A stretch of 64,000 bases of DNA, taken from Bradyrhizobiaceae bacterium PARB1 (GTDB lineage: Bacteria; Pseudomonadota; Alphaproteobacteria; Rhizobiales; Xanthobacteraceae). The stretch lies in the NCBI GenBank assembly GCA_002256345.1, contig NKIY01000008.1, forward strand, positions 62,001-126,000, written 5' to 3'. Both the position numbers and the translations under genes were made by a program. Shown here one piece after another: positions 1 to 64,000 of the stretch (positions are counted from its first letter, which is position 1; every line of letters starts with the position of its first letter). The notes below the pieces were generated by a model. It worked only from the letters and a program-made list of their open reading frames with translations. It was not told the DNA's origin and did not search any database.

Positions 1-242
1 GTCGGGCAGCTTGGGCGCATGATTACAATACGGAGCGCTCGGCCGCGGCAACCTTCCAGTCGCTGCCGGGGGCATCCTTTGTCGTCAACGGCGCGCGACC
101 GGCCGCAAATGCCGCACTCACCACGGCAGAGGCCGAGTGGCGCTTCGCCAGCGGCATCAGCGTCGGCGCGACCTTCGAGGGCGAGTTCTCCGACGTGACG
201 CGGAGCTATGCGGGCAAGGGCGTGGTCCGTTACGCCTGGTAA
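1..242 (+). CDS. C-terminal end of an autotransporter beta-barrel protein (partial, 5' end outside window)
   Basis: An open frame runs from base 3 to a TAA stop at 240-242 and encodes about 79 residues. The tail reads like the last strands of an autotransporter outer-membrane barrel: alternating polar and aromatic residues, a segment ending GVSVGATFEGEF-like (actual GISVGATFEGEF), and the terminal strand GKGVVRYAW. A C-terminal aromatic residue on the last strand is the known recognition signal for outer-membrane insertion. The passenger domain and start lie upstream of the window, so substrate or adhesin function cannot be judged. Its position directly before dnaN is unusual, because dnaA commonly sits there. 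Family assignment rests only on the C-terminal strands. Confidence 0.7.
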   Translation, partial: RAAWAHDYNTERSAAATFQSLPGASFVVNGARPAANAALTTAEAEWRFASGISVGATFEGEFSDVTRSYAGKGVVRYAW

Positions 243-414
243 CGCCGAAGCCGGTCCGCATGACACGACGGTGACGCCCGCTTAATCCGTGGGCAGCGGC
301 GTCGCATCCGCCTCAAAAGTCTTGCACTTCCCGTCCTTTACCGTCACCTTGCGGTCCCCCGCGGCACCGTTCCGGCTGCCCGGACTTCCATCGGATCAAT
401 CGGGCGGATTTGTT

Positions 415-1533
415 ATGAAGGTTACCGTCGAACGCGCGCAGCTTTTGAAATCGCTCAGCCACGTGCACCGCGTGGTCGAGCGGCGGAATACGATTCCGAT
501 CCTCGGCAATGTGCTGATCCGCGCTGAAAACGCCCAATTGTCGCTGAAGGCCACCGACCTCGATCTCGAAGTCACCGAAACTTTGCCGGCAGAAACCGGC
601 ACCGCCGGTTCCACCACGGTGCCCGCGCATATGTTCTACGACATCGTGCGCAAACTGCCGGACGGCTCACAGATCGTGCTCGAGGCCGATGGCGACCGTT
701 CGGTGATGGCGATCCGCGCCGGCCGCTCGCGCTTCACGTTACAGACCCTGCCGGAGAACGATTTCCCGGATCTCGCTGCGGGCGAAATGACGCACTCGTT
801 CTCGCTGCCGGCCGCTGACATCAAACGGCTGATCGACCGCACGCAGTTTGCGATCTCCACCGAGGAGACCCGTTATTACCTGAACGGCATCTATCTGCAT
901 GCTGCAGGCACGGCCGCCGCCGCGACCCTGCGCGGCGTCGCCACTGACGGTCATCGCCTCGCACAGATCGACCTCAAGCAGCCGAAGGGCGCCGAAGGCA
1001 TGCCCGGCGTGATCGTGCCGCGCAAGACCGTGGGCGAAGTCCAGCGCTTGATCGAGGATACGGAAGCCGAGATCACCGTCGAGCTGTCGCAGGGCAAGAT
1101 TCGCTTCACTCTCGGCAATGTGGTGCTGACCTCGAAACTGATCGACGGCACCTTCCCCGATTATGGCCGCGTGATCCCGCAGAACAACGACAAGGAACTG
1201 GTGATCGACAAAAAGGATTTCGAGAATGCGGTGGACCGCGTCTCGACGATCTCCAGCGAACGCGGCCGCGCCGTGAAGCTGGCGTTGTCGGCCGGCAAGC
1301 TGGTGCTGTCGGTGACCAATCCGGATTCGGGCAGCGCAACGGAAGAGCTCGAGGTCGAATACGCCTCGGACGCGCTCGATATCGGCTTCAACTCGCGCTA
1401 CCTTCTGGATATCGCCGCACAGATCGAAGGCGAAGTCGCCGTGTTGCGCTTGGCGGACCCCGGTTCGCCGACGCTGGTGCAGGACAAGGACAACAAGGGC
1501 GCGCTATACGTGCTGATGCCGATGCGGGTGTGA
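415..1533 (+). CDS. dnaN: DNA polymerase III sliding clamp (beta subunit)
   Basis: Encodes a 372-residue beta clamp, the usual length. The homodimeric ring encircles DNA and tethers DNA polymerase III; it also docks other repair and replication proteins. The N terminus MKVTVERAQLLKSL, the block ERRNTIPIL around residues 20-30, and the C-terminal YVLMPMRV are family hallmarks. An in-frame GTG lies 126 bases upstream, but the extra residues do not resemble the clamp, and a purine-rich GGGCGGA lies just before the ATG at 415, so that start was chosen. It is followed by recF after a 166-base gap containing an inverted repeat. Confidence 0.96.
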   Translation: MKVTVERAQLLKSLSHVHRVVERRNTIPILGNVLIRAENAQLSLKATDLDLEVTETLPAETGTAGSTTVPAHMFYDIVRKLPDGSQIVLEADGDRSVMAIRAGRSRFTLQTLPENDFPDLAAGEMTHSFSLPAADIKRLIDRTQFAISTEETRYYLNGIYLHAAGTAAAATLRGVATDGHRLAQIDLKQPKGAEGMPGVIVPRKTVGEVQRLIEDTEAEITVELSQGKIRFTLGNVVLTSKLIDGTFPDYGRVIPQNNDKELVIDKKDFENAVDRVSTISSERGRAVKLALSAGKLVLSVTNPDSGSATEELEVEYASDALDIGFNSRYLLDIAAQIEGEVAVLRLADPGSPTLVQDKDNKGALYVLMPMRV

Positions 1534-1575
1534 TCGTCCCCAAATGTTATTGTCGTGGCACGGCTTGATTGGGCG

Positions 1576-1646
1576 ATCCAGTAAACACCGATGGCGCGGC
1601 ATAGCACTGGATCCAGCGTTTACTAGATCCCCGCTTTCGCGGGGAT
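1576..1646. repeat. nested inverted repeats between dnaN and recF
   Basis: Two stem-loops are visible. ATCCCCGC at 1627-1634 pairs perfectly with GCGGGGAT at 1639-1646 across a TTTC loop. An outer arm, ATCCAGTAAAC at 1576-1586, pairs with 1618-1628 with one mismatch. There is no T-run, so this does not look like a classic terminator. The ATCCCCGC...GCGGGGATGACA core resembles a short dispersed intergenic repeat that I recall from bradyrhizobial genomes; that resemblance is from memory. Confidence 0.55.
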
Positions 1647-1699
1647 GACAGGCGGAGTTACGGGGCTCACATATTCACTCACGTTGAGTCTCATCGTTC

Positions 1700-2836
1700 A
1701 TGACCGCCTCCCGCATCCATCGCCTCTCCCTCACCAATTTCCGCTCCTATCGCGCGGCATCGCTGGAGACGTCCGCCGACATGGTCGCGTTGGTGGGCCC
1801 CAACGGCGCCGGCAAGACCAATTGCATTGAGGCCATCTCATTCCTCTCTCCCGGCCGCGGCCTGCGCCGCGCCACGCTGGAAGATGTCGCGAATAATGAA
1901 GGCGACGGCTCCTGGGCCGTGTCCGCCACCGTCGAAGGCGAGGTCGGCCTCGCCACCCTTGGCACGGGCATCGACCCGCCGATAGAAGGTACCTCCATTT
2001 CGCGCCGCTGCCGCATCGATCGAGAGCCGGTGAGTTCCGCTGCTGCCTTCGGCGATCACCTGCGTATGGTGTGGCTGACGCCAGCGATGGACCAGCTCTT
2101 CATGGGCGCGGCCTCGGAGCGGCGACGGTTCTTCGATCGCCTCGTGCTGGCCATCGACAAGGATCATAACGGCCGCGTCTCCGCGCTGGAACGTAGCTTG
2201 CGTTCGCGCAACCGCCTGCTGGAAGAACGCAGCAGTGACTCGCATTGGCTGGATGCCGTCGAGCGCGAGACTGCGGAACTCGCTGTGGCTGTCGCCGCCA
2301 TGCGGAGCGAAACAGTCACCCGGCTTGCCGCGATGCTGCATGCCCGTGGGCAAGCCTCCGCCTTCCCCTCGGCAATCATCGCGCTCGATGGCTGGATGGA
2401 GCAGGCGCTGACCAGCGAGCCGGCCACGGCCGTCGAAGACCGCTACCGCATGATCCTGCGCGACAACCGCCCGCGCGATGCCGCGGCCGGCCGCACCCTG
2501 GACGGACCGCACCTCACCGACCTGCAGGTGATCTACGCACCGAAAAACATGCCGGCGCGCGATGCCTCCACCGGGGAGCAGAAGGCGCTGCTGATCGGCC
2601 TCATCCTGGCGCATGCGACGCTCGTGGCAGACATGACCGGCATCACGCCGCTGCTGCTGCTGGACGAGATCGTGGCACACCTCGATCCGGACCGGCGACG
2701 GGCGCTATTTGGGGAATTGAGCACACTCGGGGCACAGGTGTGGATGACCGGAGCGGACCCTGCGGCGTTCATCGATCTCGGCGCAATGGGGTCGGTGTTC
2801 GACGTGGTGCAGGGGAAGATTACCCGGCGGCCGTAG
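1700..2836 (+). CDS. recF: DNA replication/repair protein RecF
   Basis: Encodes a 378-residue SMC-like ATPase of the RecFOR pathway, which helps load RecA at single-strand gaps and supports replication restart. Visible motifs: N-terminal LTNFRSY typical of RecF, Walker A GPNGAGKT at residues 33-40, an ABC signature-like STGEQKALLIG near residue 290, and Walker B LLLLDEIVAHLDP near residue 315. Length and motif order match the family. It lies 166 bases after dnaN and precedes a membrane-protein gene that separates it from gyrB. In many alphaproteobacteria recF and gyrB are close together, so the FUSC gene between them is a local insertion. Confidence 0.95.
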   Translation: MTASRIHRLSLTNFRSYRAASLETSADMVALVGPNGAGKTNCIEAISFLSPGRGLRRATLEDVANNEGDGSWAVSATVEGEVGLATLGTGIDPPIEGTSISRRCRIDREPVSSAAAFGDHLRMVWLTPAMDQLFMGAASERRRFFDRLVLAIDKDHNGRVSALERSLRSRNRLLEERSSDSHWLDAVERETAELAVAVAAMRSETVTRLAAMLHARGQASAFPSAIIALDGWMEQALTSEPATAVEDRYRMILRDNRPRDAAAGRTLDGPHLTDLQVIYAPKNMPARDASTGEQKALLIGLILAHATLVADMTGITPLLLLDEIVAHLDPDRRRALFGELSTLGAQVWMTGADPAAFIDLGAMGSVFDVVQGKITRRP

Positions 2837-2924
2837 GACGGTTTGAGCGCAGCGAAAACCCATGCCCACCTGGCATCGCCGCAGCCTCCCCGGTGAATCT
2901 TCGCGTCTGAGCTCAACCCGTCCT

Positions 2925-4127
2925 ATGAATGCGGCCATGCCCAATCATCGCTTGCCGCACATTCCACTACGCGGCAAAAATCCGGCGATGCTGACTTTCC
3001 TCACCCTCCACCTGTCCCGCATCCTGCGCACCGTCTGGGCCGAACTGCGCACGCTGCCCGTGCCCGGTCCGCGCATGATCGACGAAATCGAATGCGCGTG
3101 CTCGGTGCTGCTCGCCATCGTCATCTCGCATCAGATCGGCGCGGAGAATGTCGGCTGGGCGGCCTTCTCCGGCTATATGGTGATGCGCTCGCATGTGGCC
3201 GAGAGTTTTACCCGCGGCGTATTGCGCGTCATTGGCACGCTGATCGGCGCCGGCGGGGCGCTACTGCTGGCGCCGTTCCTGTTGCCTTCGCCATGGTTGC
3301 TCGCTTTCGGCCTGATGGTGTGGGGCGGCGTGACGCTCTATTTCGCCATCGTCGGCAAACGCGCCTATGCTTGGCTATTCACCGGCCTGACCTTCCTCAT
3401 GGTGCTGATCGAGGCGATGGAACACGCGGGTGAGCCGATCCAGCGCTTCGCCGCGACGCGCGTGCTCGAAGTGCTGGCCGGCACCATTGCCTGCGTCATC
3501 GTCAGCGCGATCTCGACCTGGACGATCCGGCGGAAGCTGCCGAACCCGGACCAGACGCTGCGCGCCAAGCCGGTCGGCCAGCCCGCCAAGCAGTGGCAGG
3601 CAACTGTCGCCAAACATGCGCTGACCGGCGCCATCGCGCTCGGACTGATCCCTGCGGTCTGGCTTACCTTCGGTATTCCCGAACTCAGCCAGTCCAGCAT
3701 CACGATCTTTGCCGTGATGCTGGTGCCTGCGGCAGCGCTGGCAAACGGCGTACTGAGCCCGGTATCGTCGCGGGTGATGCAGCGACTGGTCGGTTGCCTT
3801 GCCGGCGGTTTTCTCGGCGGCGCGATCCTGCTGCTCAGCCAGCATTCGCCGGTGGCCATGACCATCGGCCTCGTGCTCGGCATCGTCATCGGCCGCCATA
3901 TCGAGAATGGCCCGCCCGCCACGAGCTATGCGGGCCTGCAATTCGTGCTCGCCTTCTTGGTTGTGCTGGTGCCCGACAACTACGCCAATGCAGCGCTGCA
4001 GCCCGGCTATGAGCGGCTGCTCGGCATCCTGTTCGGCATGGTGCTGCTCGAGCCGGTTGTGCTGGCGGCGCATCTGATCGCGCAAATCGGGCGGAAAAAC
4101 CAGGTTCGTAGCCCGGACGGAGCGTAG
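2925..4127 (+). CDS. FUSC-family (fusaric acid resistance-like) integral membrane protein
   Basis: A membrane protein of roughly 400 residues with two blocks of hydrophobic helices (about residues 50-150 and 230-370 from this start) separated by a charged linker containing TIRRKLPNPDQ. This duplicated architecture is typical of FUSC/aromatic-acid exporter-like proteins, which are proposed efflux components for organic acids; no substrate can be inferred. Start choice is uncertain: ATGs at 2862, 2925, 2937 and 2988 are all in frame and none has a convincing ribosome site. The last residues, RSPDGA, and the stop codon are encoded inside a dispersed intergenic repeat. It sits between recF and gyrB on the same strand. 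Confidence 0.75.
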   Translation: MNAAMPNHRLPHIPLRGKNPAMLTFLTLHLSRILRTVWAELRTLPVPGPRMIDEIECACSVLLAIVISHQIGAENVGWAAFSGYMVMRSHVAESFTRGVLRVIGTLIGAGGALLLAPFLLPSPWLLAFGLMVWGGVTLYFAIVGKRAYAWLFTGLTFLMVLIEAMEHAGEPIQRFAATRVLEVLAGTIACVIVSAISTWTIRRKLPNPDQTLRAKPVGQPAKQWQATVAKHALTGAIALGLIPAVWLTFGIPELSQSSITIFAVMLVPAAALANGVLSPVSSRVMQRLVGCLAGGFLGGAILLLSQHSPVAMTIGLVLGIVIGRHIENGPPATSYAGLQFVLAFLVVLVPDNYANAALQPGYERLLGILFGMVLLEPVVLAAHLIAQIGRKNQVRSPDGA

Positions 4128-4192
4128 CGAAAACCGGGGCCGGAGGCCCCGCGGAAACGCTGATTTCCGGAATACGCCGACACTCCATCCGG
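4113..4192. repeat. dispersed intergenic repeat with terminal imperfect inverted repeats
   Basis: CCGGACGGAG at 4113-4122 is matched by CTCCATCCGG at 4183-4192 (9 of 10 complementary). Inside is a perfect hairpin: CGGGGCC at 4135-4141 pairs with GGCCCCG at 4145-4151 across GGA. The phrase GTAGCCCGGA.GGAGCG.AGCGAAA resembles a very common bradyrhizobial intergenic repeat, from memory. A shorter related phrase, GAGCGCAGCGAAAACC, occurs near 2846 after recF. The element supplies the stop codon of the upstream FUSC gene. Confidence 0.6.
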
Positions 4193-4280
4193 ACGACGAA
4201 AACGGTCCTTGAAACGGGGCCTGAAACGCCTTGAAAATCGGCCAGAAAACTCCATCTATTCAACAACTTGCCGTGCCTGA

Positions 4281-6818
<2,538 letters not shown>

Positions 6819-6845
6819 GCGAACCACAACGAACTGACGATGCAA

Positions 6846-6885
6846 AACGCCCGCTTCATCGAGAATGAAGCGGGCGTTACTTTTT
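6846..6885. terminator. rho-independent terminator after gyrB
   Basis: A perfect 14-bp stem (6846-6859 with 6865-6878, 5' arm AACGCCCGCTTCAT) closes a five-base loop CGAGA and is followed by ACTTTTTG, giving a T-run at 6881-6885. It lies 28 bases after the gyrB stop. The downstream gene is on the opposite strand and its stop codon is 47 bases further on, so the hairpin may stop transcription from both sides, although the T-run favours the gyrB direction. Confidence 0.9.
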
Positions 6886-6931
6886 GTTTGAGCAGCTGCC
6901 GTAAGGCAGCATCCGTCTTACGGCGTGCGGC

Positions 6932-7909
6932 TTAGTTCGGAATCTTTGCCTTCGCGCGGGTCACGATGCTTTCCATCCGCGCCGATTCCTTGCCGATAAA
7001 CGCACCGAACTCTTCCGGCTTGTCGGCGATCACAGTCAAGCCGAGACCTTCAAGGCGCGCCTTGACGGTGGAATCATGCAGTGCATCCACAATCGCCTTG
7101 TTGAGCTTCTCGACCACGTCTTTCGGGGTCGCGGCGGGAGCCACAAAGCCGTACCAGATGCCGGCGAGAAGATCGGGTGCGCCGGCTTCCGTCGACGACG
7201 GCACGTTGGGCAGTTCTTTCTTACGCTCGGGCGCGGTGACGACAATCGGCTTCAACGTGCCGCTTTGCGCCTGCTGGACAACATTCGAAAAGTTGTCGCA
7301 GATCATGTTGACGCGGCCACCGAGCACATCCTGAATCGCCGGCGCCGGGCCCTGATAGGGAACGTGCACGATATCGACACCTTCGAGCACCTTCAGCGTC
7401 TCGCCACAGAGATGGCTGGTGCTGCCATTACCGGCCGACGCAAAGGTCAGCTTGCCCGGTTCGGCTTTCGCCAGCGCCACCAGTTCTTTCAAATTATTCG
7501 CTTTCACCGACGGATCGACGACGATCATATTTGGCGTCGAGGCCGCATTGGCGATCGGTGTGAAGTCCTTCGCAGGGTTGTAGACCGGCTTCTCATAGAT
7601 CCACTGATTGATCGCGAGCACACCGGTGGTTCCGAGCAAGATCGTGTAGCCATCAGCCGGCGCCGAAGCGACGCGGACGGCACCGATCGTGCCGTTGGCG
7701 CCACCGCGATTCTCGATGATCACCGGAACGCCATTAAGCGCCTTGGACATCAGAGGTCCCAGCAATCGCGGAATCGAATCGCTGGTGCTACCGGCCGGGA
7801 ACGGCACTACGATGGTGATCGGTTTCTCCGGCCAGCCGGTCGCATTGGCGCCGGAGACTGCGAGCGTAAACGGCAACAAGGCCGCGGCAACGAGGGTGGT
7901 CAATTTCAT
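6932..7909 (-). CDS. Bug-family (TctC-like) periplasmic solute-binding protein
   Basis: Encodes about 325 residues. The N terminus MKLTTLVAAALLPFTLA...ANA is a signal peptide, followed by WPEKPITIVVPFPAGS, the canonical opening of Bug-type binding proteins of tripartite tricarboxylate transporters. Later hallmarks are FTPIAN, PGKLTFASAGNGS and VPYQGPAPA. Such proteins bind carboxylates or aromatic acids; the matching TctA/TctB membrane genes are not in this window, so the protein is an orphan or works with a distant transporter. The ATG at 7909 was chosen because AGGA lies 10 bases upstream and the signal peptide starts there. It follows the FAD monooxygenase gene by 137 bases in the same direction, so the two are probably one catabolic operon. 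Confidence 0.9.
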   Translation of the reverse strand: MKLTTLVAAALLPFTLAVSGANATGWPEKPITIVVPFPAGSTSDSIPRLLGPLMSKALNGVPVIIENRGGANGTIGAVRVASAPADGYTILLGTTGVLAINQWIYEKPVYNPAKDFTPIANAASTPNMIVVDPSVKANNLKELVALAKAEPGKLTFASAGNGSTSHLCGETLKVLEGVDIVHVPYQGPAPAIQDVLGGRVNMICDNFSNVVQQAQSGTLKPIVVTAPERKKELPNVPSSTEAGAPDLLAGIWYGFVAPAATPKDVVEKLNKAIVDALHDSTVKARLEGLGLTVIADKPEEFGAFIGKESARMESIVTRAKAKIPN

Positions 7910-8046
7910 CGAAAAGTCCTTACTCCGTGGTCTGAACATTCTGCATGACACGTTGAGAACCGCAGCCTCGGTGCCTCCCTTCACGCAAATTCTTGTCCAG
8001 TCGACGGTCGGCTGCCGTCGATCGTTGTCTCAGAAGCGGATGGCGA

Positions 8047-9264
8047 TCACGCGGGAGCGCCAACATGCAGTGCGGCCGCGCGGTCGAGCGAATCCAGCAT
8101 CGCGATTCGGCGCAGCAGGGCGCGGCCCTTTTCCGGATCGGCCGCGGCAGCGCGAATATCGTCGCGGAACCGCGCACGATCCGCTTCGTCCTTCGCCTCG
8201 AGATTCTTCTTGTTGCGGATGGTATCGCCCTGGATCGCTTGCATGGTCACCGTACGACGCTGCAGGTCATAATCGGCGAGGATGCTTTCGCTATCCTTGC
8301 CATTGATCACCGCGCCGAGCTTGGAGGTGAGATTGAGCGCATCGTGAATGCCGCCGTTCATGCCCATGCCGCCGAGCGGATTGTTGATGTGTGCGGCATC
8401 GCCGGCAAGGAAGGAACGCCCCTTCTGGAAACTCGCGGCAACACGCTGATGCACCCGATACAGCGTCGTATGCGTGATCGGTGCCTCCACATCGTTTGGC
8501 ACGACACGCCGGATCGACGACGCGACATAGGCCTCGGACAGCGCCTCCTCATCGGACATCTCCGCCGGCACCGGCATCATCACACGCCATGCGCCGATGA
8601 TACGCAGCAGGAAGTACCAGCGTTCAGGATCGGCGACATAGCTGACCGATGACACGCCCGGGCGCAGCGCGGTGAAATCCACCGGCGTCGTCATCACCAG
8701 AAAGCGCTCCGGCCAGGTGAAGCCTTCGAACGTCATATCCTGACTGCGGCGGACGATGCTATTGGCGCCGTCGGCTCCGATCAGCCAATCGCATTCATAG
8801 GTCTTGTCCTCGCCGCCCGTGGTCACTGCCAGGGTGACCGTGTCGTTGCTCTGCGTGACCGATTTCACTTCGCAGCCGAATACGATCGAGAACAGCGGAT
8901 GATCCTTCAGCCCGTCGAGAATGATACGAGTGAGCTTGAACTGCTCGGCCTGGAGGCGGAACGGATGCCGCACCAGATCGGAGATCGCCGCGAAATCGAA
9001 GGTGCCGAGTTCGCCGTCCGCGGAGGACGAGTATTGTACCGTTGGCGCCTTGAGACCCTGCGCGATCAGTTCCTGGGCGAAGCCGAGATCGTCGAGCATG
9101 TCCAGCGTCGGCGGATGGAAGGTCGATGCGCGCGACTCGCCGCTCAACGTGTCGTTCTTCTCCAGAACCAGAACCGGAATGTTCTGCCGCACCAGATCCG
9201 CAGCAGCCACCATGCCGACCGGACCTGCACCCGCGATGATGACAGGAAGCTTCGTCACGCTCAT
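8047..9264 (-). CDS. FAD-dependent aromatic-ring monooxygenase (PheA/TfdB-type)
   Basis: Encodes about 405 residues of a group A flavoprotein hydroxylase. Seen: dinucleotide-binding IIAGAGPVGMVAA at the N terminus, the DG fingerprint LIGADGANSIVR near residue 165, and the GD motif FLAGDAAHINNPLGGMGMN near residue 285, followed by the typical helix with ALNLTSKLG. These enzymes use NAD(P)H and O2 to hydroxylate phenolic or related rings. The protein lacks the long C-terminal thioredoxin-like domain of phenol hydroxylases, resembling shorter members. It is divergent from a LysR regulator and upstream of a Bug binding protein, which suggests an aromatic-acid uptake and degradation unit. The substrate cannot be named. 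Start at 9264 was chosen over 9306 because homologous sequence begins at MSVTKLPV. Confidence 0.88.
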   Translation of the reverse strand: MSVTKLPVIIAGAGPVGMVAAADLVRQNIPVLVLEKNDTLSGESRASTFHPPTLDMLDDLGFAQELIAQGLKAPTVQYSSSADGELGTFDFAAISDLVRHPFRLQAEQFKLTRIILDGLKDHPLFSIVFGCEVKSVTQSNDTVTLAVTTGGEDKTYECDWLIGADGANSIVRRSQDMTFEGFTWPERFLVMTTPVDFTALRPGVSSVSYVADPERWYFLLRIIGAWRVMMPVPAEMSDEEALSEAYVASSIRRVVPNDVEAPITHTTLYRVHQRVAASFQKGRSFLAGDAAHINNPLGGMGMNGGIHDALNLTSKLGAVINGKDSESILADYDLQRRTVTMQAIQGDTIRNKKNLEAKDEADRARFRDDIRAAAADPEKGRALLRRIAMLDSLDRAAALHVGAPA

Positions 9265-9446
9265 TCGTCCACAACCTCGATTTGTCAGCGAACCACCGCC
9301 CGGCACGGACGCGATCCCGTCAATCAGCCAAGTCGCAGAAAATCCGGCTTCCGGCTGACTTTTATCACGGGCAGGAAGCTAGGTGCCTTGTGCTTGGGCA
9401 TGCAAACAATTTAATCTGCAGACATCTTGCGTTTTTGGAATGAACT

Positions 9447-10340
9447 ATGCGCCGCAGAATTCCGACCATCGGCGCGCTGATGGCCTTCAGCGCCGCCGCC
9501 AAGCATCTCAGCATCACCCGAGCCGCCAGCGAACTGGCGCTGACGGAGAGCGCAGTGTCACGCCAGATCGCGCAGCTGGAGACACAGCTTGGCGTCAAAC
9601 TCTTTCACCGGATCAAGAAGCGCATCACGCTGACCCGCGCGGGCGAGGCTTACAGCACCCGTGTGGCGCAGACGATCGAACGCATCGAGCGCGATGCGCT
9701 GGAAATCATGGGTTATGAGGCGGACGGCACGGTGCTCGATGTCGCCGCGCTTCCCACCGTCGGCACCCAGTGGCTGATCCCGCGCCTGCCGGATTTCTAT
9801 GCGCGCCACCCCGGCGTGGCCGTCAATGTGAGTGCGCGCAACACGCGCTTTTTCTTCAGCGAGACCGCCCTGGACGGCGCCCTCTATTTCGGCCAGCCCG
9901 ACTGGCCCGGCACGCGGGCCGACCACCTGTTCGACGAAGTGCTGCTGCCAGTCGGCTCACCGACGCTGATCGGCAGGCGCGGCGAATTGCCGCCGCGCGA
10001 GGTTGCAGAACTCCGGCTGCTGCACCTCGTCACGCGCCCCGATGCCTGGCGGCGCTGGTTCGATGCAGCCGAACTCGAAGGCACCAATGTCATCCGCGGA
10101 CCGCGCTTCGATATTCAATCCACCTTGATCAGCGCGGCAAGCTCGGGCCTTGGCGTCGCCTTGCTGCCCGAGTTCCTGATTTCCGATCAGCTCAAGTCCG
10201 GCAAATTGAGGGTCTTGTCGAGCCTGACATTAAAAAGCGTCGGCTCGTATTATTTCGCCTGTCCGGAAGAGAAAGCGGAGAACCCCCTGCTGCAGGCGTT
10301 TCGCACATGGCTGCTGGTGCAGGCGCAAGCATCCTCCTAG
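9447..10340 (+). CDS. LysR-family transcriptional regulator (GcvA-like)
   Basis: Encodes 297 residues. The N-terminal winged helix-turn-helix (residues 1-65) shows LMAFSAAAKHLSITRAA..L.LTESAVSRQI..LE..LG..LF, the LysR signature, and is followed by a type 2 periplasmic-binding fold for the effector. The phrasing of the first 65 residues is closest to the GcvA subgroup. It is transcribed away from the monooxygenase and binding-protein genes across a 182-base shared promoter, the classic arrangement in which a LysR protein controls its neighbour. The gene ends 16 bases from the convergent GntR-family gene. The coinducer is unknown, but an aromatic acid handled by the neighbouring genes is the natural guess. 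Confidence 0.9.
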   Translation: MRRRIPTIGALMAFSAAAKHLSITRAASELALTESAVSRQIAQLETQLGVKLFHRIKKRITLTRAGEAYSTRVAQTIERIERDALEIMGYEADGTVLDVAALPTVGTQWLIPRLPDFYARHPGVAVNVSARNTRFFFSETALDGALYFGQPDWPGTRADHLFDEVLLPVGSPTLIGRRGELPPREVAELRLLHLVTRPDAWRRWFDAAELEGTNVIRGPRFDIQSTLISAASSGLGVALLPEFLISDQLKSGKLRVLSSLTLKSVGSYYFACPEEKAENPLLQAFRTWLLVQAQASS

Positions 10341-10356
10341 CCGACGAAGGAATGGC

Positions 10357-11058
10357 CTAACCGGCTTCCTCGGCATAGGGCGCGAGCACATCGACGAGAT
10401 CGCGGCCGCGGGCCGGGCTCGGCTCCACAAGCGCGCGGTTCGCGACCTCCCCGAGATGCGAATGCATCAGCGTCATTGCCTTTTCGACATCGCCCTCCTG
10501 CAGCGCCTCGATGATGGCAATGTGCTCGCTGATCCCGCATTCCGATGAATGCGGCCGGCTGAACAGCGACAGCGTGAGGCAGCAACGATAGGCGATCTCG
10601 CTGACATAGCGGACCAGCACCGGGCTGTTGGTCATGGACGCCAGCAGGATGTGAAACTCGGTGGCGAGGCGAATCGAGACAGCATTAGGGCCGCCATCTG
10701 CCTCCTGCTCGGCCGCCACATGCGCCTTGAGCTTGGCGATCTGCGCTGGCTTCAGCCGACCAGCCAGCTTGCGCACGATCAGGCGCTCGAGCTCCATGCG
10801 GATATCGAAGATGTCGCGCGCATCCTGCCAGCTCGGGGTGACGACCACCGCGATGCGATTACGGCGGAGCTCGACAAGCCCTTCTGACGCCAGTTGCCCG
10901 AGCGCATGACGAGCGATGGTACGACTGACGCCAAAACGCTCCCCGAGGGAATCCTCGGGCAGCTTTGTGCCGGGCTCCAGCGCTTGCTCGATAATCGCGC
11001 GCCGGAGCGCGCGGCAGATCATCCCGACTTTGTCTTTTGGATTCGGTGTCTCTGGCAT
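10357..11058 (-). CDS. GntR-family regulator with FCD ligand-binding domain
   Basis: Encodes about 233 residues. A GntR winged helix occupies the first 75 residues: LEPGTKLPEDSLGERFGVSRT, ALGQLASEGLVELRRNR. It is followed by an all-helical FCD domain with the metal-binding pattern seen in this family: the D..R.E motif in DIFDIRMELE, EFHILLAS, and a C-terminal ISEHIAIIEALQEGD with H and D residues. It is divergent from an ABC importer-deaminase operon; two dyads rich in TGCA lie in the shared 165-base gap and are good operator candidates. FCD regulators usually repress catabolic genes and release on binding a small acid or related metabolite. The start at 11058 was preferred over 11109 because the GntR homology begins just after it. 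Confidence 0.9.
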   Translation of the reverse strand: MPETPNPKDKVGMICRALRRAIIEQALEPGTKLPEDSLGERFGVSRTIARHALGQLASEGLVELRRNRIAVVVTPSWQDARDIFDIRMELERLIVRKLAGRLKPAQIAKLKAHVAAEQEADGGPNAVSIRLATEFHILLASMTNSPVLVRYVSEIAYRCCLTLSLFSRPHSSECGISEHIAIIEALQEGDVEKAMTLMHSHLGEVANRALVEPSPARGRDLVDVLAPYAEEAG

Positions 11059-11101
11059 TCTATCGAACCTGTAGCACTTGCTGCACGCAAGCGCCTGCGC
11101 G

Positions 11102-11115
11102 AAGTGCATGCACTT
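11102..11115. promoter_or_regulatory. 14-bp perfect palindrome upstream of the GntR gene (candidate operator)
   Basis: AAGTGCATGCACTT is its own reverse complement. It sits 44 bases upstream of the GntR start codon and 108 bases before the divergent ABC ATPase start. A second, shorter dyad, CTTGC at 11077-11081 with GCAAG at 11087-11091, lies even closer to the GntR start. Palindromes of this size are typical GntR/FCD binding sites, so autoregulation is a fair inference. Confidence 0.6.
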
Positions 11116-11205
11116 TATTGACGAAATCTGCCCAATAATTCCTCATTGGCGAGCAGGTTGAGGAAATTAGCGAGGGATTCGCTCCGAACTCAAGTGGCAC
11201 CTCAA

Positions 11206-11238
11206 TTGCATACACTTATCGTTATGATCAGTATGCAA
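11206..11238. promoter_or_regulatory. inverted repeat overlapping the ABC ATPase start (candidate operator)
   Basis: TTGCATAC at 11206-11213 pairs perfectly with GTATGCAA at 11231-11238 across a 17-base spacer. It covers both possible ATG starts (11224 and 11233) of the ATPase gene, so a bound repressor would block transcription or early elongation. The arms share the core TGCAT with the palindrome at 11102-11115, hinting that the same GntR protein binds both. Confidence 0.55.
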
Positions 11239-12084
11239 GAACCCGGGGCCACGGCCCAGAGCACACCGCGTCTCCCGACTGCGATCGAACTATCGCAGGC
11301 ATCGGTGACCTTCGGCCGCGGCGCCAGCGCGACGCCGGCCCTGTCCGAGACCAATCTTAGCATCCCCGACGGCGAATTTCTCGCCCTTGTCGGTCCCTCG
11401 GGCTGCGGCAAGTCGACGATCCTCAAACTGGTTAGCAATCTGATCCGCCCGACCACCGGCGTCGTCATTGTCGGCGGCCGCGAGGTGGCGGCCAAGGCGC
11501 TGCGCATCGGCATGGCGTTCCAGAACCCGACCATGCTGCCCTGGCTGACCATCGAGCAGAACATCATGCTGCCGCTGAAGATCGTGCAGCCGTTCCGCTC
11601 CGAATATCGGCAAAAGCGCAAAGGCGAGTTTCGCGACAGGGCACATGCGCTACTGGCGCAAGTCGGCCTCAAGGACTTTGGCAAGAAATATCCGTGGCAG
11701 CTCTCCGGCGGCATGCTGCAGCGGGCGAATCTCTGCCGCGCGCTGATCCACGAGCCGCGCATGCTGCTGCTCGACGAGCCTTTCGGCGCGCTCGATCAGT
11801 TCACCAAGGAAGAACTGTGGTCGATCCTGCAGAGCCTGTGGTTGCAGCACAAACCCACGGTGCTGCTGGTGACGCACGATCTGCGCGAAGCCGGCTTCCT
11901 GGCCAGCCGCATCTGCGTGATGAGCGCGCGGCCGGGCCGCATTCTCGACGACAGTCCAGTGGATTTTGCGCGGCCGCGCACGATTCCAATGACTTTCGAG
12001 CCGGATTTCGTCGCGCTCAACCAGCGTCTGCGTGAACTCATCGTCAATGCGCGCAGCGGCGCGCCTGTGCCGCAGGAGGCATAA
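11224..12084 (+). CDS. ABC transporter ATP-binding protein (SsuB/TauB/ThiZ type)
   Basis: Encodes about 286 residues. Motifs in order: Walker A VGPSGCGKST, Q-loop AFQNPTMLPWLT, signature LSGGMLQRA, Walker B MLLLDEPFGALD, and switch His in LLVTHD. This subgroup of importer ATPases serves nitrate, sulfonate, taurine and pyrimidine-precursor systems. The gene ends with TAA immediately before the permease ATG (12085), so the two are translationally linked. The start at 11224 (or 11233) is chosen over 11146 because the upstream extension has no homology and overlaps the regulatory region. Confidence 0.92.
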   Translation: MISMQEPGATAQSTPRLPTAIELSQASVTFGRGASATPALSETNLSIPDGEFLALVGPSGCGKSTILKLVSNLIRPTTGVVIVGGREVAAKALRIGMAFQNPTMLPWLTIEQNIMLPLKIVQPFRSEYRQKRKGEFRDRAHALLAQVGLKDFGKKYPWQLSGGMLQRANLCRALIHEPRMLLLDEPFGALDQFTKEELWSILQSLWLQHKPTVLLVTHDLREAGFLASRICVMSARPGRILDDSPVDFARPRTIPMTFEPDFVALNQRLRELIVNARSGAPVPQEA

Positions 12085-12858
12085 ATGAACCTCGGCCTCC
12101 GTCAAAAACTCTGGTCGTTCGGGCTGATCGTCGCCTTCTTCGCGACGTGGCAACTGTTCTGCGTCGTCTCCGGCATGTCCGATCTCATTTTGCCGCGTCC
12201 CACTGACGTTCTCACCACGCTGATCGCGCGCTTTCCCGTGCTGTGGCCGCATATCTTGCAGACGCTGGCCACCACCATGACCGGCTTTGCGCTCGGCGTC
12301 GGCCTTGGCGTCGTGCTTGGCGCGATCATCGGCGTATCGAAAGTCGCCTATGACACCGCCTATCCGCTGCTGGTCGGCTTCTCATCGATTCCGAAAGTCG
12401 CCGTGGTGCCGATCTTCGTGCTGTGGTTCGGCTCAGGCTCCGTACCAGCCATCCTCACCGCACTGTCGATCTGTTTCTTCCCCATCGTGGTGAATATCGC
12501 CACCGGCCTCGCCACCACCGAGCCTGAACTCGAAGACGTTCTGAAAGCCCTCGGCGCCAGCAAAATGGACATCCTCTGGAATGTCGGCCTGCCACGCACA
12601 ATGCCGTTCTTCTTCGCTTCCCTGAAGGTCGCCGTGAGCTACGCCTTTGTCGGCGCGGTGCTGGCGGAGACCGTCGCCTCCAATCGCGGCATCGGAAATG
12701 TGATGATGAGCGCATCGTCGAACTTCAACGTGCCGCTCGTTTTCGCCTGCCTGTTCATTCTCGCGATCCTCGGCGTCGCGCTCTACGTGATCTTCTCGCT
12801 GATCGAGGGACGCGTGACCGGCTGGGCCACCCGCAAGACCGACGCCGTCGCGACCTAA
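12085..12858 (+). CDS. ABC transporter permease (SsuC/TauC/ThiX type)
   Basis: Encodes 257 residues with about six membrane helices and the binding-protein-dependent permease EAA loop, here LKALGASKMDILWNVGLPRTMP near residues 151-175, which docks on the ATPase. The segment VPIFVLWFG is typical of the nitrate/sulfonate/thiamine-precursor permease family. It begins directly after the ATPase stop and is followed 24 bases later by the binding protein, whose ribosome site AGGAG lies in the gap. Together these three make a complete importer. Confidence 0.92.
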   Translation: MNLGLRQKLWSFGLIVAFFATWQLFCVVSGMSDLILPRPTDVLTTLIARFPVLWPHILQTLATTMTGFALGVGLGVVLGAIIGVSKVAYDTAYPLLVGFSSIPKVAVVPIFVLWFGSGSVPAILTALSICFFPIVVNIATGLATTEPELEDVLKALGASKMDILWNVGLPRTMPFFFASLKVAVSYAFVGAVLAETVASNRGIGNVMMSASSNFNVPLVFACLFILAILGVALYVIFSLIEGRVTGWATRKTDAVAT

Positions 12859-12882
12859 TTACCCATCAACCAGGAGACTGCC

Positions 12883-13908
12883 ATGTTGAAGAGACTGACC
12901 GCCCTCGCCTTCGGCACCGCGCTGCTCGCCAGCACTGCCTCCGCACAGGAGACGACTATCAAGTTCACGCTGGGCTGGAAGACCCAGGGCAGCGATGCCG
13001 CGTTCTTCTATGCGAAGGACAAGGGCTACTTCAAAGACGAGGGCCTCAACGTCGTCATCGACCAGGGCGAAGGCTCCGGTGCGACGGTGACCCGCATCAT
13101 GTCCGGCGCATGGGATGCCGGCTTCGGCGACGTCAATGCCATCATCCAGAACTCGGCCACGCGGCCGCAGGATGCGCCTGTGATGGTCTATATGATGTGG
13201 AACCAGCCGCCGTTCTCCATCGTCACCAAGAACTCCAGCGGCATCAAGACCATCAAGGATTTCGAAGGGCGCACGCTGGGCGGCGCGCAGGGCACGCCGA
13301 CAACGCGCCTGCTGCCGGTGTTCATCCAGAAGAACGGACTCGCCGCCGACAAGATCAAGGTGTCGAACATGGCGCCGAATCTGCAAGAGCCGATGCTGAT
13401 CAAGGGCGACATCGATGCGGCGCTGGTGTTCAACATCACCAGCTATTTCAACCTCGTGCTGAACCGCCAGGATCCCGACAAGGACTTCAAGTGGTTCTCG
13501 TTCGGCGAATTCGGTCTCGATCTCTATTCGAACGGCGTGATGGTGTCGCAGAAGCTGCTGAAAGAGAACCCGAAGGCTGTGGCCGGCCTCGTCCGCGCCA
13601 TCAACAAGGCGAACATCGCGACGGCAAAGGACCAGAATGCGGCCATGAAGTCAGTAATCGCTTTCGACAATCTCGTCGATGTGCCCGTCGAGAAGCGCCG
13701 CATGCAGTTCGCGTTCGAGAAGCTGATGGTCTCGCCCGAAATGAAGGAAATCGGCGTCGGCGACATCAAGGACGATCGCATGGCCCGCGCCATCGGCATG
13801 GTGGTGGAAGGCTATGGGCTCAGCCGCGCCCCGGCACCGAAGGAAATCTTCTCGCGTGAATTCCTGCCGCCGCGCGCCGAGCGTGAGCTGGTCTACACAG
13901 CGAACTGA
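12883..13908 (+). CDS. ABC transporter substrate-binding protein, NMT1/THI5-like
   Basis: Encodes 341 residues with a clear signal peptide (MLKRLTALAFGTALLASTASAQ). The mature part begins TTIKFTLGWKTQGSDAAFFYAKDKGYFKDEGL, the layout of SsuA/ThiY/NMT1-type binding proteins. These bind taurine, sulfonates, nitrate or formylaminopyrimidine-like compounds. The two-lobed fold is suggested by the SGAWDAGFGDVNA and GRTLGGAQGTPTTRL segments. Its partner permease and ATPase are immediately upstream, and a deaminase-type amidohydrolase starts 8 bases downstream, so an N-containing ring compound is a more likely ligand than a sulfonate; that is inference from context. Confidence 0.9.
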   Translation: MLKRLTALAFGTALLASTASAQETTIKFTLGWKTQGSDAAFFYAKDKGYFKDEGLNVVIDQGEGSGATVTRIMSGAWDAGFGDVNAIIQNSATRPQDAPVMVYMMWNQPPFSIVTKNSSGIKTIKDFEGRTLGGAQGTPTTRLLPVFIQKNGLAADKIKVSNMAPNLQEPMLIKGDIDAALVFNITSYFNLVLNRQDPDKDFKWFSFGEFGLDLYSNGVMVSQKLLKENPKAVAGLVRAINKANIATAKDQNAAMKSVIAFDNLVDVPVEKRRMQFAFEKLMVSPEMKEIGVGDIKDDRMARAIGMVVEGYGLSRAPAPKEIFSREFLPPRAERELVYTAN

Positions 13909-13916
13909 TTGCGCTC

Positions 13917-15356
13917 ATGACGGAAGTTTTGTCTGCGGCCCATGTCTTCACCGGCACCGACCGGGGCCTCGTGCCTCAGGCCAGCATCGCCTATACAAAT
14001 GGCCTGATCACGGAGGTCTCGACCGGTACCGTAACGTCCCCGCAGACGAACCACCTTGTTATCCCCGCGCTGGTCAATGCACATGACCATGCGCGGCCCT
14101 CCATGACTTCCTTCGGCGCGTCGGGTATGCCGCTGGAGTCATGGATTCTGCGTTCGGCATTCGGCTCGCCGCCAGACGCCTATCTCGCCGCCGCGGTCTC
14201 ACTCGCCCGCTCGGCGCGGGCCGGCTGCGGCGGCGCGATGATCCATTACACCCGCCCGAGCGGCAAATTGCCTATCGTTGACGAAGCGATTGCGATTGCA
14301 AAGGCGGCAAGCGATGTCGGCATCCGGCTCGCTTTCGCATTGGCAATACGCGACCAGAACCCATTGGTCTACGGTGACAGCAGCGATGTGTTGTCGGCTC
14401 TGTCGGACGTGGATCGCAGCGCAATCCAGGATCTGTTCATCCGTCCGAGCCCTTCGCCCACCGGATATCTGGAGCGCGTCGATGCGATCCATGCGGCCAT
14501 AGCCGGGCCGATGATCGACGTCCAATACGGGCCTGCCGGCGTGCAGTGGTGCTCGCCTGCCTTGCTCGAAGCGATCGCAGAACGCTCGGCCAGCACCGGG
14601 CGACGCGTGCATATGCATCTCCTCGAAACCATCTATCAGCGCCAATGGGCCGACCGCGCATTTCCCAGCGGAGTGGTGAGCTTCCTGAAAGATATCGGCC
14701 TGCTATCCGATCGGCTCACGGTCGCCCATTGCATACACGCGCGGCCGGACGAGCTCGACATGATTGCCGAATCCGGCGCGACCATCGTGACGAATTTCAG
14801 TTCGAACCTGCATCTGCATTCCGGATTCGCCCCGATCGCGGACGCGCATCGCCGCGGCTGCAAGATCGCGATAGGCATCGATGGGGTCGCACTCGACGAA
14901 GACGACGATGCCATCCGCGAGATGCGCCTCGTGCAGATGGCCCATGGCGGGCTTGGCTTCGAGCGGACATGGAGCCGAGCTGAGTTCCTTTCGCTCGCGG
15001 TCCGCAACGGCCGCAAATCCATCGGCGCGCCCGGCTCGGGCGCGCTCGCGGCCGGCGAAGCCGCGGATTTCGTCGCGCTCGATATCGGCGAGCTCGATCG
15101 CGATGCGATCATGCCAGTGGATCCGATCGACATGCTGTTCGCCCGCGGCAATGGTAGCTGCGTGCGTGAGGTCGTGGTCGATGGCCGCACGATCTGTCGC
15201 AACGGCAAGTTGACCGGCGTCGATCTCGATACGCTGGAAACCGAGATCCGCAGGCTTTATCGGGCGAGTGTCCCGCAGTTCAAGGCTTTGGAGCGCGCCT
15301 GGAGGCCGCTCGAAGACGCGCTCGCGCAGTGGTTCAAGCATCAAGGCTGTTGCTGA
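13917..15356 (+). CDS. amidohydrolase / deaminase of the TrzA-AtzB-cytosine deaminase type
   Basis: Encodes 479 residues of the metal-dependent amidohydrolase superfamily. Metal and catalytic residues are visible: HDH at 56-58, HMH at 232-234, His271 in AHCIHA and Asp322 in GIDGVA. The C-terminal GSGALAAGEAADFVALD is the usual small beta-domain signature. Members hydrolytically deaminate or dechlorinate pyrimidines, purines and triazines. It starts 8 bases after the binding-protein stop, so it belongs to the importer operon under GntR control: import followed by deamination of a heterocyclic compound. The exact substrate cannot be read from sequence. The TrzA/AtzB-like assignment is more secure than any single substrate. 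Confidence 0.87.
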   Translation: MTEVLSAAHVFTGTDRGLVPQASIAYTNGLITEVSTGTVTSPQTNHLVIPALVNAHDHARPSMTSFGASGMPLESWILRSAFGSPPDAYLAAAVSLARSARAGCGGAMIHYTRPSGKLPIVDEAIAIAKAASDVGIRLAFALAIRDQNPLVYGDSSDVLSALSDVDRSAIQDLFIRPSPSPTGYLERVDAIHAAIAGPMIDVQYGPAGVQWCSPALLEAIAERSASTGRRVHMHLLETIYQRQWADRAFPSGVVSFLKDIGLLSDRLTVAHCIHARPDELDMIAESGATIVTNFSSNLHLHSGFAPIADAHRRGCKIAIGIDGVALDEDDDAIREMRLVQMAHGGLGFERTWSRAEFLSLAVRNGRKSIGAPGSGALAAGEAADFVALDIGELDRDAIMPVDPIDMLFARGNGSCVREVVVDGRTICRNGKLTGVDLDTLETEIRRLYRASVPQFKALERAWRPLEDALAQWFKHQGCC

Positions 15357-15375
15357 ACCGCTGCGCGCGGAGACC

Positions 15376-15909
15376 TCAATTCACCTGACGCTTCTCGAGC
15401 TTCCTCGCCAGAGTGCGGCGGTGCATGCCGAGGCGGCGGGCGGTTTCGGAAATGTTGAAGTCGCTTTCCACTAACGTCTGATGAATGTGTTCCCATTCCA
15501 GGGTCTTGATGGAGGTCGGACGTTCGGTGAGCGCCACTTGCGTATCACCGGCCGCCTTCTGGAAGGCCTCCTCGATATCATCGGTGTTCGACGGCTTGGC
15601 CAGATAGTGGCAGGCGCCGAGCTTGATGGCCTCCACCGCGGTGGCGATGCTGGCATATCCGGTGAGCACGACGATCAGCATGTCCTCGCTGAGCGCATGC
15701 AGCGCCTCGACGCAAGCAAGACCGGAGGCGCCCGCGAGCTTGAGATCGACCACCGCATAGCCCGGCACCTTGTCGCCGAGCACGTCTGTCAGCGTCTCGA
15801 AACCTTCCGCGTGCAACACGCTATAACCTCGGCGCTCGAAGGAGCGTTTGAGGGTACGGGCAAAGCCTTCATCGTCCTCGACGATCATCAAGAGGCGTTC
15901 ATCGGACAT
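15376..15909 (-). CDS. regR: redox response regulator of the RegA/ActR/PrrA/RegR family
   Basis: Encodes 177 residues: a receiver domain with acidic pocket E11-D12-D13, phospho-acceptor Asp55 in VVDLKLAG and the lysine in LAKPS, then a proline-containing hinge and a Fis-type helix-turn-helix ending NISETARRLGMHRRTLARKLEKR. The near-invariant C-terminal helix is diagnostic of the RegA family, which controls respiration, nitrogen fixation, carbon fixation and, in bradyrhizobia, nifA. Its start overlaps the end of the sensor kinase gene by 11 bases, so the pair is translationally coupled. It terminates the leftward cyo-SURF1-reg cluster. Gene naming follows the Bradyrhizobium convention. Confidence 0.93.
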   Translation of the reverse strand: MSDERLLMIVEDDEGFARTLKRSFERRGYSVLHAEGFETLTDVLGDKVPGYAVVDLKLAGASGLACVEALHALSEDMLIVVLTGYASIATAVEAIKLGACHYLAKPSNTDDIEEAFQKAAGDTQVALTERPTSIKTLEWEHIHQTLVESDFNISETARRLGMHRRTLARKLEKRQVN

Positions 15910-17284
15910 GTCTGTGTGCTCCTATCGCAAGGGCGGATAGCGGCAAGGAGAGTGTCACGACCGCGCCGCCAACGGGCCGATTTTCCGCCACCACCGAGCC
16001 GCCCAGCTTGCGGACGGCATTGACCACCAGGAACAGGCCAAGCCCGCGGCCAGGCCGGCCTTTGCTCGAATTGTATGGCTTGCCGAGATTAGCCAGCATT
16101 TCCTGGGCAAAACCGGGGCCCATATCGCTGACTTTCAGCACCAGCGCGTCGCCATCCCGTTCGAGCGCGAGACGAATCCACAACGGCGACACTTCATTTG
16201 CGTTGTCGAGCACATTGAAGATCATCTGCTTCAAGGCCGTGTCGGACACGATCGGCATGTCGTCGCCGAAACGGTTCTCATAAACCAGCGTGCCGCTCGA
16301 CCGGGCGATACGCCAGTCCTCGACGAGTTCGCCGAAAAAATCGTTGACCGAGGTGACCGCCGGCGCCTCGCCGCGCATGTCTCCAGCCGACATCAGAATA
16401 CCCGTGACGATGGACTTGCAGCGTTGCACATCGGCCTGCATCTCGGCGATTTCTTCCATCAACTCGGGATCGTTTGCGAGCGCTGGCATGCGTCGCCAGT
16501 CGCTGAGGATCACGGACAGCGACGCCAGCGGCGTGCCGAGCTCATGCGCGGCGCCGGATGCGAGCAGGCCCATGCGAACGATATGATCCTCCTCGGCGGC
16601 CTGCTGGCGGAGCGCGGCGAGACCGCTGTCACGGTCGCGCAGGTTGCGGGCGATGCGCGTCATGAAGACGACGATCAGGGCCGCATCGAGCATGAAGCAA
16701 ATGAGCGTGCCGATGATGTGCAACTGGAAGAGGTAGTCGGCCATCGAATCCGGCAACGCCAGCGGGCGATGGAAAGGGATCAAAGCTGCAAAGCACAGGC
16801 AGGTGATGACGACGATTACCCAGGTGAAGCGGGCATTGAGCAGCATCGCACCAAGCGTCACCTGCAGCAGATATAACGAGACGAAGGGATTGGTGGCGCC
16901 GCCACTGAGATAGAGTTGCGCCGTCAATGCGGCGACGTCCAGCAACAGCAACATGAGCAGCTCGCGGTCGCGAGCGTCGGTCTGCTTGCGCAGCCATTCC
17001 TGGCTGATGACATTGAGAAAGATCGAACCGCACAACACCGAGATCATCGGCATCAGCGGCAACGCCACGCCCATCACGAAGTGGACGAAGCCGATGGTGA
17101 GAACCTGGCCGACCACCGCGATCCAGCGCAACTGGATCAGCAGATTGATGTTCTTGACGTTGGTGGTTTCGTCGAGCGGCAGCGCAACAACGGGGACGTC
17201 GGCCGTGCGAGCGGCGCGCGGAAAGGCATCCGGGCCGACGCCGGCCCCGTCCGATCCAACCGTGCTACCAGAAAAACCCTGCAT
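15899..17284 (-). CDS. regS: redox sensor histidine kinase of the RegB/ActS/PrrB/RegS family
   Basis: Encodes 461 residues. Six membrane helices lie between about 45 and 215; the quinone-sensing loop GGATNPF is at 128-134. The H-box ASGAAHELGTPL places the phospho-His at 247, and the redox-active cysteine of the family is present as Cys289 in QRCKSI. ATPase motifs follow (FNVLDNANEVSP, DMGPGF, GRGLGLFL). The kinase senses quinone pool and thiol redox state and phosphorylates the downstream regulator. It begins 60 bases after the SURF1 stop, so it likely shares transcripts with the quinol oxidase, whose activity sets the signal it reads. The first 40 residues are a variable cytoplasmic tail and the start is not certain. 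Confidence 0.93.
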   Translation of the reverse strand: MQGFSGSTVGSDGAGVGPDAFPRAARTADVPVVALPLDETTNVKNINLLIQLRWIAVVGQVLTIGFVHFVMGVALPLMPMISVLCGSIFLNVISQEWLRKQTDARDRELLMLLLLDVAALTAQLYLSGGATNPFVSLYLLQVTLGAMLLNARFTWVIVVITCLCFAALIPFHRPLALPDSMADYLFQLHIIGTLICFMLDAALIVVFMTRIARNLRDRDSGLAALRQQAAEEDHIVRMGLLASGAAHELGTPLASLSVILSDWRRMPALANDPELMEEIAEMQADVQRCKSIVTGILMSAGDMRGEAPAVTSVNDFFGELVEDWRIARSSGTLVYENRFGDDMPIVSDTALKQMIFNVLDNANEVSPLWIRLALERDGDALVLKVSDMGPGFAQEMLANLGKPYNSSKGRPGRGLGLFLVVNAVRKLGGSVVAENRPVGGAVVTLSLPLSALAIGAHRHVR

Positions 17285-17343
17285 TTCGCACCGTCATGCG
17301 CGACACGCGCGGCCATGCACCGGCCAGCGTGACATCTGTCATG

Positions 17344-18096
17344 TCATACGCGAGATGGCGATTTTTTCCGAATCCGCCACTCGTCACGGCCGACATAGAG
17401 GGCGCCAGCCGCCAGCATCAAAGCAAGACCGAACCAGGTCAGCGCATAAACCGCGTGATTGTTCGGGAACGAGACGACCGTCAGGCCGCCATGGGGCTGG
17501 CCAGCGGCATCCAGCGACTTGTCGGCATCGATGAAGTATGGCGCGACAGCACCGAGCTTCTGGCTTTCGGCGATCTCGGCGACATCCCTGGAGAACCAGC
17601 GTCCGGCGGCAGGATCGTTGCTACGCAAGAAGCCGCCTTTGGGCTCGGAGATGCGTAACAGGCCGGTGATCGTCACTGGCGAAACCGGAGCGGCAAAAGC
17701 ATTCGCCTTGCGCTCGTCCGGGCTGATGAAACCGCGATTGACGAGAACGGTGAAGCCGGCATCGGTGCGAAACGGCGTCAACACCCAGGAGCCGGCGCCG
17801 AGATCGGAGACCGCCTGCACGAGCACATCCTTGCCCGGCAAGAAGCTTCCGGTGGCGCGGACGCGGCGGTATTCGTCGTCACTGCGGGAAACGGCCAGCC
17901 ACGCCGCGGGCCCGGGTGCAGCGTCGGGTGCGGCGTGGCTGCGCTGATCGACACGTGCGATCAGATCCAGTTTCCAGGCGCGGCGCTCGACCTGCCAGAT
18001 GCCGAGCGCCATGAAGCCTGCAATGGCGAGGATGGCGAGAACCGCCAGCACTGAGAGCGTGACCGTGCTGCGCGAGGCACAGTCGGGGTCACTCAT
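17344..18096 (-). CDS. SURF1-family oxidase assembly protein
   Basis: Encodes 250 residues with a membrane helix near each end (about 12-34 and 218-238) and a periplasmic middle, the SURF1 layout. Family motifs: LGIWQVERRAWK near the first helix, the central LVNRGFISP, and NNHAVYALTWFGLAL before the second helix. SURF1 proteins assist haem insertion into haem-copper oxidases. The start codon overlaps the cyoD stop by one base (TGATG), so translation is coupled and the natural client is the quinol oxidase encoded upstream. Confidence 0.93.
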   Translation of the reverse strand: MSDPDCASRSTVTLSVLAVLAILAIAGFMALGIWQVERRAWKLDLIARVDQRSHAAPDAAPGPAAWLAVSRSDDEYRRVRATGSFLPGKDVLVQAVSDLGAGSWVLTPFRTDAGFTVLVNRGFISPDERKANAFAAPVSPVTITGLLRISEPKGGFLRSNDPAAGRWFSRDVAEIAESQKLGAVAPYFIDADKSLDAAGQPHGGLTVVSFPNNHAVYALTWFGLALMLAAGALYVGRDEWRIRKKSPSRV

Positions 18097-18485
18097 CAGG
18101 GCATGTTCCTCATGTCGTGAACGGGCATCATGTTCACATTGAGGTGGTACATCACCCAGAGCGAGCCTGACAGCGCGATGACCACGACAATGACCGTGAA
18201 GATCAGCGCCATCATGGTCCAGCCACCATCCGACGTCGAGTTCATGTGCAGGAAGTAGATCATGTGAACCACGATCTGCACCATGGCCATGGCAACGATA
18301 ATCGCGATGGTCCAGTTCTTGTTCTCGATCGCACCGGTCATCACCAGATAGAACGGGATGGCGGTGAGAATGACCGAGAGGATAAAGCCGGTCATGTAGG
18401 ACTTGAACGAGCCATGATCGCGGCCATCGTCGTGACCATGCGCGTGATCGTCGTGACCGTGGCCAGCGTGTGCGTCAGCGCTCAT
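18096..18485 (-). CDS. cyoD: cytochrome bo3-type quinol oxidase subunit IV
   Basis: Encodes 129 residues. Three membrane helices are seen, with the family phrase MVHMIYFLHMN-like segment (actual VQIVVHMIYFLHMN) in the second. Subunit IV stabilises the oxidase during assembly. The N-terminal 24 residues carry seven histidines and many aspartates (HGHDDHAHGHDD), an extension that looks able to bind metal; this is longer and more His-rich than the E. coli protein. The ATG at 18485 overlaps the cyoC stop in ATGA, which fixes the start. Confidence 0.93.
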   Translation of the reverse strand: MSADAHAGHGHDDHAHGHDDGRDHGSFKSYMTGFILSVILTAIPFYLVMTGAIENKNWTIAIIVAMAMVQIVVHMIYFLHMNSTSDGGWTMMALIFTVIVVVIALSGSLWVMYHLNVNMMPVHDMRNMP

Positions 18486-19111
18486 CGCACGACTCCCATC
18501 AGATAGACGAAGGTGAAGACGCCGATCCAGACGACGTCGAGGAAGTGCCAGAACATGCTGAGGCACATCAGGCGGCGCTGGTTGGCTTCGATGAGGCCGA
18601 ACTTCGACACCTGCACCATCAGCACCACCAGCCAGATGATGCCAAAGGTGACGTGCAGACCGTGGGTGCCGACCAGCGTGAAGAAGGACGACAGGAAGGC
18701 GCTGCGCCACCAGCCGGCGCCCTCATGGATCATGTGGTGGAACTCGTAGAGTTCGATGGACAGGAAGGCGAGGCCGAACAGGCCGGTGATGGCCAGCCAC
18801 ATCTGGGTCGAGCCGACTTTGCCCTTCTGCATCTCCAGCATGGCGAAGCCATAGGTGATGGACGAAAACAGCAGCATCGCAGTGTTGAGCGCGACCAGCT
18901 TGAGGTCGAACAGATCCTTCGGGCCGGGGCCAGCAGCATAACTGGTGCCGAGCACGCCGAACGTCGCGAAGAGCATCGCGAAGATCAGGCAGTCGCTCAT
19001 CAGGTACAGCCAGAAACCGAGCATGGTGCTCTGACCGGGCGGATGATCGTGCTCGTCGGCGACGTAGAAGACCGGCGCCTCGCCGTTCAGGGTTTGGGTC
19101 GGTGCGTTCAT
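18482..19111 (-). CDS. cyoC: cytochrome bo3-type quinol oxidase subunit III
   Basis: Encodes 209 residues with five predicted membrane helices. Hallmarks: [23 protein letters not shown] near the N terminus, [12 protein letters not shown] in the middle, [12 protein letters not shown] and a C-terminal [17 protein letters not shown]. It belongs to the haem-copper oxidase subunit III family, quinol-oxidase type. The start overlaps the cyoB stop in ATGA, and the stop overlaps the cyoD start in the same way, so subunits B to D are made from one coupled message. Confidence 0.95.
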
Positions 19112-21135
19112 GATGCGGCCTGTGCTGCCAGGAGCTTGGTACGTTCGGCTTCCGTGCTGATGACCTGATCCACCGGAATGTGGAAGTCACGCTTGTAGTT
19201 GAACGTGTGATAGATCGCCCCTGCAATGAGCGCGAAGAAGCACACCGCTGCCAGCAGCCACATGTACCAGATCAACGCAAAGCCGAGTGCAGTGGCGAAA
19301 GCGGAGAGAATGATGCCCGCTCCGGTGTTCTTCGGCATGTGGATCGGCTTGAAGCCCTGCAATGGACGCTGATAACCGCGGCTCTTCATGTCGTACCAGG
19401 CGTCGTTGTCATGCACGACCGGGGTGAAGGCGAAGTTGTAGTCCGGCGGCGGCGAGGAGGTTGCCCATTCCAGCGTACGGCCGTTCCACGGATCTCCGGT
19501 GTGGTCGGTCAGCTCCTTGCGCTTCCAGATGCTGACGGCGATCTGCAACAACAGGGCACCGATGCCGGCCGCGATCATCACAGCACCAATGCCCGCGATG
19601 ATGAACCAGATCTGCAGCGAAGGATCGTCGAACACGCGCATGCGGCGGGTGACGCCCATGAAGCCGAGCACATAGAGCGGCGTGAAGGCGACCCAGAAGC
19701 CGACCACCCAGAACCAGAACGAAACCTTGCCCCAGAACTCATCGAGCTTGAAGCCGAACGCCTTCGGGAACCAGAAATTGATTGCCGCGAACACGCCGAA
19801 CACGACGCCGCCGATGATCACATTGTGGAAGTGAGCAATCAGGAACAGCGAGTTATGCAGCACGAAGTCGGCCGGCGGAATTGCCAGCATGACGCCGGTC
19901 ATGCCGCCGATGACGAAGGTCAGCATAAAGGCGACGGTCCACATCATCGGGAGATCAAACCGGATGCGACCACGATACATGGTGAACAGCCAGTTGAATA
20001 TCTTCGCGCCCGTCGGGATCGAGATGATCATGGTCGTGATTCCGAAGAAGGAATTCACGCTCGCACCCGAGCCCATGGTGAAGAAGTGATGCAGCCAGAC
20101 GAGGTAGGACAGGATCGTGATGACGATCGTGGCGTAAACCATCGAGGTGTAGCCGAACAGCTTCTTGCCCGAGAAGGTCGAGGTCACTTCCGAGAACACG
20201 CCGAACAGCGGCAGGATCAGGATGTAGACTTCCGGATGCCCCCAGATCCAGATCAGGTTCACGTACATCATCGGGTTGCCGCCGAGATCGTTCGTGAAGA
20301 AGTTGGTGCCGACATAACGATCGAGCGACAGCAGGGCCAGACACGCGGTCAGGACCGGGAAGGACGCAACGATCAAAACGTTGGTGCAGAGCGAGGTCCA
20401 GGTGAAGACCGGCATCTTCATCAAGGTCATGCCAGGGCAGCGCATCTTCACGATGGTCGCGATCAGGTTGATGCCCGATAGCGTCGTACCGACACCCGCG
20501 ACCTGTAGCGCCCATATGTAATAGTCCACGCCGACATCGGGGCTGTAGCCGATATTCGACAGCGGCGGATAGGCCAGCCAGCCGGTCTTGGCGAATTCGC
20601 CGACGAACAGCGAGATCATGACCAGGATGGCGCCGCCGGTGGTCATCCAGAACGAGAAATTGTTCAGGAACGGGAACGAAACGTCGCGGGCGCCGATCTG
20701 CAGCGGCACGATGTAGTTCATCAGGCCGGTGACGAAAGGCATCGCCACGAAGAAGATCATGATCACGCCATGGGCGGTAAACACCTGATCGTAGTGATGC
20801 GCGTTCAGATAACCTTCGGAACCGTTGAAGGCCAGCGCCTGCTGCAGACGCATCATCACGGCATCGGCGAAGCCGCGCAGGAACATCACAAGACCGAGGA
20901 TCATGTACATGATGCCGATCTTCTTGTGGTCCACGCTGGTAAACCACTCCTTCCAGAGATAGCCCCAGAGGCGGAAATAGGTCAGGCCTGCCACGAGCGC
21001 GATGCCACCGAGCGCGACGGCGCAGAAGGTAGCAACGACGATCGGCTCGTGCAGCGGCAGTGATTCAAATGTGAGGCGACCGAAGATCAACTTCGCCAGC
21101 CCGGTGTTTTCAGCAATTCCGGTTGCAGCAGACAT
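19108..21135 (-). CDS. cyoB: cytochrome bo3-type quinol oxidase subunit I
   Basis: Encodes 675 residues (E. coli CyoB is about 663), the catalytic subunit that reduces O2 and pumps protons. Visible: [31 protein letters not shown], the [14 protein letters not shown] segment with the Cu-B His and cross-linked Tyr, the [11 protein letters not shown] pair of His ligands, NSFFGITTM of the K-channel region, and [14 protein letters not shown] with the haem ligands. The N-terminal extra helix before [10 protein letters not shown] is typical of the quinol-oxidase group. It starts 15 bases after cyoA. No cyoE (haem O synthase) gene is nearby. Confidence 0.96.
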
Positions 21136-21150
21136 GAGAATTGATCCGGA

Positions 21151-22323
21151 TCAGGTGTTGGACGCACGTCGCTCAGCGGGCGACGGCGCAGGCGTGAATT
21201 GGAAGGGCTCAGTCGCATTGCGACGACGCGGCAGGCCGGCGCCGCTCATTGGCGTCGAGTCGCCTGGCGTGAAAGTGCGGTCGGCAGCTTCGCGGATCGC
21301 GTCTGCGACGGTACAGACGCTGGCAACGTAGTTCTTCACCGCGGCCGAACCGTCGAGCTGCGAGACATTGTACTTCAACGGCAGAATGTTGCGGGCGCTG
21401 GCGAGGCCCATACCACCCCGGGAATCGATCGCCATCATCTCGCTCATGCACATCTTGCCGGGCTGGGCGCACTGATTGAGGATCAGCTTGTACAGATCGG
21501 CATCGACCGCATTGTAGAGCTTCACCGGCACCTTCTCGCTCGGCTTTTCGAGTTCGAGATAGACATCGCGGCTCAGCTTGTCCTGGCTGCCCTTGGCCTT
21601 GGCGATCCAGGCATCGAAACCGGCCTGATCCAGGCCATGGAAAGCGAAACGCATGTTGGAGAAACCGGCGCCCGAATAATTGGCCGAGAAGCCTTCATAC
21701 TTGCCGGGCTTGTTGATGACGGCGTGAAGTTTCGTCTCCATGCCGGGCATCGCGTAAATCTGGCCAGCAAGCGCGGGAATGTAGAACGAGTTCATCACCG
21801 ACGTGCCGGTGATCTTGAAGCGGATCTGACGATCCACCGGAGCGGCAAGCTCGTTGACCGCAGCTACGCCATATTCCGGATAGATAAAGAGCCATTTCCA
21901 GTCGAGCGCAACGACCTCGACGACCAATGGATCGTTCAGCGTCGCGGCATTGCCCGGTGCGATACGATCGAGGCGGCGATACGGGTCGAGCAGATGGGTG
22001 CTGCTCCAGGTGACGGCACCGAGGCAGATGATGATCAGCAGCGGCATCGCCCAGATCACGAGTTCGAGATGGGTCGAGTGATCCCAGTCGGGCTCGTACT
22101 GTGCTGCGGTGTTGGAATGCCGGTATTTCCAGGCGAAAAATACCGTGAGCGCCATGACCGGAATGATGATGATGAGCATCAGCACCACGGAAACGACCAC
22201 GAGATCACGCTGTTGCACCGCGATATCACCCGCGGGATTCATGACGACGAAATTGCAGCCGCCCAGCAAGGCAACCAAGGGCAGCAGAAGGAGGATCCGT
22301 AGGCGGCTCAAGATGTTACCCAT
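21151..22323 (-). CDS. cyoA: cytochrome bo3-type quinol oxidase subunit II (lipoprotein)
   Basis: Encodes 390 residues. The N terminus ends in LVALLGGC, a lipobox giving a lipidated Cys near residue 23, followed by two membrane helices and a periplasmic cupredoxin-like domain with DWKWLFIYPEYGVAAVNEL and TSVMNSFYIPALAGQIYAMPGM. The CuA-binding Cys-x3-Cys motif of cytochrome c oxidases is absent, as expected for a quinol oxidase. A C-terminal tail after about residue 340 is Pro- and Arg-rich. It is the first gene of the operon; a long palindrome lies about 52 bases upstream of the start codon. Confidence 0.95.
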   Translation of the reverse strand: MGNILSRLRILLLLPLVALLGGCNFVVMNPAGDIAVQQRDLVVVSVVLMLIIIIPVMALTVFFAWKYRHSNTAAQYEPDWDHSTHLELVIWAMPLLIIICLGAVTWSSTHLLDPYRRLDRIAPGNAATLNDPLVVEVVALDWKWLFIYPEYGVAAVNELAAPVDRQIRFKITGTSVMNSFYIPALAGQIYAMPGMETKLHAVINKPGKYEGFSANYSGAGFSNMRFAFHGLDQAGFDAWIAKAKGSQDKLSRDVYLELEKPSEKVPVKLYNAVDADLYKLILNQCAQPGKMCMSEMMAIDSRGGMGLASARNILPLKYNVSQLDGSAAVKNYVASVCTVADAIREAADRTFTPGDSTPMSGAGLPRRRNATEPFQFTPAPSPAERRASNT

Positions 22324-22374
22324 TCGATGATATCCGTTTGGGGCGCACGGTTAGGCGCATTTGCTGCACGGCAA

Positions 22375-22395
22375 CATTGGACAATTTGTCCAATG
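22375..22395. promoter_or_regulatory. 21-bp palindrome between cyoA and the divergent MHS transporter (candidate operator)
   Basis: Arms CATTGGACAA (22375-22384) and TTGTCCAATG (22386-22395) are perfect reverse complements around one central T. It lies 52 bases before the cyoA start and about 99 before the transporter start, in a position to act on either promoter. The eleven-base core GACAATTTGTC recurs at 28157-28167. It does not match the FNR/FixK box (TTGAT-N4-ATCAA). The binding protein is unknown. Confidence 0.65.
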
Positions 22396-22493
22396 GTTCG
22401 AAACTGCGCTTCACGACAAATCGTCAACTGGCCGGCATGCATTCTTGCGCCGAATTCAGTATATGCAACCTACGATACAAATGGATTGAAGAT

Positions 22494-23828
22494 ATGGCGC
22501 AAGCGACATCGACGATGGAACAGGATGCGCGTCGCCTGCACGCGGATGGCCATGGTCAGGTCAATCCCGGCGAAATCGCCATCGGCGTCATCATCGGACG
22601 CACGTCGGAGTTCTTTGACTTCTTCGTCTATGCGATTGCTTCGGTGCTGGTGTTTCCCAAGCTGGTATTCCCGCATCTCGATCCTCTGACCGGCACCCTC
22701 TATTCGTTCGCGATCTTCGCACTCGCTTTCATCGCGCGTCCGATCGGCACCATGATCTTCACCGAGATCGATCGCCGCCAGGGCAAGGGCGCGAAGATGA
22801 CCGTGGCGCTGTTCCTGCTCGGCGTTTCCACGGTCGCGATCGCCTTTTTGCCCGGCTACGAGACCATCGGTGTCGCCTCGGCATGGTTGCTCGCTGCTGC
22901 GCGCATCGGTCAGGGCCTTTCCTGGGGCGGCACATGGGACGGCCTCGCTTCGCTGCTCGCGCTGAATGCGCCGGAAGGTCGTCGCGGCTGGTATGCGATG
23001 ATCCCGCAACTCGGCGCTCCCATCGGCCTCATCGTTGCCTCCGCCCTGTTCGCTTTCTTCGTCGATACGCTGTCGGCGGAAGACTTCCTCGACTGGGGCT
23101 GGCGCTATCCGTTCTTCGTCGCTTTCGCCATCAACGTGGTGGCGCTGTTCGCTCGCCTGCGCATGGTGGTGACACCGGGCTATACCGAGCTGTTCGAAAC
23201 GCGTGAACTCGAACCCTCCTCCGTGCCGGAAACTCTTGCCCAGCAGGGCCGCACCATCGTGGTCGGCGCCTTTGCACCGCTCGCTTCTTTCGCCCTCTTC
23301 CACATGGTCACGGTGTTTCCGCTGTCCTGGGTGTTCCTGTTCACCCGTGAAACGCCCGGCCGCTTCCTCGTGATCGAATGCATCGGCGCCGTGGTCGGCA
23401 TCATTGCGATGCTGTTCTCCGGCTACATCGCCGACAAGGTCGGTCGCCGCACGCTGCTTGCCGGCTCGGCGATTGCGATCGCCGTGTTCAGCGGCTTCGC
23501 ACCGCAAATGCTCGATGGCGGCCTCGCCGGCGAAGTGGCCTTCATGATCCTCGGCTTCATCCTGCTCGGCCTGTCGCTCGGCCAGTCCTCAGGTTCGGTC
23601 GCATCGAGCTTCCGCAAGCGCTATCGCTACACCGGCTCAGCCCTGACCACCGACCTTGCGTGGCTGTTCGGCGCCGGCTTCGCACCGCTCGCGGCGCTGC
23701 TGATGTCGAGCCATTTCGGGCTGTCATCGTCGGGTGTCTATCTGCTCTCGGGTGCGGTCTGCACGCTGCTGGCGATCTCGATCAATCGCCAGTTTGCCAG
23801 CCGCGACGCTGAGGCGGTTCAGCCGTAA
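22494..23828 (+). CDS. MFS transporter of the metabolite:H+ symporter (MHS) type
   Basis: Encodes about 444 residues with twelve predicted membrane helices. The early motif GRTSEFFDFFVYAIASVLVFP matches the MHS subfamily opening (a G..xE.FDF.V), and IGTMIFTEIDRRQGKG plays the role of the MFS loop 2-3 motif. Related proteins carry citrate, ketoglutarate, proline/betaine or shikimate; substrate is not evident. The start at 22494 was chosen because an upstream in-frame ATG at 22338 would extend through the divergent promoter and the palindrome. A strong bidirectional-looking hairpin follows. Confidence 0.85.
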   Translation: MAQATSTMEQDARRLHADGHGQVNPGEIAIGVIIGRTSEFFDFFVYAIASVLVFPKLVFPHLDPLTGTLYSFAIFALAFIARPIGTMIFTEIDRRQGKGAKMTVALFLLGVSTVAIAFLPGYETIGVASAWLLAAARIGQGLSWGGTWDGLASLLALNAPEGRRGWYAMIPQLGAPIGLIVASALFAFFVDTLSAEDFLDWGWRYPFFVAFAINVVALFARLRMVVTPGYTELFETRELEPSSVPETLAQQGRTIVVGAFAPLASFALFHMVTVFPLSWVFLFTRETPGRFLVIECIGAVVGIIAMLFSGYIADKVGRRTLLAGSAIAIAVFSGFAPQMLDGGLAGEVAFMILGFILLGLSLGQSSGSVASSFRKRYRYTGSALTTDLAWLFGAGFAPLAALLMSSHFGLSSSGVYLLSGAVCTLLAISINRQFASRDAEAVQP

Positions 23829-23847
23829 AGCGCGATCTGCTGAAAAT

Positions 23848-23880
23848 AAAACGGGCCCGGCGAAAAGCCGGGCCCGTTTT
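23848..23880. terminator. bidirectional hairpin terminator between the MHS transporter and the SDR gene
   Basis: A perfect 14-bp stem, AAAACGGGCCCGGC at 23848-23861 with its complement at 23867-23880, closes a GAAAA loop. The stem ends in TTTT on each strand, so it can end transcription from both convergent genes (stops at 23828 and 23901). Confidence 0.88.
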
Positions 23881-23900
23881 CGTTTGATCATGATCGTTGT

Positions 23901-24641
23901 TCAGGCATTCACCCCGCCATCGACCAGCAGGCCCGTGCCGGTGATCTGACGCGCCGCGGGGCTTGCCAGGAAGGCGACGGCAGCGGCGATGTCTTCAGGC
24001 TGCCCGTAATGGCCAAGCGCAGACTGCGCGCGCTGACTGTCCGCCTGTTCGCCCTGAGCCGGGTTCATATCGGTGTCTGTCGGGCCGGGATGGACGAGAT
24101 TTACGGTGATGCCGCGGGAACCGACTTCACGGGCAAGGCCACGCGTGAACGACAACAATGCCGATTTGGACATCGAATAGACGGTGATTCCAGGCGACGC
24201 CACGCGCTCTGCGAGGCAAGAACCAATGGAAATGATGCGGCCGCCTTGCGGCAACAGTGGGATGGCCGCCTGCGAGGCCAGCACCACCGATCGCACATTC
24301 ACATCGAGGATCGCGTCGATGTCGGCGAGGCTCATCTCGGCCACCGGACCGCCGCGGGCAATGCCGGCGTTATTGACAAGGATATCCAGCCCACCGAGCT
24401 TGTCAGCGGCATCCTGCACCGAGCGCTTCACGGCCGCCGCATCGGCACTGTCAGCCTGAATGGCGAAACCACGCCGGCCCTTGGCTTCGATGGCGCGAAC
24501 GACCTCTGCTGCCTTGTCTGCAGAGCGCTCATAAGTGATTGCGACATCTGCACCTTTTTCAGCGAGCGCGACTGCGATGGCCGCACCGATGCCGCGTGAA
24601 GCGCCAGTCACAAGGGCGCGCTTGCCTGCCAGTTCCGACAT
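23901..24641 (-). CDS. short-chain dehydrogenase/reductase
   Basis: Encodes 246 residues of the classical SDR family. Cofactor motif TGASRGIG begins at residue 12, NNAG is at 90-93, and the catalytic residues Ser141, Tyr155 and Lys159 (YSMSK) are in place. The C-terminal GTGLLVDGGVNA is the usual end. An alcohol/ketone oxidoreductase using NAD(P)H is expected. It is divergent from a TetR gene across 82 bases that hold a perfect dyad, so the TetR protein probably controls this gene. Confidence 0.92.
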   Translation of the reverse strand: MSELAGKRALVTGASRGIGAAIAVALAEKGADVAITYERSADKAAEVVRAIEAKGRRGFAIQADSADAAAVKRSVQDAADKLGGLDILVNNAGIARGGPVAEMSLADIDAILDVNVRSVVLASQAAIPLLPQGGRIISIGSCLAERVASPGITVYSMSKSALLSFTRGLAREVGSRGITVNLVHPGPTDTDMNPAQGEQADSQRAQSALGHYGQPEDIAAAVAFLASPAARQITGTGLLVDGGVNA

Positions 24642-24650
24642 GATCTTCTC

Positions 24651-24674
24651 TTTCTGTAGTGATTAATACAGAAA
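24651..24674. promoter_or_regulatory. TetR-type operator candidate between SDR and tetR-family genes
   Basis: TTTCTGTA at 24651-24658 pairs perfectly with TACAGAAA at 24667-24674 across eight bases. The dyad begins 10 bases upstream of the SDR start codon and ends 50 bases before the TetR start, the normal place for a self-regulating TetR operator. Size (24 bp) suits a TetR dimer or pair of dimers. Confidence 0.65.
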
Positions 24675-24723
24675 TCAATTAGGTGCATTGCAGCGTGTGG
24701 TCAAGGGAATTATATAGCGAACG

Positions 24724-25374
24724 ATGCAGAAATTGGATGACACCCCATCGCCCACCACTGTGAAGCCCAGCCGCGGGCGTCCTCGCGCCTTCAATCGTGA
24801 GACGGCGTTGAGCGCTGCGACGCGGTTGTTTTGGCAGAAAGGTTTTGCGGCGACGTCGATTTCGGACCTCACCGACGCGATGGGCATTGGATCGCCGAGT
24901 CTCTATGCGGCATTCGGGTCGAAGGAAGCGCTGTATGGCGAGGCGTTGCGCTATTACGGCGAAACTTATGAAGCGCTGGTCTGGAGCAATTTTGCGAAGG
25001 CCGCGACATCTCGCGAGGCTATCGAGGCCTTCCTGATGGATTCGGCCGCGGCTTTGACGGCCTCGGTCGGGCGCGACGATCCGCTGGGCTGCATGGTGAC
25101 ATTGTCGGCGGTTGGCAGCGAAGGTCATGTCGAGCTGGGCGAGATCGTCAAAACGGCGCGCGCGGCCGGGCTCGAACGAATGAAGGCACGATTTCACCGT
25201 GCGATCGAAGACGGCGAGCTCGCCGCCTCGATCGACATCGATGGCCTCGCGCGGTTCGTGATCGCCGTGCAAAGCGGCATGTCGCTGATGGCGCGTGACG
25301 GCGCGAGCCGGGCCGACCTAGAGGCTATCGCCCGCCAGACCATGCGGGGATGGCAAGACCGCATCGCGATCTGA
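24724..25374 (+). CDS. TetR-family transcriptional regulator
   Basis: Encodes 216 residues. The N-terminal helix-turn-helix shows RGRPRAFNRETALSAATRLFWQKGFAATSISDLTDAMGI...SLYAAFGSKEALYGEAL, a textbook TetR DNA-binding domain. The C-terminal ligand domain is all-helical, similar to the subgroup that represses an adjacent SDR reductase. It is divergent from the SDR gene with a dyad between. Its last 57 bases overlap, on the other strand, the 3' end of the copper ATPase gene, so the two convergent genes share coding DNA. Confidence 0.92.
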   Translation: MQKLDDTPSPTTVKPSRGRPRAFNRETALSAATRLFWQKGFAATSISDLTDAMGIGSPSLYAAFGSKEALYGEALRYYGETYEALVWSNFAKAATSREAIEAFLMDSAAALTASVGRDDPLGCMVTLSAVGSEGHVELGEIVKTARAAGLERMKARFHRAIEDGELAASIDIDGLARFVIAVQSGMSLMARDGASRADLEAIARQTMRGWQDRIAI

Positions 25375-27585
25375 CGGCTTCACCGATAAAGGCCGCCCGC
25401 GCAGGCGGAGCGCATTGGCGACCACGACGATGGATGAGCCGGACATCGCAATCGCCGCGACCAGCGGCGTGACATGGCCGAGAACGGCAATCGGCACCGC
25501 GATGAAATTATAGCAGACGGCCAGCGCGAGATTCTGCCGGACCAGTTTCTGCGCTTCGCGCGCCACAGCAATGGCCAGCGGCACCGCGGAGAGATTGTCG
25601 CGCAGGAAAACGAGATCGGCCGCGTTGCGTCCGACATCCGCTGCAGAAGCCGGCGCCATCGAAGCATGCGCGGCCATCAATGCCGGCGTGTCGTTGAGGC
25701 CATCGCCGACCATCAGCACTTTCTTGCCGGCCCTGGCGAGATCGGCGACATGCTCGGTCTTGCCGCCGGGCAGCACGCCGGCGAACGCCGAAACACCGAG
25801 TGATGCAGCCAGCGCGCGCACCGGCGCTTCGCGATCGCCAGAGACGACTTCAACGGCAAAACCATCGCGCTTCAGCTCAGTAACGCATTCGGCAGCACCG
25901 GCGCGCAGACTGTCCTCGAAGCGAAAATCCGCGAGGCGCGTGCCGTCGCGCGACAGCACGACCGACGACGCATCGATATCCGCGCTCGCAACACTATCCA
26001 GTGCCCATTCGGGACGGCCGAGCCGGAGCACGCTGCCGCCCATGCATGCTTCCATGCCGCAGCCGGGAATTTCGGAGATCGCATCGAAGGTGATCGACGG
26101 CATTGCTGCTTGCGCCACCGAGGCCAGGGCCCGCGAGAATGGATGCCGCGAATGGGCAGCGATGGTGCCAGCCAGCGTCAGCATCGTCGGATCGAGCCGG
26201 TCGGCATTGACCAGTCGCGGATTGCCTTGAGTGAGCGTGCCCGTCTTGTCGAACACGACGGTGTCGATCTCGGCGAGGCGCTCCAGCGCACCACCATCCC
26301 TGATCATGATGCCGGCTTCGAACAGCCGGCGTGCCGCCACCACCTGCACCATCGGCACCGCGAGGCCGAGGGCACAGGGGCAGGTGATGATCAGCACCGC
26401 CACCGCGATGGTGATGGCGTGATGCCAGTCGCCCTCGACGACCATCCAGCCGATTAGCGTCAGTAGCGCCGCGAGATGCACCACCGGCGCATAAAGCGAA
26501 GATGCACGATCCGCGATGCGGCGATAGCTGGAGCGTCCCTGCTCGGCCGCTTCCATCATTCGCAACATTTCGGCCAGGAAGGAGTCATTGGCGGCCGCGC
26601 TTGCCGTGATGGTGAGCGGGCCGGTCAGGTTGAGCGTACCGGCGCGCAGCTCGGCGCCGGGCTGCGCCGGCTGCGGCACGCTCTCGCCTGACACCAGCGA
26701 GACATCGAGTTCGGACAGGCCATGCGTCACCATGGCATCCACCGGCACCCGTTCGCCGGCTGCGAGCAGGATGGTCATGCCCGGCTTGATCTCGGCCACG
26801 GGCAGATAGGTCTGCGTGCCATCGCCCTGTTGCACCAATGCACCGCGCGCAGCGAGGCGCGCGAGACCTTTCACCGCGACGCGGGCACGTTCGCGCATCA
26901 TGTGATCGAGAGTGCGACCGATCAGCAGGAAAAACAGCAGCGACACGGACGCATCGAAATAGGCATGCGGACCATGGATGGCCGTCTCGTAGAGGCTCAT
27001 GCCGAAGGCGAGCGAGACGCCGAGCGATATCGGCACATCCATATTGGTGCGGCCATGGCGCAGCGCCTGCCATGCCGAGCGGTAGAACACGCGGCCGGCA
27101 TAAAGCAACGTCGGCAGCGCGATCAATGCAGAGAGACCGTGAAACAGATCCCGCGTCGCAGGTTCTGCGCCGGACCAGACTGACACGGAGAAGAGCATGA
27201 TGTTGCCGGCGGCAAAGCCGGACACCGCGAGGGCGCGGATCAGCTCGGAGAGCGTCGCATCGCCGGCATCGCCATCGATCTCGAACAGATGCGCCTCATA
27301 GCCGGCATCGTGCAGCCTCCCGATGAAATCGGGCGGCGTGTCGCGTTCAGCCCGCCATTTGATGGTAACGCGCCTGGTGGAAAGATTGACGCGCGCGGAG
27401 GTGACGCCCGAGAGTTCGCCCAACGCCTTTTCGACGGTGTGGATGCAGGCGCCGCAATGGACGTCGGGCACCGAGAGATCGGTCTGCCGGAGATTGCCGG
27501 CTATGTGGCGGCTGGTAAGAAGGATCTCGCGCGGATCCGTCGCCGCCAGCATCGACAATTCTGCACCCGTGCCGCAACAGCTCAT
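25318..27585 (-). CDS. fixI: copper-transporting P1B-type ATPase, FixI/CcoI-like
   Basis: Encodes 755 residues. N-terminal MSCCGTG and a single heavy-metal domain with C44-x2-C47 (VHCGACIHT), then membrane helices, the ion-gate CPC in TCPCALGLA, phosphorylation motif FDKTGTLT, the HP dipeptide in SRHPFSRAL, and hinge GDGLNDTPALMAA. This domain order and the N-terminal Cys cluster match FixI/CcoI, the Cu ATPase supplying cbb3 oxidase. The usual companions fixG, fixH, fixS and ccoNOQP are absent. An FNR/FixK-like box lies 61-74 bases upstream of the start, supporting low-oxygen control. The gene overlaps the convergent tetR-family gene by 57 bases. Another P1B Cu ATPase (CopA-like) cannot be excluded. 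Confidence 0.85.
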   Translation of the reverse strand: MSCCGTGAELSMLAATDPREILLTSRHIAGNLRQTDLSVPDVHCGACIHTVEKALGELSGVTSARVNLSTRRVTIKWRAERDTPPDFIGRLHDAGYEAHLFEIDGDAGDATLSELIRALAVSGFAAGNIMLFSVSVWSGAEPATRDLFHGLSALIALPTLLYAGRVFYRSAWQALRHGRTNMDVPISLGVSLAFGMSLYETAIHGPHAYFDASVSLLFFLLIGRTLDHMMRERARVAVKGLARLAARGALVQQGDGTQTYLPVAEIKPGMTILLAAGERVPVDAMVTHGLSELDVSLVSGESVPQPAQPGAELRAGTLNLTGPLTITASAAANDSFLAEMLRMMEAAEQGRSSYRRIADRASSLYAPVVHLAALLTLIGWMVVEGDWHHAITIAVAVLIITCPCALGLAVPMVQVVAARRLFEAGIMIRDGGALERLAEIDTVVFDKTGTLTQGNPRLVNADRLDPTMLTLAGTIAAHSRHPFSRALASVAQAAMPSITFDAISEIPGCGMEACMGGSVLRLGRPEWALDSVASADIDASSVVLSRDGTRLADFRFEDSLRAGAAECVTELKRDGFAVEVVSGDREAPVRALAASLGVSAFAGVLPGGKTEHVADLARAGKKVLMVGDGLNDTPALMAAHASMAPASAADVGRNAADLVFLRDNLSAVPLAIAVAREAQKLVRQNLALAVCYNFIAVPIAVLGHVTPLVAAIAMSGSSIVVVANALRLRGRPLSVKPSDRDAVLPSPHGLAGDSL

Positions 27586-27645
27586 GGGAAACCCCGATCA
27601 TGATGATTGCGGCATCATGATTAGGCTGTGGCGGGCATGGGGCGA

Positions 27646-27659
27646 TTGATCCAGGTCAA
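27646..27659 (-). promoter_or_regulatory. FNR/FixK-type box upstream of the copper ATPase
   Basis: TTGATCCAGGTCAA has the TTGAT-N4-ATCAA structure with a single deviation (GTCAA for ATCAA). It lies 61-74 bases before the ATPase ATG, fitting a class II activator position with transcription starting near 27611. The box itself is nearly symmetric, but the only start codon it can serve nearby is the leftward ATPase gene, because the next gene to the right ends here. Confidence 0.75.
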
Positions 27660-27685
27660 TCAGGGAGTGCTGTCCCGGACGCGGA

Positions 27686-28060
27686 TCAATCCTTCAAATC
27701 GTAGCGATAGGATTTCGAGACGATCTGCCAGCCGTCGGCGAGCTTCATCGCAATCAGATAGTCGGTGAAATAGCGCGGCGGGAGCTGGCAGCGCACCTTG
27801 ATGAAGGCGGTCTTCTCGTCGGAGCGATCGACGGTGACGATGAAGTCCTCACGCGCCTTGCCATCGACTTTGCCCGACGTGCGGCTGCGGACCATGGTCA
27901 GCCAATCCGGCGCAGTCAGGACCTTAAGCTCGCCGTTTTCGACCCAGCGCAAATCAGCGCTTGGGTGGAAGATCGCGCCGAGCTTGTCGGCATCGGCCTC
28001 GTAGAGACCATCGAAATAATGCTGGATCACGGCTTCAACGGTCGAACGATCATAGGCCAC
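27686..28060 (-). CDS. NTF2-like fold protein (nuclear transport factor 2 / lumazine-binding-like family)
   Basis: Encodes about 124 residues. The order VEAVIQHYFDGLYEADADKLGAIFHPSADLRW, then TAPDWLTMVRSR, and ending DGWQIVSKSYRYDL is the usual layout of small NTF2-like proteins, often annotated as putative lumazine-binding or SnoaL-like. Function is unknown; such cone-shaped folds can be enzymes or ligand binders. A GTG at 28060 was chosen over an ATG at 28078 because GGGAGG sits 6 bases upstream of it. It is divergent from the DUF2867-like gene. Confidence 0.75.
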   Translation of the reverse strand: MAYDRSTVEAVIQHYFDGLYEADADKLGAIFHPSADLRWVENGELKVLTAPDWLTMVRSRTSGKVDGKAREDFIVTVDRSDEKTAFIKVRCQLPPRYFTDYLIAMKLADGWQIVSKSYRYDLKD

Positions 28061-28156
28061 GGCAGTCCTCCCAAACAATCTTGTCCGGTTTATATGGCAT
28101 GAAAGTCATGACCGGCATACCACTGCGACAGATCACACCGGTGCATGGTCCGCTAT

Positions 28157-28167
28157 GACAATTTGTC
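28157..28167. promoter_or_regulatory. short palindrome sharing its core with the cyoA/MHS operator candidate
   Basis: GACAA and TTGTC surround a central T. The same eleven bases form the centre of the 21-bp palindrome at 22375-22395. It lies 62 bases before the DUF2867-like start codon, and 96 bases before the divergent NTF2-like gene. Outer bases do not pair, so it would be a weaker site; it could also be chance. Confidence 0.4.
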
Positions 28168-28228
28168 TAGGCTCCAAGGCGACGAAGCAGGCGCACAATC
28201 CCAAAATGCAATTTTGCGGGAGGTTTCG

Positions 28229-28708
28229 ATGCTGGTCTCCGCAGTCCACACCGCGATCGACACGGACGCGTTTCTCACCGGCGCCCAATTTGCTGACGCT
28301 TTCAGCATCACCACCGACACGACGACGCTGACGGCACGGGAGGCCGCCGAGCGCATGCTCGGCCGTTCGCCATGGTGGGTCGATGCGCTGCTGAAGCTGC
28401 GCGACGCCATCGTCACGCCGCTTGGATTGAAGACTGCGAAATCGGCACGCCATGCAGATGTGGTGAAGGTCGGCTTCTTTCCGTTGCTGAGCGAAACGCC
28501 GCAGCGTCTCGTCGCCGGTTTCAATGACAGCCATCTCGATTTTCGCGTGGTGATCGATGTCGAGCCTGCCGGAACCGGCCAGCGCGTCACGGCAACTACC
28601 ATCGTACTGATGCACAACTGGATCGGCCGAACTTACCTCGCGATCATCAAGCCGTTTCACCGCATGGTGGTACGTTCCATGCTCAAGCAGGTGCAGCATG
28701 CGGCCTGA
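28229..28708 (+). CDS. DUF2867-like conserved protein
   Basis: Encodes about 159 residues with no signal peptide. I recognise the layout of DUF2867: an early YADAF-like segment (actual QFADAFSITTD), AREAAERMLGRSPWWVDALLKLRDAIVTPLGLK, then a strand-rich middle with FNDSHLDFRVVIDV and VTATTIVLMHNWIGRTYLAIIKPFHRMVVRSML near the end. The function of the family is not established to my knowledge. CGGGAGG lies 7 bases before the ATG at 28229, which decides the start. A small palindrome lies 62 bases upstream. Confidence 0.75.
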   Translation: MLVSAVHTAIDTDAFLTGAQFADAFSITTDTTTLTAREAAERMLGRSPWWVDALLKLRDAIVTPLGLKTAKSARHADVVKVGFFPLLSETPQRLVAGFNDSHLDFRVVIDVEPAGTGQRVTATTIVLMHNWIGRTYLAIIKPFHRMVVRSMLKQVQHAA

Positions 28709-28767
28709 ATTGACGATGTGACGCAGCCTGCATGGGAACGGCTTTCACGCCGGTCCGTTAAACGCAC

Positions 28768-29262
28768 ATGACTTTTTCAGAGTTCGATCTACAGCGTAAT
28801 GAAAACGTCCAGCTCGCGCTGGCCCGCGCCTTTGACGCGGCGTGGGATCCGTTCATCGCATATGAAGGCGAAGCCGCCGATACCGACGACAATCGCCGCC
28901 GGCTCGCCGCCCGCATCGTCGCGCTGGCGCGTTCCGGCCAGACGGACGAGAACGAGCTTGGGGAAGCGGGCCTGATCTATCTGCGCGTTCTCACCGAGGC
29001 GTCGCGATTGTCCGAGCGCATCCGGGAGATGCCTTCGCCCGAACTGGTGCCGAACGATGCGGAGCACAGACCTTTCGGCCACGATGCGGTCGAGGCGATG
29101 TCGTCGGCGCTCGACCTCTGCATCGAAGAGTTACCGCTCTCCATTCCGGCGGATGCCGTTCAGGTGCTCTCCAGCAGCATCGTCGATGAAGCCGCGCGCG
29201 GCGAGCGCGATCCGGAGCGCCTGCATTTCCATGCCATGGCGACGCTCATGTCGCGTCAATGA
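28768..29262 (+). CDS. conserved hypothetical protein, helical and acidic
   Basis: Encodes 164 residues that I do not recognise. The sequence is rich in Glu, Asp and Arg, predicted mainly helical, with no signal peptide, membrane segment or cysteine cluster (one Cys in LDLCIEELP). Codon use is ordinary for the window and the frame is long enough to be real. Its 3' end overlaps the convergent FUSC gene by 17 bases. No function can be suggested. Confidence 0.6.
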   Translation: MTFSEFDLQRNENVQLALARAFDAAWDPFIAYEGEAADTDDNRRRLAARIVALARSGQTDENELGEAGLIYLRVLTEASRLSERIREMPSPELVPNDAEHRPFGHDAVEAMSSALDLCIEELPLSIPADAVQVLSSSIVDEAARGERDPERLHFHAMATLMSRQ

Positions 29263-30391
29263 CCTTCTTGCCGCGCATCGGTGGATCGACCTCGGCCCAC
29301 TCCGAGACGCAGCGTTCGAGATCCCTCAGATTCTGCCGCATCTGTTCCAGCGAAAAGCCTATGGCAAAGAAGCGCTCCGCCATGTCGCCGGGCAGGCCGC
29401 GCGTCAGCCCTTCCTGACGGAGTTTTGCGATTTCCTCGCCATAGAGCTTCAAGGCCGTCTGCACCGGATAGATCGCCGGCGCGCCGGTGCCGCTGCGCAA
29501 TGCTACCGCGGTTGAATGCAGGAAGGTCGCCATCGCTTCGCTCACCCGCGCCAGCGGGCCGGCAAGCCTGACCTGCAATGGCGAGGGCAAAGGCACGACG
29601 GTGGAGCGTCCGATCATCACCAGATCGTGGCGCAGACGCAGCGTGGTGCGCAGCAGCGGCCCGGTGTCGGGGCCCTTGGAGAGATGCGCCGCACGCTCGC
29701 GTTCGGCTTCGGCGCCGATCGCCTGCAGGCTGGTGATCGCATGGCCGATGCCATCCTGCAGACGATGCAGCGCTTCATTGTCGCGTCCGCGCGTCAGCGC
29801 GGCCAGAAGCTCGGTGAGCGCCGTTGCGATCAGATCGAGCGCCTGCGCCGCATTGGCCCGGACCTGGCTATGCGCCCGCGACGGCAACACGATGAAGGAG
29901 ACAAGCAGACCGGTGATGGCACCGACCGCGACCTCGAGCACGCGATCGATGGCGGATTCCAGCGGCGTGTTATGATTCATCAATGGCAGCAGCAAGACGA
30001 TGATCGCCGTCACCGGGGCGACATTGAGGCTGGGATTGATGGCCGCGATGAAGGCCAGCGGCGCCACCGCCAGGACCAGGACAAGCAACAGCATGCCCTC
30101 ATTGGAATGCGGGATCAGGATCGCCACCGCGCCGCCATAGACGGCGCCGCCGATCGTGCCGATGAGGTAATCGCGCGTTGCCTTCAGCGAGCGCCCGACG
30201 CTCATCTGGGTGACGATGATCGCGGTGAGCACCGCCCAGAGCGGCAATTTGAGGCCGAAGGTCAGTGCGACCACCAGTGCGCTCAACGCGGCTGCTGTCA
30301 CCCGGATACCCAGGCCGAGCTCGATCGTATGGGCGCGAAAAAAGGCGACCACGCGTTTCAGCGCCCCAAACATTTCCCGGAAGACGGACAT
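29246..30391 (-). CDS. FUSC-family membrane protein
   Basis: Encodes 381 residues. About six membrane helices occupy residues 25-175 (LPLWAVLTAIIVTQMSVGRSLKATRDYLIGTIGGAVYG is the typical FUSC block), followed by a cytoplasmic helical half of roughly 200 residues with SHSQVRANAAQALDLI-like sequence (actual RAHSQVRANAAQALDLI). This is half the size of the duplicated FUSC proteins and has a different layout from the one at 2.9 kb. Aromatic-acid or drug efflux is proposed for the family. No adaptor gene is adjacent. Confidence 0.8.
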   Translation of the reverse strand: MSVFREMFGALKRVVAFFRAHTIELGLGIRVTAAALSALVVALTFGLKLPLWAVLTAIIVTQMSVGRSLKATRDYLIGTIGGAVYGGAVAILIPHSNEGMLLLVLVLAVAPLAFIAAINPSLNVAPVTAIIVLLLPLMNHNTPLESAIDRVLEVAVGAITGLLVSFIVLPSRAHSQVRANAAQALDLIATALTELLAALTRGRDNEALHRLQDGIGHAITSLQAIGAEAERERAAHLSKGPDTGPLLRTTLRLRHDLVMIGRSTVVPLPSPLQVRLAGPLARVSEAMATFLHSTAVALRSGTGAPAIYPVQTALKLYGEEIAKLRQEGLTRGLPGDMAERFFAIGFSLEQMRQNLRDLERCVSEWAEVDPPMRGKKVIDAT

Positions 30392-30514
30392 GTGACGATC
30401 GATCCCTGAAGTGGAGTGTGGCCGGCCCGCATGGCTGATCCCCGCCCCGCCATGCCAGCTTGAAACGCCGATTGTGCTTGCTTAAGGCTAATTCGATAAG
30501 AGTGAGGAAACACA

Positions 30515-31879
30515 ATGGCCAATGAGACCGCAACGCTTGCCGCCTATGTCGCCAATCTGAAGTTCGACGACATTCCGCAGGAGGTGCTGGAACGCGCCAA
30601 GTGCCTCACCCTCGATTATCTCGGCAGCACCATTCGCGCCCGCAGCGAGGCGGAGTCAACGCCATCCCTGCTGAAGATGCTGGAAACCCTGTCGCTGGAT
30701 GGCAAAGGCGATTCCACCGTGTTCGGCGACAGCAAGACCTGGACGCCGGCCGTGGCTGCGCTGCTCAACGGCGCGCTCGGCCACTCGCTCGATTTCGACG
30801 ACACCCATGCGGACTCCTCGCTGCATCCGAGCGCCCCGGTCGTCCCCGCTGCCTTCGCCGTCGGCGAGATGGTGGGCGCCTCCGGCAAGGACGTGCTGAC
30901 GGCCATCGTGGCCGGCTATGAAGTGTGCTGCCGGCTCGGCAATGCGCTCGATCCGACCTCGCATTACGCCAAGGGTTTTCACCCCACTGCGACCGCCGGC
31001 ACCTATGGCGCCGCCGCTGCGGCCGGCAAGCTGTTTGGCCTCTCCAAGGAGCAATTGATCTCGGCCTTCGGCGTCTCCGGCAGCCAGGCTGCAGGGTCGC
31101 TGCAATTCCTCGTCAACGGCGCCTGGAACAAGCGCTATCAGGTCGGTGCCGCCGCCATGAACGGCGTGATCGCCGCGACGCTGGCGCGCAACGAATTCAT
31201 CGGCGCGACCGAGTCGGTCGAAGGCAAGCACGGCCTGCTGGTCGGCTATAGCGACGACGCGCACCCGGAGAAGGCCACAGCGGATCTCGGCTCGGTCTAC
31301 GAGACCATGAAGATTGGCGTGAAGCCCTATCCGAGCTGCCGCTACACCCATGCCGCCATCGACACGCTGATCGCCATGCGCCGCGAGCACAATCTCACGC
31401 CCGAGCAGGTCAAGCGCGTCGAGATCGGCCTGCACCGCAACGGCATTACGCTGACCGGCGACGCCGCCACCAAACGCCACCCGACCTCCATCGTCGGCGG
31501 CCAGTTCTCCATGTTCTTCACCGGCGCGCTGGCGCTGGATCAGGGCTCGTTCGGCTGGGACGATTACAAGCGCCTCGGCGACAAGACCATCGACACGCTG
31601 GCCGACCGTTTCGACGTGGTTCAGGACGAACGCCTCGAGGGCAAGCGCCACCCCTTTGGCGCACGCGTGAGCATCCACACCGTGGATGGCGTTCATGAGC
31701 GCATCGCGCCCGATCCGTCGGGTGAACCGGATTCCTTCCCGGATGCGGCGGCCATGCAGCAGAAGTTTCTGCAGCTCGCACGTCCCGTGCTCGACACGCG
31801 CGCCGACAAATTTGCGGACGCGATCCTGACGCTCGAGCGTTTCGACCGCGTGGCAACGGCAACGGCGCTGGGACGCTGA
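30515..31879 (+). CDS. MmgE/PrpD family protein
   Basis: Encodes 454 residues. The family is represented by 2-methylcitrate dehydratase, cis-aconitate decarboxylase and iminodisuccinate epimerase. Seen: LTLDYLGSTIRAR near residue 35, LNGALGHSLDFDDTH near 90 with the conserved His-Ser and Asp-Asp, GYEVCCRLGNAL, FHPTATAGTYGAAAAAGKLFGL, and VKPYPSCRYTHAAIDTL. The ribosome site GAGGAA lies 8 bases before the ATG. No prpB or prpC genes are adjacent, so methylcitrate-cycle function is not supported by context; a different hydroxy- or aminodicarboxylate is equally possible. Confidence 0.9.
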   Translation: MANETATLAAYVANLKFDDIPQEVLERAKCLTLDYLGSTIRARSEAESTPSLLKMLETLSLDGKGDSTVFGDSKTWTPAVAALLNGALGHSLDFDDTHADSSLHPSAPVVPAAFAVGEMVGASGKDVLTAIVAGYEVCCRLGNALDPTSHYAKGFHPTATAGTYGAAAAAGKLFGLSKEQLISAFGVSGSQAAGSLQFLVNGAWNKRYQVGAAAMNGVIAATLARNEFIGATESVEGKHGLLVGYSDDAHPEKATADLGSVYETMKIGVKPYPSCRYTHAAIDTLIAMRREHNLTPEQVKRVEIGLHRNGITLTGDAATKRHPTSIVGGQFSMFFTGALALDQGSFGWDDYKRLGDKTIDTLADRFDVVQDERLEGKRHPFGARVSIHTVDGVHERIAPDPSGEPDSFPDAAAMQQKFLQLARPVLDTRADKFADAILTLERFDRVATATALGR

Positions 31880-31994
31880 AGAGAGCAGCGCTTACCACCG
31901 CACTGCAACTACGAATAACGCGGCCCGCCCGTTTACACCTTCTCACTCCCGTTGCTATCGTTGCGACAATAAGAAGCAACGGGAGGAGATCACC

Positions 31995-32594
31995 ATGAAG
32001 CGTATGTTTGCGATCGCGGCTGTCGCGGCGGTCGGCGTGAGTGTCATTGCCGTCAGTCAGCCGGCAACGAGCCAGGACGGCTGGGTGACACTGGTCGATG
32101 GCACCAAGATGGGCGACTGGGACAAGGTCGCCGATGCCAACTGGACCATGAAGGACGGCGCTCTGGTCGCCGACAAGCTGACCGCGGGCAAGGACCCCGC
32201 CTATCTCGTCAGCAAGAAGTCCTACAAGGATTTCCAGATCAAGGCCGAGTTCTGGACCGATGAAGACGCCAATAGCGGCATCTTCATTCGCTGCAAGACG
32301 GCCAAGGTGATCGACTCCAAGGAGTGCTACGAGGTCAACATCTTCGACAAGCGCCCCGACCCGACCTATGGCACCGGCGCGATCGTCGATGTGGCCAAGG
32401 TCAATCCGATGCCGAAGGCCGCGGGCAAGTGGAACACCTATGAGATCACCGCCAAGGGGCCGAAGATGACGGTCATCCTGAACGGCCAGAAGACCGCGGA
32501 TGTCGAGGACAGCAAACTCGCCAGCGGCCCGATCGCCCTGCAATACGGTTCCGGCGTGGTGAAATTCCGCAAGGTGCAGATCAAGGAGCTGTGA
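31995..32594 (+). CDS. secreted DUF1080 (3-keto-disaccharide hydrolase-like) protein
   Basis: Encodes 199 residues with a signal peptide (about residues 1-26, ending near PATSQ). The mature part is a concanavalin-like beta-sandwich of the DUF1080 family: WVTLVDGTKMGDWDKV, then YKDFQIKAEFWTDEDANSGIFIRC, WNTYEITAKGPKMTVILNGQKT, and a final GPIALQYGSGVVKFRKVQIKEL. Some family members hydrolyse 3-keto-glycosides, but most are untested. GGGAGG lies 8 bases before the ATG. The pirin gene starts 73 bases downstream, so the two may be co-transcribed. Confidence 0.88.
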   Translation: MKRMFAIAAVAAVGVSVIAVSQPATSQDGWVTLVDGTKMGDWDKVADANWTMKDGALVADKLTAGKDPAYLVSKKSYKDFQIKAEFWTDEDANSGIFIRCKTAKVIDSKECYEVNIFDKRPDPTYGTGAIVDVAKVNPMPKAAGKWNTYEITAKGPKMTVILNGQKTADVEDSKLASGPIALQYGSGVVKFRKVQIKEL

Positions 32595-32666
32595 TGCGCC
32601 AGGGCGGACGGAGTGTCGCCAAATCCGCGACTACTCCTGCCCGGCTTTCCTGCTATGGTGCCAGCC

Positions 32667-33584
32667 ATGAGCTGGCACCCTTCCAATGACCCCATCCTCG
32701 GCGATCCCTTCACCTGCGACGCGCTTGAGCTCGCCATCGTCCCGCGCACGCGCGACCTTGGTGACGGCTTTGCCGTCCGCCGCGCGCTGCCGCATGGCAA
32801 GCGACAGATGGTCGGGCCCTTCATCTTCTTCGACCACTTCGGCCCGATGCAGTTCATCGCCGGCAAGGGCATGGATGTGCGGCCACACCCGCATATCGGC
32901 CTCGCTACCGTCACCTATCTGTTCGACGGCGCCATCATGCATCGCGACAGCGAGGGCAATGTGCGCGAGATCCAGCCCGGCGCGATGAACCTGATGACCG
33001 CCGGCCGCGGTATCGCCCATTCCGAGCGCACACCCGATGTCCAGCGCGCCAACGGCCAGAAGATGCTGGGCCTGCAGAGCTGGATTGCCCTGCCGGCCGG
33101 CTCGGAAGAGATCGATCCGTCGTTCCAGCACTATGGCGCCGAGAGCCTGCCGACCGTTCAGGACAAGGGCTTTTCGGCCCGCATCATCGCCGGCAAGGCG
33201 TTCGGGAAGGCTTCGCCGGTCTCGATGGTCTCACCGTGGTTCTATGTCGAGGTCACGGCCGCCGCCGGCGCCACGATGCCGCTCGATCCCGATCACGAGG
33301 AGCGCGCCATCTATGTGGTGGATGGCGAAATCGACATCGCCGGCGACCGCCATGAAGGCCCGAAGCTGCTGATCTTCCGTCCCGGCGACGAAATCACCAT
33401 CAAGGTGCAGCGCGACACCCGCATGATGTTCCTCGGCGGCGATGCGCTGGAAGGGCCACGGCATTTGTGGTGGAATTTCGTGTCCTCCAGCAAGGAGCGG
33501 ATCGAGCAGGCGAAAGAGGACTGGAAGACCGGCCGCTTCGCCCATGTGCCCGACGAACACGAATTTATCCCGCTGCCGGAATAG
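32667..33584 (+). CDS. pirin family protein
   Basis: Encodes about 305 residues with two cupin barrels. The N-terminal metal site is visible as [14 protein letters not shown] (His-x-His) together with a later His and Glu in AHSERTP; the segment [12 protein letters not shown] is also typical. The C-terminal barrel holds [12 protein letters not shown] and PGDEITI. Pirins bind Fe and act as quercetinase-like enzymes or regulatory partners; the role here is unknown. ATGs at 32655 and 32667 and a GTG at 32613 are in frame, so the start is uncertain. It lies 64 bases before purC on the same strand. Confidence 0.9.
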
Positions 33585-33648
33585 GGTAACGTCGTCGCCA
33601 CGACGCCCCGGCAAACGGCCGGGGGCCCTGATTTCGAAAGTGACTGAC

Positions 33649-34566
33649 ATGACCACGATGGCCTCGAGCGACCTGCCCCTTCCGAAAATCGGACGCGGCA
33701 AGGTCCGCGATATCTATTCCGTCGGCGAGGACCGCGTGCTGCTGCTCACCACCGACCGCATCAGCGCCTTCGACGTGGTCATGAACGAGACCATCCCGAT
33801 GAAGGGCGCGGTGCTGACCCAGATCAGCGCCTGGTGGTTCAACCAGCTCAACGGCGTGGTGCCCCATCATATGCTTTCCGTCGATGCCGACGAGATCATC
33901 AGCGAAGTGCGCGCTCTGGAAGGCCATCGCGACGCCATCGCCGGCCGCGCCATGCTGTGCAAGCGGACCACCGTCTTCCCGATCGAATGTGTGATCCGTG
34001 GCTATATTTCCGGCTCGGCCTGGAAGGAATATGCCGCATCGGGCACGCTGGCCGGCGAGACGCTCGAAAGCGGCCTGGTCGAAAGCCAGAAATTCGCCCA
34101 GCCGGTGTTCAGCCCGGCCACCAAGGCCGAGACCGGCCATGACGAAAACATCACCATCGCCCGCATGCGCGAGATCGTCGGCGAGGAGGATGCCTTCACG
34201 CTGGAGAGCATGACCCGCGCCGTCTACACCCAAGGCGAGGAGATCGCCCGCGAGGCCGGTATCATCATCTGCGATACCAAGTTCGAATTCGGCCGCGACA
34301 AGTCCGGCCGCATCATTCTGATCGACGAGGTGATGACCCCTGACAGCTCGCGCTTCTGGGCGGCTGACGTCTACAAGCCGGGCCAGCCGCAGCCGAGCTT
34401 CGACAAGCAGCCGCTACGCGACTGGCTCGATGTGGAGCGCAAGGCCGGGCGCTGGAACGGCGAGGCCCCGCCGCCGACGCTGCCGCAGGAGGTCATCGAC
34501 GCCACCAGCCAGCGCTATCTGGACGCCTATCGCCGCCTCACCGGGGCGGAACTCACTGTCGAATAG
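33649..34566 (+). CDS. purC: phosphoribosylaminoimidazole-succinocarboxamide synthase
   Basis: Encodes 305 residues, the length of the longer (yeast ADE1-like) SAICAR synthases. The enzyme joins aspartate to CAIR in purine biosynthesis using ATP. Motifs: [30 protein letters not shown] at the N terminus, [45 protein letters not shown] with substrate-binding residues. The frame is open further upstream through the pirin end, but the homology starts at the ATG at 33649. No other pur genes are adjacent. Confidence 0.95.
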
Positions 34567-34708
34567 GCGCTTTCAGAGTCCTCTCAGAAAAATTTCATTG
34601 TCGGAAGATCGTGCGCTCGTCTACCAGAGATGGCAGCGCATGCGCGGTCGCGTGCGTCCTGGAAGGTCGGCACGTGGGCAATCGAGGAATTGAGACGCAG
34701 CTTTCCCT

Positions 34709-36919
34709 GTGCGAAAGCGACTGCGCGTGAGCAGTATCGCAATCATCCCCGCGAATATCCGTGGCTGGCGTAACGACCTGTTCAGTGGCGGCATCGCCAG
34801 CGTCCTCACCATCAGCTTCGGCCTCTCCTATTCGGTTTTGATCTTTACGGGACCGCTGGCCTCTTTCCTGCCCTACGGGATCGCCGCGACGTTCATTGCG
34901 GCAAGCGTGGCGGCCGCCGTCATCGCCCTCGGCAGCTCGTTCCCGTTCGCCATCGGCGGACCCGAGAGCTCCACGGCCGCCGTGACGGCGATCCTGTCGG
35001 CAAACCTCGTCGAGCATATCGTCGCGCAATCCGAGCCGACCGCCCTGCTCGGGCCGGTGCTGATCACTTTGTCCGCCGCGACGATCATGACCGGGCTGGT
35101 GCTTTGCGGCCTCGGCATCACCCATATGGGCCGCGCCATCCGTTACGTGCCCTATCCGGTGATCGGCGGCTTTCTAGGCGCCACCGCCTGCCTGATCGTG
35201 GCAGGCGGCGTACAGGTCTCGACCGGTTTCAAGCTGCAATTCGCCAATCTCGGCAAGATCGCCACGCCGGTGGCGCTTTATGAGCTCTGCGCCGCCGGCG
35301 CGGTCGCGCTGGCGATCTACGCCATCTGGCACAAATCGCGGAAGCCGATGGCGCTGCCGGCGATCCTGCTCACCAGCATCGCCATCGCCCATCTCGTCTT
35401 CTGGCTGTCCGGCACAACGATCGTGGAGGCGCAGGCCATGGGCTGGACCTTTGCGTCGCCGCCCAAGGCCAGCCTGACGCTGCCCTGGACCTTTCTCGCC
35501 GAGCCATATCCGTGGGATGCGCTGCCGGGCCTGATCGGCAATTTCATCGCCGTGATTTTCGTCACCGCGGTGAGCACCCTGTTCAACACCACCGGAATCG
35601 AAGTCGCGGCCCATCGCGAAGCCGATATCGAGCGCGAACTCAATGTGACCGGCGCCGCCAACATCCTCACAGGCCTGCTCGGCGGCTATGCCAGCTGCAT
35701 CTCCATCAGCCGCTCGGTGCTCAATCTCAACAGCGGCGCCACCAGCCGCCTGTCCGGCATGACCGTCGCCGTGATCGCCGCTGCCATGCTGATCGTCGAT
35801 CCGACGCTGCTCGCTTACATGCCGCGCTTCGTGCTCGGCGGCCTTCTGCTCTATCTCGGCATGGAGCAACTGCATCGCTGGATCATCGATAGCCGCAAGC
35901 GGCTGTCGCTGCTCGACTACCTGTCGCTGATCGCGATCATCCTCATTATCGTCAAATGGGGATTCGTCGCCGGCGTCCTGATCGGCATCGTGATCGGCTG
36001 CGCCACCTTTGCGCTCAGCGTCTCGCGCGTCTCCTCGATCAAATACGGCTTCGACGGCTCGGAATATCGCTCCTCGCTCGATCGTTCGCTGGAAGACCAG
36101 CGCACGCTGATCGCGCACGGCAAAGAGATCCAGGGCCTCAACCTGCAGAGCTATCTGTTCTTCGGTTCCGCCAACCGGCTCTATCTACATGTGAAGACGC
36201 TGCTGCGCCGGCATCCGGAATGCCGTTATCTGGTGTTCGACTTCAAGCTCGTCACCGGTATCGATTCATCGGCGGCGCATTCCTTCGCCCAGATCAAGCG
36301 CATCGCACGGGAGCACGGCACCACGCTGGTGTTGGCCAATCTGCATCCCGCCGCCAATCGCAACCTGCGCGCCAGCCTGTTCATCGACGACGACGTGCGG
36401 ATCGCGGCCGATCTCGATCGGGCGCTGGAATGGTGCGAGAACGAGCTGATCGGACGACATCGCGGGCTGGCCGAGGAAGAGGCCAATCTGCGCGACTGGT
36501 TCACGCGCATCCTGCGCACGCCGGAAGATGCGGAAGAGCTGATGCGCCGCTGCCAGCGCATGGAAGTCGGGGCCGGCGAGATCGTCGTCAATGCCGGCGA
36601 CGCCGCCGAATCCATGCATTTCATTCTCGACGGCCGCCTCGGCATCATGGTGGCTGGCGGCGACGGTCGCCTGACCCGTGTTCGCAGCCTCGGCCGCTAT
36701 ACCACTGTCGGCGAGATGGGTCTCGTCGCCTATGCGCCGCGCAGCGCGACGATCCAGGCGGAAGTGGCGAGCATTCTCTACGTGCTGCGTGTGGATGCCT
36801 TCGAAGACATCAAGGAGAACCACCCCGCGCTCAGCCAGAAGCTGCTGACCTATTTCGTCTCCGTGATGGCGGAGCGGCTCGCCTTTGCCAGCCGGATGAT
36901 CGCCGTTTTGCGAAGATAG
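34709..36919 (+). CDS. SulP transporter fused to STAS and cyclic-nucleotide-binding domains
   Basis: Encodes about 736 residues. A SulP anion transporter core with many helices fills residues 20-440 (GGIASVLTISFGLSYSVLIFTGPLA; AIGGPESSTAAVTAILSA), a STAS domain lies at roughly 465-580 (RYLVFDFKLVTGIDSSAAHSF carries the conserved Ser), and a Crp-like cNMP-binding fold at roughly 610-730 (GEIVVNAGDAAESMHFILDGRLGIMV; GEMGLVAYAPRSATIQAE). The C-terminal domain lacks a DNA-binding motif, so it is a sensor for the transporter, not a transcription factor. Ion (sulfate, bicarbonate or organic anion) is unknown. Start is GTG at 34709; another GTG at 34727 is possible. Confidence 0.85.
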   Translation: MRKRLRVSSIAIIPANIRGWRNDLFSGGIASVLTISFGLSYSVLIFTGPLASFLPYGIAATFIAASVAAAVIALGSSFPFAIGGPESSTAAVTAILSANLVEHIVAQSEPTALLGPVLITLSAATIMTGLVLCGLGITHMGRAIRYVPYPVIGGFLGATACLIVAGGVQVSTGFKLQFANLGKIATPVALYELCAAGAVALAIYAIWHKSRKPMALPAILLTSIAIAHLVFWLSGTTIVEAQAMGWTFASPPKASLTLPWTFLAEPYPWDALPGLIGNFIAVIFVTAVSTLFNTTGIEVAAHREADIERELNVTGAANILTGLLGGYASCISISRSVLNLNSGATSRLSGMTVAVIAAAMLIVDPTLLAYMPRFVLGGLLLYLGMEQLHRWIIDSRKRLSLLDYLSLIAIILIIVKWGFVAGVLIGIVIGCATFALSVSRVSSIKYGFDGSEYRSSLDRSLEDQRTLIAHGKEIQGLNLQSYLFFGSANRLYLHVKTLLRRHPECRYLVFDFKLVTGIDSSAAHSFAQIKRIAREHGTTLVLANLHPAANRNLRASLFIDDDVRIAADLDRALEWCENELIGRHRGLAEEEANLRDWFTRILRTPEDAEELMRRCQRMEVGAGEIVVNAGDAAESMHFILDGRLGIMVAGGDGRLTRVRSLGRYTTVGEMGLVAYAPRSATIQAEVASILYVLRVDAFEDIKENHPALSQKLLTYFVSVMAERLAFASRMIAVLRR

Positions 36920-36949
36920 ATGTCTGCAGGGTTCGTCTGAACCGGCCGC

Positions 36950-39900
36950 CTATGAATTGGGGCCTTCGGCACCGGCAGTGGAACTGGCAGGTGTCACTCC
37001 TTTGCGACCGGCGCGCCAGTTCTCCCACCGTTGGATGACGACAAAGAACGTCGGCACGAACAAAACCGCAAGGCAGGTCGAGGCGAGCATGCCCGAGAAC
37101 ACGGTGATGCCGATCGACTTGCGGGCATTGGCGCCGGCGCCGGTCGCGAGCACCAGCGGCAGCACGCCGAGAATGAAGGCGAAAGACGTCATCAGGATCG
37201 GCCGAAAGCGTGCACGCGCGGCTGCGACTGCAGACTCCAGCAGCGGCTTGCGATCGTGCACATGCAACTCGATCGCCACCTCGACGATCAGGATCGCATT
37301 CTTCGCTGACAATGCGATCAAAAGGATAATGCCGATTTGCGTATAGAGGTTGTTCTCGATTCGCAGCGCGGTGAGCACCGCCATCGGACCGAGCAGTGAC
37401 AGCGGCACGGCCAGGATCACGGAAATCGGCGCGTACCAGCTTTCATACTGCCCCGCGAGCACGAGATAAACGAGCAGCAGCGCAAGGCCGAATACATAGT
37501 ACAGTTGATTGCCGACGATCTTTTCCTGATACGACATCGCCGTCCACTCGAAGCCCGTTCCCGAAGGAAGGGTCTTGGCCGCAATCTGCTCCATCAATGC
37601 CATCGACTGCCCTGAACTGTAGCCCTGTGCCGGCAGGCCGATCACCGTCGCCGTCGGATAGAGATTGTAGAGACTGATCAGCGACGGCCCCACGGTGGGT
37701 GTAATCTTCGCCACGGTGCCCAGCGGGATCATGTCGCCTTGCTGGTTGCGGACCATCAGGTTTTCGATGTCCCGAGCGGTCAGCCGGAATTTGGCATCCG
37801 CCTGTGTATAGACCTGAAAGGTGCGGCCGAACTTGTTGAACTGATTGACGAATGACGAGCCGAGATAGGACGACAGGGTCGAGAACACCTGATCCGTCGT
37901 GACATGCAGGGTCTGGGTCTTGATACGATCGATCTCGATATCGAATTGCGGCACCATCGAGCGGAACGGCGAACTGACGCGCTGCAAAGCACTCTGCGTT
38001 TCTGCATTGGCCACGATCGCGCCCGTGATCGCCTGAAGCTTGCCGTAGTCGGCGTTGCCATCGCGCAATTCAACCTGCATGGCGAAGCCGGCCGCATTGC
38101 CGATGCCCTGAATCGGCGGCGGCGGGACCACCAGAATGCGGGCTTCCTCGATCACCGACAGGCTCTCGTTCAATCCGACAAACAACGAGCGTAGATCCTG
38201 CCCCGGTCCGCGTTCGCTCCATTCCTTGAGGATCAGATAGGCGACACCGGCATTGGCGAGGCTGGAGCTGCTATCGAGCGCGGAGATCCCGGCAATGGTA
38301 ACCACCTGTTCCACCGCCGGCGTCTTCGCAGCCAATTCGCTGACCCGATCGAGCACCCGCTGCGTCCGGTCCAGTGCGGCGCCATCGGGCAACTGGACGG
38401 CGACCAGCAGATAGCCCTGATCCTCGATCGGGATGAAGCCCGTGGGAATCCGGGACAGTCCGTAACCGCCAATGCCGATCAGGATCAGTGCCACGATAAC
38501 CGAGAGATTGCTGCGCCCTACCATGCGCTCGATCAGGGCGGCATAGCCCCGCTCAAGCCGGTCATAGACCCTGTTGAACCCGCGATAGAAAAAATTACGT
38601 TTCTCGGGAGGCACCGGGCGGCGCAGCCACAATGCGCATTGCGTCGGCTTCAATGTAGCGGCGTTGACGGCGCTCAGCAGCGCCGTGGCGGCGATCACGA
38701 GTGCAAATTGCGCATACATGCGCCCGGTCAATCCTGGCAGGAATGCCGCCGGCAGGAACACCGAGATCAGCACCAGCGTGATGCCAATGATTGGAGCAAA
38801 CAGCTTGTCCATCGCGCTGATCGCAGCGTCGTGGCCGGACATGCCCTGCTCGATATTGTAGGCGGCACCTTCGACGACCACGATGGCGTCATCCACGACA
38901 ATGCCGATCGCCAGCACGATGGCGAACAGGGTCGACAGATTGATGGTGAAGCCGAGCGCCGCCATCGCCGCGAACGCGCCGATGATCGTCACCGGCACGG
39001 TGGTCGCCGGCACCAGCATCGCACGCCAGTCCTGCAGGAAGACCAGGATGACCACCAGCACAAGCAGACCGGCCTCGATCAGGGTCTTGTAGACTTCGTT
39101 GATCGATGCCGAGACGAATTTCGTGGTGTCGAACGGCGTGTCGTATTTGATGTCATCGGGAAATTGCCTGGCCAGCTCCGACATCTTCTTCTCGACGGCC
39201 TTTTCAACCTCGAGCGCATTGGCACCCGGCGACTGGAACACACCGATGCCGACAGCCGGCCTCTGATTGAGCGAGAAGATCTGACTATAGGTTTGCGCAC
39301 CCAGTTCGACGCGGCCGACGTCACGGACGCGCGTGACATCGCCGTTGTTGCCGGTCTTGACAATGATGTCCTCGAACTCGGTGGGATCGTCCAACCGCCC
39401 GTTGATGTTCAGCGTATATTGGAACGCCTGCCCCGGCGGCGTCGGCGGCATGCCGATCTGGCCTGCCGCGACCTGCTGGCTTTGCTGCTGGATGGACTGG
39501 ATAACATCCTGCGGCATCAGTCCGCGCGCTTGCAACTGATTCGGATCGAGCCATATCCGCATCGAATACTGGCCGGCGCCGAACACCGTCACATTACCCA
39601 CACCGGACAGACGCGATAGCTCGTCCCGGATGTTGATCGTGGCGTAATTGCTCAGGAACAGACTGTCATAGGTCGCCTTGGGCGACGTCAGTGTTACGAA
39701 CAATAGGATTGCCGTCGATTTCTTCTGAACGGTCACGCCCTGATTTTGCACGGCGGTCGGCAGCGACGACAGCGCGCTCGATACGCGGTTCTGCACGAGT
39801 ACCTGCGCAAAATTCAGATCGGTGCCGATCTTGAACGTGACCGTGAGTGAATAGGTGCCATCGGCAGCGCTATAGGACTGCATATAGAGCATGTCCTCGA

Positions 39901-40117
39901 CGCCATTGACTTGCTGCTCGATCGGCAACGCAACCGTGTCGACGATGGTCTTCGCGCTGGCGCCCGGATAGCGTGTCGTGACCTGGACAGTCGGTGGCAC
40001 CACGTCGGGATACTGTGCGACAGCGAGGCCATACAGCGCGACGCCGCCGATCAGGATCATCAGCAACGCGATGACATTGGACAGGACTGGCCGCTCGATA
40101 AAAAACTTCGAAATCAT
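36950..40117 (-). CDS. RND efflux transporter, AcrB/MexB (HAE1) family
   Basis: Encodes 1055 residues. The start MISKFFIERPVLSNVIALLMILIGGVALYGLAVAQYPDVVPP is classic HAE1, with twelve helices and two large periplasmic loops. Proton-relay residues are seen: Asp-Asp in GIVVDDAIVVVEGA (helix 4) and Lys in ALSAKNAILIVEVA (helix 10). These trimers pump lipophilic drugs and solvents. The adaptor gene lies 8 bases upstream; no outer-membrane factor is encoded nearby, so a distant TolC-like partner must be used. It converges on the SulP gene with a 30-base gap. Confidence 0.95.
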   Translation of the reverse strand: MISKFFIERPVLSNVIALLMILIGGVALYGLAVAQYPDVVPPTVQVTTRYPGASAKTIVDTVALPIEQQVNGVEDMLYMQSYSAADGTYSLTVTFKIGTDLNFAQVLVQNRVSSALSSLPTAVQNQGVTVQKKSTAILLFVTLTSPKATYDSLFLSNYATINIRDELSRLSGVGNVTVFGAGQYSMRIWLDPNQLQARGLMPQDVIQSIQQQSQQVAAGQIGMPPTPPGQAFQYTLNINGRLDDPTEFEDIIVKTGNNGDVTRVRDVGRVELGAQTYSQIFSLNQRPAVGIGVFQSPGANALEVEKAVEKKMSELARQFPDDIKYDTPFDTTKFVSASINEVYKTLIEAGLLVLVVILVFLQDWRAMLVPATTVPVTIIGAFAAMAALGFTINLSTLFAIVLAIGIVVDDAIVVVEGAAYNIEQGMSGHDAAISAMDKLFAPIIGITLVLISVFLPAAFLPGLTGRMYAQFALVIAATALLSAVNAATLKPTQCALWLRRPVPPEKRNFFYRGFNRVYDRLERGYAALIERMVGRSNLSVIVALILIGIGGYGLSRIPTGFIPIEDQGYLLVAVQLPDGAALDRTQRVLDRVSELAAKTPAVEQVVTIAGISALDSSSSLANAGVAYLILKEWSERGPGQDLRSLFVGLNESLSVIEEARILVVPPPPIQGIGNAAGFAMQVELRDGNADYGKLQAITGAIVANAETQSALQRVSSPFRSMVPQFDIEIDRIKTQTLHVTTDQVFSTLSSYLGSSFVNQFNKFGRTFQVYTQADAKFRLTARDIENLMVRNQQGDMIPLGTVAKITPTVGPSLISLYNLYPTATVIGLPAQGYSSGQSMALMEQIAAKTLPSGTGFEWTAMSYQEKIVGNQLYYVFGLALLLVYLVLAGQYESWYAPISVILAVPLSLLGPMAVLTALRIENNLYTQIGIILLIALSAKNAILIVEVAIELHVHDRKPLLESAVAAARARFRPILMTSFAFILGVLPLVLATGAGANARKSIGITVFSGMLASTCLAVLFVPTFFVVIQRWENWRAGRKGVTPASSTAGAEGPNS

Positions 40118-40125
40118 GGCCCACC

Positions 40126-41325
40126 CTATTTGGTCGGTGCCGTCGCTTCGATCTTTCTCAGTTGCGGGTCGATCTTCTGCCCCGGAATGGCACGCAGCAG
40201 GCCGGAAATCACGACGCGATCGTCCGGCTTCAGGCCGCTTTCGATCACGCGCAGATCCGCATCCAGCGGACCGGTCACGACCTTGCGCTGCTCAATGACA
40301 TTGTCGCCGTTGACGACCAGGACATAGCGTCCGGACTGATCGCTGCCGAGCGAGACGTCAGGGACAAGCAACGCGTTCTGTTGCTCCTCATAGGGCACGC
40401 GCACGCGCACATAAAAGCCGGGTAGCAGGATGCGATCCGGATTTGGCAGCACGCCACGGACCGGAAGCGTACCCGTCGACTGGTTGATGGTCGGCGAGAT
40501 GTAGTCGATCTTGCCCTTGTGCGGAAAGCCGGTCTCGGTCTGCAATCCGATCTCGATCGGCAATTGCCTGAGATCGCTCACCGTCAGTCCGCGTCGACGG
40601 GCTTCATCCCGGATCCGCAACACGTCCTGCTCATTGACGTTGAAATTTACATAAATAGGATCGAGTTGCACGATCGTCGCAAGCTGGGTCGGCGACGCGA
40701 CACCGACCAGCTCGCCGACCGACACCAGATGCGCGCTGACGATCCCGTCGAACGGTGCGACGACATTTGTGTAGCCGAAATTGACCGCAGCGATCTTGGT
40801 ATTAACCTGCGCCTGCTGCAGGTTGGCCTGCGAGTTTTCGCGTGCCGATGTCGACTGATCCAGCGTTGCTTGGGAAACCGCTTGCCGAGCGACAAGATCT
40901 GACTGACGCTTGAAGTCGGCCTCAGCCTGCTTTGCAGAGGCCTGAGCACCTGCTTCCGCAGCCTGCGCCTGCTCCAGCTTTAACTGATATGTCTCAGGTT
41001 CAATCGTGAACAGCGTCGTACCTTGCTTGACGAAAGAACCATCTTGATAATTGATCGACTGCAGAACGCCCTGAACCCGCGCCACGAGATCGACGTTCTT
41101 GATCGGTGCCGTATTGCCGGTTGCCTCAAGAAAGCGCGTGATTCCGCGCTGCACAGGGATCGCCACCTCAACTTTCGGCGGCGGCGGCGCCACGAAAGTG
41201 TTTTGCTCGCAGGCACTTAAAAAGAGGCTTGCCAGCACAAGGCTGGCAGCACGCAAGGTCCCAACATGTTGCAGCTGCTCAATATGAGCTTTCCGTCGAG
41301 ATGAACAGGCGCGCACAAATTGCAT
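40126..41325 (-). CDS. RND efflux periplasmic adaptor lipoprotein (AcrA/MexA family)
   Basis: Encodes 399 residues. LASLFLSACEQ is a lipobox, putting a lipidated Cys near residue 39. Adaptor motifs follow: ARVQGVLQSINYQDGSFVKQGTTLFTIEP (first lipoyl half), a helical hairpin rich in Ala/Gln (EQAQAAEAGAQASAKQAEADFKRQSDLVARQAVSQ), and VVAPFDGIVSAHLVSVGELV (second half). It pairs with the downstream HAE1 pump. The predicted N-terminal 20 residues are basic; a later start near LASLFL is possible. No repressor gene is adjacent, so regulation is not evident. Confidence 0.93.
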   Translation of the reverse strand: MQFVRACSSRRKAHIEQLQHVGTLRAASLVLASLFLSACEQNTFVAPPPPKVEVAIPVQRGITRFLEATGNTAPIKNVDLVARVQGVLQSINYQDGSFVKQGTTLFTIEPETYQLKLEQAQAAEAGAQASAKQAEADFKRQSDLVARQAVSQATLDQSTSARENSQANLQQAQVNTKIAAVNFGYTNVVAPFDGIVSAHLVSVGELVGVASPTQLATIVQLDPIYVNFNVNEQDVLRIRDEARRRGLTVSDLRQLPIEIGLQTETGFPHKGKIDYISPTINQSTGTLPVRGVLPNPDRILLPGFYVRVRVPYEEQQNALLVPDVSLGSDQSGRYVLVVNGDNVIEQRKVVTGPLDADLRVIESGLKPDDRVVISGLLRAIPGQKIDPQLRKIEATAPTK

Positions 41326-41540
41326 TGTCCTGCCTCAATCAAATGACTCTTTGCGAAAACCCTCGATCAAAAACACGATACCGTGCGCATCAATAGCAAA
41401 AATGCACTTGTAGTGAAATCGAAACCGTAAAATTATGACGGGCCGAAGTTGTTTTGCGAATGCCTTTCAGAACTCATACTTCTTGAAGATTTTGCGCAGT
41501 TGCCCGGACTGATCGGGCGGTAGCAACAAGGATTTCATCG

Positions 41541-42344
41541 ATGAATGTCATGTACGGCTCAGCCGCGCGACGTCGCATGTCGATGGCAACTACTATTCTA
41601 CTCGCAATTACGAGCCCCGCCTTTGCGCAAGCGCCGAGCCAGGCGCAGCGTGACGCGATCAAGACGCAGTGCCGCTCGGATTACATCGCGCATTGCTCGA
41701 GCGTTCCTCCCGGCGGCGAAGCCTCGTTGCAGTGCCTGCAGAAAAACATGTCGAGCCTGTCGTCAGCATGTGCGGGCGCGGTTCGCGCCGTCGAAGCGCC
41801 AGCTGCTGCACCAAAGGCGGCCGAGCCAACACCCGCAGCAACGCCCAGGACCGAGGCGACGCCGCCGGCTGCCAAGCCGGCAACGACAACTGCCGCACCG
41901 AAGGCAGCAGCGATGAAGCAGCCGAGCAGCGCCCAGATCGCAGCTATCCGGAGCGCCTGCAGAAGCGACTACCCGAAGGTCTGCAAGGGCGTACCGACCG
42001 GCGGAGCGCCAGCATTGCAATGTCTCGAGACCAACAAGGCCAAGCTTTCAGCCGGATGCGAGAAAGCCGTCAGCGCAGCCAGCGGCGAGACGTCTGCCGC
42101 GGCGGCACCCGGTGCGGCAGCCGCGACCGCCGCTCCCGCAGCCGCCCCCGCAATCATCGCGCTGCGGCCAATGCGGCCTCGCGAAGAATTGTTGGTGATG
42201 AGATCAGCATGCGGTGGCGACATCCGATCGCTCTGCGGCGGCATTGCGCCGGGCGGCGGCCGCATCGCGCAATGCCTGGCCAGCAACAGCGCATCGCTTT
42301 CGCCAGCTTGCACCAAGGTTCTGGCGCCGTTCGCTCAACGATGA
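41541..42344 (+). CDS. secreted protein with three cysteine-rich (GLG1-type) repeats
   Basis: Encodes 267 residues with a signal peptide ending near AFAQ. Three modules share the spacing C-x2-D-x4-C-x4-P/A-x-G-G-x5-C-L-x2-N-x3-L-S-x2-C: the first spans about residues 40-77, the second 134-173 and the third 217-258, separated by Ala/Pro/Thr linkers. This matches the cysteine-rich repeat found in eukaryotic Golgi apparatus protein 1 and in scattered proteobacterial proteins. Each module has four Cys, so two disulfides are expected. Function is unknown. A weak AAGGAT lies before the ATG. Confidence 0.75.
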   Translation: MNVMYGSAARRRMSMATTILLAITSPAFAQAPSQAQRDAIKTQCRSDYIAHCSSVPPGGEASLQCLQKNMSSLSSACAGAVRAVEAPAAAPKAAEPTPAATPRTEATPPAAKPATTTAAPKAAAMKQPSSAQIAAIRSACRSDYPKVCKGVPTGGAPALQCLETNKAKLSAGCEKAVSAASGETSAAAAPGAAAATAAPAAAPAIIALRPMRPREELLVMRSACGGDIRSLCGGIAPGGGRIAQCLASNSASLSPACTKVLAPFAQR

Positions 42345-42378
42345 GTGGTCGGCACGACAGCGATTGGCCGATCGTCGG

Positions 42379-42735
42379 TTACTCCCCGCGAAAGGCGAGG
42401 ATCAGCTGTATCAGCCGGACGGATAGAATGACGTAACAGAGCGACATGACGATCTGAAGCGCTACGTGCCATTCCAGCTTTGCGAGCTTGTGGAGACCAT
42501 CGATAAAATTCAGCAACAACAGAAAAATTCCGAACAGCATGACACCGCGGCCGACGAGACCGTGACGCAGATATCCGAACAGAACGATAGATGGCTCGTC
42601 GCTCGATACATGCGCCCCGGCCGATATAATCAAAGTACCGATCACCATCTTTCCGAGGTGATTGAATACTTCCTTTGAGAAGGGCTCGATATGGCGATCG
42701 TGAAAAGCAAGCCACCTGGTCCAGAAATCCGACAT
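42379..42735 (-). CDS. small integral membrane protein of unknown function
   Basis: Encodes 118 residues. A hydrophilic start (MSDFWTRWLAFHDRHIEPFSKEVFNHLGKM) is followed by about three membrane helices: MVIGTLIISAGAHV, GVMLFGIFLLLLNFIDGL and LQIVMSLCYVILSVRLIQLILAF. I do not recognise the family. AGGAG lies 6 bases upstream of the ATG, which decides this start over the longer frame. It is convergent with the cysteine-rich repeat gene, 34 bases apart. The DNA around it is a little less GC-rich than the rest of the window. Confidence 0.6.
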   Translation of the reverse strand: MSDFWTRWLAFHDRHIEPFSKEVFNHLGKMVIGTLIISAGAHVSSDEPSIVLFGYLRHGLVGRGVMLFGIFLLLLNFIDGLHKLAKLEWHVALQIVMSLCYVILSVRLIQLILAFRGE

Positions 42736-43029
42736 GCTTTCTCCTGTTGAGGCAGCACGGGGCGAAATAGGCCCGTCACATATTTCTAATCGGCAAGTAT
42801 CTGCAGGGTTTAATAAACGTTCTGGCGCTTCAAGGCACAAGACACTCTTGCAGGATTTCTTATCGCTCACGAGATATTTGCGCTCTCCCGCGAACTACTC
42901 TTTGCACTCGATATCACGTCCCGAAGCTCTCCTTCGTAATTCGCTTGAACACCCGACTGAAGCCGACGCACCTTTCTCCAAAGTCCTTTGCTAACACGTA
43001 TCCCTTGCCAACCAAGCCAGGAGATCACC

Positions 43030-43242
43030 ATGCGTTCTTTCTTGATGATGGTTGCAGCCGTTCTTGCATTCGGCACGACAATGACGATTGAAGCCACCGA
43101 CGCCAACGCAGTCGTCTGCGCCCGCGGCGTCTATCGCGCCGGCTGCGCCGGCTACCGCGGAGCCGCTGTCGTACGCCGCCCCGTAGTAGCTGCGTGCCGT
43201 ACCGTGTGGGTCAACGGCGTGCGAGTCCGCCGCTGCCGATGA
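43030..43242 (+). CDS. small secreted basic protein of bradyrhizobial type
   Basis: Encodes 70 residues: signal peptide ending ATDANA, then VVCARGVYRAGCAGYRGAAVV and a C terminus rich in Arg and Val with CRTVWVNGVRVRRCR. Four cysteines remain after cleavage. I recall many small proteins with the GVYRAGCAG phrase in Bradyrhizobium and relatives; their function is unknown. AGGAGA lies 5 bases before the ATG at 43030, so that start is chosen over one at 42988. Confidence 0.75.
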   Translation: MRSFLMMVAAVLAFGTTMTIEATDANAVVCARGVYRAGCAGYRGAAVVRRPVVAACRTVWVNGVRVRRCR

Positions 43243-43336
43243 CCGAGGGCGAGTTCAGCTGACGTCAGTTGCTTCGAACTGTTGCCGGGGCCGCCGATGG
43301 CCCGCCGGTAGGCGATTTGGTTGTGCCAGAAACGTG

Positions 43337-43361
43337 CATGCCCGGCACGAGGCCGGGCATG
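43337..43361. repeat. short palindromic repeat (ATGCCCGGC type)
   Basis: A 10-bp stem, CATGCCCGGC at 43337-43346 with GCCGGGCATG at 43352-43361, closes an ACGAG loop between the small secreted protein and the dehydrogenase gene. No T-run follows. It looks like one of the dispersed GCCGGGCATGAC repeats that I remember from bradyrhizobial genomes, but could also slow convergent transcription. Confidence 0.55.
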
Positions 43362-43399
43362 ACGCGTGACTGATTCAAAATCGGGAAAGGCGCGGCGCC

Positions 43400-44869
43400 T
43401 TAGATCCCCGACATCATGATGTATTTGATCTCGACATATTCTTCCATGCCGTGACGGGAGCCTTCGCGGCCCAGACCTGACTCCTTCACGCCGCCGAACG
43501 GCGCGACTTCCGTCGTGATCAGGCCGGTGTTGACGCCGACCATGCCGGACTCCAGCGCTTCCGCCACGCGCCAGACGCGACCGAGATCGCGGGAATAGAA
43601 GTAGGACGCCAGACCGAAAGGCGACGCGTTGCACATGGCGATGACGTCAGCCTCGTCCTTGAAGCGGAACACCGGCGCCAGCGGACCAAACGTCTCTTCC
43701 TGTGCGACGATGGCATCCGGCTTCACATTGGCGAGCACGGTGGGCTCGAAGAAGGTGCCGCCCAGCGCATGGCGCTTGCCGCCGGTTACCACCATGGCGC
43801 CGCCCTTCACCGCATCGGCGATGTGGCGCTCGACCTTCTCCACCGACTCCATATTGATCAGCGGGCCCTGGGTGACGCCCTGCTCGGTGCCGTCGCCGAT
43901 CTTCATGGCCGCGACCTTCTTCGACAGCTTCTCGACGAACTGGTCGTAGATGCCGTCCTGTGCGTAGAGGCGGTTGGCGCAGACGCAGGTCTGGCCCATG
44001 TTGCGATACTTCGACACCATGGCGCCTTCGACGGCCGCATCGATATCAGCATCGTCGAACACCACGAAGGGCGCATTGCCGCCGAGTTCGAGGCCGAGCT
44101 TCTTCACACCGACCGAAGCCTGCTTGTAGAGGATCTTGCCGACTTCCGTCGAACCGGTGAAACCGACGAAGCGCACCGCCGGATGCTCGCACAGGACGAG
44201 ACCGATTTCCGAGGCACGGCCGGTGATGATGTTGAGCACGCCTTTCGGCACGCCCGCACGCTCAGCGAGTTCGGCCAGCGCCAGCGCCGACAGCGGGGTC
44301 TCGTTGGCGGGCTTCAGCACCACGGTGCAGCCGGCGGCGAGCGCCGGCGACACCTTGCGGGTGATCATCGAGTTCGGGAAATTCCACGGCGTAATGGCGC
44401 CGCAAACGCCGATCGGCTGCTTGATGGCCAGCAGGCGCGCATCGGCACGCTGGGTCGGGATGGTTTCGCCGTAAACGCGGCGGGCTTCCTCGGCGAAGAA
44501 TTCGATATAAGCCGCACCGATATCGACCTCACCCAGCGCTTCGGCCAGCGGCTTGCCCTGCTCGGAGGTGAGGATCAGTGCGAGATCTTCGCGGTTGGCG
44601 ATGATCAGTTCGAACCACTTGCGCAGGATGTTGGAGCGCTGCTTGGCAGTGAACTTGGCCCAGGCCGGAAATGCCCTTTCGGCGGCCTCGACGGCCTGCG
44701 TCGTCTCCTTGGTACCCATATTCGGCACCTTGGCAATCTCCGCCATGTTGACCGGATTGGTGACCACGGTCTCGCCAGCGCCGACCCAGGCGCCATCGAT
44801 GTAGCACTTGTCGCGCAGCAGCGAAGGGTCTTTCAGGCGGGCGGCGAGCGAGGAAGCGGTCGATGACAT
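43400..44869 (-). CDS. gabD: NAD(P)-dependent succinate-semialdehyde dehydrogenase
   Basis: Encodes 489 residues of the aldehyde dehydrogenase superfamily, closest in layout to GabD. Visible: CYIDGAWVGAG at the start, ITPWNFPNSMITRKVSPALAAGC with the cofactor-binding Asn, FTGSTEVGKIL, catalytic Glu in LELGGNAPF and catalytic Cys in GQTCVCANRLYAQ, and C-terminal PFGGVKESGLGREGSRHGMEEY. The second Cys two residues after the nucleophile is the redox switch known in GabD. It oxidises succinate semialdehyde in GABA and related catabolism. No gabT is adjacent. Confidence 0.9.
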   Translation of the reverse strand: MSSTASSLAARLKDPSLLRDKCYIDGAWVGAGETVVTNPVNMAEIAKVPNMGTKETTQAVEAAERAFPAWAKFTAKQRSNILRKWFELIIANREDLALILTSEQGKPLAEALGEVDIGAAYIEFFAEEARRVYGETIPTQRADARLLAIKQPIGVCGAITPWNFPNSMITRKVSPALAAGCTVVLKPANETPLSALALAELAERAGVPKGVLNIITGRASEIGLVLCEHPAVRFVGFTGSTEVGKILYKQASVGVKKLGLELGGNAPFVVFDDADIDAAVEGAMVSKYRNMGQTCVCANRLYAQDGIYDQFVEKLSKKVAAMKIGDGTEQGVTQGPLINMESVEKVERHIADAVKGGAMVVTGGKRHALGGTFFEPTVLANVKPDAIVAQEETFGPLAPVFRFKDEADVIAMCNASPFGLASYFYSRDLGRVWRVAEALESGMVGVNTGLITTEVAPFGGVKESGLGREGSRHGMEEYVEIKYIMMSGI

Positions 44870-45003
44870 GGGCTATTCTCCTGCAGGAAATGTCGCGGAC
44901 GTATAGCCGCGGAACAATGCAGGAGTACAGGCCCGATTGCCCTCGCGCGGCGAATGGCAGCTATCGCGGCCAGACCTTACATGGCCGCCAAGCCCGCACG
45001 AGA

Positions 45004-45333
45004 TCAGGCCGCGCCACGCATATAGGCTTCGCGCCGGTCGATCATCCGCTCGAAAGCAATCTTTGCGGTCGCGCGGCTTGAGGTCGGAAAAGTGCGATAT
45101 TCGAGATCCGGCAGCATCGCCACATCGCGGCGCCCGAACCACGAAATAAAGGATTTCGGCGGCGCCGAAATCTTCGCCAGCGCTTGCGCCAGATTGTCGG
45201 TCGCCTCGAAGGCGAACAACGCGCCAGTCTGAGCGACCCTGACTTCGAAGAGGCCCGCACCGATCGGAGCTTCGATGATCTCGCCACGCGATGCGCGGGG
45301 ATAGCGCTTCCACTCGGTCCAGTTCGCAATCAT
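45004..45333 (-). CDS. small conserved hypothetical protein
   Basis: Encodes about 109 residues. The order WTEWKRYPRASRGEIIEAPIGAGLFEVRVAQTGALFAFEA looks like a short beta-rich domain that opens many bradyrhizobial hypothetical proteins, followed by ISWFGRRDVAMLPDLEYRTFPTSSRATAKIAFERMIDRREAYMR. No signal peptide or membrane segment. I cannot name a function. The ATG at 45333 has GGAG about 11 bases upstream; an ATG at 45390 is also in frame. Confidence 0.65.
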   Translation of the reverse strand: MIANWTEWKRYPRASRGEIIEAPIGAGLFEVRVAQTGALFAFEATDNLAQALAKISAPPKSFISWFGRRDVAMLPDLEYRTFPTSSRATAKIAFERMIDRREAYMRGAA

Positions 45334-45593
45334 AGGTCGTACTCCGCAGCCCTGCGCTGCATACTCGTTAGTGCCGGAAAGCGCCTTCACGTTCAGGCCA
45401 AATTTTGAACATGGCTGCGTCGATTTTGTTCCGGTGGGATCGTCCGATCGTCCCGTAAAGCTAAATGGGTATAACTGAGCACCGGAACCAGCGAGTTTTA
45501 ATCACTTCCTGGAGATCACACGCTTCCGCGCGGCATGGGAAAGCCGGTAGCATGATCCACAACAATGCTTGAACGAGCCAGGGGAGGACATCC

Positions 45594-46778
45594 ATGCCAT
45601 CCAGCGCCGACATCGACAGGATCATTCAACAGGCCTGCGACAGCGGGGCCATTCCCGGTGCAGTCGCGATGGCGGCGAGCGGCGATCACGTGATCTATCA
45701 GGGCGCCTTCGGTAAACGCGACATCAGCAAGGATGCCGCGATGACCGTCGACAGCGTGTTCTGGATCGCCTCGATGACCAAGGCGATCACAGCGACGGCG
45801 GCGATGCAGCTCGTCGAGCGCGGCAAGCTGTCGCTGGATGCGCCGATCGGCGCGGTCCTGCCCGACCTCTCGGCCATCCAGGTGCTGGAAGGTTTTGGCG
45901 ACGACGGCGAGCCGGTGCTGCGTCCGGCGCGGCGACCGGTCACACTGCGGCAGCTGCTCACCCACACGGCAGGCTTCTGCTACGACATGATGAACGCCGA
46001 TATGGGGCGCTGGCTGGAGAAGACAGGTACGCCCGTCTTTCGCACCGGCCTCAATGCCGCGATGCGGGTGCCGATCATGACCGATCCCGGCACACGCTGG
46101 GAATACGGCACCAATATCGACTTTGTCGGCAAGGCCGTGGAGGCTGCGAGCGGGCAGCGGCTGGATCACTATTTTCGGGAGCACATTCTCGATCCGCTCG
46201 GAATGTCGGACACCGCATTCCGGATCGGCGACGCGCAGCGGCAGCGGCTGGTAAAAGTGCATCGACGGAACATTGATGGATCACTCGCGCCGATTGAATT
46301 CGAGATCAAGCAAGACCCGGAATTCTTCGCCGGCGGCGGCGGCCTCTATGGCACGGCACCGGACTACATCAAATTCACGCAGATGATATTACGTAAAGGC
46401 GCGGGCAACGGCCACCGCCTGCTGCAACCGGAGACCGTCGCGTTGATGAGCGAGAATCACATCGGCGATCTCCATGTCACCCCGATGCGATCGGCGCTGC
46501 CGGCCGTCACCAATGACGCAGAACTTTGCCCCGGCATCGAGAAGAAGCACGGCCTCAGTTTCGTCATCAACATGGCCGCGACACCCGAAGGCCGCAGCGC
46601 CGGCAGCCTCGCATGGGCAGGGCTTGCCAATACCTATTACTGGATCGACCCGGTGCGCGACGTCACCGGCGTGACCCTGATGCAGTTGCTGCCCTTTGCG
46701 GACCGCAACTGCCTCCAAGTGTTTTCGGACTTCGAACGCGGCGTCTATGCGGGGCTGGGTGCGAAGAAGGCGGCGTAA
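45594..46778 (+). CDS. serine hydrolase of the beta-lactamase class C / EstB type
   Basis: Encodes 394 residues. The S-x-x-K motif is SMTK at 60-63, the second catalytic motif is Tyr in WEYGTNIDF near 166, and the third H/K-x-G region is represented by the C-terminal SLAWAGLANTYYWIDP. No signal peptide, so a cytoplasmic esterase is more likely than a periplasmic beta-lactamase. GGGGAGG lies 7 bases before the ATG. It converges on hppD with only two bases between the stops, inside a perfect 20-bp palindrome. Confidence 0.88.
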   Translation: MPSSADIDRIIQQACDSGAIPGAVAMAASGDHVIYQGAFGKRDISKDAAMTVDSVFWIASMTKAITATAAMQLVERGKLSLDAPIGAVLPDLSAIQVLEGFGDDGEPVLRPARRPVTLRQLLTHTAGFCYDMMNADMGRWLEKTGTPVFRTGLNAAMRVPIMTDPGTRWEYGTNIDFVGKAVEAASGQRLDHYFREHILDPLGMSDTAFRIGDAQRQRLVKVHRRNIDGSLAPIEFEIKQDPEFFAGGGGLYGTAPDYIKFTQMILRKGAGNGHRLLQPETVALMSENHIGDLHVTPMRSALPAVTNDAELCPGIEKKHGLSFVINMAATPEGRSAGSLAWAGLANTYYWIDPVRDVTGVTLMQLLPFADRNCLQVFSDFERGVYAGLGAKKAA

Positions 46779-46789
46779 CGTTACGCCGC
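46770..46789. repeat. 20-bp perfect palindrome containing both convergent stop codons
   Basis: GCGGCGTAAC and GTTACGCCGC are reverse complements with no spacer. It arises because the esterase and hppD both end in Ala-Ala-stop and meet two bases apart. There is no loop or T-run, so it is not a standard terminator. Confidence 0.7.
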
Positions 46790-47905
46790 GCTCTTGTCGG
46801 CAACATGCAACACGCCGCGCCGAATCTGATCTTCCTCGATCGATTCAAACAGCGCCTTGAAGTTGCCTTCGCCAAAACCGTCGTCGCCCTTGCGCTGAAT
46901 GAATTCGAAGAAGATCGGGCCGATGGCATTGGCCGAGAAGATCTGCAGCAGCACCTTGGTCTCGCCGCCATCGACCACGCCTTCGCCGTCAATGAGAATG
47001 CCGTTCTTCTGAAGACGCGGTACGTCCTCGCCATGTTTCGGCAGACGCGTATCGATCTTCTCGAAATAGGTCTCCGGCGGCGGCGGCATGAAGGGCAGAC
47101 CATCGGCACGCAGGCGTTCGATGGTGGAGTAGATATCCTTCACACCACAGGCAATGTGCTGGATGCCCTCGCCGCGATAGGTGTTGAGATATTCCTCGAT
47201 CTGGCCGCTATCGCCGGCATCCTCATTGATGGGAATGCGGATCTTGCCGTCCGGGCTGGTCAGCGCGCGGGAGAACAGGCCGGAGGCACGCCCCTCGATG
47301 TCGAAGAAGCGAATCTGGCGGAAGTTGAACAGCTTCTCATAGAAGCCGGTCCACACATCCATGCGGCCGCGATGGACGTTATGGGTGAGGTGATCGAGAT
47401 AGAACAAGCCGGCGCCGGCAGGGCACGGATTCTTGGCTCCTAGCCATTCGAACTCGAGATCATAGGCCGATCCCTTGGCGCCGTAGCGATCGACGAAATA
47501 GAGAAGGCTACCGCCGATGCCCTTGATGGCGGGGACATCGAGCGTCTTTTCAGCCGCACTCACATTGGCGGGCTCAGCCCCGAGTGCGATGGCGCGGTCA
47601 TAGGCCTTCTGAGCATCGACGACGCGGAAGGCCATGGAAGGCGCACAGGGACCATGCGCAGCCACGAATTTGAACCCATGGGTGCCTGGCTCCTCGTTAA
47701 CGAGGTAATTGATGTCGCCCTGGCGATAGACCGTGATCTTCCTGGTCTTGTGCCTCGCGACTGGCGCGTAGCCCATCAGCTTGAACAGCGCATGCAGCTC
47801 GCCGGGATTGGGGTGGGCATATTCGACGAGTTCGAAGCCGTCGGTGCCCATCGGGTTGTCGGCCGAAATCGTGGCGGCCGGCGCGTCATGCGGAAACGGA
47901 CCCAT
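46781..47905 (-). CDS. hppD: 4-hydroxyphenylpyruvate dioxygenase
   Basis: Encodes 374 residues. The enzyme converts 4-hydroxyphenylpyruvate to homogentisate in tyrosine degradation, using Fe(II). The ligand triad is visible: His172 in YLDHLTHNV, His250 in GIQHIACGV and Glu334 in IFFEFIQRKG; the last block with KGDDGFGEGNFKALFESIE is invariant in the family. The start at 47905 has AGGGAG nicely spaced; a longer frame to 47989 runs into the operator. No hmgA or fah gene is nearby. Control by the divergent Lrp-type regulator is likely. Confidence 0.95.
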   Translation of the reverse strand: MGPFPHDAPAATISADNPMGTDGFELVEYAHPNPGELHALFKLMGYAPVARHKTRKITVYRQGDINYLVNEEPGTHGFKFVAAHGPCAPSMAFRVVDAQKAYDRAIALGAEPANVSAAEKTLDVPAIKGIGGSLLYFVDRYGAKGSAYDLEFEWLGAKNPCPAGAGLFYLDHLTHNVHRGRMDVWTGFYEKLFNFRQIRFFDIEGRASGLFSRALTSPDGKIRIPINEDAGDSGQIEEYLNTYRGEGIQHIACGVKDIYSTIERLRADGLPFMPPPPETYFEKIDTRLPKHGEDVPRLQKNGILIDGEGVVDGGETKVLLQIFSANAIGPIFFEFIQRKGDDGFGEGNFKALFESIEEDQIRRGVLHVADKSAA

Positions 47906-47989
47906 CTCGTTCTCCCTGATCTGATGCGGACATATGTCGCTTGAGGGCAGTCTGGGGTGTCCGGGGTGCAAGGTGCGTGCAATCTGCAC

Positions 47990-48040
47990 CGCGAAATGAC
48001 ATGATTATGCACAACCCGTGCATAAAGGGATCATTTCGCG
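47990..48040. promoter_or_regulatory. concentric double dyad between hppD and the Lrp-family gene
   Basis: Outer arms CGCGAAATGA (47990-47999) and TCATTTCGCG (48031-48040) and inner arms TTATGCAC (48005-48012) and GTGCATAA (48018-48025) are all perfect and share the same centre at 48015. The 51-bp element ends one base before the Lrp-family ATG and lies 85 bases upstream of hppD. Lrp/AsnC proteins bind such multiple sites as dimers of dimers, so this is a strong candidate for the autoregulatory and hppD-control site. Confidence 0.75.
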
Positions 48041-48041
48041 C

Positions 48042-48518
48042 ATGATCGAGGTGGATTCGTTCGATCTGAAGATGCTGGCCGCCCTGCAGGACGATGGCCG
48101 GCTGACCAACCAGCAGCTCGCCGACCATGTCGGCCTGTCGGCCTCGCAATGCTCCCGGCGGCGGATGCGGCTGGAGGATGAGAAGGTGATATCGGGCTAT
48201 CACGCCGATCTTGCGCCGGAAGCACTCGGCTTCGGCGTCGTCGCCTTCATCCAGGTCACGCTCGCCACCCACTCCCCCGACAATGCGAAGAAGTTCCGCA
48301 CGCTGGTGCAGCGCGTCGACGAAATCCAGGAGGCCTATTCGCTCACCGGCGATGCCGACTATGTACTCAAGGCCATCCTGCGCGACCTGAAGGGCCTGTC
48401 AGACCTCGTCAACGACGTGCTGATGCCGCATCAGAGCGTCGCGCATGTGCGTTCGTCGATCGTCCTGGATCGGTTGAAGGAAACCAGCAAGCTGCCGCTC
48501 AAGGCGCTGAAGTCATAG
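48042..48518 (+). CDS. Lrp/AsnC-family transcriptional regulator
   Basis: Encodes 158 residues. N-terminal helix-turn-helix (DSFDLKMLAALQDDGRLTNQQLADHVGLSASQCSRRRMRLE) followed by an RAM/AsnC effector domain (GFGVVAFIQVTLATH, QEAYSLTGDADYVLKAILRDLKGLSDLV). It is divergent from hppD across a concentric dyad and is likely a tyrosine/phenylalanine-responsive regulator of that gene, by analogy with HpdR-type regulators. The start at 48042 was chosen so that the ATG follows the dyad; an ATG at 48018 lies within it. Confidence 0.9.
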   Translation: MIEVDSFDLKMLAALQDDGRLTNQQLADHVGLSASQCSRRRMRLEDEKVISGYHADLAPEALGFGVVAFIQVTLATHSPDNAKKFRTLVQRVDEIQEAYSLTGDADYVLKAILRDLKGLSDLVNDVLMPHQSVAHVRSSIVLDRLKETSKLPLKALKS

Positions 48519-48539
48519 GCTGCAGGAACGGGTTGACCG

Positions 48540-49349
48540 TCAACTGTTGACGAAGGAGCGCGACGGCGGCCGGTGCACGGCATAGGCATCCGCCTTCCCG
48601 TCCACGCGCGGATACAGTTCGCGCACCAGCGGATCGTGACCGGGAATGATGCGATCGGGATGGCCTGCGAGACGCTCGCAGGTCCGCCAGCCATCGCACA
48701 TGTCGCCGATATTGTAGACGATTGGAAACGGGCTGCGACGCTGTAGATTGCCGTAGTAGTGCGCCGCGTCCGAAGCCAGCACCACCGGGCCCCGTTCGGT
48801 CTCCACACGTACAATCTGCAAACCATCCGAATGGCCGCCAACGCGGTGCAGAGTAATGCCGGGCGCAACCTCGCCCTCACCATTATGGAAGGTGACGCGC
48901 TCGCTATAGACATGGCGGACCATCAAGGTGACGTCTTCGGCCGAGAACGGATGCCGAAGCAGACCGTTGCACATGCAGCGACCGGTGGCATAGGCCATCT
49001 CGCGATCCTGCAGATGGAAGCGCGCATTCGGAAACCGATCGAGATTGCCGGCGTGATCGTAGTGCAGATGCGTGATGACAACATCGCGGATCGTTTCAGC
49101 CGCCACGCCGAATTGCGCGAGCGCATCGACCGGATTGATCGCAAGCGCACGATTGCGCTCTTTCGCCGCAATCTCGTTGAAACCGGTATCGACGAGAATG
49201 TCGCGACCATCGCCGCGAATGAGCCAAATGAAGTAATCGAGGTCCGCTGCCGTGGTCTCATGCGGATCCGGCGACAGGTAATTCATCGCCGGCGTCCGCG
49301 GCGTCATGGTGGCATATCGGATCGCATAGATTTCGTAAGTCGGCTTCAT
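48540..49349 (-). CDS. metallo-beta-lactamase-fold N-acyl homoserine lactonase-like hydrolase
   Basis: Encodes 269 residues. The zinc motif H94-x-H96-x-D98-H99 is seen in THLHYDHAGN, with further ligands His in VGGHSDGLQ, Asp in LASDAAHYYGN and His near the C terminus in IIPGHDPLV. The overall layout fits the AttM/AhlD lactonase branch of the family. Quorum-signal or other lactone cleavage is plausible but untested; the GGHSDG and SDAAHYYGN segments are typical of that branch. It follows the Lrp gene convergently with a 21-base gap. Confidence 0.85.
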   Translation of the reverse strand: MKPTYEIYAIRYATMTPRTPAMNYLSPDPHETTAADLDYFIWLIRGDGRDILVDTGFNEIAAKERNRALAINPVDALAQFGVAAETIRDVVITHLHYDHAGNLDRFPNARFHLQDREMAYATGRCMCNGLLRHPFSAEDVTLMVRHVYSERVTFHNGEGEVAPGITLHRVGGHSDGLQIVRVETERGPVVLASDAAHYYGNLQRRSPFPIVYNIGDMCDGWRTCERLAGHPDRIIPGHDPLVRELYPRVDGKADAYAVHRPPSRSFVNS

Positions 49350-49595
49350 GGAGCGTCATCCCGCGCTTCTGTTCTTGCCGCCACCAAGCCAGTTTCGTGC
49401 GCAAAAATCAAACCGTTCCAACCGCCGGAACGACAACATTCATGAGCGCGTCATGGTGCGATGAAACACAACGCGCGCGACGGAAACCAATGCGTCGACG
49501 GCCATAATAGGGATTGTTTGATAATACATATTGCGTGGACTAAGGTCGCCGCGGCGCGGGGTCGTTGCCGCGTTTTGCTGTTGAACGGGCTCATT

Positions 49596-51086
49596 ATGAA
49601 GATTCGAATCGCGCTGATCGCCCTGCTGACGCTGTCCACCGCCCCCATCTCGCAGGCGACCGCCGCCGAGGAACGCGCGCCGCGGGTCGCTCTGGTGATC
49701 GGCAATGCCAAATATCCGGACGCCGAAGCGCCGCTGAAAGAACCGATCAACGATGCCCGGGACATTGCGGCCGAACTGAAGCGCGACGGCTTCGAAGTCG
49801 AAACCGGCGAAAATCTCGGCGGCGACGGCATGCGCCGCGCGCTCGAGAAGCTCTACGGCAAGGTGACGCCCGGCACGGTGGCGCTGGTGTATTTCAGCGG
49901 CTACGGCATCCAGTCGTCACGCCAGAGCTACATGCTCCCGGTAGATGCCCAGATCTGGACCGAAGCCGATGTTCGCCGCGACGGCTTCAGTCTGGAGACG
50001 GTGCTCAACGAGCTCAACGGCCGCGGTGCCGGAGTGAAGATTGCGCTGCTAGATGCGTCGCGCCGCAATCCATTCGAACGTCGGTTTCGCAGCTTCTCCG
50101 CTGGCCTCGCACCCGTGATCGCGCCCAGCAACACGCTGGTGATGTATTCCGCCGCACTCAGCTCGGTGGTCAGCGATGCCGGCTCCGATCGCAGCCTGTT
50201 CGCCACAGAATTGCTCAAGGAGATCAAGGTTCCGGATATTACTGCCGAACAGACCTTGAACCGCACCCGCGTCAGCGTGACACGCGCCTCGCGCAGCGAG
50301 CAGGTGCCGTGGATTTCGTCGTCGCTGGCGGAGGATTTCGCCTTCGTCCCGGGCTCGCGCCCGTCATCCGTTGCTGCGGCGGAGCCGGCCCCGGCGCCAG
50401 TCGCGCCGCCGCGTCCCGAGCCCGTCACGCCTGCGCCCGCCAAGCAGGCTGCGGTCACTCCCGCTCCTGCCCCGCTGACGGCCGCACCAGCGCCGGCTCC
50501 CACGCCAGCACCGGCTCCGGCAGTCGCGCCTGTGGCACCGCCGGCTGCCGACGTGCCCCGCGATGAAGACAAGATCCTGCTGGCGCTCGCCGACGATCCG
50601 ACGGTGAAATCCCTGAACGGCAAGATCACCGAGAATGCGGAAGACGCCGGCGCGCTTTACAGGCGCGGGCAGGTCTATGCCAGCAAAGGCGCCTATTCTG
50701 CCGCGCTGAAGGATTTCGACGTCACCATCAAACTCAGCCCCAAAGATGTCGAGGCCTATAACAATCGCTGCTGGGTCCGTGCCGTGACCAACGATCTCGC
50801 GGGCGCGCTGAAGGACTGCAACGAAGCGCTGCGGCTACGGCCGAATTTCGTCGATGCGCTGGACAGTCGCGGCCTGGTCAATCTCAAAAACGGTCAGAGC
50901 AAGAACGCCATCACCGATTTCGACGCAGCCTTGAAGATCAACCCGCAGCTGACGTCCTCGCTCTATGGCCGCGGCCTTGCGAAGCAGCGCCTCGGCCAGA
51001 CCGCCGAGGGCGAGCTCGATATCAACAATGCCAAGGCGATGGACCCGGATATCGTGAAGGAATTTGCCAGCTACGGCGTGCGCTGA
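49596..51086 (+). CDS. caspase-fold protein with Tyr/Ser in place of catalytic His/Cys, plus TPRs
   Basis: Encodes about 496 residues. A signal peptide (ending near ATAAEE) precedes a caspase-like domain at 28-260: RVALVIGNAKYPDAEAPLKEPINDA and VALVYFSGYGIQ. The His of the usual GHG is Tyr103 and the Cys of the usual DAC is Ser155 (LLDASRRNPF), so it is a YS-type pseudo-caspase. A Pro/Ala-rich linker (about 265-345) leads to three to four tetratricopeptide repeats. Such inactive orthocaspases are known in cyanobacteria and some proteobacteria. It starts the rightward locus that includes the OmpA-like protein and an RND pump. Export to the periplasm is expected. Confidence 0.85.
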   Translation: MKIRIALIALLTLSTAPISQATAAEERAPRVALVIGNAKYPDAEAPLKEPINDARDIAAELKRDGFEVETGENLGGDGMRRALEKLYGKVTPGTVALVYFSGYGIQSSRQSYMLPVDAQIWTEADVRRDGFSLETVLNELNGRGAGVKIALLDASRRNPFERRFRSFSAGLAPVIAPSNTLVMYSAALSSVVSDAGSDRSLFATELLKEIKVPDITAEQTLNRTRVSVTRASRSEQVPWISSSLAEDFAFVPGSRPSSVAAAEPAPAPVAPPRPEPVTPAPAKQAAVTPAPAPLTAAPAPAPTPAPAPAVAPVAPPAADVPRDEDKILLALADDPTVKSLNGKITENAEDAGALYRRGQVYASKGAYSAALKDFDVTIKLSPKDVEAYNNRCWVRAVTNDLAGALKDCNEALRLRPNFVDALDSRGLVNLKNGQSKNAITDFDAALKINPQLTSSLYGRGLAKQRLGQTAEGELDINNAKAMDPDIVKEFASYGVR

Positions 51087-51266
51087 GACAGCGCCGCCCC
51101 CTGTCCTGGGGCAGGTGACACACAATTTTGCCAAATAGATTTGAACCGGCGCCGCGTAGTCGAACACTATTGAACACAAGCCGGACACCAATCGTCGCGA
51201 CCGGCCAGCAAACGACTTTGGATGGAGCCACGCGCCTGATGCGCGATCGGAAATAGGGGTGCTTTC

Positions 51267-51926
51267 ATGTTCAGATCGTCCACACGCATCAGCGTCAACG
51301 CCATCCGCGCCGCCGTCGTCGCGGGCGCGGCCATCACCTTCACCGCCAGCGCTGTGATCGCGGCGGAAGACGTCACTTCCGACCAGATTCTCCGCGCGCT
51401 GGCGCCGAAGAAACCGCTGACCCGGGGCCTCTCGATGGCTCCTCCGGCCGAGCCGGCCGTGAACGCCGCGGAAGGCAAGTTCATGGATTCCCTTCGCAAC
51501 CGTAGCACCAGATCGTTGTCGCTGGGCGAGCGCGAACAGATCGCCACCATTGCGCAGACCAAGCCGGCGATCGATCTCGAGATCAATTTCGACTACAACT
51601 CGGCCAATATCAGCAAGCGCTCGATGCAATCGGTGCAGGCGCTCGGCAAGGCGCTGAGCAGCCCCGACCTCAAAGGCTCGACCTTCGTCGTCGCCGGTCA
51701 CACCGATGCTGTCGGCGGCGAAGAGTACAATCAGGAACTGTCCGAGCGCCGCGCCGATTCGATCAAGCGCTTTCTGGTCGATCGCTTCGGCATCGCCGGC
51801 GCAGACCTCGTGACAGTCGGCTATGGCAAGACCAAGCCGAAGAGTGGTCTCGCGCCGACCGATCCGACCAATCGCCGCGTTCAGGTCGTAAATATGGCCA
51901 ATAAGGCAACCGCCTCGTCGCAATAA
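51267..51926 (+). CDS. OmpA-family peptidoglycan-binding protein
   Basis: Encodes 219 residues: a signal peptide (to about AVIAAE), a variable N-terminal part, and a C-terminal OmpA-like domain with INFDYNSANISKRSMQSVQALGKALSS, VVAGHTDAVGGEEYNQELSERRADSIKRFL and the conserved DAVG/NQ.LS..RA and NRRV motif. There is no visible lipobox or barrel, so the protein is periplasmic and may anchor the nearby system to peptidoglycan. It lies 180 bases after the pseudo-caspase gene and 169 before the adaptor gene. Confidence 0.88.
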   Translation: MFRSSTRISVNAIRAAVVAGAAITFTASAVIAAEDVTSDQILRALAPKKPLTRGLSMAPPAEPAVNAAEGKFMDSLRNRSTRSLSLGEREQIATIAQTKPAIDLEINFDYNSANISKRSMQSVQALGKALSSPDLKGSTFVVAGHTDAVGGEEYNQELSERRADSIKRFLVDRFGIAGADLVTVGYGKTKPKSGLAPTDPTNRRVQVVNMANKATASSQ

Positions 51927-52095
51927 TGCGCTGAGGTACACATTGCCGCTGCGGATTGCCGCATGACAGCGTTCCGGCCTTCACGGAGCGCTGTTTGCTT
52001 TGGCGATCACACACATCCCGTATAGGATCGCTTCACCCTGCCGACGCACCGCGCATTGACCGGTGCTCCGCCTTGCCAAGTGGACTCATTCGATA

Positions 52096-52989
52096 ATGAA
52101 GGCCTCTGCCCGCTTCGTCCCGGCTCTTGCCATCCTGTCGCTGACGACAGCTGCTATCGCTGCTGATCCAGCTCCAAGCGGATCGCCCAACGGCGCTGTC
52201 GTGACTGTCGCCAAGGCGACCAATGCATGTTTCTCTGATCAGGTGCGCGTCACTGGCTTCGTAGTGCCGCGACGCGAAGCGCAGATCGGTGTCGATACCG
52301 AAGGCTCGCGTGTTTCGGAAGTTCTGGTCAAGGAAGGCGACATGGTCGCCGAGAACCAGGAACTCGCGCGTTTGATCCCGCCGCCTTCTGCCAGCAATGC
52401 GCGGCCCAACGCGGTGCCGCTGCGCGCACCCGCTGCGGGCCTTGTCACCACGGTGATGACCCAGGCCGGCGCGCCAGCCTCGCCGCAGGCCGGACCGATG
52501 TTCAAGATCGCCATCAACAACGAGCTCGAACTCGACGCCGAAGTACCTAGCATTCACATTCTCAAGCTGAATCCGGGTGCGACTGCGCGCATCAGCCGCG
52601 ACGGCCATGCCGACATCTTCGGCAAGGTGCGGGTGGTGTCGCCGCAGATCGATCGCACCACCCAGCTCGGCCATGTGCGGCTTTCGCTTGCACCCAATCC
52701 CTCGATCAAGGTCGGCATGTTCGCCCGCGCCAATATCGATGCACGGCGCAGCTGCGGCGTCGCCATCCCGCGCTCGGCCATCGAGCACTTCACCGTGCAA
52801 CTGGTGAAGGGCAATGTGATCGAGACGCGACGCGTCAAGGTCGGGCTCGTCTCCGACAATGCCACGGAAATTCTCGAAGGCGTCGAAGTCGGCGACATCG
52901 TCGTCGCCGATGCCGGCACGTCGCTGCATGACGGCGACAAGGTTCAGACTATTTTTGCAGACGATCTCGATCGCTCGCGGGTGCGCTAA
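52096..52989 (+). CDS. RND periplasmic adaptor, first copy (with Cys pair)
   Basis: Encodes about 297 residues. Signal peptide ends near AAIAAD. Adaptor features: VTGFVVPRREAQIGVDTEGSRVSEVLVKEGDMVAENQELARL and VPLRAPAAGLVTTVMTQAGAPAS (two half-lipoyl motifs with a short loop in place of the long hairpin). Cys45 in NACFSDQ and Cys220 in RRSCGVAIP are placed identically in the second adaptor, suggesting a structural disulfide. It ends directly before the pump ATG (52990). The absence of a long alpha-hairpin makes contact with an outer-membrane factor uncertain. Confidence 0.82.
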   Translation: MKASARFVPALAILSLTTAAIAADPAPSGSPNGAVVTVAKATNACFSDQVRVTGFVVPRREAQIGVDTEGSRVSEVLVKEGDMVAENQELARLIPPPSASNARPNAVPLRAPAAGLVTTVMTQAGAPASPQAGPMFKIAINNELELDAEVPSIHILKLNPGATARISRDGHADIFGKVRVVSPQIDRTTQLGHVRLSLAPNPSIKVGMFARANIDARRSCGVAIPRSAIEHFTVQLVKGNVIETRRVKVGLVSDNATEILEGVEVGDIVVADAGTSLHDGDKVQTIFADDLDRSRVR

Positions 52990-55900
52990 ATGGCAATGAA
53001 TATCTCGGCATGGTCGATCCGCCATCCGCTCCCCTCCGTCGTATTCTCCATCATCCTGCTGCTGCTCGGCTGGATCAGTTTTACCAAGCTTGCGATCACA
53101 CGGCTGCCGAGTGCTGATATCCCCGTGATCTCGGTCGCCGTGGCCCAATTCGGTGCTGCGCCGGCCGAACTTGAAGCACAGGTCACCAAGACAATCGAAG
53201 ACGGTGTCTCCGGCGTCGAGGGCGTCCGCCATATCTCCTCGTCGATCACCGACGGTTTGTCGGTGACGACCGTTCAGTTCGCGCTCGAAACGAACACCGA
53301 TCGCGCCCTCAATGACGTGAAGGATGCCGTCACCCGCGTCCGCGCTAACCTGCCGCAAAACGTCAACGAACCGCTGATCCAGCGGGTGGACGTGATCGGG
53401 CTGCCGATCGTCACTTATGCCGCGATCTCGCCGGGCAAGACGCCGGAGCAGCTCTCGTGGTTCGTCGATGACGTCGTGAAGCGCGCGCTGCAAGGCGTGC
53501 GCGGCGTGGCACAGGTCGAACGCATCGGCGGCGTCGAACGTGAAATCCTTGTATCGCTCGATCCGGATCGGTTGCAGGCCGCCGGCCTCACTGCCGTCGA
53601 CGTCAGCCGCCGACTGCGCGGCACCAATGTGGATCTTGCTGGCGGCCGCGCCGAAATCGGCAAAAACGACCAGGCGATCCGCACGCTTGCCGGTGCCAAG
53701 ACCCTGAACGAACTCGCGGGCACCATGATCAGCCTGCCGTCCGGCGGCGAAGTACGGCTGGAGGATCTCGGCACCGTCACTGACACGATCGCCGATCGCC
53801 GCACTTTTGCGCGTCTTAATGGCGAGCCGGTGGTGGCGCTCGGCATCAAACGCTCCAAGGGCGCCAGCGACGTGGTGGTCGCAGAAGCCGTGCAGAAGCG
53901 CATCAGCTCGCTAAAAGAATCCTACCCCGATGTCGATCTGAAGCTGATCGACACGTCGGTGGAATTCACCAAAGGTAATTACGACGCCGCCATGAGCACG
54001 CTATTCGAGGGCGCGGCACTGGCGGTCATCGTTGTATTCCTGTTCCTTCGCGATCTGCGTGCCACCGTGATCGCCGCGGTCTCGTTGCCGCTCTCCATCT
54101 TCCCGGCCTTTTGGGTGATGGACATGCTCGGTTTCTCGCTCAACCTGGTCAGTTTCCTCGCCATTACGCTATCCACGGGCATTCTCGTCGATGACGCCAT
54201 CGTGGAGATCGAGAACATTGTAAGGCACATGCGGATGGGCAAGTCGCCCTATCGCGCTGCGCTGGAAGCTGCCGACGAAATCGGCCTCGCGGTGATTGCG
54301 ATCAGTCTCACGATCATCGCGATCTTTGCACCCGCCAGCTTCATGTCGGGCATCGCCGGCCAGTTCTTCAAGCAGTTCGGCATCACCGTCTCGGTGCAGG
54401 TGTTCTTCTCGCTGCTGGCGGCACGTTTCGTCACGCCCGTGCTGGCGGCCTATTTCATGAAGGATCACAAGCACGACGATCCACCGCCAGGCCGAATTCT
54501 GCAGCTTTACCACAAGCTCGTGACCCTTTCGGTGAAGCGCTACTACCTCACGGTTCTGTTCGGCATCGGCGTCTTCGCATTGTCGATCCTCAGCATCCAG
54601 TTGCTGCCACAAGGCTTCCTGCCAGCGCAGGACACAGCTCGCTCGCTCCTGGCGATGGAATTGCCGCCCGGCTCGCAGCTCGCGTTCACCGAAAAGACCA
54701 CCGAAGAGATCGTGCAGCGCCTGCGCAGGCGGCCCGAGATCAAGAGTGTCTTTGTCGATGGCGGCCGGGTGCCGCCCGGCATCTCCGAAGTCCGGCGCGC
54801 CTCACTGATCATCAACTACACGCCGAAGGGCGACCGCAAAATCTCGCAGCGTGAACTCGAACTTGCGATCGGTGAAGAGCTGCAAGGCGTCCCGGATATT
54901 CGCTACTGGTTCCTCGACGAGAACGGCCTGCGCGCCATCTCGCTGGTCGTGACCGGACCTGACATCAACATCGTCAGCAATGTCGCCAACGAGCTGGCGA
55001 CGCAGATGAAGCGCATTCCGCTGATCGCCAATGTGATCTCTGAAACCTCGCTGGATCGCCCGGAACTGCGCGTGCAGCCGCGCGCCGATCTTGCCGCACG
55101 CCTTGGCGTCTCGACTGAGGGCCTTTCCGAGACCATCCGCGTCGCCACCATCGGCGATGTCGGCCCCGCATTGGCGAAATTCGATACCGGCGATCGGCTC
55201 GTGCCGATCCGCGTACAGCTCGAGGACAGCGCGCGTTCCGATATCCAGGTGCTCGAACAACTCCGTGTGCCCATCGGCGGCGGGCGTGGTGGCGTGCCGC
55301 TCTCGGTCGTCGCCGATATCAAGCTCGACCAGGGACCGACCAGCATCAATCGCTATGACCGTGAACGACAAGCGACGGTCGCGGCGGATCTCGTCGGTAC
55401 GGCCGCGCTCGGCGATGCGCTGAAGAAAATCTACGAACTGCCTGTGATGAAGACGCTGCCGAAGAATGTCAGCGTCAAGCAATCCGGCGACGCGGAAAGC
55501 CTGAATGAACTTGCGGATGGTTTCGCCACTGCGATCTCGGCCGGCTTGATGATGGTCTATGCGGTGCTGGTGCTATTGTTCGGCACCTTCCTGCAGCCGA
55601 TCACCATCCTGTTCTCGCTGCCGCTCTCGATCGGCGGCGCGATCATGGCGCTGCTTGTCACCGGCAAGCAACTGACCACTCCGGTGTGGATCGGCATCCT
55701 GATGCTGATGGGCATCGTCACCAAGAACGCCATCATGCTGGTGGAGTTTGCGGTGGAATCGATCCGCGAAGGCAAACCGCGCGATGTCGCCATCATCGAT
55801 GCAGGCATGAAGCGCGCGCGGCCGATCGTGATGACCACGATCGCCATGGCGGCGGGCATGATGCCGTCGGCTCTGGCATGGGGTGCGGGCGGTGAATTCC

Positions 55901-56097
55901 GCTCGCCGATGGCGCTTGCCGTGATCGGCGGCCTGATCTTCTCCACGTTGCTGTCGCTCATCTTCGTGCCGGCAATGTTCCTGATGATGGACGATGTCGG
56001 CAATCTGTCGTCGCGCTTGGGCCGCAAGCTGCTGGTTTCCAGCGGCGAGGAAGATCGCAACCATCCGCCCACCGGACATGGACAGGCCGACCGATGA
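52990..56097 (+). CDS. RND transporter permease, HAE1-like
   Basis: Encodes 1035 residues. MNISAWSIRHPLPSVVFSIILLLLGWISFTKL opens the protein; proton-relay motifs are LSTGILVDDAIVEIENI in helix 4 and LMGIVTKNAIMLVEF in helix 10. Periplasmic blocks such as VRHISSSITDGLSVTTVQFALETNTDRALNDVKDAVTRVR mark it as a complete RND pump. It differs clearly from the MexB-like pump at 37-40 kb. It is flanked at both ends by adaptor genes, with zero and overlapping junctions (ATGA with the downstream adaptor). Substrate unknown; no outer-membrane factor is encoded nearby. Confidence 0.95.
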   Translation: MAMNISAWSIRHPLPSVVFSIILLLLGWISFTKLAITRLPSADIPVISVAVAQFGAAPAELEAQVTKTIEDGVSGVEGVRHISSSITDGLSVTTVQFALETNTDRALNDVKDAVTRVRANLPQNVNEPLIQRVDVIGLPIVTYAAISPGKTPEQLSWFVDDVVKRALQGVRGVAQVERIGGVEREILVSLDPDRLQAAGLTAVDVSRRLRGTNVDLAGGRAEIGKNDQAIRTLAGAKTLNELAGTMISLPSGGEVRLEDLGTVTDTIADRRTFARLNGEPVVALGIKRSKGASDVVVAEAVQKRISSLKESYPDVDLKLIDTSVEFTKGNYDAAMSTLFEGAALAVIVVFLFLRDLRATVIAAVSLPLSIFPAFWVMDMLGFSLNLVSFLAITLSTGILVDDAIVEIENIVRHMRMGKSPYRAALEAADEIGLAVIAISLTIIAIFAPASFMSGIAGQFFKQFGITVSVQVFFSLLAARFVTPVLAAYFMKDHKHDDPPPGRILQLYHKLVTLSVKRYYLTVLFGIGVFALSILSIQLLPQGFLPAQDTARSLLAMELPPGSQLAFTEKTTEEIVQRLRRRPEIKSVFVDGGRVPPGISEVRRASLIINYTPKGDRKISQRELELAIGEELQGVPDIRYWFLDENGLRAISLVVTGPDINIVSNVANELATQMKRIPLIANVISETSLDRPELRVQPRADLAARLGVSTEGLSETIRVATIGDVGPALAKFDTGDRLVPIRVQLEDSARSDIQVLEQLRVPIGGGRGGVPLSVVADIKLDQGPTSINRYDRERQATVAADLVGTAALGDALKKIYELPVMKTLPKNVSVKQSGDAESLNELADGFATAISAGLMMVYAVLVLLFGTFLQPITILFSLPLSIGGAIMALLVTGKQLTTPVWIGILMLMGIVTKNAIMLVEFAVESIREGKPRDVAIIDAGMKRARPIVMTTIAMAAGMMPSALAWGAGGEFRSPMALAVIGGLIFSTLLSLIFVPAMFLMMDDVGNLSSRLGRKLLVSSGEEDRNHPPTGHGQADR

Positions 56098-56996
56098 TCG
56101 CGTCGCATTCCTTCTCCACGCAACGGACCGTCGCCATGCTGAAGCGCTTCCTGCTTGCCGCCGCACTCTGTTCTCTCGCAACGCCGGGCCGCGCCGCAGA
56201 CGAGGCCGACCTCGCCAAGGGAGCTGCCGTCACCGTGCTGGCAGCTTCCAAACAGTGTTTCGCCGATACGGTCGATGTTTCGGGTCTGCTACTGCCTCGC
56301 GAAGAAACCACGATACGGCCTGACCGACCCGGCATGAAGGTCGCGGAAGTCATGGTCGATGCCGGCGAAAATGTCACCGCGGGCCAGATCCTTGCTCGGC
56401 TCACCTCGCCTGACGGCGGCTCGGTTCAGCTCCAGGCGACAGTCGCCGGCCTCGTCAGCGCTTCGACTGCCGTGGTGGGTACAATCGCATCTGCCCGCGG
56501 CGAGGCGCTGTTCAGTATTATCGCACGCAGCGAGTTCGATTTCATCGGTCAGGTGCCGACCCGCGATCTGCCGAAGCTCAAGGTCGATCAACCTGCAAAG
56601 ATCAAGGTGATTGGAATCGGCGAGCTCGATGCCAAGGTGCGCCGTGTCGCTCCGTCGGTGGAGCCAAACAGCCAGCTCGGTCAGGTGGTGATCGCGCTTA
56701 ATTCGCCGCGCCGGCTGATGACCAATTCCTATGCGCGCGCGATGATCAAGACCGGGGAAAGCTGCGGCGTCGCACTGCCGCTCACCGCAATTCTCTACAG
56801 CTCCGGGGGCACCGTCGTGCAAGTGGTGCGTCGCCATAGAATCGAAACGCGCCGCGTCGAGGTGGGGCTGCTATCCGGCGGACAGATCGAAATTCGCGAA
56901 GGTCTCAATGCAGGCGATATCGTCGTCGCGCGCGCCGGCGCCTTGCTGCGCGAAGGGGATCCAGTGCGGCCGGTGACGATCAACGCGGGGAAGTGA
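56094..56996 (+). CDS. RND periplasmic adaptor, second copy (with Cys pair)
   Basis: Encodes about 300 residues and overlaps the pump stop by ATGA. The adaptor half-motifs are VSGLLLPREETTIRPDRPGMKVAEVMVDAGENVTAGQILARL and SVQLQATVAGLVSASTAVVGTIASARGEALF. Cys55 (KQCFADT) and Cys224 (ESCGVALP) match the pair in the first adaptor, so the two are diverged paralogues. A second ATG at 56136 gives a cleaner signal peptide (MLKRFLLAAALCSLATPGRA), whereas coupling favours 56094. It is the last gene of the rightward unit; the second pseudo-caspase converges on it 44 bases away. Confidence 0.82.
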   Translation: MIASHSFSTQRTVAMLKRFLLAAALCSLATPGRAADEADLAKGAAVTVLAASKQCFADTVDVSGLLLPREETTIRPDRPGMKVAEVMVDAGENVTAGQILARLTSPDGGSVQLQATVAGLVSASTAVVGTIASARGEALFSIIARSEFDFIGQVPTRDLPKLKVDQPAKIKVIGIGELDAKVRRVAPSVEPNSQLGQVVIALNSPRRLMTNSYARAMIKTGESCGVALPLTAILYSSGGTVVQVVRRHRIETRRVEVGLLSGGQIEIREGLNAGDIVVARAGALLREGDPVRPVTINAGK

Positions 56997-57040
56997 AGTA
57001 ACCGCTTCTGCGGAGCGAGAATGTTTCGCTCCGACCGCCC

Positions 57041-57907
57041 TTAGCTGCCGGCGCGTGCCGTCACGGCAGCGCCGAACTTGACTTCGTCGATGAGCGACGA
57101 CGACACGGCGGGAACCTGTTCGCCATCAGACGCGCGGGTGACGGCGGTGCGGGTGTTGGTGAACACGGCCTCGGCGCTGACCGGTTTCGCTTTCAGGTTC
57201 TTCAAAAATTCGGTGGCGAGCAGGCTGTTCTGGCCGTCGACATCGTCGGCGACTTTGCCCGGCGTTGCCGAGGTGAGGATCAGCGTCTTCTCGGGGAGAT
57301 CGATGGGTGCAAGGCCGCGCGAATAGGCCCGGAAGCGGCGCTCATAGGGATTACGTCGGGATGCATCGAGCACAACCAGCTTGGCCTGGGCACCGCGCTC
57401 CTTCATGACATCGAGCACGGTCTCGATGCTCATGCCCTGGCGACGCACATCGCGCTCGCGCCAGATCGCCGCATCGACCGGGATCATGTAGCTCTGGCGG
57501 CCGACCTGCACGCCATAACCGCCGAAATAGAGCATCACTGTGCTGTCGGGCTTGATCTTGTTCTTCAGCCGCTCAACTGCGCGGGTCATGTCATCGCGCG
57601 TAGCGTCTTCGATTACATCGACGTCGAAACCGTCCTGGCGCAGCGCGTGAGTCACGGCGCGCGCGTCGTTGATCGGCTGCAACAGCGGAGAGCCAGCATC
57701 AGGATAGTGGCCATTGCCGATGACGAGGGCCAGACGCGAGCTGTCAGGAGCGGTCTGGGTCGTCGCAAGACCGACGGAAGCACGTGCGGAATCCATGACA
57801 TGCTTGTTCAGCGCGGCATGGGCACCGAGCGCAAGCGAGACCAGACCGGCAAAAGCAACGGTCATGGTGATCGATCGTCGGGATACGCGAAACTGCCCTA
57901 CGTGCAT
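57041..57907 (-). CDS. second caspase-fold protein with Tyr/Ser active-site substitutions
   Basis: Encodes 288 residues. An uncleaved-looking N-terminal membrane helix (about 13-33) precedes the caspase-like domain: RLALVIGNGHYPDAGSPLLQPINDA, YFGGYGVQVGRQSYMIPVD and VVLDASRRNPYERRFRAYSRGLAP. Tyr131 replaces the catalytic His and Ser183 replaces the Cys. It aligns closely with the pseudo-caspase domain at 49.6 kb (both have QSYM.PVDA.IW...DVRR and TRASR/D.EQVP...SSL), so the two are paralogues; this one lacks TPRs. AGGAA lies 9 bases upstream of the ATG. It is convergent with the adaptor-pump operon. Confidence 0.83.
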   Translation of the reverse strand: MHVGQFRVSRRSITMTVAFAGLVSLALGAHAALNKHVMDSARASVGLATTQTAPDSSRLALVIGNGHYPDAGSPLLQPINDARAVTHALRQDGFDVDVIEDATRDDMTRAVERLKNKIKPDSTVMLYFGGYGVQVGRQSYMIPVDAAIWRERDVRRQGMSIETVLDVMKERGAQAKLVVLDASRRNPYERRFRAYSRGLAPIDLPEKTLILTSATPGKVADDVDGQNSLLATEFLKNLKAKPVSAEAVFTNTRTAVTRASDGEQVPAVSSSLIDEVKFGAAVTARAGS

Positions 57908-58247
57908 AACGTCGTTTCCTGCTCATCATTCACGCGCAACCAGTTGGTCGCGCGGACGTCTGACTAGGTTTGAAGGGGTGCCGAACCAATGAGTATCAAA
58001 TGTGCTCAATTTGCGGCACCGCAACCAACCCGCTGTTAACCCGTCGGGATCAACCGGGCAACGGGTAAAGGGCTCCATTTAAGACAGGGTTACTGACGCA
58101 ACGGAACTCCATTGCGCCCCCGACAATTGAATTCCGGCTTGATTCATGCTGGATTTCAATAGCTTGCAGGTGTCGGGGGAGGTTTCGGCGCAGTTGGCGA
58201 CGGTCAATTTCCAAGACGTGCGCGGACGCCGCACCGAAAGATGCTCC
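57908..58247. other. 340-base non-coding gap between the pseudo-caspase and the terpene-cyclase-like gene
   Basis: The stretch holds the divergent promoters. I see a small dyad, ACCCGT at 58039-58044 with ACGGGT at 58061-58066, and no open frame, tRNA or terminator. If the longer start at 58146 is used for the next gene, the gap shortens to 238 bases. Confidence 0.5.
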
Positions 58248-59975
58248 ATGACTGTGACCTATATGGCCCGCGCCGCCTTCGAAGCGCTCACCGTCCGGAG
58301 GAATGGACCGACGCTTTACGACCTGTGCGACCCCATCCTCCGCCGCCCAGGTACCGGGGACGCCCACATCGTCAAATTCTATAATACTGCGCTCGGAAAC
58401 CCGGCACTCCGGCCGTTGCTGCGACGGGCAGGCCTGCCAGAATTGCGCGATCCAGCCCGTTTCAAAGCGCTCCAGGACGCTCTGATCGCCGCCCGGGACG
58501 ACGCGGAGCCGGATTGGGAGGCCGTCGGTCGGCCAGTGGCCGAGCTGCTCGACACTATAAGCCTGCGGCATCCTGCCCCGCCAAGGGTGTCGGCGACCGG
58601 TTCGGCGCCGTCGATCGGCGAAATCGACGAAGTGATCCGCGCCTGCGGCAAGCATCTGCTCGAGTCCTTCGACAGAAATGGATTCATCCCGACCTATGCA
58701 GCCTTCAATCTGATCGGCGACCCCGACATGCATGGCCGCGAGTTCCTGATGGCGCTGACCGGACTGAATGCCCGCGGCTACAAGAACTCTACCCTGTTGT
58801 TTACGCTCGCCCGCGCCTTCATCGCGCGCTCGCCGGCCGGGAAGCTGATCAATCCGCCCTGGACTGGAATTGCCGAACCGATGTGGGAGCCGGTGCAGAT
58901 CCGCCATCGCTCGGCCTATTACGACGCCTTCTTCACCGAGGCCTTGCTCGCTTTTGGCGAGACCGGACTATCAACCAAAGAGCAAAACGCAAAGTCGCGC
59001 TGCGCCATCGATGCGATGATTGAATTCTGTCTCGTCACATCGCGCGAGGAAGTGAAGTCGCATGACGGCAGCAGCGTCCATGTGATCACGGCGCTGGCGC
59101 CGCCGCCGCATCCGCGCTTCAGCCGCTTCTTCGCGCAGATCAAACAGGATCTCGGCTTTGGCATTTATGTGCCGGACTGCGACACCACGGCCTGCTCGTT
59201 CTCTGCAGCAACGCAGGCCGGATCAAACGACTCCATTCTCGATCAGCCGCTACTCGACTTCTATGCTGGCTATCAGGTCAATGAAGGCGCCAACGAACCG
59301 CTCGTCACGGTGCCGATCAACGACCACATCAACTACGATGGCGCCATAGCAACCTGGATCGACAATCTCGCCGGCCAGCGCCCCTATGGCAACGATCTCG
59401 ACCCGACCCTGAATCTCGACGTGCTGGAGGTCTCGTTCCGCAACTGCGCGCGCTGGCAGGTGCTGGAAACGCCGAAGCGCCTGGAGACGGTGCAACGGAT
59501 CATCGGTTTTCAGCGACGCCTCGTCGAATCCGGGGCCTTTGCCGATCCGAGATCGCACATCTATTATCTGCCGGAGCTCTACTGCGCTTATTTTGGCCGC
59601 TGCTACGCGGCATTTCGCGCCTTGCCTGACGATACGCAACGCAAGCTCGACCCCGAAGATACATTCGAATTCATCAGACCACAGATTCTCGCTTACGTCG
59701 CCAATGAGCTGATCTCCCGCGAGATGAATGCATTCGATGCCGCCCTTGCCCTGATTGCACTCGGCCATCTCGGCGGCGACATCGCGCTGTTTACACCGGC
59801 GCTGCAGTGCATCATCCGCGGCTATGGCGAGGGCGGTCGGAAGGGGCCATTCAAGTCGTATGAGTGGAATAAGATGAAAACGCCGACTCGCATCCTGGTC
59901 GGCGGCCCCGAGGTCACGTCGGCTTTCGTGCTCATGGGTCTCGCTCTGGCGCGACATGCGATACATGGGCATTGA
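58248..59975 (+). CDS. large conserved protein with a class II terpene-cyclase-like motif
   Basis: Encodes 575 residues (609 from an ATG at 58146). It is soluble and mostly helical. I do not recognise it with certainty. The segment YVPDCDTTACSF (Asp codon at 59175) lines up with the DxDDTA acid motif of squalene-hopene and class II diterpene cyclases, and sequence before (FGIYVP) and after (HINYDGAIATWIDN, YYLPELYCAYFGRCYAAF) suggests alpha/alpha-barrel repeats. A cyclase or prenyl-binding role is therefore possible but unproven. Start is uncertain: the longer start adds 34 residues with no strong ribosome site. Neighbours give no clear terpene pathway. Confidence 0.6.
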   Translation: MTVTYMARAAFEALTVRRNGPTLYDLCDPILRRPGTGDAHIVKFYNTALGNPALRPLLRRAGLPELRDPARFKALQDALIAARDDAEPDWEAVGRPVAELLDTISLRHPAPPRVSATGSAPSIGEIDEVIRACGKHLLESFDRNGFIPTYAAFNLIGDPDMHGREFLMALTGLNARGYKNSTLLFTLARAFIARSPAGKLINPPWTGIAEPMWEPVQIRHRSAYYDAFFTEALLAFGETGLSTKEQNAKSRCAIDAMIEFCLVTSREEVKSHDGSSVHVITALAPPPHPRFSRFFAQIKQDLGFGIYVPDCDTTACSFSAATQAGSNDSILDQPLLDFYAGYQVNEGANEPLVTVPINDHINYDGAIATWIDNLAGQRPYGNDLDPTLNLDVLEVSFRNCARWQVLETPKRLETVQRIIGFQRRLVESGAFADPRSHIYYLPELYCAYFGRCYAAFRALPDDTQRKLDPEDTFEFIRPQILAYVANELISREMNAFDAALALIALGHLGGDIALFTPALQCIIRGYGEGGRKGPFKSYEWNKMKTPTRILVGGPEVTSAFVLMGLALARHAIHGH

Positions 59976-60086
59976 TCGTTTTGCTCGCGCGGAGTTGAGG
60001 CGATCTATCCATCGCGCACTGGCATCTGCGACGAAATACCGGCACTGTCCTCCGATTGTCGTCACGATCTTGTAATCCAAGGCCTT

Positions 60087-60818
60087 ATGCGCATGTCCCG
60101 CTGGTTTTGCCTCGCCCTTGTCGTTCTCAGCCTGCCGATATCGGCAGAGGCCGCTGATATCACTGGCGTTCCTAAAATCCGCGACGCGAATCAGGTCACC
60201 ATCGGCAATACGCGTATCCGTCTCGCTGGCTCCGATGCTCCTGGTCTCGATCAGCTATGCCTCAACGCCAATGGCGAGCGTTGGAACTGCGGCGTCGCCG
60301 CCCATGACGCGCTGGTGGCGCGGACGAGCGACAAGACCTGGACCTGCCGCACGCAACGCACCGATCGCTTCGGCCGCACCATCGCCAAATGCGAGGCAGA
60401 CGGCGAAGATGTCGCGCAGTGGCTGGTGAAAAGCGGTTGGGCGCTGTCCTATGTGCGCTTCTCGCATGTTTACGATGCGGATGAGAAAGCTGCCCGCGAA
60501 GCGCAGGTCGGGTTGTGGACCGGCGCCTTCATCGCGCCGTGGGACTGGCGGGTCCGCAACAAGAAGGCTGGCCCCCTGGGCGCGATCAAGCCGACGCCGG
60601 AAACTTCGCCGATCCTGCTCGCGTCGGCATCCGGCGCCACGCCGCCTTCGCCGGCCTGCCGGATCAAGGGAAATGTCAATCGCGCCGGCGTCTGCATCTA
60701 TCACACCCCGGAAAGCCGCTGGTATGCCAAGATCAAGATGCGTGTCAGCAAGGGCACGCGCTGGTTTTGTTCTAAAGAAGAGGCTGAAGCTGCCGGTTGC
60801 CGCGAGACTCGTCGCTGA
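60087..60818 (+). CDS. secreted SNase-like protein with a sunset-type C-terminal domain; catalytic residues altered
   Basis: Encodes 243 residues with a signal peptide ending near AEAAD. The nuclease-like fold is recognised from IRLAGSDAPGLDQLC, CGVAAHDAL and DRFGRTIAKCEADGEDVAQWLVKSGWAL. Compared with staphylococcal nuclease, Asp21 is replaced by Asn35 (DANQ for DGDT) and Glu43 by Gly53 (DAPG for DAPE), while Arg35 and Arg87 equivalents are kept, so activity is doubtful. The C-terminal 55 residues (CRIKGNVNRAGVCIYHTPESRWYAKI, RWFCSKEEAEAAGC) look like a sunset/excalibur-like module. Comparison positions are by motif alignment. Confidence 0.78.
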   Translation: MRMSRWFCLALVVLSLPISAEAADITGVPKIRDANQVTIGNTRIRLAGSDAPGLDQLCLNANGERWNCGVAAHDALVARTSDKTWTCRTQRTDRFGRTIAKCEADGEDVAQWLVKSGWALSYVRFSHVYDADEKAAREAQVGLWTGAFIAPWDWRVRNKKAGPLGAIKPTPETSPILLASASGATPPSPACRIKGNVNRAGVCIYHTPESRWYAKIKMRVSKGTRWFCSKEEAEAAGCRETRR

Positions 60819-60879
60819 TCCGGCCGGCTTGGCGATGACATCGCGGCGCTGACGTGGCAGGGTCCGCCGGCGATTCCCC

Positions 60880-61740
60880 ATGGGCGAGATCTTGGACCAG
60901 CCGGACAGCCATCCCATAGCAGAGCAGCAGCGCCGTAGCCGGACCTATCGCGCGCTGCGGCTAACGCTGCTCGCCACAATCATCTATGGAGGCATCGCCT
61001 ATCTGCTGCTGCCCGAACTCTGGACTCACTATGAGCACCAGAAATCGCTGGCGGGCATGCCGATGACGACCATGACTCCGCAGGGCATTCCCGGCGATCC
61101 CATCAATGTCGGCCTGATCGGCGACAGGAAGGACGTCATCTGCGCCATGCATGCGGCAGGCTGGTATCCCGCCGATCCGGTCACGCTAAAATCGTCGCTT
61201 GAAATCGTCGGTAGCGTGCTGCTCGATCGCCCTTATCACAATGCGCCCGTATCGCCACTCGTCTATCTCGGCCGCCGTGAGGATCTCGCTTTCGAAAAGC
61301 CGTCGGGCACAAGCCCCGACCGTCGCCATCATGTGCGACTGTGGCTGGTGCTCGATAAAGGGCAGGAGGATCGTCCGGTCTGGCTCGGCGACGCGACATT
61401 CGATCGCAGCGTCGGCGTCAGCAAATACACCGGCGCCGTCACGCATCACATCGCCGCGGATATCGATTCAGAACGCGCGCTGCTCGCGGACGATCTCGAA
61501 AAAGCAGGCATGGTGGAGGCCAAGTATCAAGTCACCGGCATCGGCCCGACTGTTGCCGGCCGTAACGGCGGCGGCGATCTGTACTTCACAGATGGCGAGA
61601 TCTGGATCCAGCGACTCGTGGTCGGCTGCGCCAAGCGCAGCGAACCGCCCGAAACAATCCCCAGCCCGGCGGCCACCGAGATCAAGGATCAGATTTTCCG
61701 CGCGGTGGCGAATGTAATCGGCCCGACATCCACACACTGA
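60880..61740 (+). CDS. LssY C-terminal domain protein
   Basis: Encodes 286 residues. One membrane helix (about 27-46) anchors a periplasmic domain with the phrase IGDRKDVICAMHAAGWYPADPVTLKSSLEIV, then VSPLVYLGRREDLAFEKP, RRHHVRLWLVLD, and VWLGDATFDRSVGVS...THHIAADIDSER. I recognise this as the LssY_C family, in which it often follows a PAP2 domain; here it stands alone. Function is unknown. It starts 62 bases after the nuclease-like gene and may share its transcript. Confidence 0.8.
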   Translation: MGEILDQPDSHPIAEQQRRSRTYRALRLTLLATIIYGGIAYLLLPELWTHYEHQKSLAGMPMTTMTPQGIPGDPINVGLIGDRKDVICAMHAAGWYPADPVTLKSSLEIVGSVLLDRPYHNAPVSPLVYLGRREDLAFEKPSGTSPDRRHHVRLWLVLDKGQEDRPVWLGDATFDRSVGVSKYTGAVTHHIAADIDSERALLADDLEKAGMVEAKYQVTGIGPTVAGRNGGGDLYFTDGEIWIQRLVVGCAKRSEPPETIPSPAATEIKDQIFRAVANVIGPTSTH

Positions 61741-61808
61741 TGGCGTCGCAGTTTTGATTTTGTACCGCGTCATGCGACGATGGCCGACGCATTCAACAAG
61801 GACAGAAA

Positions 61809-62987
61809 ATGGTCGTTCGTGCAGGTCGTGAATTTCTCGCCATCCCCGGCCCTACCACCATGCCAGACGAAGTGCTGCGAGCCATGCATCGGCCGCCGCT
61901 GGATATCTATTCCGACGCCATGGTGCAGCTCACTTACGGGCTGCTCGACGATCTCCGCACAGTCTTCGCGACCAAAGGCAGGACATATATTTACATTGCC
62001 AATGGTCATGGCGCCTGGGAGGCGACCCTCACTAATGTGCTGTCGCGCGGCGACAAGATCCTGGTGCTGGAGAGCGGTCGCTTCGCCGTCGGCTGGGGCA
62101 ACGCAGCGCGCCTGATGGGCGTCGAGGTCCAAAGCCTGAAGGGCGACTGGAATCGCGCGATTCGTCCGGCCGAGGTCGAGGCCGCGCTGCGGCAGGACAC
62201 GGAGCACAAGATCAAGGCCGTGCTCGCCGTGCAGATCGACACGGCCTCCGGCGCCTATAACGACATCGAAGCGATCGGCAAGGCAATCAAGGCTGCGGGC
62301 CACCCGGCGCTGTTCATGGTCGATGCGGTCGCTTCACTCGGCTGCATGCCGTTCGAGATGGATGCCTGGGGCATCGATGTCGCGATGTCTGCCTCGCAAA
62401 AGGGATTGATGACGCCGCCTGGCCTCGGCTTTGTCGCGGCCAACGATCGAGCGCGCGAGGTGCACAAATCGGCAGGCCTGCGCACGCCCTATTTCGACTG
62501 GACCGAGCGCGACGGCAATGAGCACTATCAGAAGCATTCGGGGACGGCCCCCGTGCATCTGATGTTCGCCCAGCGCCAGGCGCTCGACATGCTGTTCGAC
62601 GAGAAACTGGACAACGTATTCCAGCGCCATCGTCTGCTGGCGGAAGCTGTGCGGCGCGCCGTAGCCGTGTGGGCGGAAGGTGGCGTGCTCAGTTTCAATA
62701 TCGTCGAGTCGAAGGAACGCGCCAACACCGTCACGACGATCAGGATGGCCAATCCAGCGCCGCTGCTCGCCTATTGCCGGGAGAAATGCGGCGTCATTCT
62801 CGGCGTCGGCATTGGCGATCTGCAAGGCAAGGCCTTCCGTATTGCCCATATGGGCCACATCAATGCGCCAATGATCCTCGGCACGCTTGGTGTTGTTGAG
62901 ATGGGTTTGCAGGCGCTCGGCATCCCGCACGGCAAGGGCGGCGTGACGGCGGCAGTCAACTATCTCGGCGAGAACGTGAATCCTTAG
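61809..62987 (+). CDS. class V aminotransferase (alanine/serine-glyoxylate aminotransferase type)
   Basis: Encodes 392 residues. PLP-binding Lys198 is in SASQKGLM; GHGAWEATLTNVLSRGD, the Asp in FMVDAVASLG and the substrate-binding Arg in the C-terminal FRIAHMGHIN are typical of AGAT/SGAT-like enzymes. Likely reaction is transamination of glyoxylate with alanine or serine. The early EFLAIPGPT is standard. The upstream region from 61741 contains no other gene; the gene is followed by a repeat element. A role in glycine/serine or glyoxylate metabolism is expected. Confidence 0.92.
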   Translation: MVVRAGREFLAIPGPTTMPDEVLRAMHRPPLDIYSDAMVQLTYGLLDDLRTVFATKGRTYIYIANGHGAWEATLTNVLSRGDKILVLESGRFAVGWGNAARLMGVEVQSLKGDWNRAIRPAEVEAALRQDTEHKIKAVLAVQIDTASGAYNDIEAIGKAIKAAGHPALFMVDAVASLGCMPFEMDAWGIDVAMSASQKGLMTPPGLGFVAANDRAREVHKSAGLRTPYFDWTERDGNEHYQKHSGTAPVHLMFAQRQALDMLFDEKLDNVFQRHRLLAEAVRRAVAVWAEGGVLSFNIVESKERANTVTTIRMANPAPLLAYCREKCGVILGVGIGDLQGKAFRIAHMGHINAPMILGTLGVVEMGLQALGIPHGKGGVTAAVNYLGENVNP

Positions 62988-63010
62988 ATCGTTTACGACT
63001 TTGATAGGAC

Positions 63011-63136
63011 CGTGTCCCGGGCGCGCTGCAGCGTGCAACGCTGCTGCGCGGAACCGGGACCGTGCAAAGCGTGGCGTTTGTTGCGGTCCCGGCTCTGCGA
63101 AGCGGCATGGAGAATGCCGCGTCGCGTCCGGGACAC
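63011..63136. repeat. about 126-bp dispersed repeat with terminal inverted repeats
   Basis: CGTGTCCCGG at 63011-63020 is the exact reverse complement of CCGGGACACG at 63127-63136. The middle contains GCGCTGCAGCGTGCAACGCTGCTGCGC, which folds into internal stems, and further GGGACCG/CGGTCCC pairs. It lies between two convergent genes. The pattern of CGGGAC..GCGCTGCAGCG phrases is one I recall from Rhodopseudomonas and Bradyrhizobium intergenic repeats. Confidence 0.6.
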
Positions 63137-63158
63137 GATTCCATCAAAACAAACTGCG

Positions 63159-64000
63159 CTAGGATTCGCCCGCTTCACGATGATCGCGTCTGGTTTCCGG
63201 CATCACCAGCAAGATGAGCAGGAATCCGAGCGCGGCGACGCATGAGAGGCCGATAAAGGCGACCGGCGCGCCGAACTTGTCCGCCACATAACCTGCAGTG
63301 ACGGTGCTGAGTGAGGCGCCGATACCGGTCGCGGTACCAACGATGCCCTGCGCGAGATTGAAACGACCGCGACCAAACGTAATATCGGACACGATGAGCG
63401 GAATCATCACAGCAAAGACCGCTGCGGTGATTCCGTCGAAGATCTGCACGGCAACGAGTGCGAACGGATCGGTCACCATCGAGAACAGGAGGCCGCGGAT
63501 CGCAAGCGCGGTGAAGGCGGCCAGCAACAGCGGCCGGCGTCCCCATTGCTGCGCCTTGCGGCCGATCGTCGGCGAGGTCGCAGCGACAAAAGCTTGCGGC
63601 ACCACGATGCAGAACGCGATCAGCGCCGGCGCCCAATCGGCCGAGCGCGTGGTGACGACGCCTGCCATCAGCGGCAACATGGCCGCATTGGCGAGCTGGA
63701 GCAACAGAACAGCGCAGGCGAAGATCAACAGCGGCTTCTGACGAACGAGATCGCGGAAGCGGAACGGCAGGTTACTTTCGGCTCGATCAGTTGCCTGACC
63801 ATGGGCACGCGCCGGATCGATCTCCTGAGGGCGAATGCGCGACAGCGCATAGAGCACCGGGATCGCCAGAAGGAACGTAACGATGAACACCGAGCGGCTC
63901 GACAGTAGATAGCCGCAGGTTCCCATGACCGCAGCCGCCACGCCATTGCCAAGCGAGGCGAAGCGCGCATTTCGACCGAGACGTTCGCCGATACGCATCG
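63159..64000 (-). CDS. MFS transporter (partial, N terminus outside window)
   Basis: The last about 280 residues of a 12-helix MFS protein are present, with the stop at 63159; the frame remains open to the window edge. Visible: RFRDLVRQKPLLIFACAVLLLQLANAAMLPLMAG, AAVFAVMIPLIVSDITFGRGRFNLAQGIVGTATGIGASLSTVTAGYVADKFG, and a final VAALGFLLILLVMPETR. The central linker carries the hydrophilic RPQEIDPARAHGQATD. Substrate cannot be inferred. Downstream of it lies the dispersed repeat. Confidence 0.88.
   Translation of the reverse strand, partial: MRIGERLGRNARFASLGNGVAAAVMGTCGYLLSSRSVFIVTFLLAIPVLYALSRIRPQEIDPARAHGQATDRAESNLPFRFRDLVRQKPLLIFACAVLLLQLANAAMLPLMAGVVTTRSADWAPALIAFCIVVPQAFVAATSPTIGRKAQQWGRRPLLLAAFTALAIRGLLFSMVTDPFALVAVQIFDGITAAVFAVMIPLIVSDITFGRGRFNLAQGIVGTATGIGASLSTVTAGYVADKFGAPVAFIGLSCVAALGFLLILLVMPETRRDHREAGES

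Follow-up and report, generated by a model that had tools for sequence, protein, structure and literature searches.

Rhizobiales hold 561 of the 582 alphaproteobacterial pseudo-orthocaspases surveyed in PMC6426788, where a link to photosynthesis is offered as their role. The accessible part of that survey describes the same p20 fold, YS, FS and YA dyads and conserved acidic pocket that we find here, as well as an FS type with TPRs to which many orthologues of one of our proteins (caspase 1, below) also belong. Its text does not use the terms RND, efflux, operon, OmpA or genomic context; the clade described here differs in its tie to one particular RND-adaptor unit. SyOC of Synechocystis is likewise a bacterial pseudo-orthocaspase, with a role in oxidative stress according to the title of its report (PMC7889975); it is cyanobacterial and is likened to our proteins by description only. 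Among metacaspase operons, OmpA domains occur in 14 and cell-surface functions, including transporters, in 16 (Asplund-Samuelsson et al. 2012, PMC3501461); neither RND nor efflux is mentioned in that text, and its accessible part connects no dead dyad to a pump, unlike the locus described here.

On the pump side, the accessible text on TriABC-OpmH of Pseudomonas aeruginosa likewise describes a single RND transporter encoded with two distinct adaptors (PMC8277102), whereas the present locus has the order adaptor-RND-adaptor, adaptors that lack the hairpin and carry a Cys pair, caspase and OmpA partners, and no channel gene seen beside them. BesA, the adaptor of BesABC from Borrelia burgdorferi, is likewise hairpin-less, with a short loop between the lipoyl halves, and still works with a TolC homologue; in contrast to our case it is a single adaptor, co-transcribed with its transporter and an outer-membrane channel, and no caspase or OmpA partner is named in the accessible text (PMC3807786). 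The same source mentions rare hairpin-less adaptor sequences in proteobacteria, for example in Legionella.

Genes of the locus

The window, that is, the whole stretch of 64,000 nucleotides that was analyzed, had been predicted to encode two paralogous caspase-fold proteins, an OmpA-like protein and a two-adaptor RND pump as one contiguous set. All six genes are open where they had been placed, in what is a Tardiphaga-like genome, Pfam finds the expected domains, and the paralogy of the caspase domains was borne out (50% identity over 245 aa). The contiguity stands for the five genes on the plus strand and does not extend in the same way to the second caspase gene, which lies on the minus strand, opposite to the others, and, being convergent with the gene of adaptor 2, falls outside the plus-strand run.

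Pseudo-caspase 1 (caspase 1; 49596..51086, plus strand, from the ATG at 49596 chosen within a longer open reading frame beginning at 49461) comprises a signal peptide, the caspase fold with Y103 and S155, a Pro/Ala-rich linker and TPRs. It is followed after 180 bp by the gene of the OmpA-like protein (51267..51926, plus strand), which has an exported N-terminus without a lipobox Cys, and this in turn after 136 bp by that of periplasmic adaptor 1 (MFP1; 52063..52989, plus strand), hairpin-less and with a conserved Cys pair, for which the ATG at 52096 is a more likely start than the GTG at 52063. MFP1 abuts the HAE-1-like RND transporter (52990..56097, plus strand), which overlaps by 4 bp with periplasmic adaptor 2 (MFP2; 56094..56996, plus strand), also hairpin-less. 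Pseudo-caspase 2 (caspase 2; 57041..57907, minus strand) has a Tat-like N-terminus and the caspase fold with Y131 and S183.

No strict match to the EcfG-type general-stress promoter motif was found upstream of any gene of the locus; a loose one lies at 49427, 169 bp before caspase 1, and such a match occurs in 1 of 49 caspase 1 rows overall. The Rfam scan of positions 45000-61000 gave no match, and promoter and terminator scans gave 1 sigma-70 promoter (2.0 in shuffles) and 9 terminators (6.8 in shuffles, sd 2.6), neither number exceeding what shuffled sequence gives. An anti-phage defense system was considered and rejected, the PADLOC matches being weak and generic only (caspase, 19.9 and 33.5 bits; ZorB, 18.8-22.8 bits), with none for the RND transporter or for g7, a gene beside caspase 2.

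The pseudo-caspases

Both proteins match Peptidase_C14 in Pfam (caspase 1, P0001, E = 4.2e-36, plus TPRs; caspase 2, P0002, E = 2.7e-35) and have the caspase (p20) fold of the Peptidase C14 caspase-like proteins; the best match to the predicted structure of caspase 2 is MALT1. The alignment places Y103/S155 of caspase 1 and Y131/S183 of caspase 2 at the His/Cys positions. Among the aligned orthologues (a few genomes enter this and the other row counts twice), the dyad is YS in 81 and FS in 11 of 92 caspase 2 rows, while the 32 caspase 1 rows comprise 18 FS, 7 YS, 5 YA, 1 VS and 1 FA. As the HC dyad is found in none of the 92 and none of the 32 rows, the dyad is not catalytic. Neither protein has the His-Cys dyad of an active orthocaspase, and both have the p20 domain and substituted dyad of pseudo-orthocaspases; the remote caspases in the alignment have HC in 12 of 12 rows. 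In the tree the dead caspases form one clade apart from other caspases (100/98), which is most simply explained if catalysis was lost before the duplication into two copies.

Two acidic residues of the pocket, D81 and D181, are invariant in 42 sequences and align with the MALT1 site. The N-terminus of caspase 2 carries a Tat-like S-R-R and then a hydrophobic stretch ending in AHA-A, so that, judged from these letters, a protein that is exported and cleaved appears as likely as a membrane-anchored one.

The RND transporter, adaptors and OmpA-like protein

Pfam identifies ACR_tran in the RND protein (E = 1.2e-225), HlyD-type adaptor domains in P0004 and P0006, and an OmpA domain in the OmpA-like protein (E = 1.9e-22). 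Residues D401, D402 and K912 of the transporter, the D-D/K set of the HAE-1 family, which by comparison with AcrB we take to be the proton relay, are kept in 39 of 39 rows, as are D147 and R161 of the OmpA domain in 35 of 35. The adaptors are paralogues (40% identity over 285 aa), and the Cys55/Cys224 pair of MFP2 is kept in all 103 rows. A helical hairpin reaching TolC is absent from both, by sequence and, for MFP2, also in the model, where strand 99-104 runs to 110-114 with no intervening helix; of the features of a tripartite HAE-1 adaptor, they have the adaptor domains and not the hairpin. BesA is the top Foldseek match of the MFP2 model (E = 2.8e-16, 17% identity), and MFP2 has the same kind of short loop in place of the hairpin between the lipoyl halves. 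The nearest solved adaptor sequences include chain 6vej, which we take to be a TriA-TriB fusion. No TolC-type outer-membrane channel was found among the locus neighbors scanned with Pfam.

Association of pseudo-caspases with the pump

Adjacency in a single genome would mean little if homologues of the caspase genes occurred mostly far from RND genes. For the pseudo-caspase clade this is not so: in the family sample of 119 genomes, which yields 70 pseudo-caspase relatives, 44 of them have an adaptor gene within 3 kb. Among the matches listed, 80 are remote caspases, defined without regard to dyad state; 44 of these are in the 35 adaptor-bearing genomes, and not one of these 44 has an adaptor gene so near, a comparison that mostly does not cover the HC caspase adjoining caspase 1 (see below) and lacks one row of the proximity count (G004:C230:12989). 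The 35 genomes are those, out of 54 matched at 1e-20, that are kept when adaptor matches weaker than about 1e-39 are left out, the other 19 having adaptors of 31-36% identity; a contig-end MFP2 fragment (G102:C41) is likewise outside the count. The co-occurrence expected from the original prediction also appeared, the 25 genomes with an adaptor 1 orthologue being the same 25 that have a caspase 2 orthologue (both at 60% identity or more, n = 119); since this pattern follows a clade, it does not represent 25 independent events.

The view of both caspases and the pump as one set is supported only in part, because the two caspases differ in how closely they keep to the pump, caspase 1 being the core partner and caspase 2 a looser one. 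In relatives, moreover, other genes (regulator, cyclase, AsmA) occur within the set. In 27 of 35 genomes MFP1 is preceded, on its own strand, by caspase 1; of the remaining eight, three are cut there by contig ends and one has only a TPR remnant. Genus g10 contributes four genomes in which MFP1-RND stands without an adjoining pseudo-caspase. Of the 25 genomes with caspase 2, 17 have it within 3 kb of adaptor 2; in the other eight it is on a different contig or separated by 6.6 kb to 4.2 Mb from every adaptor match used (one at a contig end); when away from the pump it accompanies an unannotated gene at 58146. Looked at from caspase 2, 72 of 80 named loci have a convergent MFP2 on its 3' side, with a gap of no more than 1.5 kb in 68 of them and of 4.2 kb at the widest, and six of the other eight have less than 1.5 kb of contig remaining. 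Distance correlations, used as a test for co-evolution, do not single out caspase-pump pairs (partial r with RND of 0.50 for g7 and 0.51 for MFP2).

Beyond the family, among the order genomes with the stronger MFP1 matches (nine others match more weakly), G266 carries an RND at 54% and an MFP1 at 41% identity, and the 17 kb read there shows no match to the caspases. Caspase 1 at 1e-55 is found in the order sample (121 genomes) only in the genome of the window and two of genus g25, and MFP2 at 1e-35 in the class sample (240 genomes) only in the former. The association between pseudo-caspase and pump genes is real and beyond chance. It suggests that the dead caspases are structural or regulatory parts of a two-short-adaptor pump in Bradyrhizobium-like soil bacteria.

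Discussion

We tentatively propose, with somewhat less than even confidence, that a two-adaptor RND machine without hairpins is both tethered and scaffolded in the periplasm by caspase 1 and the OmpA-like protein, the dead caspases and OmpA being its dedicated accessories; complex formation, tethering, gating, cargo and regulation are the parts of this model that we infer, along with an envelope-stress or scaffold function of the locus. The six genes would be the core of a conserved envelope machine, with a proton-driven RND and two paralogous hairpin-less adaptors, in which MFP1 and MFP2 might form a mixed ring upon the RND trimer; without hairpins, these adaptors would be unable to grip a TolC-type channel in the usual manner. 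Caspase 1, with its acidic substrate pocket retained, its cutting lost, and its long linker and TPRs, may bind this ring or a partner's basic peptide segment; acting with the OmpA-like protein, a putative peptidoglycan binder, it could anchor the assembly to the cell wall and position or gate it. Caspase 2 would join less tightly as another partner, on the side of MFP2. In relatives, an in-cluster sensor adenylate cyclase and Crp regulator probably set expression, and an adjoining AsmA-family protein hints that the cargo may be an envelope lipid. A bolder form of the model, which we consider doubtful, is a new type of envelope machine that docks no TolC channel: the mixed adaptor ring on the RND would be built into the wall through the dead caspases and OmpA, an envelope lipid would be passed on to a bridge of AsmA type, and the caspase fold would serve as a non-cutting recognition or gating element.

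In many relatives the cluster further contains the gene of an intact His/Cys caspase, a Crp regulator, an adenylate cyclase or an AsmA-family protein, and in the window lineage, which lacks Crp, AsmA and cyclase, the six-gene core stands together and compact. Among 30 loci picked for their known MFP1 and caspase 1 pairing, so that caspase 1 in 30 of 30 is not evidence and counts of other genes are minima, at least eight have, upstream of caspase 1, another caspase whose HC dyad is intact and which is ~690-770 aa long in seven of those eight. An OmpA gene precedes this HC caspase in all four loci with a long enough stretch. Upstream of MFP1, OmpA is absent in 4 of the 30. The stretch upstream of caspase 1 is short (~0.5 to 2.6 kb) in six Tardiphaga-like loci, and the HC caspase is therefore excluded for the window alone among them; the closest relative of the cluster HC caspase in the window's own genome is on a separate contig (L172). 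Together with the HC dyad of the remote rows and the acidic pocket kept by the dead caspases, such neighbors would fit dead caspases that chiefly control the intact caspase, as decoys or substrate-holding partners, with the pump as a co-regulated neighbor. We regard this as rather unlikely, since the only two caspase-family matches on the window's contig are the dead ones, both still beside the pump, and since pseudo-caspases track adaptors while the listed remote caspases do not.

That the genes belong to an ordinary two-adaptor drug-efflux pump and have stayed together through inheritance alone is also unlikely, in our judgment a shade more so. All genes share the same phylogeny, the co-occurrence is a property of a clade, and g7 beside caspase 2 is as conserved as MFP2 (72 of 80 each), all as neutral neighbors would be; however, two genomes of one genus in a second family keep the order caspase-OmpA-MFP1-RND despite low identity (43-46% for the caspase, 36-40% for the adaptor), the core stayed intact through differences in surrounding gene content, and the listed remote caspases show no such proximity.

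It is very improbable that the proteins work as proteases or esterases of the envelope, with the Tyr/Ser pair as an unconventional hydrolase site: a Ser does occupy the nucleophile position, within a DASRRNP motif invariant in 42 caspase 2 sequences, but a catalytic YS dyad is ruled out by Phe for Tyr in 11 of 92 caspase 2 rows and in 18 FS and 1 FA of the 32 caspase 1 rows, even within Tardiphaga, and by Ala for Ser in 6 of the 32. A photosynthesis-linked function, as suggested in the literature for pseudo-orthocaspases of purple bacteria and cyanobacteria and linked to phototrophic orders in the accessible text of Klemencic et al. 2019 (PMC6426788), has hardly any likelihood here, with reaction-centre genes in 8 of 27 module genomes but no reaction-centre match in the other 19, the window genome included.

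For this clade of pseudo-caspases, a link to photosynthesis is thus unnecessary, and its specific, conserved set of partners makes the role of a pseudo-orthocaspase directly testable. The tethered two-adaptor machine proposed above may be a case in which the caspase fold has been retained for binding, not cutting, in bacterial envelope biology. The locus also adds a non-spirochaete setting in which hairpin-less adaptors must work, and is relevant to the way in which RND pumps are joined to the outer envelope.

Architecture of the locus

The locus (window positions 49596-57907) is a set of six genes with no other gene interrupting, namely pseudo-caspase 1 with its TPRs (49596..51086, +), an OmpA-like gene (51267..51926), the periplasmic adaptor MFP1, the RND transporter, the second adaptor MFP2 and, on the opposite strand, pseudo-caspase 2 (57041..57907, -). 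MFP1, RND and MFP2 are coupled, with a gap of 0 bp and then an overlap of 4 bp, and the spacings 3′ of caspase 1 and OmpA are 180 bp and 136 bp, respectively. Identity between the two caspases is 50% over 245 residues, and between the two adaptors 40% over 285; the closest named relative of caspase 2 (93%) is from a Tardiphaga metagenome-assembled genome. Divergent from caspase 2 is g7 (58146-59975, +), whose 609-residue product gave no match in Pfam or NCBIfam. Domain matches identify the gene at 60087-60818 (+) as an exported staphylococcal-nuclease-like protein (SNase) with a C-terminal "sunset" domain, and it adjoins g7 and caspase 2 in many named caspase 2 loci too.

Proximity of caspases and pump

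That caspases and pump are plain neighbours is one of two main rival explanations. For conservation of the set, gene proximity is stronger evidence than the co-occurrence count. Among 119 family genomes, MFP1 and caspase 2 are matched at 1e-20 in 54 and 70, respectively, and the same 25 genomes have both at ≥60%, a number weak by itself since this co-occurrence tracks a clade. With the pseudo-caspase clade delimited by caspase 2 matches below 1e-50 (70 matches, 37 genomes), 44 of the 70 have an adaptor gene no more than 3 kb away; for remote caspases in the 35 adaptor-bearing genomes used, the corresponding figures among the matches listed are 0/44 within 3 kb and 1/44 within 8 kb. The caspase-1-like genes no more than 3 kb from an adaptor number 27, one in each of 27 of the 35 genomes, and every one is upstream of that adaptor on the same strand. 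Three of the eight remaining genomes (G105, G011 and G054) have contigs that end here, and the matching ends carry fragments of a caspase. In a fourth, G083 (locus L129, near 3483-3820), only a short TPR remnant of caspase 1 precedes MFP1, and MFP1, RND, MFP2 and caspase 2 are kept; the other four of the eight, all of genus g10, have MFP1-RND without an adjoining pseudo-caspase.

Of 80 named loci, 72 have an MFP2 3′ of caspase 2 and convergent with it (68 within 1.5 kb, widest gap 4.2 kb). In six of the other eight the contig ends within 1.5 kb, in one it ends after 2.3 kb, and Rhodopseudomonas sp. Cfx3-05 is a genuine exception; across the 119-genome family sample, 17 of 25 genomes have caspase 2 no more than 3 kb from MFP2. 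To be set beside these counts are loci where caspase 2 has relocated from the pump; in the six of these analysed (L186-L191), it is accompanied by g7 in all six and by SNase in five. At caspase 2 itself, g7 is present in 72 of the 80 named loci. A loose EcfG-like motif precedes g7 in 15 of 96 rows from caspase 2 loci versus 1.8% of background stretches, an excess that may reflect shared descent because the rows are related.

Among the stronger matches in an order sample of 249 genomes, two more, G331 and G287 from one genus of another family, have caspase 1 (43-46%), OmpA, MFP1 (36-40%) and RND (73-74%) in the gene order of the window, MFP2 and an AsmA-family gene no further than about 20 kb away, and caspase dyads of Tyr/Ala and Phe/Ser. 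In a third order genome, G266, RND and MFP1 are more divergent and the 17 kb covered contain no caspase. MFP2 is matched at 1e-35 in one of 240 class genomes, the window's own, and caspase 1 at 1e-55 in 3 of 121 order genomes. The set is rare outside the family and the one other-family genus.

Loss of the catalytic dyad

The window genome (6.95 Mb) has eight caspase-family matches: the window pair with Tyr/Ser (YS), one elsewhere with Tyr/Ala (YA), and five with an intact His/Cys (HC) dyad. Caspase 2 orthologues (n = 92) comprise 81 YS and 11 FS, and the caspase 1 clade (n = 32) 18 FS, 7 YS, 5 YA, 1 VS and 1 FA, with a few genomes entered twice; the tolerance of Phe and Ala shows that Tyr/Ser is no catalytic pair. 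A maximum-likelihood tree of 109 rows sets 81 pseudo-caspases apart from the other rows by a branch supported at 100/98 and unites caspase 2 in a single group (100/100). The simplest reading is therefore that catalysis had gone before the two copies originated, although the tree tool gave a long-branch warning at this join. The Tyr/Ala protein groups with the HC caspases, apart from the window pair, which probably reflects a second loss. This third pseudo-caspase (G000:C16:118517-119167; loci L007 and L167) has a Pro-rich tail of great length.

The DASRRNP motif around the caspase 2 site and the acids D81 and D181 are invariant in 42 sequences. Both acids align with acidic positions that serve MALT1 in binding Arg, and MALT1 is the best match of the caspase 2 structure model (pLDDT 74, pTM 0.71). 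Conserved pocket acids are also described for pseudo-orthocaspases in a survey, which reports from models of cyanobacterial members that these could hold basic substrates (PMC6426788). The caspase 2 N-terminus reads S-R-R (first Arg in 86/92, second in 91/92) followed by a hydrophobic stretch, a Tat-like signal with putative cleavage.

Pump, adaptors and OmpA domain

RND residues D401, D402 and K912, presumably the proton relay by analogy with AcrB, are kept in 39/39 rows, and by sequence the closest proteins of solved structure are MdtB and other HAE-1 pumps. The helical hairpin is absent from both adaptors. A profile search of MFP2 against MexJ gave a proper match from MexJ residue 141 and a weak one to the first lipoyl half (31-90, E 9.6); as the match skips the stretch between, the MexJ hairpin region has no counterpart in MFP2. 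Measured from fixed anchors in the two lipoyl halves, the spacer has 9-19 residues in MFP2 (103 rows) and 9-77, median 19, in MFP1 (44 rows). In the MFP2 model (pLDDT 82, pTM 0.60), strand 99-104 leads to strand 110-114 without an intervening helix; the closest structure (E 2.8e-16) is BesA, a Borrelia adaptor described as hairpin-less (PMC3807786). A Cys pair, invariant in 103/103 MFP2 rows and found in 43/44 MFP1 rows, is probably a disulphide. D147 and R161 of the OmpA domain, kept in 35/35 rows, presumably bind peptidoglycan.

A larger cluster in relatives

The ancestral cluster was probably larger than that of the window. Relatives have an HC caspase upstream of caspase 1 (690-770 residues in seven loci), itself preceded by an OmpA gene wherever the sequence stretch reaches that far, and the other main rival explanation is that the dead caspases regulate this HC caspase. 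Between RND and MFP2 they carry a convergent Crp-family regulator, an AsmA-family protein and a dCache-HAMP-GAF adenylate cyclase. In 30 loci picked because caspase 1 and MFP1 occur together, OmpA is found in at least 26, AsmA in at least 16, Crp in at least 14, the cyclase in at least 11 and the HC caspase in at least 8, all minima because many stretches end early; six Tardiphaga-like loci among them, with a short stretch upstream of caspase 1, have no AsmA, Crp, cyclase or HC caspase.

The window genome gave no Crp match at 1e-15 and no cyclase match at 1e-60, and its only AsmA relative (30%) is elsewhere than the locus. The window therefore looks like a cut-down form of the cluster that retained the pump, its adaptors, OmpA and the two dead caspases. 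The regulatory genes remain with the pump even after rearrangement in genus g10. In four of its loci (L147, L149, L151 and L153), the Crp-family regulator adjoins MFP1-RND without caspase 1, with a cyclase relative nearby in three.

Relation to known systems and proposed working

No publication linking caspases with RND pumps was found among the matches listed from open-licence literature. A 2012 operon survey (PMC3501461) lists 14 metacaspase operons with OmpA domains and includes transporters in its examples of cell-surface neighbours; the terms "RND" and "efflux" are absent from its text. Pseudo-orthocaspases were tied to photosynthesis in a 2019 survey (PMC6426788), which is not a general role here, because 19 of 27 genomes with the module have no reaction-centre match. 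An oxidative-stress role is reported for a Synechocystis pseudo-orthocaspase (PMC7889975). We place the locus among two-adaptor RND systems, as a new variant with accessory pseudo-orthocaspases.

Two encoded parts evidently have reach toward the wall, the OmpA-like protein and, by its long linker and TPRs, caspase 1. For this reason we propose that they would dock the adaptor ring onto the wall, where they may position or gate it, the acidic caspase pocket possibly acting as a clamp that does not cut. E. coli AsmA-family proteins YhdP, TamB and YdbH are reported to carry phospholipid between membranes (PMC11226057; PMC8912898), which makes envelope lipid our best guess for the cargo. This proposal for docking, gating and cargo is drawn from anatomy and neighbours.
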